Source: Paramacrobiotus metropolitanus (lineage: Eukaryota; Tardigrada; Eutardigrada; Parachela; Macrobiotidae). From it: DNA of 64,000 bases. Below are positions 1-64,000 of this stretch, in pieces. The position numbers were made by a program, and so were the translations under genes. The notes beneath the pieces were generated by a model, which did not search any database, was not told the DNA's origin, and was given only the letters and a program-made list of their open reading frames with translations. Position 1 is the first letter of the stretch. Each line of letters starts with the position of its first letter. The stretch is from assembly GCF_019649055.1 (NCBI RefSeq), contig NW_026570302.1:310001-374000 (forward strand). Direction: 5' to 3'.

Positions 1-13
1 GGGCATTTCATAC

Positions 14-706
14 CGCCGAGCGGTCGTTGAGTGCACCGTACTCCCTGGGACGCTCGATAAACCACAACCGACCATCAACAATGTCCACGAAGGCAACTGA
101 CCACATCGACAATCCAATATGATCCAACCAGCTACCCGTCATCATTCTACGTAATTCTTCGGCCGACATGGTGCAATACGCTTTCGGTAACGGCATGCTG
201 CTTTTAACAAATGTCGCCTTTTCAACCCGTTTGGCTGGTGTGACTGTTTGCTCGGCTGCGGGTGCGTCCACGGTTGTCCACCAGCTGCTTGGCACTCGCT
301 GACGGATTCTTTCGGCAAGGACAACATCCGTGCGCACCGTCATCGTGCCCCAACGCACGATCCCCACGTTATATGATTCGTACTCTTTACCGCACGCCAA
401 ATTATCCATTTCTGAGGGATACCACTGCCATGGACTGGAGGGAGTCTCACGCATCAGTACTTCCACGGGGATTGTCAGTCCCGATGTGGCGTACAAGCCG
501 GCGAGACCTCCAAGTCCACCCATGGTTGTTGTGCCCGTGGAATGCAAGAAGACGCTGCTGCCATACTGGAAGAATCGGCGGCGCTCGGTTGATAAGAAGT
601 CGACGTAGAACCCGTTGTCCGCAACATCGACCACGCGTCCGTAGCGTGCCACCCCGTCGCCGTCCACAATATCCACACTGTTTGCCTGATCAATTCCACT
701 GAACAT
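14..706 (-). CDS. Tudor/F-box family gene A, exon 1 only (partial)
   Basis: First exon of a family copy; the rest lies left of the window. The ATG at 706 opens with MFSGIDQ, nearly the same as copy B. The frame is open for 231 codons to a GT donor at 13-12 (phase 0), the same junction used by B. Residues ~10-60 resemble the first Tudor/Agenet repeat (NSVDIV, YGRVVDVADNGFYVDF). Residues ~80-135 resemble the second (VEVLMRETPSSPWQW, then VLAERIR). Residues ~165-220 resemble the KH0-like segment ending VDGRLWFIERP. By analogy with FMRP this would be a methyl-ligand or RNA-binding head. No break is visible in this exon. It lies in opposite orientation to its closest relative B, with a LINE between them. 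Confidence 0.75.
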
Positions 707-868
707 GCTGAAGGGTACCTGGGAGACGATTCACAGAACATGTAGGGTTTACAGTGGAGCTGTGTAAGTAAAATTTAGGAAACCAAGTTGGCAACGTCTA
801 GATGAAGCGTTCGTACAGAAAATCAGACACAAAACTGACATAGCAGTAATGATTAACCATAATTATTA

Positions 869-1054
869 GGCTATGGCTATTTTTGCCGCAGTATAACAAT
901 AAGGGTCTGAATAGCCCTCAGGCTATTTTGCCGCACACTGCGCCAGAATAGCCAGTTGGCTATTTTGCCGCACTACGGTGGGCGAAATAGCTTGTTGGCT
1001 ATTTTACCGCACACTGCGTTAAAACAGCTCGTGAGCTATTTTGCCGCACTATGG
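869..1054. repeat. Palindromic ~38-bp repeat array upstream of gene A
   Basis: Four units ending in ggctattttgccgca or close variants lie at 921-935, 958-972, 997-1011 and 1034-1048, a spacing of 37-39 bp. Each is preceded by an inverted half (aatagcc), so each unit can fold as a hairpin. Similar units occur in opposite orientation upstream of gene B (11080-11246) and in degenerate form in B's second intron. They could be a decayed palindromic element or a duplicated regulatory tract. Confidence 0.8.
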
Positions 1055-1079
1055 ACGGGAACAGCATAATTATAATGCT

Positions 1080-1181
1080 GCGTGCACGGCGAAACACGGG
1101 CGTTGGCTGCGTGCACGGGTGAATGCACGGGCGTTGGCTATTTGCACGGGGTTCGGGCACGGGTGTTGGGTGCGTGTACGG
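1080..1181. repeat. GC-rich imperfect repeats (cacgggcgttggct)
   Basis: Short GC-rich motifs around cacgggcgttggct and gtgcacgg recur imperfectly. They look like a decayed minisatellite. No coding signal is seen. Confidence 0.5.
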
Positions 1182-2330
1182 CATTTTAATTTTGTGTTTT
1201 TTTACGTTAACGTATTGGCTGATTTGTGTTAGAAATTATATTACCAATATAATATACACTCATGATGTGTCATGTACTTGTGAACTATGACCATTGTCTA
1301 ACTAGCTGATCTATGAGTGTACGGTGCACCCAGGTCACCAATCCCCTTGTTTAGGTGCAGTAACTTACTAATATCGAGAATGTACCGTGTGCTATATAAG
1401 CAACCAGCTTGTATAACGTTGGATGAACAGAACATAACAGAACTGACACCAGTGTGTGCGACGCTTCCGGTTTCTGTTCCCGTGACTATAATAATCTCAT
1501 AATATAAATTCTGAATAAAATATATATTTTGACGTGATAACATCTTGTGGTTCCCCACGTTTTATTCAGTCACAGCAGGTTTTTCTACCGGTTTTCTGAC
1601 ATATGTTTGATTCAGGTGGTAATGGTGTCAGCTGCATGCTTTCATAAGCAGCTGCCAGGTAAGTTTGCAACGGTTCCAGCTCAAAAATGGCCGTTCCAGG
1701 ATCCATCCCGAAAACGACCGCGGTAGTCACAGCTATCGCATTTCACTTCGCGCTGCTTTTGGCATCTCTCACTTCGATTTTATGCCCTTCATCAAGTTTA
1801 TAATCTTCTTCCAATTTTGCAATATAATAATTCTGAAGCAAAAGAAATCGCCCGTGCTCGCAGGCAACGCCCGTGTTTACCCGTCCACGCAGCATTGAAA
1901 AGTATGTCGGGTTATACCACAAATTACGTTGGCATCGAGATCTTGTCGCCTTCGCCTTAATTGCACCTACGATCAAAAGTCGATTCCTTTAGACTGGAAA
2001 GTAATGTTGGTGTTACTTGAATTTTAGGCAAAAGTAAAAAATGTTTTTTATATATCCTAGATTTTTTGCACCGAGCGCGAAGCGCGAGGTGCTGCAATTA
2101 ACTGATCGTCAAGAGCATGAATTTGTCTGACGCCACGAAGAGCGTCACCGCTCACTTTTCCAATTCCAGAAATCCGGTACCACTACTCAGTGGTATTGGC
2201 GCTCGCGCTCGTGCAATAATGTGGTTCACAACCACCGCTATTATTTTTTAAAAATAATTTTGTCCGCCATAGCGAACTAACACCAGACAGATATCAGTCA
2301 TTCATTATGACATTTGCATAGTGCGCGTCT

Positions 2331-2388
2331 GTAACCGTCGAAAACGACCGGTCGTCTCAGACGACCGCCGGTCGTTTTGGACGGTTAC
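2331..2388. repeat. Hairpin element with gtaaccg termini
   Basis: A near-perfect inverted repeat starts gtaaccgtcgaaaacgaccg and ends with its complement (…ggacggttac). The termini resemble those of the hairpin at 48149-48220, which is missing from the paralogous intron of J. A small MITE-like family is likely. Confidence 0.65.
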
Positions 2389-3008
2389 ACACGTCTATAG
2401 CCAGCGGACACTTTAGTCAGACCGCACAACAAAACGGACGGAACACCCTCCGGACAAGCATTGATAGGCCGCTGAAGAAAGGCGAGCACCACACACGCAC
2501 GCTCGGCAACCCGGCGTCCCGGTGGACACTGCAGATCAAACTGAGCCGGTGAACGCACGATCCGGAGAACGGGTAGCGGAAACCGCAGTGGGTGGATCGT
2601 AGCCAGGCACGACAGCCAGATCACCCGGCCCGGATGGAACGGACCAGCTTACACCAGCGGTCACTCGGCAGAGTTCGACGGAGAGCTCAGTCGACCGCTT
2701 GACGGGCAAGTCAACCATTCCGTCGCCGGTCGACACTGTTCCAGCCGGAATTGTTCCAGTGTCTCTAGTAGACGGCAGCCCGGAATCGACACCGAAGGCG
2801 GACAGAACTCGACCCGACCGGTATTTCAGACGCCGGAAGGACAGCAGTTCCAGAAACTTAGCTAGCCGCCGGAATAGATCACCGATGGCACGATAAACGG
2901 ACAATCGGCCCATCAAGTTAGCAGCCACCAAGAACAGGATCGACTGGAAGAAGGCAACCTTGGCGGGAAAGGAGGCGATTATTACCACCCGGACAGGAGA
3001 ATGCGGGC

Positions 3009-3380
3009 ATGACAGAAGGCACCGGCCGACTCCAAAAACGAGTGGACACTTTCTCGACCGAGAGCGTCTACCTTAGGCAGGAGTGCAGCAAAAGAACCGA
3101 AGTGATAGAGATGCTACAGCGACAGCTTCTGCTGGCAAAAAAAGAAGGAACGTGTACGAGGAAAAGCTCAAAAAATCTCTGGTCGAGTCAACCGAGTTCA
3201 TCGCATGAACCATCAAAGTTCTGAAGGAGCAGAGGGATGTATCTTTGAAGTAAGTCAACCTAGAACAGGAACTGGGAACAACGATACACCGGACGGAACA
3301 GCTTGAGAAACGAGTAGCCGGCTTGGAGACGAATCTGACGACAGCCCGGCGTCGCGGAGTGCTACTCCCCGGCCCCTTGG
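3009..3380 (+). pseudogene. Decayed coiled-coil ORF, probable LINE ORF1 N-terminal part
   Basis: Reading plus-strand frames with a switch near 3150, the translation is rich in heptad-like Leu/Glu/Lys/Gln (for example RLQKRVDTFS, then EEKLKKSLVES, VLKEQRD, LEQEL, QLEKRVAGLE) and has in-frame stops. ORF1 proteins of many LINEs carry such coiled coils for trimerisation. The decay contrasts with the long open ORF2 downstream, so this part may belong to an older element. Confidence 0.4.
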
Positions 3381-5025
3381 TTCGGTGGGATTGAACGACA
3401 CGGCGTCCTGGACTATCGATGCGGCGAGACGGACAAACCTACCGAAGCCGGACGGACATTCGAGACAGACCGGAACAGATAAGAGGCCTCAAGATCGAAC
3501 GCCGCAACCGCACGAACCCATCCTGAGCGATAAATCTAACCGGTGGAAGGAACAGGCTGAAACGAGGAACCTGATCGACGTGGTGGACGATTCCGGCACA
3601 TCCGACAAGATGAACTTTCGATTTCAGCCCGGCACGGCGCCTCAGGGATTTGCCGGTAATTTGCTGCCAAACCAGTCGGTCGCGTCAGTGCCGCGACTCT
3701 TCTTCCGTCAATTGCTCCGGCGCCGTATTTATAGCGTATCGTCGAGGCCGGACCAATTTATGTCGGCGGCAAGGATCATCCTCGTTGTCGGCCATCGAAG
3801 TCGTGGACGCCCTTGTCCGGCTATCACTTTCCGACGGGTTTCGTTAACGTTGGTCCTGGGTCCGATGTCATGTATGCGCCAGCGTAGGCTGCCGCATCGT
3901 CCGTTTGGTCGGCAGGGTTCGTTCTCTTGGTGTCGTGTAACCGCGGCAGGCCATTGTTCTCCGACAGCTGGCAAATGTGCCAGGCGAGGCTGCGCTCCGA
4001 CTATGACGGGCTGCTGTCTTTGCTGCACTAAAAACGTGGGCAATACGGTCGGCTGATACATCTGGCCGACCGGCTGTCCAAATTTAATGCTCCAGTATTG
4101 CATCATGCTGGGCAGCTGTCCCAGCGAGAATCGCCGGGACGCGAAGCGCCCTGGTCGTCGGGATGACCAGGCCGATGCCGACCGAGACTAACGACAAGAC
4201 CGGAAAGAGGAACCGAGAGGACGGGCCGATGTTTATCTGGAGTCGACATAACGTTAGCAAATCGAATAACCTCGGGCGATTGCTGATATCGGCTAGCCGG
4301 ATGACGGACCTCCCGTCATGTTTGACGGCGATATGCAAAAACAGGACGGATGGTATACCAGCTATGCCGCATACACAAAGACACGAATTAATCGGTAGCG
4401 CAGTAATCGCTGAGTTATGGTCGTACGTGAGCGGGCTCCAACCGGCTATGTGGCGGAGTCGCGGACTACTACTAGGAACCGAAGTCAGAAGAACAGAAGG
4501 ACGGTTGGCCGTTCGATGTCTGGATGGCCATGTTTACGGCTCGATTTGCCGACCAGAAAAGTGAGGTTCGTACTGGCCTGTGCAGGCGACATAAGGATTC
4601 GCGTACTTGCATTCATCGGACTTGCATTCACCGTAACCTGGATGCCTTTCGGCCAAGCGTTTGCATCCGTGCAACAGTACGTACAGCCCCAACCGAGCCC
4701 GACAGGTGCAGGCAGTTATGGTAGAGACACTGGAAGACACGGCCGGAACTTCGGCGGAAGGCCGGCTGTGGAGAGAATTTCAGCCAGCCGCTATGTAGGG
4801 GCCGCGGCAGTTTTGGCAGAGGTTAGCTCGGCCAGAACTTCAGAAACCTAGTGGGGACGAATCGGCCTGGCCCGGCACGACGCTGGGGAACGGAGATGAC
4901 GAATGGATACAACAAGCAGGGAACGGAACATGCACCAACGGACGGAAACCTGAGCGATCACCTGTTAGTGCTGTATGCCGGGGAACCGACGACAGACAGA
5001 TCAACAGGTTGAATGGATCACCGCT

Positions 5026-5220
5026 AGCCCGGCTGTGCCTAGCCCGGCTGTGCCTAGCCCGGCTGTGCCTAGCCCGGCTGTGCCTAGCCCGGCTGTGCCT
5101 AGCCCGGCTGTGCCTAGCCCGGCTGTGCCTAGCCCGGCTGTGCCTAGCCCGGCTGTGCCTAGCCCGGCTGTGCCTAGCCCGGCTGTGCCTAGCCCGGCTG
5201 TGCCTAGCCCGGCTGTGCCG
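5026..5220 (+). repeat. 15-bp minisatellite, 13 copies
   Basis: Thirteen tandem copies of agcccggctgtgcct, all identical except the last base of the final copy, with a degenerate 14th after it. Because 15 is a multiple of 3, every frame stays open. The ATG frame from 4975 reads repeating SPAVP, and the frame shared with ORF1 reads ARLCL. The near identity of the copies indicates recent expansion. Confidence 0.97.
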
Positions 5221-5242
5221 TTCCCGGCTGTTTTAATCGACA

Positions 5243-5662
5243 GTGGTTTTAATCGAAGTAAACAGTGGCCCGGCTACCAAACGTTCAGAAAGTAAAATTG
5301 TTCGCGGCTCAGCTGGTAACGAGAACAATGACCCTCTGGTAGATTCTCTAACTTTGAAATCTGCACCGCACCGAGACTATTGTGTGCGCGGTTTGCCACG
5401 TGGCTACACAGCTGAGTCCCTGAAATCGTTTTTGGAAAGTAAAAACGTTAAAGTGCGGTTTGTTGACGTGCGAAACAGGGCGAACGATGACCTTAGGCGC
5501 ACTACGTTTGCCCGGGTTGGTACGTTCTTGGAATGTGAGAATGCGATTATGAATGCACAAATCTGGCCGAGTAACATTTCTGTTAAACTTTGGAAATATT
5601 TTCCAAAGCCAGCGGGCGGCCAGAATAACGGTAATAACGGTAATTTAAACTCAGATCACTGA
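5243..5662 (+). CDS. LINE ORF1 C-terminal segment (RRM-like fold suspected)
   Basis: A 139-codon frame ending 60 nt before the ORF2 frame opens at 5722. The middle part ([20 protein letters not shown], then [15 protein letters not shown], and [10 protein letters not shown] near the end) has the beta-alpha-beta pattern of the RRM-like or C-terminal domains of LINE ORF1 proteins, which bind element RNA. There is no ATG at the start. The frame is closed by TAA at 5234-5236, while an overlapping ATG ORF with SPAVP repeats (4975-5295) sits in the next frame, so a frameshift probably split an originally longer ORF1. The tail is rich in Asn and Gly. Confidence 0.55.
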
Positions 5663-5721
5663 AATCTAAAACGAACATCAGATGTAATCGTAAACGCCTG
5701 TTATCTCAAGCAGCCATTAAA

Positions 5722-8424
5722 TTGTGTAATATCAACGGAATTTCAACTAAATCAGAAGAAGTAAAAATGTTTTGCACAGGTCAAGATATTGTAGGTCTGA
5801 CTGAGACCAAAGATAAGCCTGGGTTGCCCGATAAGCTATTTAGAGACGGCAGAATGTTTAATGTTTTTCGTCGAGCACGTATCGGTAGGTCAGGTGGTGG
5901 TGTTGCTCTAATTGTCAAAAAATGTTTGGCTGGACAAAGACGGTCGGACCTTGAGAGAGATGACATTGAATTTGTTGCGGTTGAGATTAGCAGTATTAAC
6001 GTAATTGCTGGTGTATTTTATGGCTCCCCTGATAAGATTGCGGAAATACTACCACGTTTTCTTGAACATTTGAGCGAAAAGTTTGTCGAAAACGATATGC
6101 AGCGGCTTCTACTGATGGGAGATTTTAATTGTCCCAAAATTAACTGGCAAGCATTAACGTCAAATACTGTGCATGGACAGCATTTGTTAAAATCGTTAAA
6201 AGAATTTAATCTGAAACAAATTGTAACTTTTCCGACTCGTATCAACAGTGTTTTAGATTTGGTTATCGTTCCAACTAAATGGTACATCGATTATGTCGGT
6301 GCTTGCAGCCCACCAGCAAGCACTAACGATCACGATGGAATATCGTTCAGTGTTCTTTTACCGAAAAATAAATCACAAGAATCTTACAAGTTTGTATGGA
6401 AAATTTCGCCAGAAAATGTTTTGCCCTTCCGTAATGCACTTTTTGAAATTGACTGGACTGTAATTTTATCAAATAGAAACTGTACTGAAGTGGCAGTTAA
6501 AATTGAGGACGAAATTGTTGACAAAGCTTTTATGTTTTTCGAAAGAATAAAGCTTACTCCAAAGCGATTTGATATTACGTATCCTCTTCCTTTAAAGCGT
6601 GCGATCCGAATGCGCGATACCGCGCACAAGCGTTACGTAGATGCAAGTACCGGTGAACGTAAGACGAAGTTAAGAAGCAACTGGAAAAAACACGCTCGAA
6701 AATGTGATGTACTGATAAGAAATTTCATGAACCGAAAGTTTCAGGATATTGCAACAGCTTCGCGAACAAACCCAAAAAAGTTTTGGTCGTTTGTAAGAAA
6801 AAGTGTGGATAGGGATAGTATGCCAATACTACGGTATGGAAGCCATGTTGCGACTACCAACGGAGAGAAAGCAGATGTTTTAAATTCACACTACGTCAAC
6901 ACCCTTGTTCCGTGCTCTTCCCACTGCTCAGGAAACATAATAACTTGCAGAAACCGTTTAACAGAAAACATTTTTGTAACTGACAATGATGTATGGAATG
7001 TTTTAAAAGCGGTAGACGTGTCGAAAAGCAGTGGCCCGTTCATTCTCACGAATCAGTTAATAAAAGCATGTGGTTCCGCCTTAATAACGCCGTTAAGAAT
7101 TTTATTTAATAATTGTCTTTTCGAACGAAAATTTCCTGAAACTTGGAAGCTATCCTTCGTCACTCCTATCTCAAAACAGTCGAGTGACCTTACGATACCA
7201 AAAAACTGGCGGCCTGTCAGTTGTCTTCACCCCCTTTCAAAGGTTTTAGAGACAATCATCAATGATAAACTGGCGTCGCACTTGACCGCTAACAGGTTGA
7301 TCAGAAATTATCAATTCGGCTACCGAAAAAAGCACTCTTCTGAATTGTTATGCCAGATCCTAGTTCAGAAAGTTATGAACTTCATTGATAATGGAATCGA
7401 TGTTGATTGTGTTTTTCTGGACTGCAGTAATGCTTTCGACAGAGTCGACCATGCAACTGTAATCACAAAGCTACGTAATCTGGATGTGCATGAAAATTTA
7501 ATAGACTTGTTAAGTGACTACTTGCAAGGCAGATCCCAGGCTGTGATCATAAACGGTATGATTTCCTCTGTTAAGAATGTCACAAGCGGCGTACCTCAAG
7601 GGTCGAAAATAGGCCCGCAGATGTTCTTATGCATTACGAATGACATAGATGATCTGCCTGGTGACAGCAAAATACTTGTTTTTGCCGATGATATGTGTGT
7701 TTTGCAGAAAATAGAGTCAGTACAAGACGAACAGAATCTGCAGTCTTCCCTAGATACAGTCTCGAAATATGCTGCCGATCATCAGTTAAAATTTAATCCT
7801 AAAAAATCGACGCATATCCGTTTCACGAAAAAGCGCGCTAAGTTGCAAGGTAGTGTGTACTTTATCAACAACGAGAGTATACCGAATGCGGAAAATGGAA
7901 AATATCTAGGAATCTACCTTGACCGCCACCTAAACTGGAAATACCACAGCGAAAATTTGGCAAGTAGGATAAGGAAACGAATCCGGTACCTGAACGCTCT
8001 GTTTTCATATCAGAATAGTGCAGCTAGGAAAAAGTTGTACGATTCGCTCGTTAAGCCGATCGCTGATTACGGTAGCACAATCGCATTCTGTCAGCAGAAG
8101 TTGTTAATTGACCTCGTTGAAAAATGTCAGTATCGCTTCCTAAAGACTATTCGTTTAGGACCTTGCAGTTTCAATACCCCGAAGTGTTACGACTGGCTAA
8201 GTATAACTCGCTGTTGCTTAACCGCATTAAAAAGTCACTTCTTCTCGTGTACAAAATCGTTTTTAGCCTTGTCCCTTACGGCGAAAAGTTTTTTAAGCTT
8301 CGTGAAAAGTTTGCTGCCGTTTCTCAATGTGTTGCAGAAAGAACGCGCCTTGCCACCGCCCTGGACGAACATCCGTATGCAGTGGAACCCTCAAGGACAA
8401 GTTCAAACGGACGGACCTTGCTAA
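5722..8424 (+). CDS. LINE ORF2: APE-type endonuclease and reverse transcriptase
   Basis: A 900-codon frame that nicks target DNA and reverse-transcribes the element. Endonuclease motifs come in order: VGLTETK, GGGVALIVKK, LLMGDFNCPKINW, LDLVIVP and NDHDG. The reverse transcriptase follows with NWRPVSCLHPLSKVLE, a VFLDCSNAFDRVDH block, SGVPQGSKIGP and the catalytic FADD at 7681-7692. The thumb region (KYLGIYLDRHLNWKYH) is present. The first in-frame ATG is at 5767, but a conserved start-region motif (NINGIS) lies just upstream, so initiation may be non-AUG or coupled to ORF1. The genuine C-terminal part continues in the -1 frame from about 8165, so this copy carries one frameshift and the last ~80 codons here are out of frame. 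Confidence 0.9.
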   Translation: MCNINGISTKSEEVKMFCTGQDIVGLTETKDKPGLPDKLFRDGRMFNVFRRARIGRSGGGVALIVKKCLAGQRRSDLERDDIEFVAVEISSINVIAGVFYGSPDKIAEILPRFLEHLSEKFVENDMQRLLLMGDFNCPKINWQALTSNTVHGQHLLKSLKEFNLKQIVTFPTRINSVLDLVIVPTKWYIDYVGACSPPASTNDHDGISFSVLLPKNKSQESYKFVWKISPENVLPFRNALFEIDWTVILSNRNCTEVAVKIEDEIVDKAFMFFERIKLTPKRFDITYPLPLKRAIRMRDTAHKRYVDASTGERKTKLRSNWKKHARKCDVLIRNFMNRKFQDIATASRTNPKKFWSFVRKSVDRDSMPILRYGSHVATTNGEKADVLNSHYVNTLVPCSSHCSGNIITCRNRLTENIFVTDNDVWNVLKAVDVSKSSGPFILTNQLIKACGSALITPLRILFNNCLFERKFPETWKLSFVTPISKQSSDLTIPKNWRPVSCLHPLSKVLETIINDKLASHLTANRLIRNYQFGYRKKHSSELLCQILVQKVMNFIDNGIDVDCVFLDCSNAFDRVDHATVITKLRNLDVHENLIDLLSDYLQGRSQAVIINGMISSVKNVTSGVPQGSKIGPQMFLCITNDIDDLPGDSKILVFADDMCVLQKIESVQDEQNLQSSLDTVSKYAADHQLKFNPKKSTHIRFTKKRAKLQGSVYFINNESIPNAENGKYLGIYLDRHLNWKYHSENLASRIRKRIRYLNALFSYQNSAARKKLYDSLVKPIADYGSTIAFCQQKLLIDLVEKCQYRFLKTIRLGPCSFNTPKCYDWLSITRCCLTALKSHFFSCTKSFLALSLTAKSFLSFVKSLLPFLNVLQKERALPPPWTNIRMQWNPQGQVQTDGPC

Positions 8425-8594
8425 GTGAAAGGAGCTTCGCATTCCTTATGTCGCAGCTTTGGAACGAGCTGAAACTTCCTCAAGAGTCGTATTCAAGCAT
8501 CGCCTGTTTCGGCGCCAGTTTGGATCGCATCAAATGGACGGAATTACGCTGGACTAAACGTTTCCTTAATGCTGAGCACTATCCTTTGTTGTAA
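8165..8594 (+). pseudogene. C-terminal part of LINE ORF2, shifted frame
   Basis: This frame restores the usual C-terminal signature of CR1/Jockey-type ORF2: an LRLAKYNSLLLNR…LLLVYKIV helix pair, a FFKLREKF segment, a TRLATAL patch, and RSFAFLMSQLWNELKLP near the end. It is offset by -1 from the main ORF2 frame, which points to one lost base (or two gained) near 8165-8185. It ends with TAA at 8592-8594. Confidence 0.75.
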
Positions 8595-8630
8595 ATTTCT
8601 GATGAACTGTTGACTGTTTTGTTATGTGCC

Positions 8631-8740
8631 GTGCTTTCGTTTATATGAAAGCACATTCTCTTCTGGTAGTCTACAACCTCGTGCAGGATTGTCCTGATTG
8701 TTGTAGACGTTAAGCTGATTAAACAAACAAACAAACAAAC
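8631..8740 (+). other. LINE 3' UTR: two stem-loops and (AAAC)5 tail
   Basis: The first stem-loop pairs gtgctttc (8631-8638) with gaaagcac (8647-8654). The second pairs gtctacaac (8669-8677) with gttgtagac (8700-8708), with an inner AGGA/TCCT stem. Five AAAC units follow at 8721-8740. Such 3' hairpins and simple repeats are recognition features for LINE reverse transcriptases. Confidence 0.75.
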
Positions 8741-8742
8741 AC

Positions 8743-9202
8743 CATTGTATCCCGCATATCCGGATAGCCTAATTTTGGTTGATGTTTTCTGACTACATGT
8801 GCTGTTTTGGGTGTCTATTGTTTGTGGTTCCTTGAGCCAGTGCATGAAGCGGGTCGCTTGCTGGTCTGCGGCTATCCGTGAACTGACTACACTGTTCTCT
8901 CTGCTTAGGTCAAGAGTTTCCTGTCTGACTGATAGAACAGCGCAGTAGTGTTGCTCATACATATGCTCATCCAGGAAAGAGCATCCCTCTTCCGTCAGAA
9001 AACTACAAAGCCTGTAATAACGCTCTCTAACGGACTCAGGTTCGGAGGAAATGAGATCTAGAGTGTAGTGCGCCGGACTGCTGGCCTGTTCTGTTGTTGT
9101 GCTCACTCCAGTGGCTGTATACTGTCTGTGCCTGTGTCTGCGGCTGTCTGACTGACCACGGAAAGAGAGTTCAAGGAAATCTCTCGGTATGCCTGCTTTG
9201 AG
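8743..9202 (-). CDS. Unassigned open frame abutting the LINE tail
   Basis: The minus-strand frame is open from 9202, just after a TGA at 9205-9203, to the LINE tail, about 150 codons. It has protein-like composition, including an acidic/aromatic block (ESVRERYYRLCSFLTEEG, then FLDEHMYEQHY). There is no ATG near the start, so it would be an internal exon or a transposon remnant. I do not recognise the domain. The LINE 3' end lies directly at its distal edge, so the element may have inserted into it. The remaining 9203-9830 shows nothing I can name. Confidence 0.3.
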
Positions 9203-9831
9203 TCATCTCTTGTTGCTTGTAACAGATGCTGCTGTACACATGACAATGGAATGTTGTTTGCCGATATGTGTGCTATAATTTTTTCACAAAATGCCGTTTT
9301 TTCTTCGCTTTGTTAATGTGTAGACTGGAACATTCGCTAAGCCAGCGCAGCTCAGACTTTGACGAACAGTTCAGAAGAGACCGGACTAGAATCTTTTCTG
9401 AAGATTCCATGGATCTGCTGGATTGGAACGCTTAATGTTTTCTCATGAGGGAAGATCTGTCTGTGCTCTTGAAGTTAAATGATACATAGGATGCAAGAAT
9501 CCCAATGGCACACAACAATTTTGCTACAGTATGTACTGTACTCGTATATATGTACTGCAGACAAAGGTCAGGGTGTGGCAAAATTATCGGCAATGCCAAA
9601 ACAATATGATCTATAACATTTTTTAAGAGCCAAACAGTAATTAATGTATTCGCGATTTTAATTTAGTAAATAATTTCGCTAATGTACTTCCAAAATTTGC
9701 CGTTAATATTTGTGCACAAAAGTCGCTTCAGTTATGCAAACGACAGCGGCAAAAATGATTTGCAATTCAGATCTCTAATGTGGCCAAAATTTTTCACTAA
9801 AATCGAAAATTCGCAACAGTGTTATCGATGA

Positions 9832-10107
9832 TCACAAAAAGGAGAAGCTCACTCTGAACGACAACTGGCAAATGAGGGTGGCGGCCGGCTCCCTGGTATC
9901 CTGTCGGGTTTGTTCGGAAAAAAGGAGCGCCATGTACCATCAGTCGGTTTGACTGCTGTTCCAGGGTTGGTTAATCCACCTTACCACGATCTGTCGGCTG
10001 TTAGTGTGGGAAAGGCTGGCACGGTCGGCAGCGATGCTGACCGGAAGCTGACTACCGTTTACAGGGTCACAATGATGGGAGATGCACGATCATCCCTTGG
10101 CGGTTAA
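9832..10107 (+). CDS. Unassigned open frame, possible gene or transposon remnant
   Basis: About 91 codons open from just after a TGA to a TAA at 10105-10107. There is no start ATG in frame. The composition is Gly/Val/Ser-rich and protein-like (GRLPGILSGLFGKKERHVP, then YHDLSAVSVGKAG). No domain is recognised and no partner exon was identified. Confidence 0.25.
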   Translation, partial: SQKGEAHSERQLANEGGGRLPGILSGLFGKKERHVPSVGLTAVPGLVNPPYHDLSAVSVGKAGTVGSDADRKLTTVYRVTMMGDARSSLGG

Positions 10108-10189
10108 GCAACACAATAGAAGGTCATCGCAAGTGTTTATTAGCAATTACAACGTTGCAAAATTCAGCGAGCAAAGCAAGCTGAGGAGC

Positions 10190-10290
10190 AAGAACGCATA
10201 AGCGTGGAACAAGAAGCGCGGAAGGCGCGTAGCAAGAAGTGCGTAAGCACAGGGCAGGAAGCGCGGAAGGCGCGGAGCAAGATTGGGAGC
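10190..10290. repeat. Imperfect GCG-rich tandem repeats
   Basis: A gaagcgcggaaggcgcg-agcaaga motif occurs twice (near 10216 and 10258) among other gcgtaagc and ggagcaag repeats. A related ggcgaaggcgaa repeat lies near 10855-10905. Non-coding in appearance. Confidence 0.55.
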
Positions 10291-10454
10291 AAGCTGCAGC
10301 AAGACTAATTTCAAGATGTTTCTGACCGTAAGATGTGGTCGGTAAAAGTAGAAAAATAGGGATTCTGATCTTCATAACACAACAACCAATAGACAGTAGA
10401 GAAGCGTAATTAACACTACTACTGGCGGTACATCTAATTTCTATCGCTACAGGA

Positions 10455-10490
10455 TGTAGCCAGCAGGTTCTTATGAACCTGCTGGCTACA
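10455..10490. repeat. Perfect 16-bp inverted repeat with 4-nt loop
   Basis: tgtagccagcaggttc (10455-10470), loop ttat, then its exact complement (10475-10490). A strong hairpin of unknown role; possibly the core of a small palindromic element. Confidence 0.85.
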
Positions 10491-11079
10491 GGTGAACCTA
10501 CGGGTTTTGCTCGGATGAAACCATTAAATACAGCGCTACACAACCATCTGGCTCGGTGCAGATTGCTCCAATGGGCATTTTCGTGCTGCTTGTTTGCTCC
10601 AGTTTATTGATTCCTCAAGAAAGCTCTTTACAATCGTTAGCCTCTATGTTGTGCTGCCGATAACAGTAGAAGTACTGAATGCCGGACTAAAACCGTCGGC
10701 GCATGGTTGCTTGAAAATAAGTTTTAATTCGACTAACGGCTAGTATGTAGAACAAGAACATAATAAAACCTAACAAGATTCCCTCGGAAATTGGAATATA
10801 ACCCAAGAAACTTAAGAATTACATAAGAAGGCCAACGAAAAGTGCATCTTTTGGAAGGCGAAGGCGAATGCGCACCGCTCAAAAGGCAAAGGCGAAGGCG
10901 AAGCCACTCATACATAGCCTAGATTAAAAGTGACACATTTTGAGTTGGACTGTCTCGTTGCGCTGTAACGCTCTGTAAGATTCTGTTTGCAGTAAGTAAC
11001 GCTGTTTCACAGAACTTCCGGCATTTTTCCGTACAGAGCTCACTGAAAGTGCGCGGCGAGACAGGCTGCAATAATGGTG

Positions 11080-11246
11080 TGGCAAAATAGCCAACTGACT
11101 ATTTTGTCGACCATAGTGCGGCAAAATAGCTGAGCATCTATTTTAACGCAGTGTGCGGTAAAATAGCCAACAAGCTATTTCACCCACCATAGTGCGGCAA
11201 ATAGCGAACCGGCTATTTAGCCGCAAACACTGCGGCAAAATAGCCA
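11080..11246. repeat. Palindromic repeat array upstream of gene B
   Basis: Units of tgcggcaaaatagcc and variants, each with an inverted partner, run through this stretch. They are the reverse complement of the 869-1054 array upstream of gene A, so A and B share upstream material in mirror orientation. Confidence 0.75.
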
Positions 11247-11927
11247 CTTCGTAATTTATTAGGTACCTGTTGTCCCGCTTGAATGATCCGCAGAGGTTGA
11301 GAGCCGCTAAGGAGAAGGCCTTTTTGTACGCAAATTATGCTCAAAGTCGGAGTCACAGGTAAGATTTACTGTATTAACTCGTAAGTAAACAGCCGACATC
11401 AAGCGAAAACGAAGTCTAAACAACGGACATTTATGAATCACATGCAACGAGCTGAAGGCTAAAGCGTCTTACTTGGTTGGCTTCGGGCTTCATCTATAGA
11501 CTCAGACTCATCATGGCGTTGCAGGGACGCAGACCAAGCAACTGAAGCAAGGTGCGCAGTGCGCACTGTCTGTACGATTTTTAGCTCTATTTTTTAACGG
11601 TAAAATTACTTACTTAAATCGGCCATTTTATCCAGTGCCAACAGCTTGCAACTGACAGTTAATTAATTTCTTAAAAACTGCGTAAGTAATCGTATCACTT
11701 TTATTCTCGGTAGAATAAAGTTGCGTTGCTGAAAGCCATCAAACAGTTGAAGGTAAAAATTGTGCCACTACTGCCTACTGCTCACTACTGCCTTTGATTT
11801 TCAGTACTTGAAGTGCTCAAAGGATGGTTACTGCCTCAGTCTGCCTGCTATAGTATCCGTATGAATAGAGTACTCTCAAGTATCGTACGTATCTGAATCT
11901 TAGATCGTTTGCCAGGTATCGTGCACA

Positions 11928-14149
11928 ATGTTTAGCGGAATTGACCAGACGAACAGCGTGGATATTGTGGGCAAAGACGGCATGGTATGCTACGGACGTG
12001 TGGTCGAGGTTACGGACAATGGGTTCTTCGTCGACTTCCTATCTTCCGAGCGCCGCCGATTCTTCCCGTTTGGCAGCAACGTCTTCCTTCCATCCTGGAC
12101 CGTAGGTCCTTTGTGTGCAATAATAGCCGACGAGTACGCCAGACCGGACCTAGCTATTCCCGTGGAAGTGCTGATGCGTGAAACACCCTCCGGTCCGTGG
12201 AAGTGGTTTTCGGCTGAGATGGTTAATCTGGCGCGCGGGGTACCTCACGAATCATACAATGTGGCTGTTGTGCGCTGGGGCACGACGACGTTGCTCACCG
12301 ATATGGTCCTCGGCGACCGGATTCGCCAGAGAGCACGGAGTCCGACAGACGCCTTGGTCCAACGCATCCAAAAAGGTACATTTGTTAACGGTAGTACTCC
12401 GTTGCCGAAGACATACTGTTCCATGTCGGTTGAGGAAGTGCGCAAGCAAATGCCTGATTGGTTCGATTATGTTGAATTATGGAGATGGTCGGTTGCCCTC
12501 GTGAACATTGCGGATGATCGTTTGTTTTTTATTGAGCGTCCTCCGGAGAAACGTCCACTCAGCGGAGCTGGTATTGATGGACTGCCGGTATGAATTGCGC
12601 CGCAAGGTTGATTCGTTGTGCTTGACTTGTTTCTTGATATTTAGGAGAATCTGCCAACTCTTCACGACAGTTTAATGAAATGCTTCGCACGTGTTATCTG
12701 CCAGCCACATTCAGCGAACGCCGAGCTGGAAAGTCAGGAATCACAGGGTGCTTTGACAGCGTTATCCGAAGAGGTGTGGCTGGAGGTATTTTCCCAGTTG
12801 GATACGTTGACGCAGAATTCACTGCGGGGGGTCTGCGTGACGTTTTCCTACTTACCTGACTCACCTACCTTGACTGTAGAAATCTTTATCACAACCGCCG
12901 AATGTCAGAAGATGGAAAAACTGGACCGACGCGAGTATTTTGTGGTGGCACCCATTTATAAATGTCTGAACTCTTCGACAAAGCGCATCGTCGTGGCTGA
13001 CCGAAAGGCGCTGCTGAGTGAAAGTGATCTGTGGAAAATGTTAGACATGATCCACTACGTGACGGAGCAGAAATCTTCACTGCGACGACTGACACTATAT
13101 TTACAAGGTCTTCGCTGCAGCTTCCAACTCGGTTTGACCTACGATCCGGAGATGGAGCATGACAGCTGCATGCAGCATATGCCCAAACCAGTGCGACAGT
13201 TTAACGGCTACACCGATGAACTCGATGTCCTTCGTCTCGTTGATTTCATCCCAGCATGTCAAAAGCTTCCGTGCGATGCGATCCGCTTGCTTCACTGCAC
13301 TATGCACGTCAACCATACCAACGGGTGGCCGGATGCCAACGGGAGGCACTCGCGAATTACCAGCAGTCTGACTATGACTCGATCAGCGCAGCTGAATAAC
13401 CTCGGATGCGCGATGTGGGAGGCGTTGGAGATGGGTATGCCTGAGCCCACGCTGGAGCAGCGAGAAAAGCTGGCGCAGTGGCTGGCAGGTTTGGGCGCTG
13501 CGGCTGGGGGCCATCTCATTATTTCGGTTGCATGCAAGGTAATAATATTTCGCCCAGTTGTGCCGCAGTATCTACTGTGCGTCGAAATAGCTTTCTGCTA
13601 TTTGTTCCACACTGGGTCACAACAGTCTCGCATTTAGCGGGGCTGACGGTCAACATTTTGGGTTTTCTTAATATAACTGTACTTCGCAAATGCGCCGGCG
13701 TGTATTGTGAAACAACGATGGTAAAGGGTAACAAATTGCGGAAAGCTGGTTACCCACTAAGCAGCATAAAAAGCACCGCTGTGTAGCACAAGGGTTTCTT
13801 TGAACATACAAAATTTAGAAAGCCTTAACTTCCGATTTTAGAAACTATTGACAGCTACTTAAGTAGACAGTGTTTAGGTTTTATGCTGCAAAACAGCCAA
13901 GGGCTTTTCCGCGAACCTTAATGCGGCGGAATAATATATTATGCACGCGTAAATAGTGTTTTGCCGCAACAAAATCGCGGCATAATAAACACTTCGAATG
14001 TTCTCCGTCGCTATCGTCTCTTGAGCGATATCATAAATGATGGCCTTCATTTACAGACGTTGTGTGCGATGCAGACAGCGGATCCGCGAAAGACGCTGCA
14101 CTATCGTGGGAAACGGTGGTGCACTACGGCCTGCAGAATTTACAGCTAG
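11928..14149 (+). CDS. Tudor/F-box family gene B (frameshift in last exon)
   Basis: Predicted SCF-type adaptor. Exons: 11928-12587 (220 codons), 12645-13538 (298 codons) and 14057-14149, with introns of 57 and 518 nt, all phase 0. Exon 1 has two Tudor/Agenet-like repeats (NSVDIVGKDGMVCYGRVVEV; VEVLMRETPSGPWKW) and a KH0-like end (TFVNGSTPLP…DDRLFFIERP). Exon 2 starts ENLPTLHD and has the F-box LSEEVWLEVFSQLDTLTQNSLR near its residues 38-75. Exon 3 begins TLCAMQTADPR, as in relatives, but one base is missing after the RWC codons. The frame therefore ends at TAG 14147, while the canonical frame would run to TGA at 14209-14211. The protein may still be made with a changed tail. Closest relative: A. 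Confidence 0.75.
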
Positions 14150-15267
14150 AGAAGTTGTCCCGCGTTGCAGTACATGCCCTGATCCGGCTGGCGGAAATCG
14201 TTTCCGGATGACGGGGAATCGGAGCAGAAGACTTTTGCACAAAGTGCCGATGGGATTCTGTATTCCGTTGACCTACATTGTTCAGCTTTGGTAACATCGC
14301 GCCGAGTATTCTTGGCTGAACTGCCTGAATAGGCAGTACGCTTTATTTTAGCCAGCATCAGTAGGATTGATTATGCTTTTTCGAAACGTGTTGTACGTAG
14401 CCGTTTCCGTTACAGTTGATTGACGGTTGTCTGCATTCCACGTACTTTTGTAGAGTTATCTCACTACATATGATTATTATAATGCTACTACTGTGTTTTG
14501 TCTGCTTTCCGCAAACGAGTAACTTAATTAATAAATCTGCGGGTGACAATGCTGTGGTTTCGGGTTTTTGACACCGATATCGGCAGAAGTTTTTTCGATC
14601 TGACCGAACTGCAGGATGATGTTCCCGCATACGGGACCGCTCTCGCATCCAAGTTACATTTTACATTTTCACACTTGTGACCTGTGCATGTTCTTATAAA
14701 CTTTTACCTGAGATCTTCAGATTTTAAAGTCTTTGATAAATACGAAGAAATTACTAGTACTATCATAAGAGATAAAACAACAACGGAAGTTAAAGGCATT
14801 CAAGCAATGGAAGAAACGGAACAACGTTTGGTGCAACAGATGTGGACAAGGTTGATGCAAGCTGTAGCAAGCTGAGTACAAGACTGAATTGTTTGGTTGT
14901 AAAGAAGGACTGTCAGCCGGTAAAATGGACGGAATTTCACAGCCAGATGGAGTGATCAATATAAATGGGTGGTGTTATCGGTTGTCTAAATACTACCGCT
15001 GTAATATCGCGATCACCACCATGAATAATGCATTGTAAAGCACTGGTGACCATATCTGAAGAATTCATCCCGATTCCAAATTAAAAGTCGATGATACAGT
15101 GCACGGTGCACCACATAAAAATGGAGCAGATGAAGAAAAGTAAGTACAAGATTCAATTAATGAAAGAGCTACATGAAGCGAATTAAAATCCAAAACATAT
15201 CGTCCGCGAAGGAAAACATAACGCTGACCCAACTTTACCCCCACAAGATAGTGTCCAAAGTGCTCCC

Positions 15268-17185
15268 CTACAAACACTTTGAGCATGTGTAGTAGGGCTT
15301 CACGAAAGGTACGTTCCCGTCAACAATCGTATCCCAAAAGTATGTTTTCGCAGTTGCCTGAGCAGATGTAGAGTAATCCGCGACAATTTCTCCAACTGCA
15401 AACCTTCCAACCCATCCACACGGACACCACTCCTTCTCGCGGTAATGCGACGACGGACGCGGATCGCCCGACTGTGCCAGACACAGTATCTGCAAATTAT
15501 AACCGAACTGAATGGTCATACAGTGCGAGGAAAACGTGTCGGCCGTTGTCTACCTTGCAGATGGCTTCTTCCATCGTTTCCTCTTTAATGGAAGCAGCGA
15601 TTTTCAAACACTGCTGTTCACTAGGCATACGTAGCGCCCCCTCCAACGTTTCCCACAACGCGCAGTCGAAGCCATCATTCAGCTCTAATCGCGCGGTGCC
15701 GATGTTGAACTGGAACTTAGCGCCAAGATGAGTACCCTCCTCCGCGTAGAACAGCTTGATAGCCAGTGTAACTCGACAATTCGACATCTGGATGGCATCG
15801 CACGGCAGACTGCGGCACATGGCAATGAAATCCTCCAGCCAATCGTAGCCGCGTTCCGTGTCCAGCATTGACTGATCAGGATCATACGGATGCAGGCCGC
15901 ATTCGTCCATGTCAGCGTAAACGATAGCACGGTCTTTGTTAATCAGCCAGTTAAGCCGGATGCCGTATAGGTGGACGGTCCGCAGTCGGATGCCGGTGTG
16001 GCGCTCAGCCACATACTGGATCATGTCGCCCACTTCCATCGCGTAGTCTTCGCTCCACGAACAATATCCTCCGTAAACATTTATCACCACGAGCTGCGTG
16101 CCGGGACTTAAGCATTTGTACACCGTCGCCAAGCAGAGAAAATCGGCCAGTTTACAACTGGGGTTACTGTTGCGGATGACAAGAGTGGCATGCAGCGCTG
16201 GTGCATCAAGGAGTCGGTTCCAGGTGGGGCACACCGTGGGCAGCTTTGTTTGCGTCAGTGTATCCTCGCAAGAAAAGACCTCCTGCCATATTTCGTTCGG
16301 TAGTGCATTCCATGCCACGACGTCCTCGTTTACCGCAATCTGCTTCTCTCGAAGAGACTTGATCGTTGTGAGCAACTCCCCGTGGAAGGCCTCGATTTTC
16401 TCCTGAAAACCATTCAGAACATTAGGGCTATAACTACGTCTCTACAAAAATAAAAACTTTGCCGTGGAGAAGTCAACAATATTAATTTTTCTTTTTACCA
16501 ACAAGTTACTGCCGCTGACCAGAGCAGATTTGTCTTCCTGACCGAGCTTGCACATGTAATGCAACTGGCCATCCACTATGTCCACCACAACAACGGGCAG
16601 AGACTGGAAACAGGAGTAGATCTCCAAACGGCAGCCGTTCAGCCGTTGAATGAGCACTTGGGCATCTTCACCCGACAGCGACCGGAATTCTTCACCCAGG
16701 TCCACACTGCGCCGGATAAAGGCTCCTGGGGGAATCTCTTTGCATGTGATGGCGTCATTCTTCCTATTACGTAGTAGGCGCATGTGTTGCATGGGAACGA
16801 TGTCGAAACACGGCAATCCGTCGTCCGGCCGCTGCCAGTTGACAACAGCCGCTCCGTACAGCGTCTTACTGCGTCCCACACACTGCATTTCTCCCGGCAG
16901 CCAAATCCACGGACCCGCTGGGGTCTCCGGCACCAGCACCTCCACCGAGATCGTTGACCGTTGTTGGTCTACCACTTGGGCATATAGTTCGTCCAGGTCC
17001 GTTGAGCACGTTGGACAATATGGAAAGAAGACGGTGCCGAAAGGCGCAAATTCACGTCGGCGAGTGGGACACAGCAGATCGACGATGAGACCATCTTGTG
17101 TCACGTCCACAATGTGTGCGACGCACATCCGCTGATCGCTGCCTCGAACGGATACGGCGGTGTCGAGATTCATTCCGCTGGGCAT
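15268..17185 (-). CDS. Tudor/F-box family gene C (frameshift in last exon)
   Basis: Exons on the minus strand: 17185-16499 (229 codons), 16402-15554 (283 codons) and 15489-15268; introns 96 and 64 nt, phase 0. I chose the ATG at 17185 because MPSGM aligns with MFSGI of A and B; the frame upstream has only a GTG. Exon 1 is among the more diverged heads but keeps the second Tudor-like repeat (VEVLVPETPAGPWIW) and a KH0-like end (VVDIVDGQLHYM). Exon 2 starts EKIEAFHGELLTT, and its F-box reads LPNEIWQEVFSCEDTLTQTKL. Exon 3 begins ILCLAQSGDPRPSSHYR but has four extra bases after EWC. The tail therefore runs out of frame to 15268, instead of stopping at 15302-15300 in the canonical frame. Confidence 0.72.
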
Positions 17186-17499
17186 GACTGATGAAGTTTT
17201 GTGGTACTTTATCCAGAAACGTAGTTCGGCAGCCCGCAATGTCCACAACGGATTACACACAAGTTACACAACTCAGAAGCACCGAGATTTGTAGCCAAAA
17301 CGAATTTTTATTCGGAAAAGGGAATTCGACTTGTTGGTGTATGTATGTATCATCAAATCTGTACCTGTCGCGGATCGACGCTTACTGAGCACTGAGCGGT
17401 ATCAAACCGCGTCAGCCGTGGTGTTGCTGTCTTCTCTGTTAGCCACGAAAAGAGCTATAGTTAGAAAGCCGGCTTAATACTGTGTGTCCTATTGTTATT

Positions 17500-18246
17500 T
17501 CAAGCTATATAAAAATCTGAAACTTCCTTAAAACTTCCAAATCCTTTTGAATGTCCGGAATGAGGACTATCGGGGCGTGTCGATTCGGGTTGTCTGGCCC
17601 ATACAGAATTCAACCAAAACCCTTGGTACACTCCCTTGTTTCGGTGAGCAATAACCGCTTGAAACGGAACGTGAACAAGTTCATAAGAACATCTAAATAA
17701 TTCTTCTATGTAACAGTAAAAAATGGTGAGAGCCATAAAGCACTTGCCTGCGCTCCATTTCGACTTTCTCTGTATTCGTAAGTGTCATATTTCCTGTTGG
17801 CAGGATCTGCTAGACCGGTAAACTTTCTTGGGCGAGCCCAAATGGAGTTTCCGATGACAGTCTTACAGCATCGGCCAATCGCTACGATATGGTCTAAATC
17901 GCTATCATAAAGCTCCAACGGCAGTTCTTTGCCGTCCTCACGAGAGTTGACGGTTTTCGGCTTCATCTGTTCCATTACTGACGGCAGCGCTGGTGTTGCG
18001 GCCGGAAGGAAGGCCGGAGTTATGCGATGATGGGGGATTGAGGACGCAACGGTTATCGTCGCTTTCTCTGGTAGGATGCTTGGGTTTTAATCACAAACTT
18101 GGGAGAAAATGAATGCCAGGCGCGATAGAGCCTCTCCCACTGCAAATCTTCTTGACCGTAACGGCAGAATTTCTTCCTGCAAAAATGCCGCTTAATGTCA
18201 CTTATGGATTTTGCTCTATAACCTTTATGGGTAGCATACGACTGCA
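17500..18246 (-). pseudogene. Decayed or unrecognised coding stretch
   Basis: Three minus-strand frames follow one another with protein-like composition. From 18246 a frame reads YRAKSISDIKRHFCRKKFC…LYRAWHSF up to 18053. A second is open from ~18088 to 17706 and includes LPLELYDSDLDHIVAIGRC and NSIWARP. A third starts with an ATG near 17736 and runs to 17500, including VIAHRNKG and NSVWARQP. The second and third share an NS(I/V)WAR motif, suggesting an internal duplication. A 38-nt intron could join them but is shorter than any other here. I do not recognise the family; it may be a broken transposon or host gene. Confidence 0.35.
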
Positions 18247-18460
18247 ATCAACATACACCGGTTAGCAGCTGTGGTCATAATTATCTTAAAAGTTATACAG
18301 TATCTGGTTGCTCTTTATGTTGACAGGAGCTCAGGACATTAGTTTTCCCTTTACAAACACTTTACGACAGCCTCCTTTTTAACGTTTCCAGGTATCGCAT
18401 ATTAATATAATCCCACAGCAACGATTGTGAGACGGCTACACCTTATTAACTCCTGTCTCC

Positions 18461-18559
18461 CTCGAAATTCGTTACCCACACGGATAGACTTGTCAAAATT
18501 CCTAATAATAATTAGTAGGAATTCTGAAAAGTCTATCCGTGTGGGTTACGAATTTCGAG
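18461..18559. repeat. Long hairpin, ~45-bp imperfect arms
   Basis: ctcgaaattcgttacccac… at 18461 pairs with …gtgggttacgaatttcgag ending at 18559, around a short AT centre (cctaataataattagtagg). The arms differ by a few bases. It looks like a small MITE-type foldback element. Confidence 0.8.
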
Positions 18560-19032
18560 GGCTTGGGCAAATTTCGTGGGCTTGAGCATTTAGAATTATT
18601 CTTAATGCCCAAGCTAATGAACCAATGCAGATCAAGTTTGGAAGATAAACCACAAGAAACTTTAACCGAGCACATTATAATGATTGTACTAGTACGCACG
18701 TATCTATTTGTACGAGTTCGAATAGATACGAGACACGAGTGACAAGTAAAACAAACCAGCAAATCAAAAAGAAAATCTATAGCAATCACAGAGTCGCAAC
18801 TCACTCACAACTCGCAACATACTCACAATACGAAATTTCGGAAAATCAAGAACTTTGCCAGGCAAAATCACCAGCTATTACAATTTATAATTCAAGACCT
18901 GGAAATAAAGAAAACCTGATTTTTTAAGCTATTAAACCAGGTACACCCTGGTTGATCTTCATAACATAAGCACTATTAAAATCATGCAAGTAGCCACAGA
19001 CTGGGCAGGGAATCGTCAAACGTCGGCGCATA

Positions 19033-20849
19033 TTAAAAGCTTTCCGGCAACTGGACGAGAAAGTGCAGCGCAATACGCGACAACTTCTCCAATTGCAAAT
19101 CGTGGAAGTACTCCACGCACCACTTCTTTCCACGGTAATGCAACAACGGACGCGGATCCGCTGTGTGTGCCGCACACAGGATCTGCAAACAAACTTCATT
19201 TCAGCTTCTTTTGAATACAGATGCGACTGGCATCGGAGTGCGTGCACGCAACACTTATTACAACGACGATTAAAAGTACAAGTAGCCCGTTGTACCTAAC
19301 ACGCAGCTCTCTTGTAGAATAATTTCTCTAACATCGGTTCGAGCATGTAGGCCTCCGGTCCAGCAACAATCCAGACGAGAAACATGGCCAGTCTTTGCAG
19401 TTGTTTTTCATTCGGCTGCGGAAGACTGCCTTCCATGGCTTCCCACAATGAGCACTCCAAAGCAGCATCGATTTTCAGCCAAACCATGGAGACACCGATA
19501 CCCATTCCTCGCTGGAAAAATTCCAGCGAATTGCTTCCAGATAAGAAGAAAGTGCTGTTCACCAGCTGTATCGAATCGCACGGAAGACGACGACAAGCTT
19601 CCACGAAATCGCGCAGGTAATACATTTGCTCATCATGCAGTGTGTGTTGCTCGACTGTCGGCAAATGCACCACACAGCACTCATTCACGGTATCGCGAAT
19701 GGTGCCGGGTAATACGTAACACCAGAAACCGATCAAGCACAGCACTGGCTTTCGATCTCCTGTAATTCGACCCTTCAGGTAATGCATCAACTGAGACAGT
19801 TTCAAGAAGTCGTTTCTCTTCAGCAATCGCCAGCGATCGCCCACAATGATCCGTCTTGTCGACGAGTGCAGGCACTTGAAAATGGGTGCCATCAGAAAGT
19901 AGTCCCCCTGCTCATTTTTAACGGTCTCAAAACCGATAATGCAGATGTTGTTGGTCAGTGTTGGCGAAATCAAGAGTTGGCTCCATGGGTAGCAGACAAC
20001 ACGCAGCTGGGTCTGCGTTAGTGTGTTGAGATGGGAGAACACTTCCAGCCACAATTCTGACGGCAGTGAATTGATATCATCCGCACTTTCAAAGTCCGCG
20101 GATAAGCGAAATCTTTTCTTCTAAAAAAAATGACTCCCAAACCATGAATCATCGAAGTAAAACGATATTTTTACCGGGATTTCGAAACGGATGACCAGCT
20201 TTGCTCCTCTTAACAGCATAGGCGGCAACCAATATTCAATAAAACGCATTTGTCCCTCCACAAGGCCCACGAACTCCACAGGACGATGGTTGGGCACGCA
20301 GTGGAATAGCTCCAACTCCTTGTCGAGTACCTTGCGCTGTTGTTCGGCAGACATTAAGCAGAATTCGCTTGGCAATTTCACAGTACGTTTTGCAAATGTC
20401 CATCTACCAACCCGATGTCCTCTCGACACACTATCATCCCCGTCTACTCGCTTGCGAACTCGCTCTGTGGGGACGATATCGCAGCGACCGTACTTATCGC
20501 CCCACAGAACTATCGCCACTTTGTAAATCACGCTGACTGTACTGTGGGACAAATTTACCATCTGACCGGAATACCAGGTCCACGGACCGGAATAGGTCTC
20601 CCGCATTAGAACATACACGGGGATAGTCGGCTGCGTCTTGGTGAAGTCATCGTCCGTCATTAACTGGTTATTTTCATGGTCGAATTCGTAGACACTGCTG
20701 TAAAATGGGACAAATCGGCGTCGTCCACTGGGGCAGAGGAAGTCGACAAAGAACCCGTTAGCAACCACATCCACCACGCGTCCGTAACGAACGAGACCCT
20801 GGTCAACAACAACATCGACGCTATTAACTTGGCGGATTCCGCTAGACAT
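19033..20849 (-). CDS. Tudor/F-box family gene D (stop at the end of exon 2)
   Basis: Exons on the minus strand: 20849-20175 (225 codons from MSSGIRQVNSVDVV), 20120-19296, and an apparently functional third exon 19182-19033. Exon 1 holds the Tudor-like pair (RYGRVVDVVANGFFVDF; VYVLMRETYSGPWTW) and a KH0-like end (FAKRTVKLPSEFCLMS…EGQMRFIEY). Exon 2 begins KKRFRLSADF; its F-box is LPSELWLEVFSHLNTLTQTQLR. The last codon before the GT donor at 19295-19294 is TAG, where relatives have CAG, so translation would stop after exon 2 even though exon 3 (ILCAAHTADPRPLLHYR…LVQLPESF) is open and in phase. The product would lack the C-terminal module. Confidence 0.75.
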
Positions 20850-21635
20850 GGCTTAAAATTGGAAAAAAAGTGCACAATACAGGATCACGCCAAAGATTAA
20901 GTGCTTAGGCACCGTTTATTATGGTTATGAATGAACTGTGAAATTGCAAGTTTCAGACTGACGATGGTAATGAAAAGAATACTAGTAAGTAGTAAGTCAA
21001 AATGCCTTACTATTTACATAATGGCAAGAAATAGTCATTTTGCAGGTTTTTAGTAGGACTGTTTACATTGCCACAGCGGGCGGGTGCAGTTGTCTGAACA
21101 AGCTAGTGATGACTAACAACATTAACGGCATGATATTGACGCGGATGACGACCATTACCGCTTTGATAAGACTTCGTCCTAAAGAGTAAGGATTATAGTG
21201 TTAAAAGCGGAAAACCAGTCACACTGAATAATTCCAGAACAAGCAACAAAGGGTGGCACCTGAAAAAGCGATAGAGTTTCGGAATTGTGCATTGCGGTTT
21301 CGTGGGAGGACTTCATCTTGTCGTTGAGTTCCGAAAACCGGCATCATAAAGTTAATCTAAATTAGATTGTGCGTTAAAATAAAAAGTGAAAGGTCACGGC
21401 ATCACGTCCTTTGCCAAAGCCTTTGGTGTAGGATCACAGCCATTCCTTTCCATAATTTCTTTTAAATGTTAACTGGTACAGTAATTCTGGGGAGATACGA
21501 GTCTAGTGGGAAACTCGTATTAATCAAAGATTTTTGTTGGCCATTTCATTTGAAGAATGGATGCGCCGGTAGTTTTCAACTCTAGTTATAACTCATAGTC
21601 TTGTCAGCTGATAAGGTTTTAGCACACTGTTTATT

Positions 21636-21678
21636 ATAGTGTCCGACTTATAGTGTCCGAGTTTATTATAGTGTCCGA
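21636..21678 (+). repeat. Three direct repeats of atagtgtccga
   Basis: Copies at 21636-21646, 21650-21660 and 21668-21678, about 170 nt upstream of a TATA-like site. They could be binding sites for a regulator of the peptide gene downstream, but nothing beyond repetition supports this. Confidence 0.5.
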
Positions 21679-21840
21679 GCTATTAGCGTAATGGAAGGTG
21701 TAAAAGTGGTCACTAATGATAATGTTCTACAAGAAATCTTGCTGCTCTTACAGTTAGTTGCCGATTTGAAACCTAAAGAATCAGCCATCCGAAGGTGTGC
21801 TGTTGTCTGAACTGAATGTAATGCCATCACAGCATACAAA

Positions 21841-21847
21841 TATAAAA
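21841..21847 (+). promoter_or_regulatory. TATA-like element before the defensin-like ORF
   Basis: tataaaa preceded by acaaa. A transcript starting ~30 nt downstream would carry a GT donor-like site at 21911 (caact|gtaagt), consistent with a non-coding first exon. Inferred only from spacing. Confidence 0.3.
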
Positions 21848-22095
21848 TGCGTATTGCGTACAAATAACTACAGAATACTCTACTCTAGTGAACACTGAAC
21901 AGCAACTGTAAGTGTTCAAGTGATCAATCAACAGCTCGAGATGCCGCAGACATTACTGAGAGTAGTTTACGTACCCGATTAAATCAGATCAATATCAATA
22001 TACACAGTACAGGTTTCTGTGGTAAGCGCACTAGCCCAGATGTCAATGGTCGCACCGGCACTGACCAACACCACAATGCACCAGTCCCGGCCGCT

Positions 22096-22353
22096 GTGGA
22101 TTATCCCGAATTCCAGGAAGACCCACCTGGACAGATAACTGGAAATAATTCCTTGCTGTATTTGTCCGACCCATCGGACGATTACTGGTCGCTTTCTAGA
22201 TCTGTGGGTACCATCCAAACTGGGGGGATCATACGTCGCCTGTGCGATAACAATAACGACACGGCTTGTAACACTTACTGTCAAGAAAAACACCGAGACG
22301 GCAATGGTATATGCGCTGGATCACCGGCGAAGTGTTTGTGCCACAGCCCATAA
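22096..22353 (+). CDS. Defensin-like CS-alpha-beta peptide (N-terminus unresolved)
   Basis: The end of this frame has six cysteines spaced C-x7-C-x3-C-x10-C-x6-C-x1-C (from LCDNNNDTAC to CLCHSP), the pattern of invertebrate defensins, drosomycin and related cysteine-stabilised alpha-beta peptides. These are secreted and usually antimicrobial. A dibasic RR precedes the first cysteine by one residue, and the region before it is acidic, as in propeptides. The frame stays open upstream of 22096 without an ATG, and I found no signal peptide. A leader exon must be joined by splicing, or the gene is broken. Acceptor-like sites lie near 22003-22013. What else: a chance cysteine pattern, though the fit is good. 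Confidence 0.5.
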   Translation: MDYPEFQEDPPGQITGNNSLLYLSDPSDDYWSLSRSVGTIQTGGIIRRLCDNNNDTACNTYCQEKHRDGNGICAGSPAKCLCHSP

Positions 22354-23013
22354 CCTCATGAAAAGGAAAAGATAACCGAGCGCCAGAAACGGAACCGGTT
22401 AGGGCCTTTTTACTGTTCTTAGACGGTCTTTGCGCTGTTTTCTTATAATACAGTATGCGCGTGGACTGTTTACGGTTAAATGCGAAATTTCTAATTTAAA
22501 TAGCGAGATGGTTTATTATACATGTTCATTGGTGCGTTACAGGTCGTTATAGCAAGCACCTGATATATGATAATAATTTTCGGCGTTATGCTATTTTCAG
22601 CATCAACATTTATCATTTTTACAATAAAATTTCAGTTCTGAACGTAATAATTAATTTTGCTAGTGTACTCTCGTGTGAAATTTCGGAAATAAAGAGATGG
22701 TAGTCTTATGCGACGTGCGTTAACCCTTGCGACACACCCGGACGCAAACAAAATTCGCCATTTCCGATTTCGCTTTGAAGAAGGAACACGAATATTTTCA
22801 AAAATCATTAAACTGGTTTATTTCTGTTTCTAGACTGCCCGTAAAGGTTGTGAGCAAGCCAGTCACAAGTAAGAGATAAAAACAATTTTTCATTAGATGA
22901 AGAACATGATCACGCTAACAATCGCCGGAAAGACAAGTAAAAAAAAATCGATAAAAACAACGATAGATTTTGGTGGTTATGTGCAGGTAGAACGATTGCG
23001 CCAACAAGTCCGT

Positions 23014-26000
23014 TTAGGAGGGCGGTGTGCGGCGGAATAATTTGTAGGTGTCCTTCTGGAACATGTAGCCCAATCCGGATGCCAGCGTGCTGGCGGCCAC
23101 AATGTACCTGTAATAAACACTGTTCAGCCCAGGTAAACATGTCACTCGTTCACGGGAAAAAAATTAAAATACGAAAACCATAAATCGGGCATCTTCGAAT
23201 AAAATCAACAGTAAAGCCGATGAACGAAACACCAGGAACTGTGATTAGTAAAACAATTAAATTACTCATGATTAATAAACAATTCTTTAATGTTAATAAG
23301 ACGAATAAGTGATCTTCATGAAATTATTTAATGTTGATAAAACTAATATTAAAGCGATCTTCATAATAATAAAAACAATAAGAAAACAGTAAAAACAAAT
23401 AACAAAAGCAATAAGAAAACCTTAAAACAATATTAATCAACTAAATTTACCAAGAAAAATAAGGAATATTTTTTAATATCTGCATTCTATTATTGCCTCT
23501 TCGCATGATTTTTTATTTATCGTGTTTCAAAGTTTTGAATGCGCTACAAAGAAATTGATCGTTCACGATCCCAGGAAACTCGTACTGAATAATGTTTCCA
23601 ATAAGTTATAAATTTACACTAAAATAACAAGCTGCAGAGCCGACGTACCATAAACCGTGCAAAACCGGATGATCGACGTAATTGAAAACTGGTGCGGCTA
23701 AAGTGACGACAACCAGGAGCAGCTGCAATCCGGTGTTGTACTGCAGGAACGAAACAAAAGTTTCAGCTGATGTTAGAATTTTCACAATTAGGTACTTCTT
23801 TATAAATACCTTGCTGATAGTCGTGGGTGACAAATTGGCCGATGCGTATGTCGCATCAAAATATTTGGACAGGGTAACCTGCAATAAACGAATAAACCGT
23901 GAATTTTGCGAAAACAATATCGAATTATTAAAGTTTTTAGGCAATAAATACCTACAAATATTATAATCTGATATTTTTTCGCAGAATTATTGTCACACGT
24001 GGACTATGCAAAATTACTTGGAAAAATTACGTAAAAAAGATAAAATATATACAAAGCAGAAAATAAAGCAGTATAAAAAAAACTGTATAAAATTTGTACT
24101 AAAGTTTTTGTTCCTAACAAAATTAATCAAAACCAAAAATCACACAAAAAAGACGCGCTAACTTGCACAACAATTGCAAAATTTACAGCACAATTCAAGA
24201 CACCATAGTACTTTATCGAAACCAAAGCAAACGCAAAAATACCTAATGAAAATAAAGACCAAATGCTATTTATGTTCATGTGCAGTTGATCACTCACCGG
24301 TGGTGGTAGGGAACGGAAGCGCACCACACTGGCAGCCGCCACTAAGCAGATATCCCGAAAGACGATCAGTGCCGTCAAGGGAACTGCAAAACAATTCCCG
24401 ATAAATATTTTTCAGCTATGCGCTCTTGTCTCGCTGTGAAGAAAATGACAACAAAAACCTACAGTACGGTTAAGAAAACAAAGGCATTAATTAAACACTA
24501 CAATATTCATATTAACGTAAAAAATGATCATTAAATTTATAAGGAATAAACATTCTGATGAAACACAGAAATCTGGGTTTTTGGCGATTCTAACACGTCA
24601 TGACTACGTTTCGGACCGGTTTCGGGTAAATAAAATAGACCAAAAATAAGTATTTATCAGCCTGAAGTTCTTTCCCATAATTTTTTAACTTGAAAAATTC
24701 CCCCGACAAATACTGCCAACAAAATTCAAAATAAAACAAAATAAACAATAGTTACACTATTATCAATATAAATAAACATATTTAGTAAACGCCGTAATAT
24801 TGTTGTATCTGTAAGAAGAGCCGTTGTAATGTCTAACCGGGAATAAGGTGCACCGCTGTCAGTGTTAGGAAGAGCGTGGTGATTAACAATTTATCGGCGA
24901 GTGGATCGAGAAAACTCCCGATCATGGACCGCTGACTGGGAAAATGACGCGCAATAAAACCATCCAGCTATGAACACAATAAAATGCACATTTCCACGTT
25001 ACGCGATACACTAATAAAAATAAAAACGGGAGGTAACCACAAAAAAAATTTAATACGGAATGCCTGCTGTAATTTGGCATTCAGTGCATACTTATATATG
25101 TACTGTACATACTCGTAAGTACCAGGAGAACAGCCAAATACAACTAAAACTGGAAAGGACTGAAGGGCGTTAAGCCCACATTCTACGATTTTACTCTGAA
25201 GCAGCAAGAAAATTGTGACATACTGGCTTCACCTTCAGATTACACAAAAATGGCATATATACGACAACTACGATGAACAACCGAAAAAAAACTGTTTAAA
25301 TGCACATGAAACTTATTCTGAAAATAACAACGGTTTACCTATTACTTCCCGAAGAAGTTGAACCATTTCAAACCGCTTAAATATAAAAAATTACACATAA
25401 AATAAAAAAACAAATACATTATGTGAATAAAATGAATAAATAAAATATGTACTTATATGTACATACATACGAATACTGTAATTACAAACGCCAAACAATG
25501 AACACGTCGTTCAAGCCATAAAAAAATGGACAAACTAGAAAACAATTCCAGTAATGGCTCAGAAAGAACAAACACACTTACCAGATCCGTTGCTCCCGCC
25601 ACGGCAGCCGTCCCACAAGCCCACGAGAAATTCCCGTTGAGAATAAAATATCCAATCACCGGCGTCAGACCGATGCGTGCGACGCACAGCAGGTTGGGAA
25701 TCGTCACAATGTTTTCCTTCTACAAATAAATCTATTCTCCAACAAGAATATTTTTCTCCTAATTTCTCTGTATTTGATCTATACTGGTGCCACGCACAAA
25801 TGTTTTCTTTCTTCGATACGAAAACAGGCAAGTTAATGTTAATCCTGTTGAAAATTACCTAAAGCGTTCGATGGAAATTGGAAAATACAATTTTGTAATG
25901 AAGCTTAGAAAATCCAATCCATTCCAATTCTTATCCTATCAAATTCTTATTGTTGCTTAAAATTTCAACTGAAAAATAAAAGAATCACGAAAATTAATTT

Positions 26001-26665
26001 GTTAGATCCATGAGAAATCAAGTGAGTATTAATTATTACGACCATGTCTTAAAAAGTAAAACGTGTTAAAAAAATAGGAGTAAGAAAAATCACTGAAAAT
26101 AATTATAAAAATTATTTATACAAATTGAACCAAAAATAAGAAGGACGAAAACATGAGATAAAATATGAAAAATTAGAAATTTAAATGTAAACTTTAAAAA
26201 AAGAGAGATTAAACTCATTAAAGAAATTTAATTTTTTTAATTTCAATTTGTTTTTGTTTATACTGTCATTAGTATTGTGTTGTATCGCTGATAAAAACGT
26301 CAAAAATAAACGCGCCATGCTTGAGAAAAATACAGAATACTAAAAGGTTTCTGTTGCACAAACGGATGATAAACTCACGGACGTACAAAAGGCGCCGTCA
26401 TGCTCTTGACGCGATCGAGAACCTCCGCGCGTTTAGCTGTGAAACGCTGTCGTGTATCTGTCATTCTGGCGCGGAGCTCAGCCCGATTCCGCCAGGAACG
26501 CGTGCGATAGGAGGCGCTGGACCCAGGAAACACAGCGAGGATAACGCAGGGATCACGAGGATACCAGGGCGTCCCGGGGAAGACCGGATGGCAGCGGAAT
26601 AAACCACGGGAAATTACCAATCCGGAATGCACCCGATGCATCGTGCATCCACGGTCTCCTATCAT
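23014..26665 (-). CDS. CRLS1: Cardiolipin synthase (CMP-forming)
   Basis: Joins CDP-diacylglycerol and phosphatidylglycerol to make cardiolipin in the inner mitochondrial membrane. Seven exons on the minus strand: 26665-26387, 25719-25582, 24967-24838, 24383-24298, 23878-23810, 23740-23649 and 23107-23014. All junctions have GT/AG ends and matching phases, giving ~295 residues against ~300 in human CRLS1. The Arg-rich N-terminus fits a mitochondrial targeting peptide. [19 protein letters not shown] and the CDP-alcohol phosphotransferase signature D-x2-D-G-x2-A-R-x8-G-x3-D-x3-D follow (ATDL at the end of exon 2, LDGFIAR…GSFLDPLAD in exon 3). Then come [16 protein letters not shown]…ISK, AAPVFNY and a hydrophobic C-terminus ending RRTPPS. 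I chose the first ATG at 26665; one at 26641 is also possible. No defect is seen. Confidence 0.92.
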
Positions 26666-26925
26666 CAAAAGCGCCAGGAGCGTCGATCGGGCTTCCACTG
26701 ATTACGGGGTGGGATTAGCTATACAGCACAACCCGTCATACCCACGCTGCACGGGCAAATTTCACGGCTTAAATCGCATTTTACGTTTACCAATTTGCAT
26801 ACAGCAAATTTTCACTTAATTCAGGCTATTTCTCCACCAAAATTTTTTTTATCATAAAAACTCGAAAATCGTTCTGCGCTCCACCTGCAAATATATTCTC
26901 CATCAGTCCCCATGCTAAACACAAA

Positions 26926-26942
26926 CCACCCCCCCCCCGCCG
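26926..26942. repeat. Poly-C run
   Basis: Runs of C (ccaccccccccccgccgc) in otherwise AT-rich spacer upstream of pseudogene E. Simple repeat. Confidence 0.7.
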
Positions 26943-27627
26943 CAGGGGCACCCCAAAAACCACAACAAACCAACATGGCAAATCAGAGCTCTAATTTGTA
27001 TACATTACTTTTAGCCTTCTGTAACACACTTTTTAACTGATTTTTAATTTTAGATATTATTAATTAGTTGTAAAATGTTTATTTACTCCGAAATATGAAT
27101 GTTGCCCAAAGAACTCCGAATTTTTGCGCTGGTGAAGTATCGTGAATTTTGCCCGTGCAGCGTGGGTATATCAATGTGCATTTTTCCGGTAAACCAACTC
27201 TGTGGTCTAACTTGATAACGCCGCTACAGTAACCGATTTCAACGAAACGAACAGTGACGAGTGAATTTAATTGGAAATCAGAAATATTTTTTATGGTGAA
27301 TGAGGTGAATCAATACTGATTATGTACTGCAATCTGCATCAAATGCGCTTTCCTAGCACGGTACACAAAATTTATTTGGCTGCCGCCAGTTGGGGGATGT
27401 CGCAGCGACAAACCATTTTTCCCCGATTCTAGTGTCTTCCACCACGATGTGATAGCTACCCAAGTGGAAAATTAAGTAACAGAAGCCAGAAGGCTCCAAC
27501 AGAAGCCAGAATGGGCAGCTGAAGCAAAAATTAAGTTTTCGAAAAATTGTTTTCGAACTTCAGTCTTCACGGCGCATGTGTTGTTTATCCCATGGTATTT
27601 CTTTCATAACTGTTCATCCTATCGACA

Positions 27628-30301
27628 ATGTGGCATGAAGGCGAAGTCTACCGCCCCAACAGTGTGGATGTTTTGGGCGACGACGGCCTGCTTCGTTACG
27701 GACGAGTTGTCGGTATCGCTGACAGCGGACTTTTCATCGACTTTTAAGCCCCAGTCGACGGTGGAGCTGATTCCCTTCGACAGCATCTACCTGCCCGCTG
27801 CGACGAAGCCTCTACAGACTCACGGCAGCGATCAGCCTCAGATTTTCGCTGCCGCCACGATCGCTGTGGAAGTGTTAGTACGGGAAACTGCCTCGGGTCC
27901 CTGGATATGGATCCCGGGTGAAATGCGCAGCCTGGTGGACTACGAAGTCCCCAGTTCGTACGGTATGGCAGTGGTCCAATGGTGGAATAAAATTAAGTGC
28001 CAGGATATTGTTCCCGTGGAGCGCATCCGCTGGAGGACCCCCGGTCCGGGGGGATGGTGGGGCGCGGTGGGTCGACCGGTTCCTCCGCAGTTCGTATCCC
28101 TTCTCGCAAAAAAGTGTGTGAAGATGTTTGAGGGTGCCGTAATTACTCAGCCTGTAGCCGTAACCAGAGGGGCTTTTTTTATCTGCAGTTTTGCGTTGCC
28201 CGAAGGCTTCGAATGCTCTGTTGTGAAAAGTAATCTGCAGTCTGTAAACTGTCTACTGTCCTCCGACTGCATGCCTTTTTGTTGTATCGACATGGCGTAT
28301 GGACGGTTGTGGCGTATACAACGTCGATCGTTGGGCGGTGAATATGATACCCCGGAGGCCCATGATATTCGTGTGAATGTAAGATGTGGGTGATGATACA
28401 TGTCGTAAATTGCTGTTCACAACTTGCAGATTTGGTTACAAATACTTCGAACAGAACTTATAGCTTCCCTGTCATGTATTATGGGAAACAAACTAAAGAA
28501 ATCGCTTCTAGATTCCCAAACGGTCAGTTCGGTAATTATTTCTTTTTGCCCAGGAATTACTGCAGTCACTGCGGTCGCGTTACCCCAGCAGATGGACGCT
28601 AAATACACCAATGCAGATCGACAGTTCGGAGTCTTCCGCAACGTGGGTGGGCGAATTCCCTGCACTCTCAGTGGAACTTTGGCTGGAAGTGTTCTCCCAC
28701 CTAGACACTCGGGAGCAGAACAGATTCCGTGTGGTCTGCTCAGCATGGAACTGCATTCTAACTACGCCGATTTTGACAGCCAGCATTGTGCTGGTAACAG
28801 GTGACTGCGGCATGTCGGAACTACTGGGATCGGACGACATTGGCATAACGTTCGACATCTCGAGTATACTTGTCCGTTGGCTGTCGTCGACGGTCTTCCA
28901 TAGTCTTCGCCCATCCACGAAGCACATTATTTTGTCTGACCGGCAGCGAATGCTGTACACGAGCGATTTGTTAAACGTGGTGGATGTGATGAACTACGTG
29001 GGAAAACATAACACCGGCATCCGGTTTTCGGCGATCTACTAGTATGCGATTTCTCCGCTGTGCTGTGTTGTGTCTCTTTTCATCTATGGCTGCCGGAGCT
29101 AAGTTCTGCTCACGCCGCCTTTATCGCATTTCTGGGAGACGGTTCAGCTGCAGTTGGGCGCTGCTTTCGGATGTGCGCTGTATGATGTACTGGAAGCGAG
29201 TTTGTCGGTGCCGGACGAGATGCAGCTGGGGAAGTTGTCCAACTGGCTGAAGGCGGCCATGCATGATGGGAGCGTCGACAATGATAAACTTTGCCAGGTG
29301 AATCTGCGATTCTACTGCAGTATCAAATCTCAGTTTATATATTTTCACCCTTTTATTGTCATATTGGTTGGTACAAGATATTCGATAGTTCAAAGTTTCA
29401 CGCAGATAACCAAAACAAATATCATTTAGCAATAAAGCAACATTTTGGCGCCGCAAAAGAAGTCATCTGCATCATTGCATGAACATCAGAAAGGGGTGAA
29501 AAATGTGCAAATTCTAGATGATGCCAAATCCAAAAGTCTTAGCTTAGCGGATTTGTTGTTAACGCCCAAAGTATGGAAAACAGGCTAAATGCTTCTGCTC
29601 TGTGGTGGTGGTATAAATTTCGTCATTAAAATTAGTAAGGTAGTACAAATTGCCTTATTTTCTTTATTTGCAGTATTACAACGGAAGGCTGATGATGGGC
29701 CTCCGTTTACAGTGGATTGGCTACACGCCGCGCCACGACGCACAATTACCGAAAGTGGTGGTCAAAGATGCAGACGTTACACAGTTTAGGGAATTACAGG
29801 AATCAGGAAGACGAAAGGTCATTCCGAACGAACGATCGAACGAACGAAAGAAAGAAAGCTTTCACATCGAAGTTTATTAGCAATTGAAGAAGTCCGGGTG
29901 GCCGCGAAGCAGCACCGTGCCCGACTGATTTCCGTAAACTGATTCTCATCTCCACAGAAGCTAGAAATTCGGAACACAGACCGCCCACAGGCTGCCGATT
30001 ACATCATCGGCTTTATCACTGACCAATCAAATAAAACATAATTATTTGAATTCATAACACTCTTGCTATAGTATGTTGGTAAACCTCATAATTTTCCGGT
30101 TGGAGTGGACGAATTGCTGTACATAACGGATTATGTCCCTTGCAGGTTCTGTGTCCGACGCAGACAACTGATCCTCGACCGGCGTCCAACTTCCGCGGGA
30201 AGAAGTGGTGCGTTGATGGGATGAAAGACGTACAGTTGGCAAAATTATCTCCTTTTGCGCTGTATTTTCTTCTGCCACTGATACTTCCCCTGGTTCAGTG
30301 A
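27628..30301 (+). pseudogene. Tudor/F-box family pseudogene E
   Basis: Exon 1 (27628-28378) starts with ATG and the usual NSVDVLGDDGLLRYGRVV, but the frame hits TAA at 27745-27747. Two single-base losses (near 27745 and near 27760) explain the shift, after which the Tudor and KH0-like parts are open (VEVLVRETASGPWIW; VPVERIRW). Exon 2 starts at 28554 (ELLQSLRS) with the F-box LSVELWLEVFSHLDTREQNRFR. It reaches TAG at 29040-29042 after FSAIY, and much of the following region is missing; homology resumes only at LGAAFGCALYDVLEASL and ends at the donor after 29297. Exon 3 (30146-30301, VLCPTQTTDPRPASNFRGK) is intact. Confidence 0.8.
29820..29862. repeat. Short tetranucleotide repeats (GAAC/GAAA)
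   Basis: cgaacgaacg and gaaagaaagaaag runs inside the long intron between exons 2 and 3 of pseudogene E. Simple sequence. Confidence 0.7.
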
Positions 30302-30649
30302 TGTTTACTGTGTGAGGACATGCTGGCCGCCGACACACTGGCATCTTGCATTGCTCGTATGCAAATTATTTTTATAACATTTTCAGGGTTTGGTAAATTG
30401 CATTCAGCTAGATTTTTTGCTTCATTTTTTCGCATTTGTGATACTTTTCCGATAAGGTCCACCGATTGTGAATCATTTAAATAAATATTTTACTCCATAC
30501 TGTACTTATCCGGTAGTAGTATCACTACTACGGACAGTAGCCATCGGCATCGAAATACGTATGCAACAAAAAGTGCAAGCGCGTGCACACCAAAACATTC
30601 AAAATTATTTAAGAAACAGCTCATCAGCTGACATACGAGTACTTTAGAG

Positions 30650-33107
30650 ATGTATGTCGTACAGTACTTTATAGCTGAAAAGTTGCGCTACGGACGCGTG
30701 GTGGATGTCGCTGACACCGGGCTCTTCATCGACTTTTTCTGTCCCAACCGCCGACGGGAATTAACTCCCTTCGGTAGTATTTACCTTCCCACTGCCGTGA
30801 GACCGCTGGATCTGGATAAAATTGAGGAACTTCATACTGGGTCCGTGGAGGTGCTGATCCGTGAAGCTCCCCGCGGTCCTTGGATGTGGGTCCCCGCTGA
30901 AGCCAACATTCTGGTCAGCCACGAACATCTGCGCATGTACGGTATGGTGGCTGTCTCCTGGTGGAATAAAATGGAGCGGCGCGACATTCTGCCCCTGGAA
31001 CGCTTACGCTGGAGGTACGCGCGACCCTCTGGATTTTGGGGCGTTTTTGGGGCAGTTCGTATCCCGTCTCATGGGCCGTTTTATGGGGAATCTGGAGAAT
31101 AGTGTGTCTCAACCCGTGGCTGTGGAAAAGGGAATGTTTTCCAGGTGGAGCGTGCAATTACCGGAAGAATACGAGCACGCAGAAGTCTGGAACGACCATA
31201 CACGCTTGAATTTTAAACTGATGTTTTCCCGCAGACCCTTCTGTTGTGTGGGTATTGTGGATGGACGTTTGTCGTTTATCGAACGCCGCTCATCAGCTGA
31301 CCAAGGGGCGTCCGTAGCGAAATTCCGGGCGTTGCATTTGCCGGAAACTCTGGTGAGATTCTTTAAAATACAGTCTTCCAATACTTCTATCCGTTGCAGG
31401 GAGAAAAAATTGGCAGGTTTTCTGATTTTTTGCTAATGTGCCGGACACTCATGGATAAAGTTTTCTTCGCTTGATTTGTGCTTTATCCGTAATATTCACA
31501 CTTATTTGGCAGCATAGTCATGCGTTTCTGGATGAAATGCAACCACAATACCGACGTAAGCTGATAGTGATTCCACCCGAGCATACCGCCAGTCCAGCGG
31601 ATGCTTTCCGTGCGCTACCGCGGGAATTGTGGATGGAAGTGCTGTCCCACCTGGACACACGGGAGCAGAACCGACTGCGCGCGGTGTGCTCAGCATGGGA
31701 CGGCATCGTGGATACGCTGACGGGCAACATTGTACTGTGGATGGGAAACTGGGGTACGTCGCACGTTTCACCTGTTTTCATCAATTTGTATCTGTTAACA
31801 AGTTTGGCCAGGAACTGAGGGCTTGAAACGGTAAAGGTACAGGAAGTGCGCACTAAGCGCAATATTGGCATCAGAACGATGCCACTACACTAGCGTTATC
31901 ATCGATTTTATGCAGTACCTGCAATATTAATGCAACTGCTGCTGTAAGTTTACTAGGAGTAAAACATCACCGAAGTTATGATAAATATGGATATATAATA
32001 TCTGACGTGCACCAGCCATGACTAATTCATAGTCAGGCAAAAACAATTGCCGTGGCCCGCCGCGGTATGGAGGTTGTAACCCATGAACGTGCGCTCTTCG
32101 CTGTCTTTATGAGTGCAACATACTTACATAGTGTAAGTATGTTGCGCTCTCTTTATGCCGCCAATTATACGCCCACAATTTCTCGACAAGCTTGTACATT
32201 GCTGTACTGACAACAACAGAATTTCTCCATCAGGTGACCATGCTCGTACTATTCACCACGGCATGATGTCGACGGTCTTCAACTGTCTGAGCCCATCAAC
32301 GAAATACATTTTCCTGGCCGGTCGACATTCAGCAGTGAACGTGGAGGATGTCTTTAAGGTGATGGACGTGATCGACTACGTTAGCAGGTGTGATACCGGA
32401 ACGTGGTCCGGGATCCGCTTCACAGCCATCTAGCTGGTGGATTTCCCGTGTTTTCTGTCACTGGGCAAGCTGGCAGCGGACGGTGGACAGTGCGCTGTGC
32501 ATCAGCCGGACGAATTCATGCTGCGCCCCGTCAAACGCTTCTGTAACATCGAAAGCTTCCTCAGTGAATTCATGAAGATCTGCGGCGCTCTGCCGTGCGA
32601 TAGCCTCCGGCTGGTCCGCTGTCCGTTCACTCTGTCTGCTCGAGTTAACGAAAATCGCCTCTTCCTGACATCTGCACAGTCGCTGCTTTCGATGACGTGC
32701 CGGTTAACGTTGGGTGAGGGTTTCGGCTGCGCGCTGTGGAATGCGGTGGACGGAAAATTGCCCGCGCCGGACGAACAACAAATGAAAAAGCTGTCCCGAT
32801 GGTTGGCTGTAGGCAAGAATAAGAAGCATAGGAAAACCGTGCGTCAGGTAATAATCCGATATTGTGCATGTATTTTCTTGATTTTTCATTACTTGTAACA
32901 TGAGTAGTCCCTATTGCCAAAATATCGAAATGCGAAGACCTTTTTTTGCAGATTTTATGTGCGACACAAACCTCTGATCCGCGATCGTCGTCCAACTTCC
33001 GCGGGAAGAAGTGGTGCGTTAATGGGATGGGAAATGTGCCGTTGGAGCAACTTTCCCGTATCGCGCTGCATTTTCTTCTGCAGCTGTCGGATGCGTCAGC
33101 TCGGTGA
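30650..33107 (+). pseudogene. Tudor/F-box family pseudogene F
   Basis: Exon 1 (to 31352) has lost its promoter and first ~26 codons; by comparison with G about 370 bp were deleted, fusing spacer to RYGRVVDVADTGLFIDF. A second small deletion near 31030-31055 shifts frame between the second Tudor-like repeat and the KH0-like part. The F-box exon is split: 31513-31753 (H.HAFLDEMQ…LPRELWMEVLSHLDTREQNRLR) and 32234-32847, phase 1 between them. The second piece carries one in-frame TAG at 32431-32433, where the paralog G has TAT. Exon 3 (32952-33107, ILCATQTSDPRSSSNFRGK) is intact. It forms a tandem duplicate with G. Confidence 0.82.
32104..32157. mobile_element. 38-bp hairpin insertion with 8-bp target duplication
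   Basis: A 38-bp foldback (32112-32149; arms gcaacatacttaca and its exact complement around tag) is flanked by tctttatg on both sides (32104-32111 and 32150-32157). The paralogous intron of G has a single tctttgtg and no hairpin. An 8-bp duplication is what hAT-type elements make, so this is likely a tiny hAT-derived MITE. Confidence 0.8.
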
Positions 33108-33507
33108 TCCGCAACCCGGTGTTGACTAGCCGGGTGCACTTTGCATTTTACTGTAAGGGATACCATTGTAACATTTTTGGGAATAATTCTGATAAATTGA
33201 ATTTGGTTAGATTTGTTGCATTATTTGTTTTCTCGTTTGTCGGCATTCGTTTCGGATGTTTTTTTATCGTGTGTGCCATGCAAATTAACTTGGTAAAGTC
33301 CTTATTGTATATTGTAAAATCCGTTTTCATACTAAGCTTCTTGTTTTTGGTAGTACTCCGTACTCGTACTATTTAGATACTTCATAATAACAACGTACTA
33401 AACGTAGCAACGAAGCACACGTTTCGGATATTAATAAATTTATTGATAATTAAGAATGTGGCACTTTGAGGGGTCATCGACGTAGAGAGTGTGTTTGTAA
33501 ATTGATG

Positions 33508-33851
33508 TTTGGTTTGCCCCGAACGGTAGAAAGTTGGGGAAGTTGTTCCAATGGTTGAAGACGGCCACTAATAACAGCACCATACGCCGGGTAAATTTCC
33601 ACGCTGTTTTGCCGTATTGCATTTAAATCTGCACATTTTGCAGATGAACTTAACGAAGCAAACTGCGTTAACTCATCGTGTCGTCTGCAGGTTCTGTGTG
33701 CGACACACATCGTTCGCTGATCGGCGACGGTCATCGGCCTACCGCAGGTAGAAGTGGTGCGTTGATGGACTGCAAATGTGCAGCTGGCACAATTGTCTCG
33801 CATCGCGTTGCAGCCAGTGCCAGCCACTGATATGTGTCCCCTGGTTCAGTG
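33508..33851 (+). pseudogene. Orphan 3' fragment of a family gene (exon 2 end plus exon 3)
   Basis: 33508-33592 matches the end of exon 2 (a KLGKLFQWLK block before a GT donor). 33693-33851 matches exon 3 of pseudogene E, with frameshifts (VLCATH, then broken; the stop context cctggttcagtga is kept). The DNA after it parallels the E-F spacer. The upstream junction at ~33507 is where the flank shared by F and G ends, so this is the tail of a duplicated E copy left by unequal exchange. Confidence 0.7.
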
Positions 33852-35708
33852 ATGTGTTTTTGCGTTTGGACGTGCTGGCCGTCGACACACGGGCATCTTG
33901 GATTTCTCGTATGGAAATTAAATTAATATTATTGCAACATTTTTGGTATTTGGTAAATTGCGTTCGGCTAAATTTTTTTCCTTGTTTTTTCGTATTTATC
34001 TGCTATCTTCTCCGCTAAGGTCCAACGACTGTCAAAGCACCGAGGAAAATCACTCATGCACCATTAAATTTAATTAAATATTGGGCTTTGCTGTAAGTAC
34101 TTATCGGGTGTTGTCAGTCTGTCAATACTTTTGACCGTAGAGTCGCCATGGGCATAAAAATACCGTTTGTAACAAGAAGTGCACACAACTTGACAGTCAA
34201 AAGTTAAACGATGCTCCTGCAGATACATCTCATCAGCTGACTTACAGTACTTATTACAGATACTTCACGGCTGAAAAGTCGCTACGGAAGGCCATGGTGA
34301 AACACTTGTTGAGAGTTGGAAAGAAAAGTCAAAAGCTGGCACTCACAACGGTATAGTACGGTCTGCCCACCACCACGGTGTGTTGGCTGCAAAGCAAAAG
34401 CAGTCTGACTGCGAACGAGCGAAAGAGAAAATTCCCATTGGCTGGATTAAGAAATTTCGTTACTTACTGAAATTTTCGTTTCGACTTCTGAGACATATGT
34501 GCAGGAACTAGAAATCGTTAAACGTTCTTTCTCAGCTAATACAGCATCTTTGTACGGAGAGCAACCGATTATCGACTGCCATGCAGTGGAACGATATGAC
34601 CGTGATCTACCAGCCCAATAGTGTGGACGTCTTAGGGGATGACGGCGTCCTGCGCTACGGACGCGTGGTGGATGTCGCTGACACCGGGCTCTTCATCGAC
34701 TTTTTCTGTCCCAACCGCCGACGGGAATTAATTCCCTTCGGTGGTGTTTACCTTCCCACTGCTCTGGAACCTCTGGATCTTGATAAAATCAACGAACCCC
34801 ATGCTGGTACTGTGGAGGTGCTGATTCGCGAAGCCCCCCGCGGTCCGTGGATGTGGGTCCCGGCTGAAGTCGACATTCTGGCCAGCCACGAGGATCTGCG
34901 CATGTACGGAATGGTGGCTGTCTCCTGGTGGAAGAAAACGGAGCACCGCGACATTCTGCCTGTGCAACGCTTACGTAGGAGGTACGCGCGACCCTGTGGG
35001 TGGTGGAGCGCTGTGGGTCGCTCTGCTGTTTGGCAGTTTGCAACCCGTCTCATCGGCCGTTTTATGGGGAATCTGGAGGGCGGTGCGTCTCAACCCGTGG
35101 TCGTGGCAAAAGGCATGTTTTCCAAGTGGAGCGTGCCATTACCGGAGGGATACGAGCATGCAGAAGTCTGGAACGATCTTAAACGCTTGAATTTTAAACT
35201 GATGTTTTCCTACGAACGCTTCTGCTGTGTGGGCATTGCGGATGGACGTTTGTTGTTTATCGAACGCCGATTATCAGCTGAAGAGACGACATCCGTAACG
35301 GAAGCCCGGGATTTGCGTTTGCGGGAAACTCTGGTAAAATTCGTTCGTTTCCAGTATCGCATTATTGAGAAAAAATTGGCAGATTTTCTGATTTTTTGCT
35401 AGCGGCCAAAAACTCTGGGATGAAGTTTGTTTGCTTGAGTTTTGCTTTGTCCGTAATATTTGCACTTATTTGCAGCATGATCACGCGTTCCTGGATGAAC
35501 TGCAACTAGATTACCGACATCAGCCGACAGGGAATCCATCCGCGCATATCGACAGTCCAGCGGATGCTTTCAGTGCGCTACCGCGGGAATTGTGGCTGGA
35601 AGTGTTGTCCCATCTAGACACTCGCGAGCAGAACCGACTGCGTGCGGTGTGCTCGGCATGGGACGGCATAGCGGATGCGCTGGCGGCCAGCGTTGTGCTG
35701 TGGATGGG

Positions 35709-36038
35709 AAACCTGGGTACGTCGCAAGTTTCGCCTTTTTAGTCACGTTTCGCTGTTTGTATCTGTTTACAAGCATGTTGAGGAACTGAGGGCGTAAAGG
35801 TACAAAACGTGTGCACTAAGCGTAATACGTGTATTGGCATAAGAACGATGGCCACTACACTACAATTTTCGCGATGATAAATACTTTATTGCCACTTCTG
35901 CAGTATATTGCCACTTCTGCAGTGACTAAAAAGGCGAAACTTGCGACGTACCCTGGTTCTGATGTACAGTGCACGGCAAAAAGAAGTTGACGAGGCGCGA
36001 CCGCACACTGGCCGGTCGATTTCAACTTCTTTTTGTCG
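35709..36038. repeat. Two inverted repeats around the G intron start
   Basis: The exon 2a/intron boundary (35709-35746) recurs inverted at 35922-35958 with one mismatch. A second pair is cggcaaaaagaagttga at 35974-35990 and its near complement at 36022-36038. In a transcript the first pair would sequester the splice donor in a long stem. Confidence 0.8.
35836..35905 (+). repeat. Dispersed ~70-bp repeat, intron copy
   Basis: ggcataagaacgatggccac… to the ttattgccacttctgca part. Near-identical DNA lies at 36391-36460 inside exon 2b of G, and a diverged copy at 31867-31925 in the same intron of F. Confidence 0.75.
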
Positions 36039-36390
36039 TCCATTGTAAGTATGTAACGAGTAAAAACAGCAAAAAACATGATAAAATGTGGATATTTGAA
36101 TGTTTGACGTGCACCAGACATGCCTAATTCGTGTAACGCGTAAACAGTGTGGCGTGGCCCGCCCGGCGTGGTATGGAGGTTGGCGTAACCCATAAACGTG
36201 CATTCTTCACTGTCTTTGTGCCCCCACAATTTCTCGACAAGCTGGTACATAGCTGTACTGGCAATTACGCAATTTTCACATCAGGTGACAATGCTCGTAC
36301 ACTTCAAGGCATGATGTCGACGGTCTTCAACTGTCTGCGCCCATCGACGAAACATATTATTTTGCCCGGTCGACAGTCGGCACTGAAAAT

Positions 36391-36460
36391 GGCATAAGAA
36401 CGATGGTCACTACACTACAGTTTTCGCGATAATAAATACTTTATTACAACTTCCGCAATA
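36391..36460 (+). repeat. Dispersed ~70-bp repeat, copy interrupting G exon 2b
   Basis: Second copy of the 35836-35905 repeat. It sits where F has coding sequence (VEDVFK), so it is an insertion that destroys the G frame. Confidence 0.75.
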
Positions 36461-38537
36461 TAATTTGAGCTTGACGTGCATGTGATGGATGCGATCGACT
36501 ACGTCAGCAAATGTGACACCGGAACGTGGTCCGCAATCCGCTTGGCAGTCATCTATCTGGTGCATTTCCGTGTTTTCTGTAACGGGGCAATCTGGCGTCG
36601 GCCGGTGGCCGGTGCGCTGTGCATGAGCCTGACGAATTCATGCTGCGCCCCGTTAAACGTTTCTTTAACATCGAGAGCTCCCTCTGTGAATTCATCAAGA
36701 TCTGTGGCGCTCTGCCGTGCGATAGCCTCCGACTGGTCCGCTGTCCGTTCATCCTGTCTGTCCGAGTTAACGGGAATCGCCTTTTCCTGACCTCTGCCGA
36801 GACGCCGCTCATGGTAACGTCCCGGCTGCAGTTGGGCGATGATTTTCACTGTGCGCTGTGGGATGCGTTGGACAAGAATTTGACTGTGCCGGACGAGCAA
36901 CAAGTGAAAAAACTGTCTTGGTGGTTGTCTGCGGGCAAGAATAAAAAGCACAAGAAAACCGTGCGTCAGGTAACAATTCTCATTTTTTTAAATATTTGTA
37001 ACACGACTAATCCGTATTGCGGCAATGCCGGGAATGCGAAGACGTCGGAGTGTGCAGATGTTATGTACGACACAAACCGCTGATCCGCGCCCGTCGTCCA
37101 ACTTCCGCGGGAAAGAAGTGGTGCTGCGATGGGATGAGAAGCGTGCCGTTGGAACAACTTTCCCGTATCGCTCTGCATTTTCTTCTGCAGCTGTCCGATC
37201 CGTCGGCGCAGTGATGCTGTGGCAATTCATGCCGCTATTTGCTAGCCGGGTGCACTTTGCATGCATTTCACCATAAAGAACACCATTGTGGTATTTTTTG
37301 GATTAATAATTCTGATAAACTAAACTGAATGTGATTTGATTTGTTGCATAATTTGGCTTCTCGTTTTGTCGGCTATCGTTTCAGGTGTTTTTTATCATGT
37401 GTGCCATGCAAATTACCGTAATTTGGTATAGTCTGTAATTTGGCTTTATTATGCAAAATCCGTTTTCTTGTTAATCTTGTTTTGGTAGTACTCGTACTAT
37501 TTAGATACTTAATAATAACAACTTACAAAAACAAAGCACGCGTTTCGGAACTTGTTAAGTAATCGATAATAAGTAATAATGTGGCATTTTGAGGGGTCAT
37601 CGAGGTAGATAGTCTGTTAGTGTAATCTGCCATTTGTCGCTGACTTATTCCGCGCAACTCGCGGGATCTTCTAGAAAACAGAAATCACTTATTTTCAGTT
37701 TTAAGTCTGTCGAGTAATAAATGGGAGTGAACCGCTCGGGACAGTGGGAGTTTCTAATGGTTCTAGAAAAACTTTACGCAAGAATTGCGCATACACCGCT
37801 TAGCCCGCATACACAGTTTAGAATCGAAAAGCAGATGCATTTTAACGCGCACGAGCACTGAATATTAAACTTTGACGCCTATCGAGACATCGAGTAGTAT
37901 CGACTATCGAGGCGTATTTCGGTTCAGAGTTTACTGCGTAAGCATGCATGGTTATGCGCATTGTAATTTGTATGTACCCGCGTTGCATTAGTATAAGAAT
38001 TCATTTATGGCGAGTTATCGAACGTTAACCGTACGATACGGCAACAACCCATGAGTAATCACGAATGATGCATAGAAAAAACATCCAATAACGCGATAAC
38101 GAAGCAACCGTTGCAGCTGCGATATTTGAGCGCCCCAACTTACGGTAAATTATACGTATCATGCGGTACGGGGAGCACTGTATAAGGAACGCGAAACGAA
38201 AATTAGAAAATTTTACGACTTAATTAATTTGTATGGCAGGTGAACAACGTGTTGTACTTTACTATGCGATATCACAATAGCAAAATATCCACATGACAAT
38301 TTATGCAAATTAGCACTGAAATTAATCAATTTGTTTGTCTAATTAGATTGATTTCAGATTTCAGACTTAATTGTTGCCAAATAAAGAAGTCGCTCTGCTG
38401 GGGCTCCAATTAATAAATGAAGATTCATAATAATGGCAGAGGTTATTTTCAATATTAATTCTGATATTCCATAAATGAACTGCGTGTGCGACCTAAAACA
38501 ACTGCAGATTGCATGGATAAGTCAACGATGCCGAATC

Positions 38538-38563
38538 GTAAATCTAGTCGAGACTAGATTTAC
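38538..38563. repeat. Perfect 12-bp palindrome with 2-nt centre
   Basis: gtaaatctagtc, then ga, then gactagatttac. It lies in spacer without genes. Possibly a protein-binding palindrome or a foldback remnant. Confidence 0.75.
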
Positions 38564-40663
38564 CATACGGCAGACTTATGCAACGTTGCCTTAAAGTGGG
38601 CATGTGTTTACGGTTCCGTGCATCCAATCCATGGACGCAGCCTTATCTCGCAATGACACATGCAGATAACTCACACATGTCGAACCGTTCGACATGACGA
38701 TGAATTTGTGTTTTGAATTCTTATAGTGTTTGTGAGCTTTATTGTAACAAATATCCATGGATCCTGTACTGTACTGTAATAATCCGAAAAATTACAACAA
38801 ACTGAAACAGTAGCCACGATGCCCGACGGAGCCGAAAATCCACCAGCATGATGGACCGGTCGGTTCCACTGCGGGGTGTGGTCGTGTCGCACGCCGACAT
38901 AAGTTGTGCTAGTCAACATTCCGCTTTGTAGTGACCGTTCTTTATAAAGGCTGGCAGTCCGATTAATAAACTCTGTTCAATCAGTCAGTATGCCAGGTCT
39001 GGATTAAGGCTTTGGCGGACTTCGGCCTGGTGGAACGCTGCCAAGGTGCGGGAGGAGATTACCGTTATTATCCAGTGCGGGAATTAGACCCTGCAAATTT
39101 ACTGGCACGAGTCCTGGAAGCTGGCTGCCGACGTTAGGGTTGCAGGAGGCGGGAGGTTAGGAGGGTCAGCACTGCTGCACACGATGAAAAGGAGTAGAAG
39201 GGCCACACGCTCCATAGCAGCGGGAGTCGAAGAAATGTACTCGTTTAATTATCGTACAAGAACGCGCCAACAGAGATATTTGCCAACACCTGATGGTAAT
39301 AAGACTTAATCATTCACCTGTATTCATGCTTTTTCTGCTTCTTTTATGCGAACACTTCTCAAAGGCGGCAAAAGCCACAGAATTGTGTACATATGTGATT
39401 TATGATTAGTAGATCACGAGTAACATGGTGAAGAGCGGCCTACTAATTTTACCGAGAATGACACTGCATTAAGTTGGTCTGCAGCTGTCACATTCTCCGG
39501 TCTAGTGATGCTCTGCTGGTGTCGGTATTTACTAAATGGATGCGTTTCGGTGTCACCGTAGGGAATATCACGGCAATATTTCGGAGTTTCACTGTAGTTT
39601 GATAAATTCAACCCCGGTAGGTTTGTCGCATAATTTGTTTTTTCCTTTTTCACTATCAGCTCTTTATTAATAATCAATGCACAAATCAGGTGGAAGAAAA
39701 ATAAACACATTACATTATTCACAACAGCAAAACTTCGTTTAAACTATCCACTCCGTCCATCGTGCCAATGATAGATGCTGCATTTCCGCGCTGAATTTCC
39801 AGCGATAGCCGTTGACGCAGAATTTCATGCGATCGACGCTCTCCCGTATGCTGCTGCAGTCATTTGCCCAACCCTTTCACAATGGCGATAGCCGACGGGC
39901 CCACCCATTGACCCATCGTCTCAAAGGCGATCGGTTTGCGGTTTTTCCATTTTTCTGTCTACGATCTTCCTGGCAGTTTTGTATCTTGTTTTTAACCATG
40001 ACAGGCTAATTAACTTTCCCAGGTCGCGATTTTCTGTGAAGTCTACACCTACACTGATGCGTCTGTAGATTTCGAAGCACATGGGAAAATGAATAATTTA
40101 TTAAAATACCGGTATAAGGTTTTCATTTAAGTACGTACATGCATTAGGACGATGTACAGTACGTTCGTTTTTGAACCTGCCAAGCGCGATGCGCTGTTCA
40201 GTTGGACACAGGGTTCAATTTAATCTCCAATTGCACTTTTAATTTCGCTTAATGCTAAATTTAGCTTTTTATGGATTAAGAAGCGGGATTTCAGAGTTCT
40301 CGGTACACTGAGGTTTTTCTTCGTAAAAAACGGCGACATACAGTACCGTGTGCCATGAGGGCGGACTGAAAACTGCTGATTGGACCGTTTTCCCGGCCCT
40401 AGCAAATTTCGTGCGACCGGTTTGATCAGCAGATTAATTCGCGAAGTACAGCTTTCAGTCGAAGAAGCACAGCCATCACATAGCGCACTCGCACTTGCGA
40501 AGTTGTTTTTCTGTTCACTTTATATTCTTGCACGAAAGAATTTTGCGGTTCACACTTCGCAGTTAGTATTAGGGTATACTGTTGGCAGTAAAACTCCTTC
40601 GACATTTCGATTATAGATTTACACGCTTGTCGGTTGTCGAAACCATAACGTGCTTTTGCCATA

Positions 40664-41062
40664 ATGGGTCCTAAACCGAAGAAGTTGAAGCCGTCGGATC
40701 AAGCAGACCCCAAATCCTTTAGGATCCAGCTGCGCATCGGCGGTTCCGAGGTGTCCGTGGACAAAGCTGCTCTGGCGGCCGAATCAGCGTACTTCGCCAC
40801 CATGTTCGCGGGGAACTTCAAGGAGAGCGTCTCGAACGCCATCGAACTCCAGCAACCGGCCAACGTCTGCCTGCAAACGCTCGTCAAATTGGTGGAGAAC
40901 GTGGGCAAGAAAGACTCGGAACTGCCCATTGAACAGAAAGACGCCGTTAAAGTGTGGATGGCTGCCAAATACCTGCAAATGGAGAAAGTGGAGAAAACGG
41001 CTGCCGGAATCTTGGATAAGCAGATGGAGCGACCGAAGTGTGCCTACCGCTTGTGGCGGTAG
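40664..41062 (+). pseudogene. BTB (POZ) domain of a kelch-like protein, truncated
   Basis: ATG at 40664; 132 codons. Residues ~20-120 form a BTB domain (IQLRIGGSEVSVDKAALAAES, AYFATMFAGNFKES, then AVKVWMAAKYLQMEKVEKTA). BTB-kelch proteins are Cullin-3 ubiquitin-ligase adaptors. The frame ends early: the last codons (KCAYRLWR) fall in a 10-bp hairpin (41041-41065), and repeats of aaaaagcgcaattaggag follow, so an insertion has probably replaced the BACK domain. Degenerate kelch repeats follow at 41295-41783. A short BTB-only protein could still be made. Confidence 0.75.
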
Positions 41063-41294
41063 GCAAAAAAAGCGCAATTAGGAGCGCAACAAAAAGCGCA
41101 ATTAGGAGTTTTTTTTTATAATGAACAGCAGTGGCAATAGTGTTTTGCAGTGAAATGCAGTTGGGATTAGCGTTGGTCTAATAAAACAACCTGAATCTGA
41201 CGCGCAAAATTTTAGGGTTCTCGGTAGACAAAGGTTTTTCATCGTACTAAACGGCGACATACAGTACCGTGTACCACGAGGGACGGCTGCACGC

Positions 41295-41783
41295 TTGGTA
41301 GCGAAATACGATTATAATCCGGTATGCAAGGTAGAGTTGTACGACGTTCGCAGCAACACATGGACGGAGCATACCAGTTGGACGGATAAAAAGATATTCC
41401 ATCACCGTTGTGGCACGATTGTCTTGGACTGGCACCTATACTTCACGGGCGACTGCGTAGATGCCGGAGGGTTTTCGTTCTACTAGCACAGCAATAGTCA
41501 GACGACGTCAGCATGCTTCCGTGTCTCACTGAGTGAAGACAGAATGTACCGTCCCCAACCGGAATCCATCGCGAATCTAAACGTAGCTCGTTTTCAGCAT
41601 TGCGCCTTCATCAAAGACGGACAGATTTGGGTGTACGGCGGGACGACCCATGTGGGCGGGAACAATAAGCGCACGCGGGCGCTGACGTCCTTTGGTAGAT
41701 TGACGAATAGCCAACCGGCAGGGATCACGAACACGTTTAGCTCCGAATTATTGCTGCGTTGGATACTTTTTTGTCATAAATAA
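41295..41783 (+). pseudogene. Kelch-repeat remnants
   Basis: Two broken pieces. The first (41295-41486) reads CKVELYDVRSNTWTEHTSW, then a frame to TAG. The second (41544-41783) reads NLNVARFQHCAFIKDGQIW followed by VYGGTTH. Both fit the kelch blade pattern (name/value strand, tryptophan, then Gly-Gly). Most blades are missing. They belong to the BTB domain just upstream. Confidence 0.7.
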
Positions 41784-42621
41784 TTGTCAGTGTTAAATAA
41801 GCTGCATTTTTCTTTAACCCTGGTCTGCACTTTCCTTGTGTACACCTTTTTGTATTTTTTAAGTTTTATTTTTGTCTAGAATGTGATTAGCTCAGATAAA
41901 AGTTCTCGTATCCGCCGTGTCGGCCGGTAATAAACATATTCTCAGCGAGAATTTTACTCATTAACACAACAGGCCAAACTTCTAGGGCAAGTCTACTTGA
42001 GCGATTGATCGAGTCACAACGGTTACACCCTCAAAAGTTTCCGCTTAAAGATCAATTCTAACGTAAATACAGTACAGCACATCGATATTCGGTGCAGACG
42101 TACGTGTTTCCATTCGCATTTAATGCGCGACAGCTCAGCGCACGTTAAGTGTATTATTAACAAGTACTTTACATACTACTTATGCAATTTCTAGTTGCTT
42201 CGTTTCCAACTTCGCTTCACGCTAAATTGTACTTTTAACGAGTTAAAAGACAGGATTTGAGAGCTCTCGGAAGACAGCAAGTAATTCTTAACAAAATGGC
42301 TGCTGCCTGCTGTGGTACCTGTTTTAGTTTATCACGAGGGCGGGTTTCACGCTGGTGATTAGTCTATTTCCACAGCGCAGTCTACTACCATAGGAAGCTG
42401 ACCGGCCGGCAAATCCGTTCACGCACTGCTTTCACTTTCAGCCAAAGAGTCACAGTCGCTAAGTTGCTTTATTATTCACGGCACCTCCTTGCACAAAAGC
42501 AGTGGACAGCTGGCAGTCTTTGTTAGCATAAACGTAGTGCGGTTAATACAAGTCGATTACAGGCTTGTCGAAACCTTACCAAATCCGGGTTCGTACTGAC
42601 ATTATGACCTTCTGATCTATC

Positions 42622-43756
42622 ATGCCGATGCAAGTGTACCAGAGCAACTGTGTGAATGTTTTGGGCGATGACGGGATGCTTCGTTACGGGAGAGTGGTGG
42701 ATGTCGCTGACGACGGGCTCTTCATCGACTTTGTATGCCCCACCCGAAGACGAGAACTCACTCCTTTTGGTAGAGTCTTCCTCCCCACTACCACAGATCC
42801 TCTGCACATGCGTTACTGCGAGCAGCCTCGTACTTTCCCAAGCGCGCCGGTCCCCGTTGAAGTGCTGATACGCGAAACTCCCTCTGATTCATGGATTTGG
42901 GTCCCGGGTAAAATGGAGAGGCTGGTGAACTATGATGTACCCACTATGTATGGTGTGGCGCTTGTCCACTGGTGGAATAAAAGGGAGTGTCAGGACATTG
43001 TTCCCGTGGAACGTATTCGCTGCAGGATTCCGGGCCCAGGGGGATGGTGGGGTGCTGTTAGTACTGTACCTGCGCAGCTTACATCTCCTCACTTTGACCC
43101 GCTGGAGGGGAATGTGAAGTGCGCTATCCTTAGCCAGCCTGAGGCCGTGACCAAGGGAATGTTTTCGAAGTGGAGCGTGGCATTGCCAGAAGATTGTGGT
43201 AGTTCTGTTAACGGATACTTCCTGCAGCGCTTGAACACAGAGCTGAGGATACGAGATCATCCGTTCTGCTGTGTGGATGTTACGGATGGGCGATTGTGGT
43301 GCATTCAACGTCGATCATCAACGAAGAACACAGCGGCAGTACCGGAGACGGAGTTCCGTTATGACGATATAGCCGATTATAAGGTAGGCAGTGGCACTGA
43401 CAATTGCGCCGCTTTCTGTGCAAATCGGTTCGTCTTTGCAGGGGAGTTTTGACCGGGTACGACGTTCCTGGGAATTCTGTGCTCGTACGAATACACATAT
43501 CCAGATAAATGTCTGCTGAATGCATCAACGCAAAACGATGATCCAGTGGACGAAGTCAATGCGATGCCGGTGGAAATGTGGCTGGAAACGTTTTCCCATC
43601 AGGACACATGGGACCAGAACAGGCTCCGCACGGTGTGCTTTGCATGGAACTCTCTGCTGAATTCGCCGGTCTTGACTGCTGACCTGGTGCTGAGGACGAC
43701 TGGATATAGCGGTACGCTAGAAACCTCGCGTACATTTCTTCCTTGCATGATGTCGT
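42622..43756 (+). pseudogene. Tudor/F-box family pseudogene H, 3'-truncated
   Basis: Exon 1 (42622-43383, 254 codons) is open: CVNVLGDDGMLRYGRVV, VEVLIRETPSDSWIW, VPVERIRC, then a KH0-like part MFSKWSVALPEDCG ending DGRLWCIQRRS. The acceptor at 43440-43441 leads to a frame that stops within 26 codons; a neighbouring frame gives the F-box MPVEMWLETFSHQDTWDQNRLR, so a frameshift separates them. Homology ends abruptly at the MMS codons near 43756, where repetitive DNA begins. The rest of exon 2 and exon 3 are not found before gene I. Its upstream region resembles that of the BTB-kelch gene. Confidence 0.78.
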
Positions 43757-44400
43757 CGCGTTAGAATGAAGCAAATGACCTTAATGATGTAACGAAAAAG
43801 GTCACGAAAGGTCATCAGAAGCGAATATCATGGTTAAGTATAAAGGTCACGTAACGTGTTAACTTGAACTGCATTCGTGTAATTGTTGTTTTCAGCGTTT
43901 ATAGCACAGAATCAGAAGAAAGAAATCATGTGGAAAGTTTTTGGGGTTAAAATTGATTCGGTCTCTAAAGCCGGCCCCAAGGGAGTAGTTACGGCAGTTA
44001 GCCGGCTCTTCTCCTTAAGCGATTCAGTGTTATAAGTTGGCAAGAGAAACTACGGTAATCAAGCCGGATCTCTTGAATACGAAAGGGGGCCACAAGCGGC
44101 GAAAAAGAGAAAGACAACAGGTGGAATGTTAATGGGGTAAACTTAATGCGGCAGTCAGCCGGCCTTATTAGAGTTGCTACGGTAAATTATGCCGGCCATC
44201 TCTCCAAGCGATTCAGTGTCAGAACTTAACGAGAGAAACTACGGACATTAAGCCGGATCTCTCGAGACGAAGACGGGCTACAAGCGGCGAACAAGATTGA
44301 AAGATAGAATGTGGAAGCGTCATGAGGTAAACCCAATGCGGTAGTTAGCCGGCCCCATCAGAGATGCTACGGTAGAACTTTGCCGGCACTCTGGCCACTC
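43757..44400. repeat. Diverged tandem repeats (agccgg units) after truncated H
   Basis: A block with cggcagttagccgg…gattcagtg…gagaaactacgg…aagccggatctct…caagcggcgaa recurs with starts near 43992, 44149 and 44339 (steps of ~157 and ~190 bp). Motifs such as aaggtcac and gaccttt recur around it. No coding capacity was recognised. It may be part of an unknown transposon that truncated H; 44400-45700 continues as similar low-identity repetitive DNA without a gene. Confidence 0.6.
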
Positions 44401-45870
44401 GAGGCATATTGAAGTTGGATGTGCGACGGAAGGTCAAATCGAAAATTTTACCAGGGAGGCAAGCAAAGAAGTGCTTGATGGCCGCAGAAAATTGGCTAAG
44501 TTCATCCATGACCTTTAATGGAAGTTTGAAAGGAAGTTGGATGACCTTTGGGATTATTACCGCCCAATAGAGTCACCGTATCGGAATCTAAGTCGCATGA
44601 CCTTTTGGGACCATTAACCCAAATGAGTCGCACATCCCGGATCATCTCAACAAAGGATGACCTTTACCAGGGAGGAAGCGAACTACGCTTGTCTACATGA
44701 CGTCCCTCCATGACCTCCTATGGATCTCATTTTAAGTCGTACAATTGATACGCACCATATTCCAAAGATGAAGCAGTATTCCTAAAGTCGTACTTGATAC
44801 GCACCTGATTCTCAAGCGGATTGTGATGAAAAGTCGCACTACGGATGCGCGGAATTGCTCAACAGAGCGGAATAGGCTAAAATGTGGAAAACGGTGGACA
44901 GGACCTGTGACCTTTACGAGTCAGAAATGGAGGATCCTAGTCTACATTTTGATTAATACTTTTGTTGATCTGTTTAACTGTTGATCTGTTTTGTATTAGA
45001 ATTGATATGGAATAGTATTTTGATACAGATCTCTTTAATTCACATTGTGCACTTGGAATTGATGTGATAAAATGGAATAAGAGAATTTGATGTTTTTGAG
45101 CACGCACAGACACCGGCGACCGTCTTTTCGTGGATTCGGGAGTGTGTCCAGCCTCAACGGAGCTCGGCATCCCCCCAGAGGCATGTGAGACGAGGCTTCA
45201 CTAGCGTTCACGCCCGTGGCGCTAGGCGCTACGCCTTTGGATTACGGTCTGTGTTGTGTCTCGCTCTGATTGGCCTGAGTTGTGTTAGTGGGCGCGGCAT
45301 AGCACGTGCTGCGCACAGTGTGGAATTGGCTCTACGTTTTACGATCGAGCTGTGCCGATCATTGTTGAATTTCTGTGCTCCAGGATTGTCAAAATTAAGA
45401 AGTTAGCAATTTGCGGTGCGACGTTTTGTGTTTCCGCATAGCTCGCAATCCAGATCGCATTGCTCCCTCCACAGGATCTATCCCGTTTAGGTCTCTGTCT
45501 CTGGATCCATTCTGGATCTAGCATTAGAGTGCCATAGGTTGAAATGAACGATGTAAATTAATGTACAGATAAGATGAAAATTGTGACTGTGTCAGATAAC
45601 TAGTTTTGAAATTTTTGGGTCTCAGGATTTACGTGGTTGAGCCGTTGTTCAAAATGACTCGTATAGTGAATATGGTCTGTTGTTGAGAAGGTCGAAGCGA
45701 AGTACTAGTATACGTACCAGTATAGGCATGATTGGGGAAGAACACAGCTGACCAGTGAGTCAGTGAACACCACCTGGGGGGGCTGTCACTGTCAACTGAA
45801 CAGCTTTGGTGTTTTTCTGGACCATCAACTCACCAGTCCACGACGTAATGCTACGCGCGTTATGCATAAT

Positions 45871-45906
45871 GCGCGATTGCACGGCATATTGGCCGTGCAA
45901 TCGCGC
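45871..45906. repeat. 15-bp inverted repeat upstream of gene I
   Basis: gcgcgattgcacggc (45871-45885), six bases, then the exact complement (45892-45906), about 210 bp before the ATG of I. A larger nested version lies at the same place before J (51011-51088). Confidence 0.85.
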
Positions 45907-46113
45907 ACCATGCAGGCAAAAGCGAGCGGGAATTCCCCAATTAAGGAACGATTTTGCCGTACTGCAGAATCAGTTTCATAAATTGGGAAATTCCACTCGA
46001 AATATTTCTACTTTTACGTTAGGACTTTTACGTTTTACTTTTAGGAGCTGAAACCGGAAAAAGCACATAATTATTTTTTCCTGTTAACTTCAGTCGACAA
46101 CTACCTTCTGGAG

Positions 46114-48460
46114 ATGGATTCGCACATCTTATTCATGATGTCGCGAGGGATCTACCTGCCGAACAGTGTGGACATTGTGGGCGACGACGGTCTGCTGCGC
46201 TATGGCCGAGTGGTGGACGTAGCTGAGAATGGGCTCATGATTGATTTTCTATGCCCCGGCCAAAGACAGGAATTCGTCCCTTTCGGTAACATCTACCTTT
46301 CCACTGCTAGGCAGCCATTGGAGATGCCGGAAAGCGACACGTTTCCCAGCGCACGAATCGCCGTGGAACTGCTTGTACGAGAGAGTCCCTCCGGTCCCTG
46401 GATGTGGATCCCGGCTGAAATGACCACTCTGGTGAGCCACAAAGTCCCCGGCACGTACGGTATGGCGATTGTTCATTGGTTTCACGAAATGGAACGCCAT
46501 GATCTTGTTCCCGTGGAGCGCATCCGTTGGAGGATCCCGGGTCCGGGCGGATGGTGGGGCGACGTTGGCCGACCAGTTCCTCCGCAGTTCGTCACCTGTC
46601 TGGCTGATGATAGCGTGCAGCATGTTGAGGATGCCGCGCTTACTCTACCCGTGACCGTGGCCAAATGGACGTTTTCCAAGTGCAGCGTAGCCATTCCAAG
46701 CGGATCTGAATGTTCTGTTGTCCGGGACCACCTCTCAAGCTTCAATGAGGAACTGTTGAGGCGGAAGGAACCGCTGTGTGGTGTGGGCGTCGCGGATGGA
46801 CGTTTGTGGCTTATTGAACGTCGATCGGTAGCCGAGAAAAAAACCGTACCACCGTCGGACTTGAAGGACCGTTCTCCCCGGTTGCAGGTAGCGTCTCTTT
46901 ATCGTGTGTCTTTTTATCAGTTATTCGTGATTCGGGAGTGCTTTGCAGGGCATCATTAACGACGCACTGAGTTCACTGTGTTTCCTCAGCCAATGGATGC
47001 AGAATAACTCACCTGTAGCCAGAAATCCAGTGCATGACGCCGCAGTGCTGCCGACGGAAGTTTGGCGGGAAGTGTTTTCGCATCTGACGACGCGGGACCA
47101 GAACCGACTGCGCACGGTGTGCGCGGCATGGCACGGCATTGTGGATTCGCCGATCTTAACGGCAAACCTTGTCCTGACGACGGATGACATGCACCCACCA
47201 GGCGACAGCTGGCATGATCTTGACCACCACATGATGTCGACGGTTTTCCATTGTCTTGGCCCCTCAACGAAACACATTATTCTGGCCGGTCGGTTGAGGG
47301 ACGACTGTTTTTTGAAAGTGGTTGATGTGATCAGTTACGTGGCAAAGCGCCTGCCCGGGATCCAGTTGTCCGCGATCTATGCCGTGGAACACGAGTGGCA
47401 TTTCTGGTTTGGTCGGGTTTGGGGCGGGTGCAGTCTGCATCATCCGGATCCCCTGTATCGACAGATTGAACACCCTCTTTGCCGTCGCCACGGCTGGGCC
47501 CCGAATGGCATTAACGAGTTCATTTTAGCTTGCCGCGCTCTGCCGTGCAGCAACATACGATTGGTCCGTTGCGCGGTCCGGTTTACCATGGACTTGGACT
47601 ACTTTGATGATATTTTTGTACCGCCGTCATGTAACGCAACGGTGCTGACGACACGGGTGATGCTGGGTGAGGACTTTCCATCGGAGCTGTGGAATGCGCT
47701 GGATGGGTGTTTGCCAGTGCCAGACACGCAAGAGATGGACCAGCTGTCTGACGCGCTGAAAGATGCCAAGCTGTCGGAATGGGTGACAAGGGTGACGGAT
47801 GACCGAAGTGACAAAATCAGCGTCGATACTTTATGCGAGGTACGCCTTTGATATTTCCTTTCTGTTCCATGATTCTTTGTTTTTCATTATCTGTTCTTAT
47901 TACATTAAAGTCTCACTACGAGTTTTCTAATTTTTTACGATTTGTATAACTCACTACGAGTTTTCAGGTTTACTCAGTTTTCTTGACTGTTTTACTAAGA
48001 TCGATAAACTAATATTAATTGTCCCAAAGACGAAATGTCTCGGCATCGAATCGACCTCGCGGCGTTATGTCCCGCCGTGAGATGAGTTTGCTGCGAAATG
48101 TCTGTAACTTAATGTTCTGCGTCTAGTTGTCCTCGGCGAAATGCGGCGGCGCCTGTAACCGGCGAAACCGTCCGGACAAATGAATCGTCCGCCGGACGCT
48201 TTTGCCGGTTACAGGCGCCTCGTAGCTTTATCTGCAAGGTTCAGACAAACGTCGTAATGTCCCGTGAATGCGCTAAATCACTTTAATCACCTACCCTATT
48301 ATTGTCATGTTTTCAGGTGTTGTGTGCGACACAGACAGGTGATCCGCGACCGTCCTCTAACTTCCGCGGGAAGAAGTGGTGCGTGGATGGGTTGGAAGGC
48401 GTACAGTTCGCACAGTTATCCCGTATCGCGCTGCATTTCCTGATTCAGCTGGTTTTGTGA
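46114..48460 (+). CDS. Tudor/F-box family gene I, intact
   Basis: Best complete member: 602 residues from exons 46114-46887 (258 codons), 46949-47839 (297) and 48317-48460 (47 plus TGA), all phase 0. Residues ~16-65: first Tudor/Agenet-like repeat (NSVDIVGDDGLLRYGRVVDV…VPFGNIYL). Residues ~85-150: second (VELLVRESPSGPWMW…YGMAIVHW…LVPVERIRW). Residues ~185-245: KH0-like (WTFSKCSVAIPSGSE…VADGRLWLIERRS). Residues ~292-335: F-box (LPTEVWREVFSHLTTRDQNR). A family-specific region follows (MMSTVFHCLGPSTKHIIL, then CRALPCSNIRLVRC). The C-terminal module begins VLCATQTGDPRPSSNFRGK and contains LSRIALHFLI. Predicted to bind SKP1 through the F-box and recruit a target through the FMRP-like head. It forms a tandem pair with J. 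Confidence 0.82.
48149..48220. mobile_element. Hairpin insertion in intron 2 of I
   Basis: ggcgcctgtaaccggc (48149-48164) and its exact complement (48205-48220) with an imperfect inner stem. The same intron of J lacks it, so it inserted after the duplication or was lost from J. Its gtaaccg and GC-rich arms recall the hairpin at 2331. Confidence 0.75.
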
Positions 48461-49229
48461 GGTTCGTTATACGTTCGTCATCGGACTTGGTGACCCTTAC
48501 AAGGAATGATGTTATCATATGTTTTTGAGGATTTTATAAACTGAATCTGATTTGGTTGTTCTTAGTTGCCCTTAATTTTTCGCGCTTTGGTTTACGTCAT
48601 TGCTTTTTATCCAGTGTGACAATTACATGTAGTGATAGGAGGAATAAGCGTTTTACTACGTTTTGGGGATCCAAACTCTGTTAAATTTGGTTGAGACTTG
48701 TTGTGCCTTTTGTTTTCTCGTCTCCACCAGTTTCTCGGCTGTTGTACCTGCAGTAGTGTACAATATAACGAATGATTGCCTCTATGGAGAAAGTTTCGTG
48801 CTAAATGCGATTCTTTCACAGTACTGTGATTACTAAAAGTGTGATCAATGCGACTCTGCGGACGGCTTTGGTTGAAATGAAATGAATTCACTTAACGATT
48901 TTTCGGTAATTTCAGTTAGCAGTACATATCACCGCTCATACGCCCCGTAAGCGGACGGTAAGCCAACAAACAAGCTCAACCTTCTTGAACAAGCCATCAG
49001 GAAACAATCAAATGCAAAACCAAGTACATCTAAATCAGCCACAGTAAAACACGCAATATCTGCAACACGCAAATGATTCTATGAAAACCGGGTAAAGTTA
49101 TGCAACAAGCGCAACTCATATTGTAGCGATAGAAGCTGTACATGTACAATCCATAAAACCACCCAGCTATGACTCATCATTTCATCACGCTATGAATTCT
49201 CTTCATTCTTACCAGCGTTTGCGATCTCT

Positions 49230-49610
49230 TCAGTGCGGAGTGATAAAATAATGCACGATGTCTATATAGTACACCCACTGCAAACATTCAAGAGAAAACA
49301 TTAACAACAAGTAAAATAGTGCAAAATACTAAAAGAATGCACTAAAGTAAAACAGTGCAAAGTAGTTACGTTGTGCTATACTAGTAGCACTGATGAGTAA
49401 CAGCACATTCATAAATTTCGATAAATGTGCAGTGCAGATGAGTACATGCAAAGTACCTAGTACCACAAATGCATACGAGTAAATAGTAACCTGAGTGAAC
49501 ATCACACCGGTAATCATTTCGCTTCCTCCGACTACGTACATGCGCAGAGGATGATACATTAACCACAAACGTTGCTTGCGAAACAAATTAAGTTGGAAAC
49601 CACCGGACAT
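49230..49610 (-). CDS. Possible small two-exon gene, 55 residues
   Basis: ATG at 49610; exon 49610-49491 (40 codons, MSGGFQLNLFRKQRLW…) to a GT donor, then an acceptor with exon 49277-49230 (WVYYIDIVHYF…TGA), phase 0, intron 213 nt. The product is basic at the start and then hydrophobic/aromatic, as in small inner-membrane subunits. There is a faint resemblance to the NDUFB2 pattern, too weak to name it. It lies in the spacer between I and J. Chance is quite possible. Confidence 0.22.
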
Positions 49611-51010
49611 GGATGTTTTGAATGCAACCGACGTGCCGACAATAAGTAACTACCGCCAAATTGGATTCTACTAATACTAATAGTAACATTTCACGTTTGA
49701 CGGGAAGATCGTACCTAATAAATAACGCTGCTTGCGTTATTTTGCTGTTCGCACTGAACACACATACGGCTACGAGTATTCACAATTGACCGCAATGTCT
49801 ATTGTCAACTTAGAATATCAAATCTTTGGATTTCCGCATATTAAACTACGAGTACAAGTACGTATTCGTACCGTTGATATAGTAACCTCATCACCACCGG
49901 AAGTACTACTTGCATCAACTATAGATATGCACATGAAGCTCAAATGTTGCAACATCAACTGTGAGGGAACCCATCCATATTTACGAGTGCATACAATTGA
50001 TGCAACGTTACCGCTACCCAAAAGTCCACTGTGATGGAACCCCAGCACCAACGTGGACAACACTGACTGGAATCGCCCAAGCCAGTTGCCATTGCAATAT
50101 TCTGCTATGCTTGACAAACTGACACTAGCGTGAAACCAGACAATCTCTAAAAACTCTGTACAGTAAACGGATATAAAATGTATGGGGAACTTAAAAAGAT
50201 TTCGCCGGACTTTTGCCTCTTCTCCATAAATTCCATGGTTCAAACTTCAAACTGACCAGCGCATACTTTTGCAGTGTATACCATAATCAATTGCAACGCA
50301 CTCCGACTCCTTCGGCGTTGCGTAGCGAGAGAGTCGCTACCATGTTCACTACCACAGTGCGGCAAGTGGTAAGGCAGGAATATAAATCCCTTTGCAGCCG
50401 ATAAGTGCGCATACTATCCCGCATCTGCCGATCCGTGTAGAGACGTTGCCGGTGTACCGTAGAATTATTATTATTTCATGGCGCAGTATACCAAACTAAC
50501 TGTTTGGCATCGGTATATGGAGGCAGGGAAAGCATTACTGTAAGTAAACGCTGGCCGAAGGTATTATTTTATTGACTGTTGATGTCGTGGTACTACCCTG
50601 TGGAAATGCAATAGTATTACATTAGATTTCGGCTTCAAACCATACTTTTTTTGGGGATACTGCACTGTGGTTACGGCAAAAACACTGGAAAAAGATCGTA
50701 CATCTTACACTGGATTAGCTGCTTTTACACTGCAGAAACAGAATTTGTTGGTTAAAAACTCCGAACAAGCCACAGAAAGGCACCTCACTGCAACTGCGAT
50801 CAGTAGTTTATTCACATTATAGTGCCTGAAACCGGTGATCAATAATTTATGTGCTTCACTGTCGAGAAAGTCGCAGTATGCCAAAAGGGAGATTAGGGAA
50901 GAACAGAGCTGCCCTGTGACCACCACAGAACTGGCCGGTGACCACCACTTGGGTCACTGACTCACCCGTCACGTGACCACGGTGTAATGGGTGCAAACAG
51001 CGTCATGCAT

Positions 51011-51088
51011 GATGCGCGATTGCACGGCTATAATGCACGGCATATTGTCCGTGCAATCGCGTGCATATTAGCCGTGCAATCGCGCATC
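51011..51088. repeat. Nested palindromes upstream of gene J
   Basis: gatgcgcgattgcacggcta (51011-51030) pairs perfectly with 51069-51088, and the interior holds a second palindrome (tgcacggcatat…gtccgtgca). It lies ~155 bp before the ATG of J. The shorter single version before I suggests growth or trimming of the hairpin since the duplication. Confidence 0.85.
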
Positions 51089-51241
51089 ACGCAGGCGAAA
51101 GCGGAAGCAAAACTGCAAAATAGGTTTCGTTAATTGGGAAAATTCCGGTTGAAATATTTCTACTTCTACGCTATAGGACCTGAAACCTGAAAGAACACAT
51201 ATTTTTTCCCGTTAAATTCAGTCAACAGCTGCGTTCTCGAG

Positions 51242-53511
51242 ATGGATTCGCACATCTTATCCATGATGCCGCGTTGGATCTACCTGCCGAACAGTGTGGA
51301 CATTGTGGGCGACGCTGGCATGCTCCGCTACGGGCGAGTGGTGGACATAGCTGACGACGGACTCATCATTGACTTTCTGTGTCCCGGTCAAAGACAGGCA
51401 TTCGTCCCTTTCGGTAACATCTACCTTCCCACTGCTAGGCAGCCATTAGAGATGCCGGAAAGCGACGAACCCATTACCCTTCCCAGCGCACGAATCCCCG
51501 TAGAACTGCTTGTACGAGAGACTCCCTCCGGTCCATGGATGTGGATCCTGGCTGAAATGACGGCTCTGGTGAGCCACGAATACCCCGGGACGTACGGTAT
51601 GGCGGTTGTCCACTGGTTCCACGTGAGAGAGCGCCAGGATGTTGTTCCCGTGGAGCGCATCCGCTGGAAGATTCCGGGTCCGGGAGGATGGTGGGGCGCC
51701 GTTGGCCGACCAGTTCCTCCGTAGTTCATAGCCTGTCTGGCTGATGATGGTGCGCAGAATTTTAAGGATGCCGTCCTTACTCATCCCGTGGCCGTGACCA
51801 AATGGACGTTCTCAAAATGCAGCGTTGTCATTCCAAGCAAATCTGAATGTTCCGTTATCCGGGACCACTTCTCAAGCTTCAATTTGGAACTGTTGAGGCG
51901 GATGGAGCCGCTGTGTGGTGTGGACATCGCGGATGGACGTTTGTGGCTGATTGAACGTCGATCGGTAGCGGGTATCACCGAACCAACGTCGGCCCGTTCT
52001 TCCAAATTGCAGGTACTGCCGAGCGCGCGATGACAACGCGTCTTTGTAGCAGTTATTCGTGATTCGGGAATTCTTTGCAGGGTATTATTAACGAAGCACT
52101 GGATTCACTGCGTTTCCTCCGCCATAGGATGCGGGATAATTTAGCGGTCGACGGGAATCCGGTGCATGACGCCGCTGTGCTGCCGACGGAAGTGTGGTTG
52201 GAAGTGTTTTCCTATCTGACGACGCGGGACCAGAACCGACTCCGCACGGTGTGCCCGGCATGGCACTGCATTGCGGATTCGCCGATCTTGACAGCCAACA
52301 TCGTCCTGGGAACGGGTGACATGCACCCGTCCGACAACTTTTATGAACTTCTCCACCGCATGATGTCGACGGTCTTCCATTGTCTTGGCCCTTCAACAAA
52401 ACACGTTATTCTAACCGGTCAGATGAGTGAGGACTGTTTCTTGAAAGTGGTGGATGTGATCCGTCATGTCGGCGAGCGTCTGCCCGGGATCCAAATGTCC
52501 GCGATCTTTGCCGTGGAACACCAGTGGCTTTTCTGGTTTGGTCGTCCAGAGTTTTGCGGCGGGTGCAGCCAACATCATTCGGATCCACGGTATCGACAGA
52601 CTGGACACCTTCTATGCCGTCGCCACGGCTGGGCCCCCAATGACATCAAGGAGTTCATCCTAACGTGCCGCGCTCTGCTGTGCAGCAGCATACGACTGGT
52701 GCGTTGCACGGTCCAATTTACCATGGGCTTCGACTGCTTCGATATGTTTGTACCGCCGCCATCGCGTAGCGCAACGGTGCTGACGACACGGGTGGTGATG
52801 GGTGAGGATTTCCAGTCGGAGCTGTGGAATGCGCTGGATGGGAGTTTGCCAGTGCCGGACGCGCGGAAGGTGGCCAAGCTGTCTGCCGTGCTGAAGGATG
52901 CCAAGCTGTCTGAATGGGTGACGAGGGTGATGGATGACGACGCAATTGGCGTCGATACTATATGCCAGGTACACCTTCGACATTTTCTTGTTGTTCCGTG
53001 ATTCTATGTTTTTCAATAATTTCTTCCGTAAACTGTAATCAGTTTCACTACGAGTACGATTTGTCTAACTCACTATGATTTTTCAGGTTACTCAGTTTTC
53101 CTTAGCTTTCTTGACTGTTTTACTAAGATTAATAAATTAGTTATCCCAATGACGAAATGACACGGCATTGAATCGGCCTCGCGGCGCTATGTCCCGCGGT
53201 GAGATGAGGTTGCCGCGAAATGTCTGCAGCCAAATGCTCTGCGCTTAGTTGCCTTTGGCGAAATGTCGTTGTGTCACACACCTTTATCCGCAAGATTTAC
53301 GTAAACTCTGTGATGTCTCGTGAATGCGGTGAAATACTTTAATCACCTATTATTTCCTTGTTTCCAGGTTTTATGTGCGACACAGACAGGTGATCCGCGA
53401 CCGTCGTCTAACTTCCGCGGGAAAAAATGGTGCGTGGATGGGTTGGAAGGCGTACAGTTCGCACAGTTATCGCGTATCGCGCTGCATTTCTTGATTAAGC
53501 TGGTTTTGTGA
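51242..53511 (+). pseudogene. Tudor/F-box family gene J, one in-frame TAG
   Basis: Tandem copy of I. Exons 51242-52012 (257 codons), 52081-52968 (296) and 53368-53511, phase 0, with the same splice sites as I. The only break is TAG at 51722-51724, in the VPP-Q-F context where I has CAG. The frame is open on both sides, including the KH0-like part (WTFSKCSVVIPSKSE…DGRLWLIERRS). The F-box is LPTEVWLEVFSYLTTRDQNR and exon 3 is VLCATQTGDPRPSSNFRGK. The upstream part alone would encode the two Tudor-like repeats as a 160-residue protein. It is either a very young pseudogene or a readthrough/short-isoform gene. Confidence 0.82.
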
Positions 53512-54880
53512 CGTTCGTTATGATTTCGTTATAGGACTCGGTAACTCTTGTAAGGAATAACGTTATCATATTTTTGTGAGGATTTGATAAACTGAATCTG
53601 GTTGGTTGGTTTGTTGGACTTTGTTCTTAGGTGCCCATGATTTTTCCCGCTTTGGTTTACTTAGGTTATTTTTTTCATCCAGTGCAACGATTATAGTACA
53701 TGCAGCGTATACGAGGAATAAGCGTATTATTACGTTTTGAGGATCGATCAGTTAAAATTCGGTTGAGACTTGTTGCTTCTTTGTTTTCTTATGTCCACAG
53801 TTTTGTTAGCTGCTTTACCTGCAGTATGAAAAATGAATGCGTCTACGGAGAAAATCGGTGCTAAATGCGATTCTTACAGAGAGAGTAGTGTGCTTACGAG
53901 TCATACTAAGATTCTGGTCAATCTGATGACGATCGCATTTGATAGATCTGGTATGGTGGGGCAGCTAGGTAATTCCGGAAGGATGTCCCATATTACGGAT
54001 TGTTACCGTCATAACTGATATTGTCAACATAATCGACAGATTCTGGGACATTCGGTATAAAGTATGGGATCATCTGAGAAGTCGAGATGCGATGCAGCCG
54101 AAGGTTTTCGACCGTCAGGTGTCAGCTACGAGCCTACGTTAACTATTTGGATGAGAAATGATTGGAAATTGCAAGTTAATATACAGGAGTTACTTATTCG
54201 CTTTTTTCACATATAGGAAAATTTGGCGCGACTGCGGTAAAACTGAAAATGTGGCACAAGCAGTCAAGCACGAATCGTGTACCCAATACGATTACTTACT
54301 AATACTATTATACTCGTATCCAAACAATCCCATCCAGCAACGCGTTTTTCGCACAAAAGCTCGTCTTAACATGAAACGGTGAACTGTATCAGCATGACAC
54401 GGTCTTTGGGGTCGCACCTCACATGGAACGAGCTCAAGTTTGGGATGGCACCATCCCTTTCTCAGTTCCCTTATGTCTGTTCAGCTTCTTCAGTCTCAAA
54501 GTTGCCGTACCCATTGTACTGACAGCCGACGGCCCGACAGCTACTGCCGCCAGTCAGTCAATGATAGTCATGAGAGTATCACCTGCCGGCACGAACCTGG
54601 TGTGCTAGCTAGTAAATCGTGCTTGACATTAACCACACACAGACAAAGCAGGCCACACTAATTTACTTTGTTATTTTGTATCGTTACTGCAGACTAAGCC
54701 AAGTTATTAGTGTTAAGTATTCAAATTTTATTCCTTATTGTTGGTTGGTTTGCTGTACTTTAACGACGAGTATTCATTCCAGCAAAGCTACAATGATTTA
54801 AACCGTCAGAATCGTTATTGACTCCTTCATATTGGCTTAAAAAGATGTTTCTTCAGTGAAACTCGACGATCTCAACAGCA

Positions 54881-57489
54881 ATGTGGAGTGGAATCTACCA
54901 AGCCAACAGCGTAGATATCTTAGGCGATGACGGCCTGCTTCGCCATGGACGAGTAGTTGACGTGGCCGACAACGGGCTTTTCGTCGACTTCCTATGTCCT
55001 AACCGACGACGTGAACTCGTTCCCTTTGGCAGTATCTACCTCCCCCATGCTTATACGCATATAAATGTTTTTGATGAAAATCGGCTGAAACATGTCGAGG
55101 TGCTGATACGGGAATCTCCTTCCGGTCCGTGGATGTGGATTCCCGCTGAAATTGCCGCGCTGCCGCGTCTCGAAGTGCATCATTGCAGTCGATACGGTGT
55201 GGCCCTTGTCCATTGGTGGAATACTGCGGAATACCGGGATGTTGTCCGCGTAGAGCGCATTCGTTTGGGTGGCTGGTGGGCAGGTGCAGGGCGGGAAGTT
55301 CCGCAGCAGTTTTTACCTTGCGGTTCCGCACAGCCCCATAATACTGGTCAAGATGGAGTTCGTTATGTACCGGTGGTCGTGACCCCATCGATATTTGAGA
55401 GACGCTGTGTAGCCCTGCCGGAGCGGTTTCGAAGGTTTCCTGCTGAAGAACTGCTGGGCCAGTTGACATGCAGTCTGATGAGCAAGAGGCAGCGACTAAG
55501 TCTTGTCTTTGTGGAGATCACGGATCGTCATGTGTGGTGTATTCAGCGTATGTCCTCAAACAGTGGCATCAAAGTTACAAGCCAGAACCGGACCGATTGG
55601 CGTGTAAGTCAGGAATTCTTGTTTGGGCCATTGAGCATGCACTCAGTTGCACTGTACTCACGATAGCTTTACCACCAGGGCAAAAACAGTTAGCCATCAG
55701 GCGACAGTGGGCGTGTACGCTGTAATGGTTGTACCCGCTGTATCACGATACCGAAACCCCGAAACCGGTGGCATGGCAATTCGCCATGCTGCCCATGCAT
55801 GATCGACATTTCGCTTTCTGTGAATTCGTTGGCCGACGCTTTGCCGAAGCCATCTCGACGACCGAAACCTTATTAGCAGTATGACAGGTTTTTCGGTTTC
55901 CAACACGATCTTTCTTAGTGGTTATTTTCTTAGTCTATTTTGGGAAGTTCTGTGTGTTACATAAAAAGTAATGTCGTAAGCAGGTTATCATTCAAAAAGC
56001 TGTCGATCATCCATATGTCCTCAGTCAATGAATCTTGGGGTAAATGTTGCCTGGCAGCAGGATAGTGATTCAAACATATCAAATCAAAGCAACTATTGCA
56101 CCATGCTGACTATTCTGCGGCTGCAATCTGCATTATCTTATTTAGAGTAGCTTTTCGCGACTTTAACGAGTCGGTCTCTTTCGGAATGGATCAGTGTCCC
56201 TTTTTGCCACCAACAGTGTTCATACTCCTGATAAAACTGTTAGTCTTTCCACTGATAAGTACTGCTGTTGTCTTTGCAGTGGACTGTTTACCAGCTTCTG
56301 TCTGCACTATTGGGATGTGTGACGGTTATTCTCACGCCGAGTTCACCTTGTCTGCCGGATAATACATTTATGCTGCCAGTAGAATTGTGGCTGGAGGTGT
56401 TTTCCCATCTGGACACTATAACGTAGAACCAAGTCCGCGTGGTATGCTCGACATGGAACCAATTGGTCGATTCGTCAGCGCTCATGGCCACGATCATTAT
56501 CGGTAGCGATTGGATGGTCGACGATAGCGCAGAATGGTCGTGGAAGGAGCACGACCAGCTTATGCGCTGCGCCTTATTGACCATCGTCAAGTGTGTACGC
56601 CCCTTAACGCAACACCTCGTCGTGGAGGACCGACAACGCATATTGAAGACGGAAGATTTCTTGCAACTGGCCGATGTCATCGATTATTTAGAAAAAAGCC
56701 ATGCCGGAATTCGATTGTCGACGGTTTGCTTGGTAGACTTCAAATTCAGCCTGGCGCTTAGCTGCAGCCATAGAAACACTGGAAACATCGCGTGCTCTCT
56801 GCATATGCCATCTGCGCCGACGGAAGACGCTTCTTCTAGCACGCTGCACGATTTCATCGTAGCATGTCGCGGTCTTCCGTGTAATACCGTGTGGTTAAGC
56901 TCGTGTACCCTCCATCTCGACTCTGGTGTTCTGGCCAAACGGGGCAGGTCATTCTTTCACCCGGAGATTACGGTTGATTTCGGTCTGGCTCAACTGACGA
57001 CAAGGAATGATTTTGAAGGTTCGCTGTGGAACGCGATTGAGGCGCGTTTATCCGAGCTGGACGAACTTGAGCTGGCCAGGCTGTCCAACTGGTTGATGAC
57101 TCTAGTGGACAACTCGAACGACACAATCAACACTGCATGTTGGGTAAATCGCATACAGTTTCGCATCGTATGCACATCCGATTCGGGAAATTCCGTAACG
57201 AATGTGCGCGTATTTCGATATTTCAGTTGTTATGCAACGCGGATTTGTTCCGCCGCCGGTAAAGACGAGTTATGTCAGCTCTTTGCACACCTTGCAGGTA
57301 TTATGTGCGGCTCATACAGCGGATCCGCGTCCGTGGTTGAATTACCGCGGCAAAGCGTGGTGCATGGATGGACTGCAAGATGTGCAGCTAGAAAAGTTGT
57401 CCCGTATTGCGCTGCATTTTCTCAAGCAGTTCAGAGAGTCCTTGGATACTTGCAGCCTTTCATCATCCTCAGGTTCCAGCTGTGGTTGA
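54881..57489 (+). pseudogene. Tudor/F-box family gene K, one in-frame TAG
   Basis: Exons 54881-55603 (241 codons from MWSGIYQANSVDILGDDG), 56280-57143 (288) and 57298-57489, phase 0. The head has both Tudor-like repeats (VEVLIRESPSGPWMW; VRVERIR), with the linker after VERIR shortened in frame, then a KH0-like part (FERRCVALPERFRRF). The F-box LPVELWLEVFSHLDTIT is followed by TAG at 56424-56426, where relatives have CAG (TQNRLR). The rest is open (LPCNTVWLSSCTLHL; VLCAAHTADPRPWLNYRGK), with a longer Ser-rich C-terminus. The single stop falls within the F-box, so a truncated product could not bind SKP1 normally. Sister of L. Confidence 0.82.
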
Positions 57490-59118
57490 CGTTATTTGCT
57501 TCAAGTTTGTGTGTGGAGATGTCCGTAATTATTTTGGAACAGGGTTTTTTTTTCGTTCGCTGCTGACCACGAGACGGTCTGACCTTTATCTTATTGACAA
57601 TTGTGTGTGCTTGACCTATTGCGTTTCCGAAGTTAACCAATCGGCATTACTTGTTTCCACTTTTGTTGAGTGCATAAAATATTAAACTGTTGTAACTGCA
57701 ATTATTAAAAAAATCTGCGTAGTACAACGAGCGCACTTCGAGCGCGTACTGTCAAAACTCGCTACTGGTAATTTGGCTAAAGACAGCATTACGAAACGAC
57801 CCGGCACACGCAAGGTATACGTTTACGTCCAACATGCGATTGCCGGAATAACTATAGCTTTTGGGGACTATTATTGTTCGGTTTGTCGCGGAAACGTTGG
57901 CTGAGTGGGTAATCGTTCGGAAACTGGATTACCCAGAAACGCTGAAGCTTCCGCGCTTTTCTTGACGCTTTTCGTTCAACACTATTTACACATGTATTGT
58001 CCACTATTTACTACTATTTACACTTTTTATTATTTGCAACACTACTTATTTATTTATCAAAAGTGCTATGCGCCAGGAGATTTCCTGGCGTATAGAAGTG
58101 ACCTTTAGTTATTTACTATTTACACATGTATGCGTGCATGTCATAGAAAGTTTAGCTAGTTTAATTATAATTAGCAGTCGAAAAAGTATTAAGTGACATA
58201 AAAAGCGGCATGTCCATTCCCGACATGCTCAACGTAACTTAGGTAGATTCCAGTTTCCAGATGTACGAGTCGTAATAATTATGGTCGCAATGAAACAATG
58301 TTACTAAACTATGCCATAAAATTGAAAGCGTAGGGTACAGCCAACATGTATACACAGTATATGTACGTTACAGATAGGAACAGTATCCTATCGCTCCTAC
58401 ACGCCCCGCGAGAACACCAAAGGTGGGCTTGAAATTTACTTCCTTTGGGCAGTTATGCCAAACATGGCCGGAAACGGCCCCAAGCCATCACAAAGACAAC
58501 AAAAACAGAAAAAACTTCTTACGCAGCAAGTGGCAGATGTTAGCGTTTAACATTTCCCAATTTATACTAATTCACACACAGGCGCATAACTGTAATACAG
58601 AAACCACTAGAAAGGGAGCGTGTCGAGTGTCGTAATACCCGGATTCCTGCGTCCCTCTGAATCCAATCCGCTATGCACAGCTGCTATGCAGCGCAGCTGC
58701 TGGTAATACTGCAGAGTGGACTTCAATGTAATTTTACACATAATTCGATTTTGTTTTAAAAGCCGGTTGCGTGGTTATAGGTATAACCGGTAGATGATGA
58801 GCAGAGTGCAGTGTCACCTTAGTCTTACATACGAGTCTTACGACTTTTACCTAAGACACCGTCCGTACTGTTACATAAGATATTTCTAGGTAGATTCTAC
58901 TCTAGCGAAGGCAGTTTTCTTTCGCTGATACTGTGTCTACAGTCTGTTGAACAGCGAGGATCGTTTTGTTTTACGGATAAAAGTACTGCTGCAGTTGAAT
59001 TGCCAACTCGACTGAATTTTCTCTTTATCGGTTTCAGCTGCCAAACTGATCCCTTGTGTAACACTGCCATATCTATAAAATATTTATTTTCTCGTGGAAA
59101 TTGCCGGCTTTATCAGCC

Positions 59119-61115
59119 ATGTGGAGTATCTACCAAGCCAACAGCGTTGATATTTTGGGCGATGACGGTCTGCTCCGTCATGGACGGGTAGTCGACTTGA
59201 CCGACACCGGGCTCTTGATCGACTTCCTCTGTCCCAATCGACGATGTGAATTTATTCCATTTGGCAGTGTGTACCTTCCCACTGCTACGCAGCATCTGCC
59301 TGTTCATGATATCCTGCTATATTTTGGTGCTGATTTCTTAATCCCTGTGGAGTTACTGATGCGGGAGCCCCCCTGCGGTCCGTGGATGTGGGTCCCGGCG
59401 GAAATTATTGCTCTGCCGCGTTACAAAGTACACGGTCGTCGGTACGGTATGGCTCTCGTTCGTTGGTGGAATATAACAGAAGGTCGGGATTTTGTCCGCG
59501 TGGAACGCCTGCGCTGGAGGATCCCGGGCCCGGGCGGCTGGTGGGCCGCAGTGGGTCGGGGAGTACCACAACGGTTCTTGTCGGCTGGCACTACAAGCGC
59601 CCATCATAACCTTCGCTGGCCCTTGTACAGTCTGCCCGTGGTCGTAACCCGGTGGACATTCGAGAAATGCAGTATGGCGTTGCCGGAGCGATTTCGGCTC
59701 TTCAATGCCGCAACATTGCTCCAGCAGCTGAACCGTGAACTGATCCACGGAAAATGGCGTCCGAGTTTCTCACTTGTGGAGATTGTGGATGGAATTGTGT
59801 GGTGTATTAAGCGCCAGTCCTCTGGTCAACGTACAGCACAGAATTCTGAGAATTGGACCGATTGGCGTGTAATTAAGAAACCACCTTGCTAAACTCTAGA
59901 TTGTTCAAATTCCTGTTTATTTAACATATTTATTGTATTTGCAGTGGACGGTCTCCCAGATATTGTGTGCAGCACCAGGATGTTTACCCAATGTCCCCGG
60001 GCCGAGGGCACCGACTCACCGCGGTCGTCTGCCGGTCGAATTGTGGTTGAATGTGTTTGCTCATCTGGACACTCTGACACAGAACCGGCTGCGTCTGGTC
60101 TGCTCATTATGGAATCGCAGTGTGGATGCACCAGCTTTAATGGCCACCATTATTATATCAGTAGGGAGCAACGCTATGGCTAGTTTGAAGAACTGGGACC
60201 GACTTATGTACTGTATGGTATCGACCATCGTCAGATGTGTGCGCGTCTCATCGAAACACATCGTCGTGGTGGATCGAGCGCGAGTGATGGACACGGAGGA
60301 TCAATTGAAAGTGGTCGATATAATCAACTACGTTGGAAAAGACAACGTCAAAATACGCTTGTCAGCCGTCTATTTGGTGGGTTTTCAGTGCCCGCTGGTT
60401 CTAGGCTGCAGCGTAGAACGTCTTCACAACGATGCGTGTTGTCTGCACACTCCTCATGCGCCGACAGAGGGCGATTGGTTTTCGTGGTGGAAAAAAGGCA
60501 CCCGCCGGCTGCAGGATTTCATCGAAACTTGTCGCGGTCTTCCATGTAATACCTTGCGATTAAGCCGCTGTATTCTCATTCTTGGCTCGGGGATTCTGGC
60601 TACGCAGCGCTTTCACCCGGAGATCACAGTTAATATCAGCAGTGCCCGGCTGATGACCGGGGATGACTTCGAATGTTCGTTGTGGAATGCTCTGGAGATG
60701 AGTTTACCTGAGCTGGATGTGGATCAGCTGGAAACGCTGTCCACCTGGCTGAAGGCTCCAGCTGTCAACATGACCATGGATATCACTGCAGCATCTCGAG
60801 TAAGTGACAAATTGCTCACAATCGTGGAACTTTCAGGACGAGAATCTGCTTAAATTTGTACAGTTCTTAAAGTTTGTGTAATGCGGGTCGGTGAATGTAC
60901 AATATATACTTAGCTCTATACTCTATACAGACCAACCCAGCCGTTCGCTTTTGTTGCAGGTACTGTGTGCGACTCAAACAGCGGACCCACGCCCATGGTT
61001 GAATTACCGTGGGAAGGAGTGGTGCGTAAACGGTTTGACGGATTTACTGGTAAAGAAATTGTCGCGTATTGCGCTGCATTTCCTCGTGCACTTTATGAAG
61101 TCTTCGGTTCGTTAG
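59119..61115 (+). CDS. Tudor/F-box family gene L, intact
   Basis: 586 residues from exons 59119-59868 (250 codons), 59945-60799 (285) and 60960-61115 (51 plus TAG), phase 0. I chose the ATG at 59119 (MWSIYQANSVDILGDDG) because it aligns with K; a TATA-like ctataaaat lies ~45 nt upstream. Tudor-like repeats: residues ~8-60 (RHGRVVDLTDTGLLIDF…IPFGSVYLP) and ~80-150 (VELLMREPPCGPWMW…VRVERLRW). The KH0-like part is WTFEKCSMALPERFRLF…VDGIVWCIKRQ. F-box: LPVELWLNVFAHLDTLTQNRLR. The C-terminal region has MVSTIVRCVRVSSKHIVV, LPCNTLRLSRC and the final VLCATQTADPRPWLNYRGK. All splice sites are GT/AG. Predicted SCF adaptor. Confidence 0.82.
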
Positions 61116-61876
61116 AGCCTTCTATGTTGAGCACTTTATCTTTAGGATTGTCCGATGTTTTTTTATGAAAGCAAATAGAACCGTGTTTTTGAGCGAATCT
61201 ATGGAGTCTTTTGTTCTGTCAGTATTTGATTTTTCGAGAACCAGACCTTTGGCCGAAAACCGATCTGAATTTCATAGACTACACAAGATGGCGATCTGTT
61301 TCGTGTCTGGGAATAAATGTCGATTTACAGCATGGACATAATAGTTGTCAACATGATAGGTCACCACTCCAGTGAAACGGAATTCGCTAATACAGACACA
61401 TACTATAATAAAGTGTTATTTACCGGCGGATTTTCGTTCATTTGAAAGCCGAGCAAGCGCAGTAAAACATCTGCTTTGAAAACCCAGTTTCTATATAAGC
61501 ATGGATCAAAATCTTGGTGATGTACTGTACGAGTACAGTTTTGAATGTTGCCATTTTTGTAGCGGCTTATCGTACCGGGATCTCGCTTGTTGTTTTTAAA
61601 AGGGTATGGATTATCAGCTGTTAATTATTATTCAGTTCGTTTGGATTGATAAGATAAAATTATTCAGAAGATCAGTTATTTTGTCAAGATTTCGTTGTGA
61701 TGCAAAATGGAAAAATTGAACTGTCTTAAAGCATAGCTACTACGTTCACGTGCGCAGCCTGATCAGATCACACCGGTATAATAATACTTTATGCGAAAAA
61801 ATTTAAAACACTGCGACCAAACCAACACCACAAATCTGCTGAAACTAAAATTTTCTTCTATTGAACTCTTGATACG

Positions 61877-63850
61877 CTACGCCGAATAATCGTCGTGCCA
61901 AGGTAGCGGAGCCACAGATTCCATGAACTGAAGGAGAAAATGCTGCGTAATACGGGAGAGGTTCTTCAGTTGTAGATGCATTAAGCCGTTTGTGCACCAC
62001 ATTTCTCCTCGGTAAAGCGACGATGGACGTGGGTCAGTTGGCGTTGTCGCACATAAAATCTGCAAACACGGTACCAGTACTATAACAGGTACTCTGTACA
62101 TATTATTACTGAGCGCTTCATCAAGACATACCAACTTTACCACGTTTATTTAAACATCCCTATGCGTGTCCCGTAATTTTTATCGAATTTTTGTAGGTAC
62201 AGATAGAAGGTTTTTGGCGCAAGGTTTCGGAAAATTTAGATCGATATTAGGCATGCATCAGGCATGGCCATGCCTAAGTGCGCCTAGGACGCAAGTAGCG
62301 GGGCGGGGCGCCCCGTCGTGTATGTTCGGTGTAAACCGTGAATTTTTGTTTTTGCAATTACCGCTGAGTTAATGCGACAGAAATTATGGGACAAGCCTGT
62401 ACAGGTTCCAACTGAAAACTACAACGACGGTTGTTCCTTGACTTCCTTCCAAAGCAAACGACGTAGCCCGGGCATCTAATGCTTCCGAATTGGTTGAAGA
62501 GATATGGATTTTCAATTTACAGCAGATTCAATCAGACAGGTTAACATCTAGAAACAAAAAGATGACTAACATTTCAAACGTACCCGACGCGCTTTGGTGC
62601 TTTGAATATCCAGATTATTCGCGATGGTCGCCAACTCTTCAGACAGTTTCTCCAACTTATCCCCGTCCAGAACCGGTAAATTCCCGTCCAGGGCATCCCA
62701 CACGGCACATTCAAAATTTCCATCCAACTTCAGTTGGGTATTCACGAAAACCTGCGATAGGGTCAGAGTCAGCGGAATATACGTGTATCTGGCGATTTTG
62801 GCGGATTTCTTGTAGCTCCGGATGGACAGCGGAACACGACAGCGGATCAGGTGGAGGCTGTCGCACGGAAGTGCGCCGCACGTCCCAATGAAATCATCGA
62901 GAAGGATTTCCCCCCAGTCGCCATCTAGGATGCTTGGTGCCGCTGGGTCAGGATGATGCACACTGCAATTGCCGGTGAAATCCATCTTCCCGAATGACAA
63001 AGCACATCGCAGTTTCCTCAGGTAGATCGCTGACAACCGGATGCCGGGATTACGCTGGCCAACGTAAATGATCACATGCAGCACTTTCAAGAAGTCTTTC
63101 ATTTCCAGTATTCGCTGGCGATCGGTCAGGATAATGTGTTTGGTTGATGGGCGAAGACAGTGGAAGACCGTCGACATCATGCAGCGAAGAATGCAGGAGA
63201 AATTGGATGTTCCGCTGCCTTTGACTGAAATCATAATTTAATGACGTTTTTTAAGCATTTTAATCTTTAAATCAAACCGGGTTTTGAGCGTCAGAAATGC
63301 TTTGAAATAAGGAATGTAGAACAAAATATTTTCTTAATAATATATTATTCAAAAAATATATAGAGTATATTAAGATATTCTAGAAAAAAGTTTTAGAAAT
63401 TCATATATTATTAAAAACAATTTTAGAAAGAAAAATTGATCAAATCGATCAAATCGGCATTTAATTTGATAAAAATACCGTTCAGTATAAACTACTATAA
63501 TAGCTGTTGAAAGTAACGATAGAAGTACATCAGTAATGACCCGTTTCATTGCATTTCATTTCAAATCATTTTAAGCGGTCCACAACTGTTAGCGAGTCAA
63601 CCCTACCGCTGCCATCCGTCCCAGCTATAAGGCAATCAGTCAAAGCAGGCAAATCCACGATGCCATTCCATATACAACAGACCGCGCGGAGTCGGTTCTG
63701 TTCGCACGTGTCCAGATGGGAAAACACCTCTCGCCATAATTCCACCGGTACAGCTCGAAATTCGTCCACTGGACCGTCGTTAGGTGTGAGCGCAATCAGT
63801 TTTCTTGTGTTAGGGTACAGGGGCAGTAAATCCAGCACCAGCACAAAGTC
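61877..63850 (-). CDS. Tudor/F-box family gene M, exons 2-3 (5' part outside)
   Basis: Minus-strand copy whose Tudor-like exon lies beyond 64000. Exon 2a 63850-63607 (F-box VPVELWREVFSHLDTCEQNRLR), intron 63606-63225, exon 2b 63224-62584 (MMSTVFHCLRPSTKHIIL; LPCDSLHLIRCRV) and exon 3 62059-61877 (ILCATTPTDPRPSSLYRGE…LSRITQHFLLQ, ending in TAG). The split of the F-box exon is phase 1, at about the place where F and G are split. An acceptor nine bases further upstream (63859) is equally possible. No break is seen in the part present. Confidence 0.75.
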
Positions 63851-64000
63851 CTGGAAACGCTGAACAAATCATGGATTAAAAAATGACTGTCGATATGCCA
63901 GTACAGCTTTTCTGCTATGAAAAAAAGAAATGTGCCATGCATGTGTGTGATGGTGCGTAATGGGCAACCCCTCTGGCTCAAAATTTTATTAAAGGCTCTA

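Follow-up and report, generated by a model that had tools for sequence, protein, structure and literature searches.

A predicted FMRP/FXR-type Tudor-Tudor-KH0 head joined to an F-box in a large gene family of the tardigrade Paramacrobiotus metropolitanus

The genome of the tardigrade Paramacrobiotus metropolitanus contains a large family of predicted proteins in which an N-terminal head resembling that of FMRP, FXR1, and FXR2 (two Tudor domains followed by a KH0 domain) precedes an F-box. This architecture, put forward in an earlier note on the same DNA, is supported by structural modeling of the head. We describe it here for one gene, the target, that lies in a 64,000-nucleotide stretch (hereafter the window), and for its paralogues in the window and across the genome. 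The features of the target gene are as follows:

46114-48460, + strand: target gene; three phase-0 exons, predicted product of 602 amino acids
46114..46887, + strand: exon 1, FXR-type N-terminal head; 258 codons, phase 0, open frame and GT donor, hhalign to the genome's FMRP
approx. 46162-46302, + strand: Tudor1 in exon 1, placed by AlphaFold model and Foldseek/VIA matches
approx. 46354-46530, + strand: Tudor2 in exon 1, placed by AlphaFold model and Foldseek/VIA matches
approx. 46657-46827, + strand: start of KH0 in exon 1, placed by AlphaFold model and by Foldseek/VIA matches with the N-termini of FMRP and FXR proteins
46888..46948, + strand: intron 1; 61 nt, GT..AG
46949..47839, + strand: exon 2, F-box then C-terminal part; 297 codons
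47048-47158, + strand: F-box in exon 2; Pfam PF00646 1.3e-8, PF12937 1.7e-8
after the F-box, + strand: C-terminal part of exon 2, about 220 amino acids, without a Pfam match at E<=10
47840..48316, + strand: intron 2; 477 nt, GT..AG
48317..48460, + strand: exon 3; 47 residues plus stop, repeat family D2

The gene coordinates and peptide strings of the earlier note proved correct, with one qualification: the strings IYLP and SVALP occur as given in other copies, whereas the target itself has VPFGNIYLS and SVAIP. The F-box that the note had placed at the very start of exon 2 is present and exceeds both Pfam cut-offs (34.8 bits against 20.5 for PF00646, 34.6 against 24.3 for PF12937), but it occupies residues 34-70 of the exon. 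It is the sole match when exons 1 and 2 are scanned at E<=10; exon 1 has none, and neither KH1 nor KH2 was detected after the head.

The tandem Tudor of FXR type proposed for exon 1 was recovered by AlphaFold and Foldseek, with which we checked for the absence of such a fold. The model, built from an alignment of nine window heads, has a pLDDT of 81 and a pTM of 0.82; its loops near residues 102-104, 156-158, and 164-167 are weak. In a Foldseek search of the PDB, all ten matches at E<=0.001 were N-termini of FMRP, FXR1, or FXR2, with chain 4ova_C the best (1.2e-8); the first family outside this group, the plant SAWADEE domain, followed at 4.9e-3. The VIA alignment to 4ova_C (Z 10.2, rmsd 7.2, 170 aligned) pairs model residues 7-230 with residues 2-175 and spans both Tudors and most of KH0. 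Z values for FXR chains ranged from 7.7 to 10.2, the lower chains lying at 7.7-8.6, and TM-scores for FMRP chains were modest (0.36-0.38 by query, 0.40-0.43 by target). Because the rmsd is large and the TM-scores are modest, the domain arrangement of FMRP is not reproduced as a whole. The KH0 region of the model runs strand-helix-strand-strand and aligns as far as FMRP residue 175; the modeled stretch ends before the last helix. Speculatively, KH0 may straddle the boundary between exons 1 and 2, with exon 2 supplying its last helix. A putative KH0 domain after Tudor2, as claimed earlier, is supported by fold in the model and the VIA alignment but not by the Pfam KH_9 model, which finds only the canonical FMRP across the genome; the KH0 of the heads is too divergent for it. 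None of the six window heads scanned with Pfam gave a match at E<=10.

A profile of the nine heads, compared by hhalign with the genome's own FMRP, gave a probability of 96.9 and an E-value of 2e-10 (for one pairwise comparison); the alignment spans 137 columns and stops where KH0 begins. A profile of 34 heads gave 3.8e-10. Searched against the PDB, the nine-head profile placed FXR1, FMRP, and FXR2 as the first five of seven matches at E<=10 (0.013-0.36), with weak single-domain E-values of about 4 and above. In the FMRP rows of this search (4ova, 4qvz, and 4qw2), the best stretch pairs the insert of the head with Tudor2, in a register that disagrees with the fold. The wider 34-head profile is less specific than the nine-head one and is not FXR-specific, as it ranks mitochondrial uL24m (0.039) above FXR1 (0.24). 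This ranking is what one might see if the head belonged to another Tudor/Agenet branch (plant AGDP, SGF29, or UHRF1 type) and matched FXR proteins by convergence, and the tandem Agenet domains of AGDP3, AGDP1, and ADCP1 indeed reach VIA Z values of 7.1-8.2, level with the lower FXR chains. We consider such an origin very unlikely: of 50 VIA rows, the only ones to reach model residue 230 are the three FMRP chains that include KH0; the weaker score of the next family in Foldseek and the hhalign comparison with FMRP both favor the FXR group; and matches to the Pfam family Tudor_FRX1 fall within heads, if weakly (E 0.03 to 1.8). Homology of the head to the FMRP/FXR N-terminus is the best reading.

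The likeness to FMRP, FXR1, and FXR2 comprises the domain order and the fold across both Tudors into KH0, together with the TF-x-K opening of KH0 and the VERIR-like end of Tudor2. The target differs from these proteins in about 40 residues inserted between Tudor2 and KH0, and its exons 1-2 carry an F-box and a further domain instead of KH1, KH2, and an RGG tail. The canonical FMRP of the animal is a separate locus with one open frame of 630 codons (L001).

The window contains 12 heads. All 11 whose downstream side lies within it carry an F-box downstream on the same strand, which upholds the pairing described in the earlier note for every copy that can be judged. The paralogues of the target in the window are:

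51266..53508, + strand: nearest paralogue; head 51266-51964 (one internal stop), F-box 52177-52308, exon 3 53368-53508
42622..43692, + strand: paralogue; head 42622-43317, F-box 43564-43692
59119..60799, + strand: paralogue; head 59119-59820, F-box 60029-60157
54881..57143, + strand: paralogue with a stop within the F-box; F-box 56370-56423 / 56427-56501
34596..35694, + strand: paralogue; head 34596-35270, F-box 35578-35694
30680..31737, + strand: paralogue with a broken head frame; head 30680-31051 / 31053-31292, F-box 31615-31737
27643..28793, + strand: paralogue with a broken head frame; head 27643-27744 / 27746-28330, F-box 28665-28793
19323..20849, - strand: paralogue; head 20229-20849, F-box 19938-20066
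15554..17185, - strand: paralogue; head 16547-17185, F-box 16175-16303
11928..13538, + strand: paralogue; head 11928-12542, F-box 12762-12890
47..706, - strand: paralogue head; F-box side beyond the window edge
62584..63748, - strand: paralogue F-box and C-terminal part; F-box 63635-63748, same-strand head just outside the window at C82:374531-375226

Four of the 12 copies are interrupted (two heads by a frameshift, one head by a stop, and one F-box by a stop) and look broken, although assembly errors are possible.

The genome comprises 533 contigs and 169.8 Mb. Searching it with the target head returned at least 150 matches, the weakest at 4e-21, from the 150 of 1064 candidates that were scored. 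A distant head (L055) returned at least 152 matches at E<=1e-5 from 150 scored of 643 candidates, two rows of which represent one locus. Five contigs occur in both lists, and inspection by eye found no place where their matches overlap, so that about 300 head loci are found among the matches listed. This figure, a lower bound, takes in some interrupted genes and perhaps also loci duplicated in the assembly, such as rows that score equally on two contigs. Every fifth of the 150 listed target-head matches was inspected for its neighbor, and 29 of these 30 heads have a same-strand F-box no more than 2.2 kb downstream; the remaining one (L031) showed no F-box in the stretch examined. The converse sample took every tenth of 150 listed F-box loci (of 1080 candidates). 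Here, 12 of the 15 have a same-strand head upstream within 3 kb, two (L057 and L060, ranks 60 and 90) showed no upstream head within the stretch examined, and one (L059, rank 80) is at the end of its contig, which precludes a verdict. Outside this sample, the F-box locus at rank 3 (L014) has a head, and those at ranks 1 and 2 (L013 and L012) have none in the 1.2-1.5 kb upstream. Within the sample, most F-box loci belong to the head-F-box architecture.

The Pfam family Tudor_FRX1 ranked FMRP first across the genome and placed three further loci above its cut-off. Its weaker matches inside listed heads lie at C65:323715-323840, C65:314925-315053, and C118:253760-253885, and the head of L045 scored 1.3e-4, below the Pfam cut-off. 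Only two (L045 and L051) of the 11 Tudor_FRX1 loci other than FMRP (L042-L052) have an F-box at E<=1e-3. The three loci above the cut-off are among the nine without one in the stretch examined, and L050 lacks a head match as well. This branch either has longer introns, has other partners, or stands outside the head-F-box family. Possible halves of F-boxes were noticed in L046 and L052, judged by eye alone. Six peptide patterns of the target head, which detect close relatives only, had no match in viral contigs. Probes of the genome for telomere repeats, one with a motif associated with tardigrades and one with TTAGG(C/G), likewise gave no match, and a lipocalin search did not discriminate between lineages.

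Do the head and the F-box belong to one protein? Among 54 head-F-box pairs, seven loci (L005-L011) hold both in a single open frame, and in one of them (L010), 52 nt separate the two matches. These seven were picked mainly for long frames and give no rate, and the sequence joining head to F-box may partly consist of a short intron without a stop. In 28 of the 47 two-frame pairs, the F-box frame contains an ATG ahead of the F-box, as would be expected if head and F-box were two adjacent genes that duplicate together but are transcribed apart. We judge this arrangement extremely improbable. Against it stand the one-frame loci, L010 included; the 19 two-frame pairs in which no ATG precedes the F-box, a few of whose frames are broken (among them L019 and the window copy at 56370); the phase-0 GT/AG boundaries in the target; and the common orientation in 29 of the 30 sampled heads. 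The two parts also diverge together. In a Mantel test on 32 of the 54 pairs (the other 22 had frames too short to use), distances between heads correlated with distances between F-boxes (Spearman 0.36, permutation p 0.0005) and with distances between the parts after the F-box (Spearman 0.33, permutation p 0.0005), and the nearest relative was identical by head and by C-terminal part for 16 of the 32 genes. The kinship of tandem copies inflates such a test, and the correlation therefore counts as support only.

Selection was assessed between the target and its neighbor 5 kb away, a single gene pair in which the in-frame stop of the neighbor was skipped. The dN/dS was 0.36 for the head, 0.35 for the F-box, 0.47 for the rest of exon 2, and 0.04 for exon 3. 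By these values, all three exons behave as coding sequence under constraint. When head pairs were restricted to dS below 1.2 (41 of 561), the median dN/dS was 0.38; local positive selection within heads may exist beside these segment-wide values. Median pairwise identity was 48% for the F-box, 35% for the head, and 26% for the part after the F-box, which was followed until its open frame closed and may contain an intron that lowers its identity. Trimmed pieces from the window show the same trend. Eight other heads there are 30-52% identical to that of the target. Eight other exon-2 pieces are 72, 37, 36, 34, 29, 28, 27, and 24% identical to its exon 2, mostly below 37% although they contain or abut the F-box.

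Conservation within the head was counted over 34 complete heads (E<1e-30 and near-full length, with weaker or partial heads dropped). The mean frequency of the top residue was highest in Tudor1 (0.74), followed by Tudor2 (0.55) and KH0 (0.44). W90 is invariant in all 34, and W114 is W in 30 of 34. The position that the PDB profile search aligns to FMRP F32 is F in 23 heads, L in nine, and M in two. W114 lies near the position of FMRP Y96, with an alignment register uncertain by about two residues.

The members of the family are probably substrate receptors of SCF ligases: the FXR-type head would dock on a shared class of targets, and a faster-evolving C-terminal domain would pick the substrate. 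By analogy to known families, the F-box would bind SKP1 and thereby CUL1, and ubiquitin would be transferred to the bound target. The Tudor-Tudor-KH0 head would dock the ligase on a target class common to the family; in line with proposals for the FMRP module, these targets may be ribonucleoprotein particles or proteins that are methylated or contain RGG. Choice of the individual substrate would then fall to the domain behind the F-box, which varies more. This division of labor between head and C-terminal domain is drawn only from their relative divergence: since the head varies less than what follows the F-box, it is the likelier shared dock rather than the source of diversity. This modifies the function proposed in the earlier note, in which the adaptors read methylated proteins, RNA-bound complexes, or foreign factors. 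The genome has four SKP1-family loci (PF01466), so the partner that an SCF receptor presupposes is present. The same count argues against SCF receptors, since SKP1 has not expanded alongside the head-F-box family. The four broken copies among 12 in the window, and the L or M at the F32 position in 11 of 34 heads, also count against an FXR-type SCF receptor. So do the nine of 11 Tudor_FRX1 loci that showed no F-box in the stretch examined, and the F-box loci at ranks 1 and 2 that lack a head in the 1.2-1.5 kb upstream.

The C-terminal part that would select substrates was modeled poorly; the exon 2 model has a pLDDT of 61 and a pTM of 0.59 and gave no Foldseek match at E<=0.001. Its alternating helices and strands led us to consider leucine-rich repeats (LRRs), which we do not claim given the quality of the model. 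The ligands of the FMRP N-terminus are themselves still disputed (PMC5430443). In that paper, the authors conclude that the tandem Agenet of FMRP recognizes methylated RGG/RG motifs, with partners sensitive to F32L and/or Y96L, and question its binding to histones; an earlier NMR study cited there has the module binding methyl-lysine and not methyl-arginine.

The head itself might instead be the diversified substrate reader, each copy recognizing its own methylated, RNA-bound, or foreign protein in the manner of an immune repertoire. A very large, tandem-arrayed family with broken copies, the variation at the F32 position, and the analogy to nematode F-box expansions (PMC8665587) would fit such a role. 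We find it unlikely, in that the head, and Tudor1 most of all, varies less than the sequence behind the F-box (in which an intron may be included, lowering its identity) and has a dN/dS of 0.36 in the close pair and a median of 0.38 over the 41 of 561 pairs. A second alternative has these F-box proteins act outside the proteasome, the head binding mRNPs or ribosomes and the SKP1 contact serving assembly or regulation rather than degradation. It would agree with the unexpanded SKP1 family and with contacts of the FMRP module to RNA-binding proteins such as FUS (reported in PMC5430443). Nothing specific in the sequence speaks for it, and we give it little credence. Well-studied F-box proteins are mostly SCF receptors, and SCF receptors remain the reading that we prefer here.

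Caenorhabditis offers a parallel. According to PMC8665587, its F-box expansion is lineage-specific, with up to 1426 F-box genes per species, and 73 of 95 C. elegans paralogue pairs have dN/dS peaks above 1.5 in the C-terminal, substrate-targeting part. The FBA2 and FTH families share with the tardigrade family a lineage-specific expansion and a divergent domain after the F-box. They differ in that their F-box lies near the N-terminus and the post-F-box part of the target has no Pfam family; neither an FBA nor an FTH domain was found in target exon 2 at E<=10, where only F-box families matched. The word tudor is absent from the text of PMC8665587.

Modules that read chromatin or its marks also occur on ubiquitin ligases. 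KDM2A, KDM2B, and FBXL19 are F-box-LRR proteins that carry such a module (JmjC, CXXC, or PHD) on the same chain and comprise few genes. They resemble the target in joining a mark-reading module to an F-box, and differ in that the target head is an FXR-type Tudor-Tudor-KH0 in a very large family; Pfam at E<=10 found no JmjC, CXXC, or PHD in target exons 1-2. UHRF1 is a RING E3 ligase with a tandem Tudor of another Tudor family, a PHD, and an SRA domain, and has no F-box. Its likeness to the target is a tandem Tudor on a ubiquitin ligase, and this tandem Tudor is among the weaker structural matches of the head.

Both modules are known, and their union in one protein, as well as its scale, is apparently undescribed. 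Among open-licence PMC papers, judged by titles and the starts of abstracts, we found no description of an FXR-F-box fusion or of a tardigrade F-box family. The text of PMC5531438 lacks the words F-box, FMRP, and tudor, and that of PMC8277472 lacks F-box and tudor.

It is possible, though we hold the idea only tentatively, that an F-box gene of the tardigrade lineage acquired an FMRP N-terminus and was amplified to hundreds of ubiquitin-ligase receptors, whose conserved head would lead to methylated RNP or chromatin targets and whose variable C-terminal domain would choose the victim, in innate defense or in RNP quality control. If the head-F-box reading is true, the family would provide hundreds of natural variants of the FMRP N-terminus, most of the sampled ones linked to an F-box, from which ligands might be mapped by comparison. 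Its members would be natural proteins linking ubiquitination to recognition of the FXR type, and the family would explain the nature of much of the animal's F-box repertoire. The FXR head would, moreover, be able to leave its RNA-binding context.

The genome's canonical FMRP (locus L001) is encoded by one unbroken 630-codon frame that runs from the Tudors into KH0 and beyond. Apart from FMRP itself, the best scores against the Pfam Tudor_FRX1 model belong to L002-L004, L042-L044 and L046, loci of the same genome that form a branch apart. Tudor1 has a short exon to itself in this branch, and in some of its loci a later exon opens with a KH0-like TF-x-K motif. A search within the fetched stretch of each of these loci revealed no F-box.

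Comparison of exon 3 of the target gene (window 48317-48457, + strand) with that of its nearest paralogue (window 53368-53508, + strand) yielded a dN/dS of 0.04 for this one pair, in which the rest of the gene, judged by the same ratio, is much less constrained. Inspection by eye revealed an inverted repeat within intron 2 of the target gene (window 48148-48219, + strand), which is perhaps a small mobile element.

Two long frames were recorded, one at L057, a sampled F-box locus, and one in the window:
L057:1641-3299, - strand: 553-codon frame that precedes a headless F-box on its upstream side
window 5644-8421, + strand: non-LTR retrotransposon-like frame of 926 codons, bearing endonuclease and reverse transcriptase domains

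The frame at L057 may have originated from a mobile element. Beside the F-box cluster lies a frame that, by eye, resembles a BTB domain protein (window 40649-41062, + strand) and that perhaps encodes an adaptor of the cullin-3 type.
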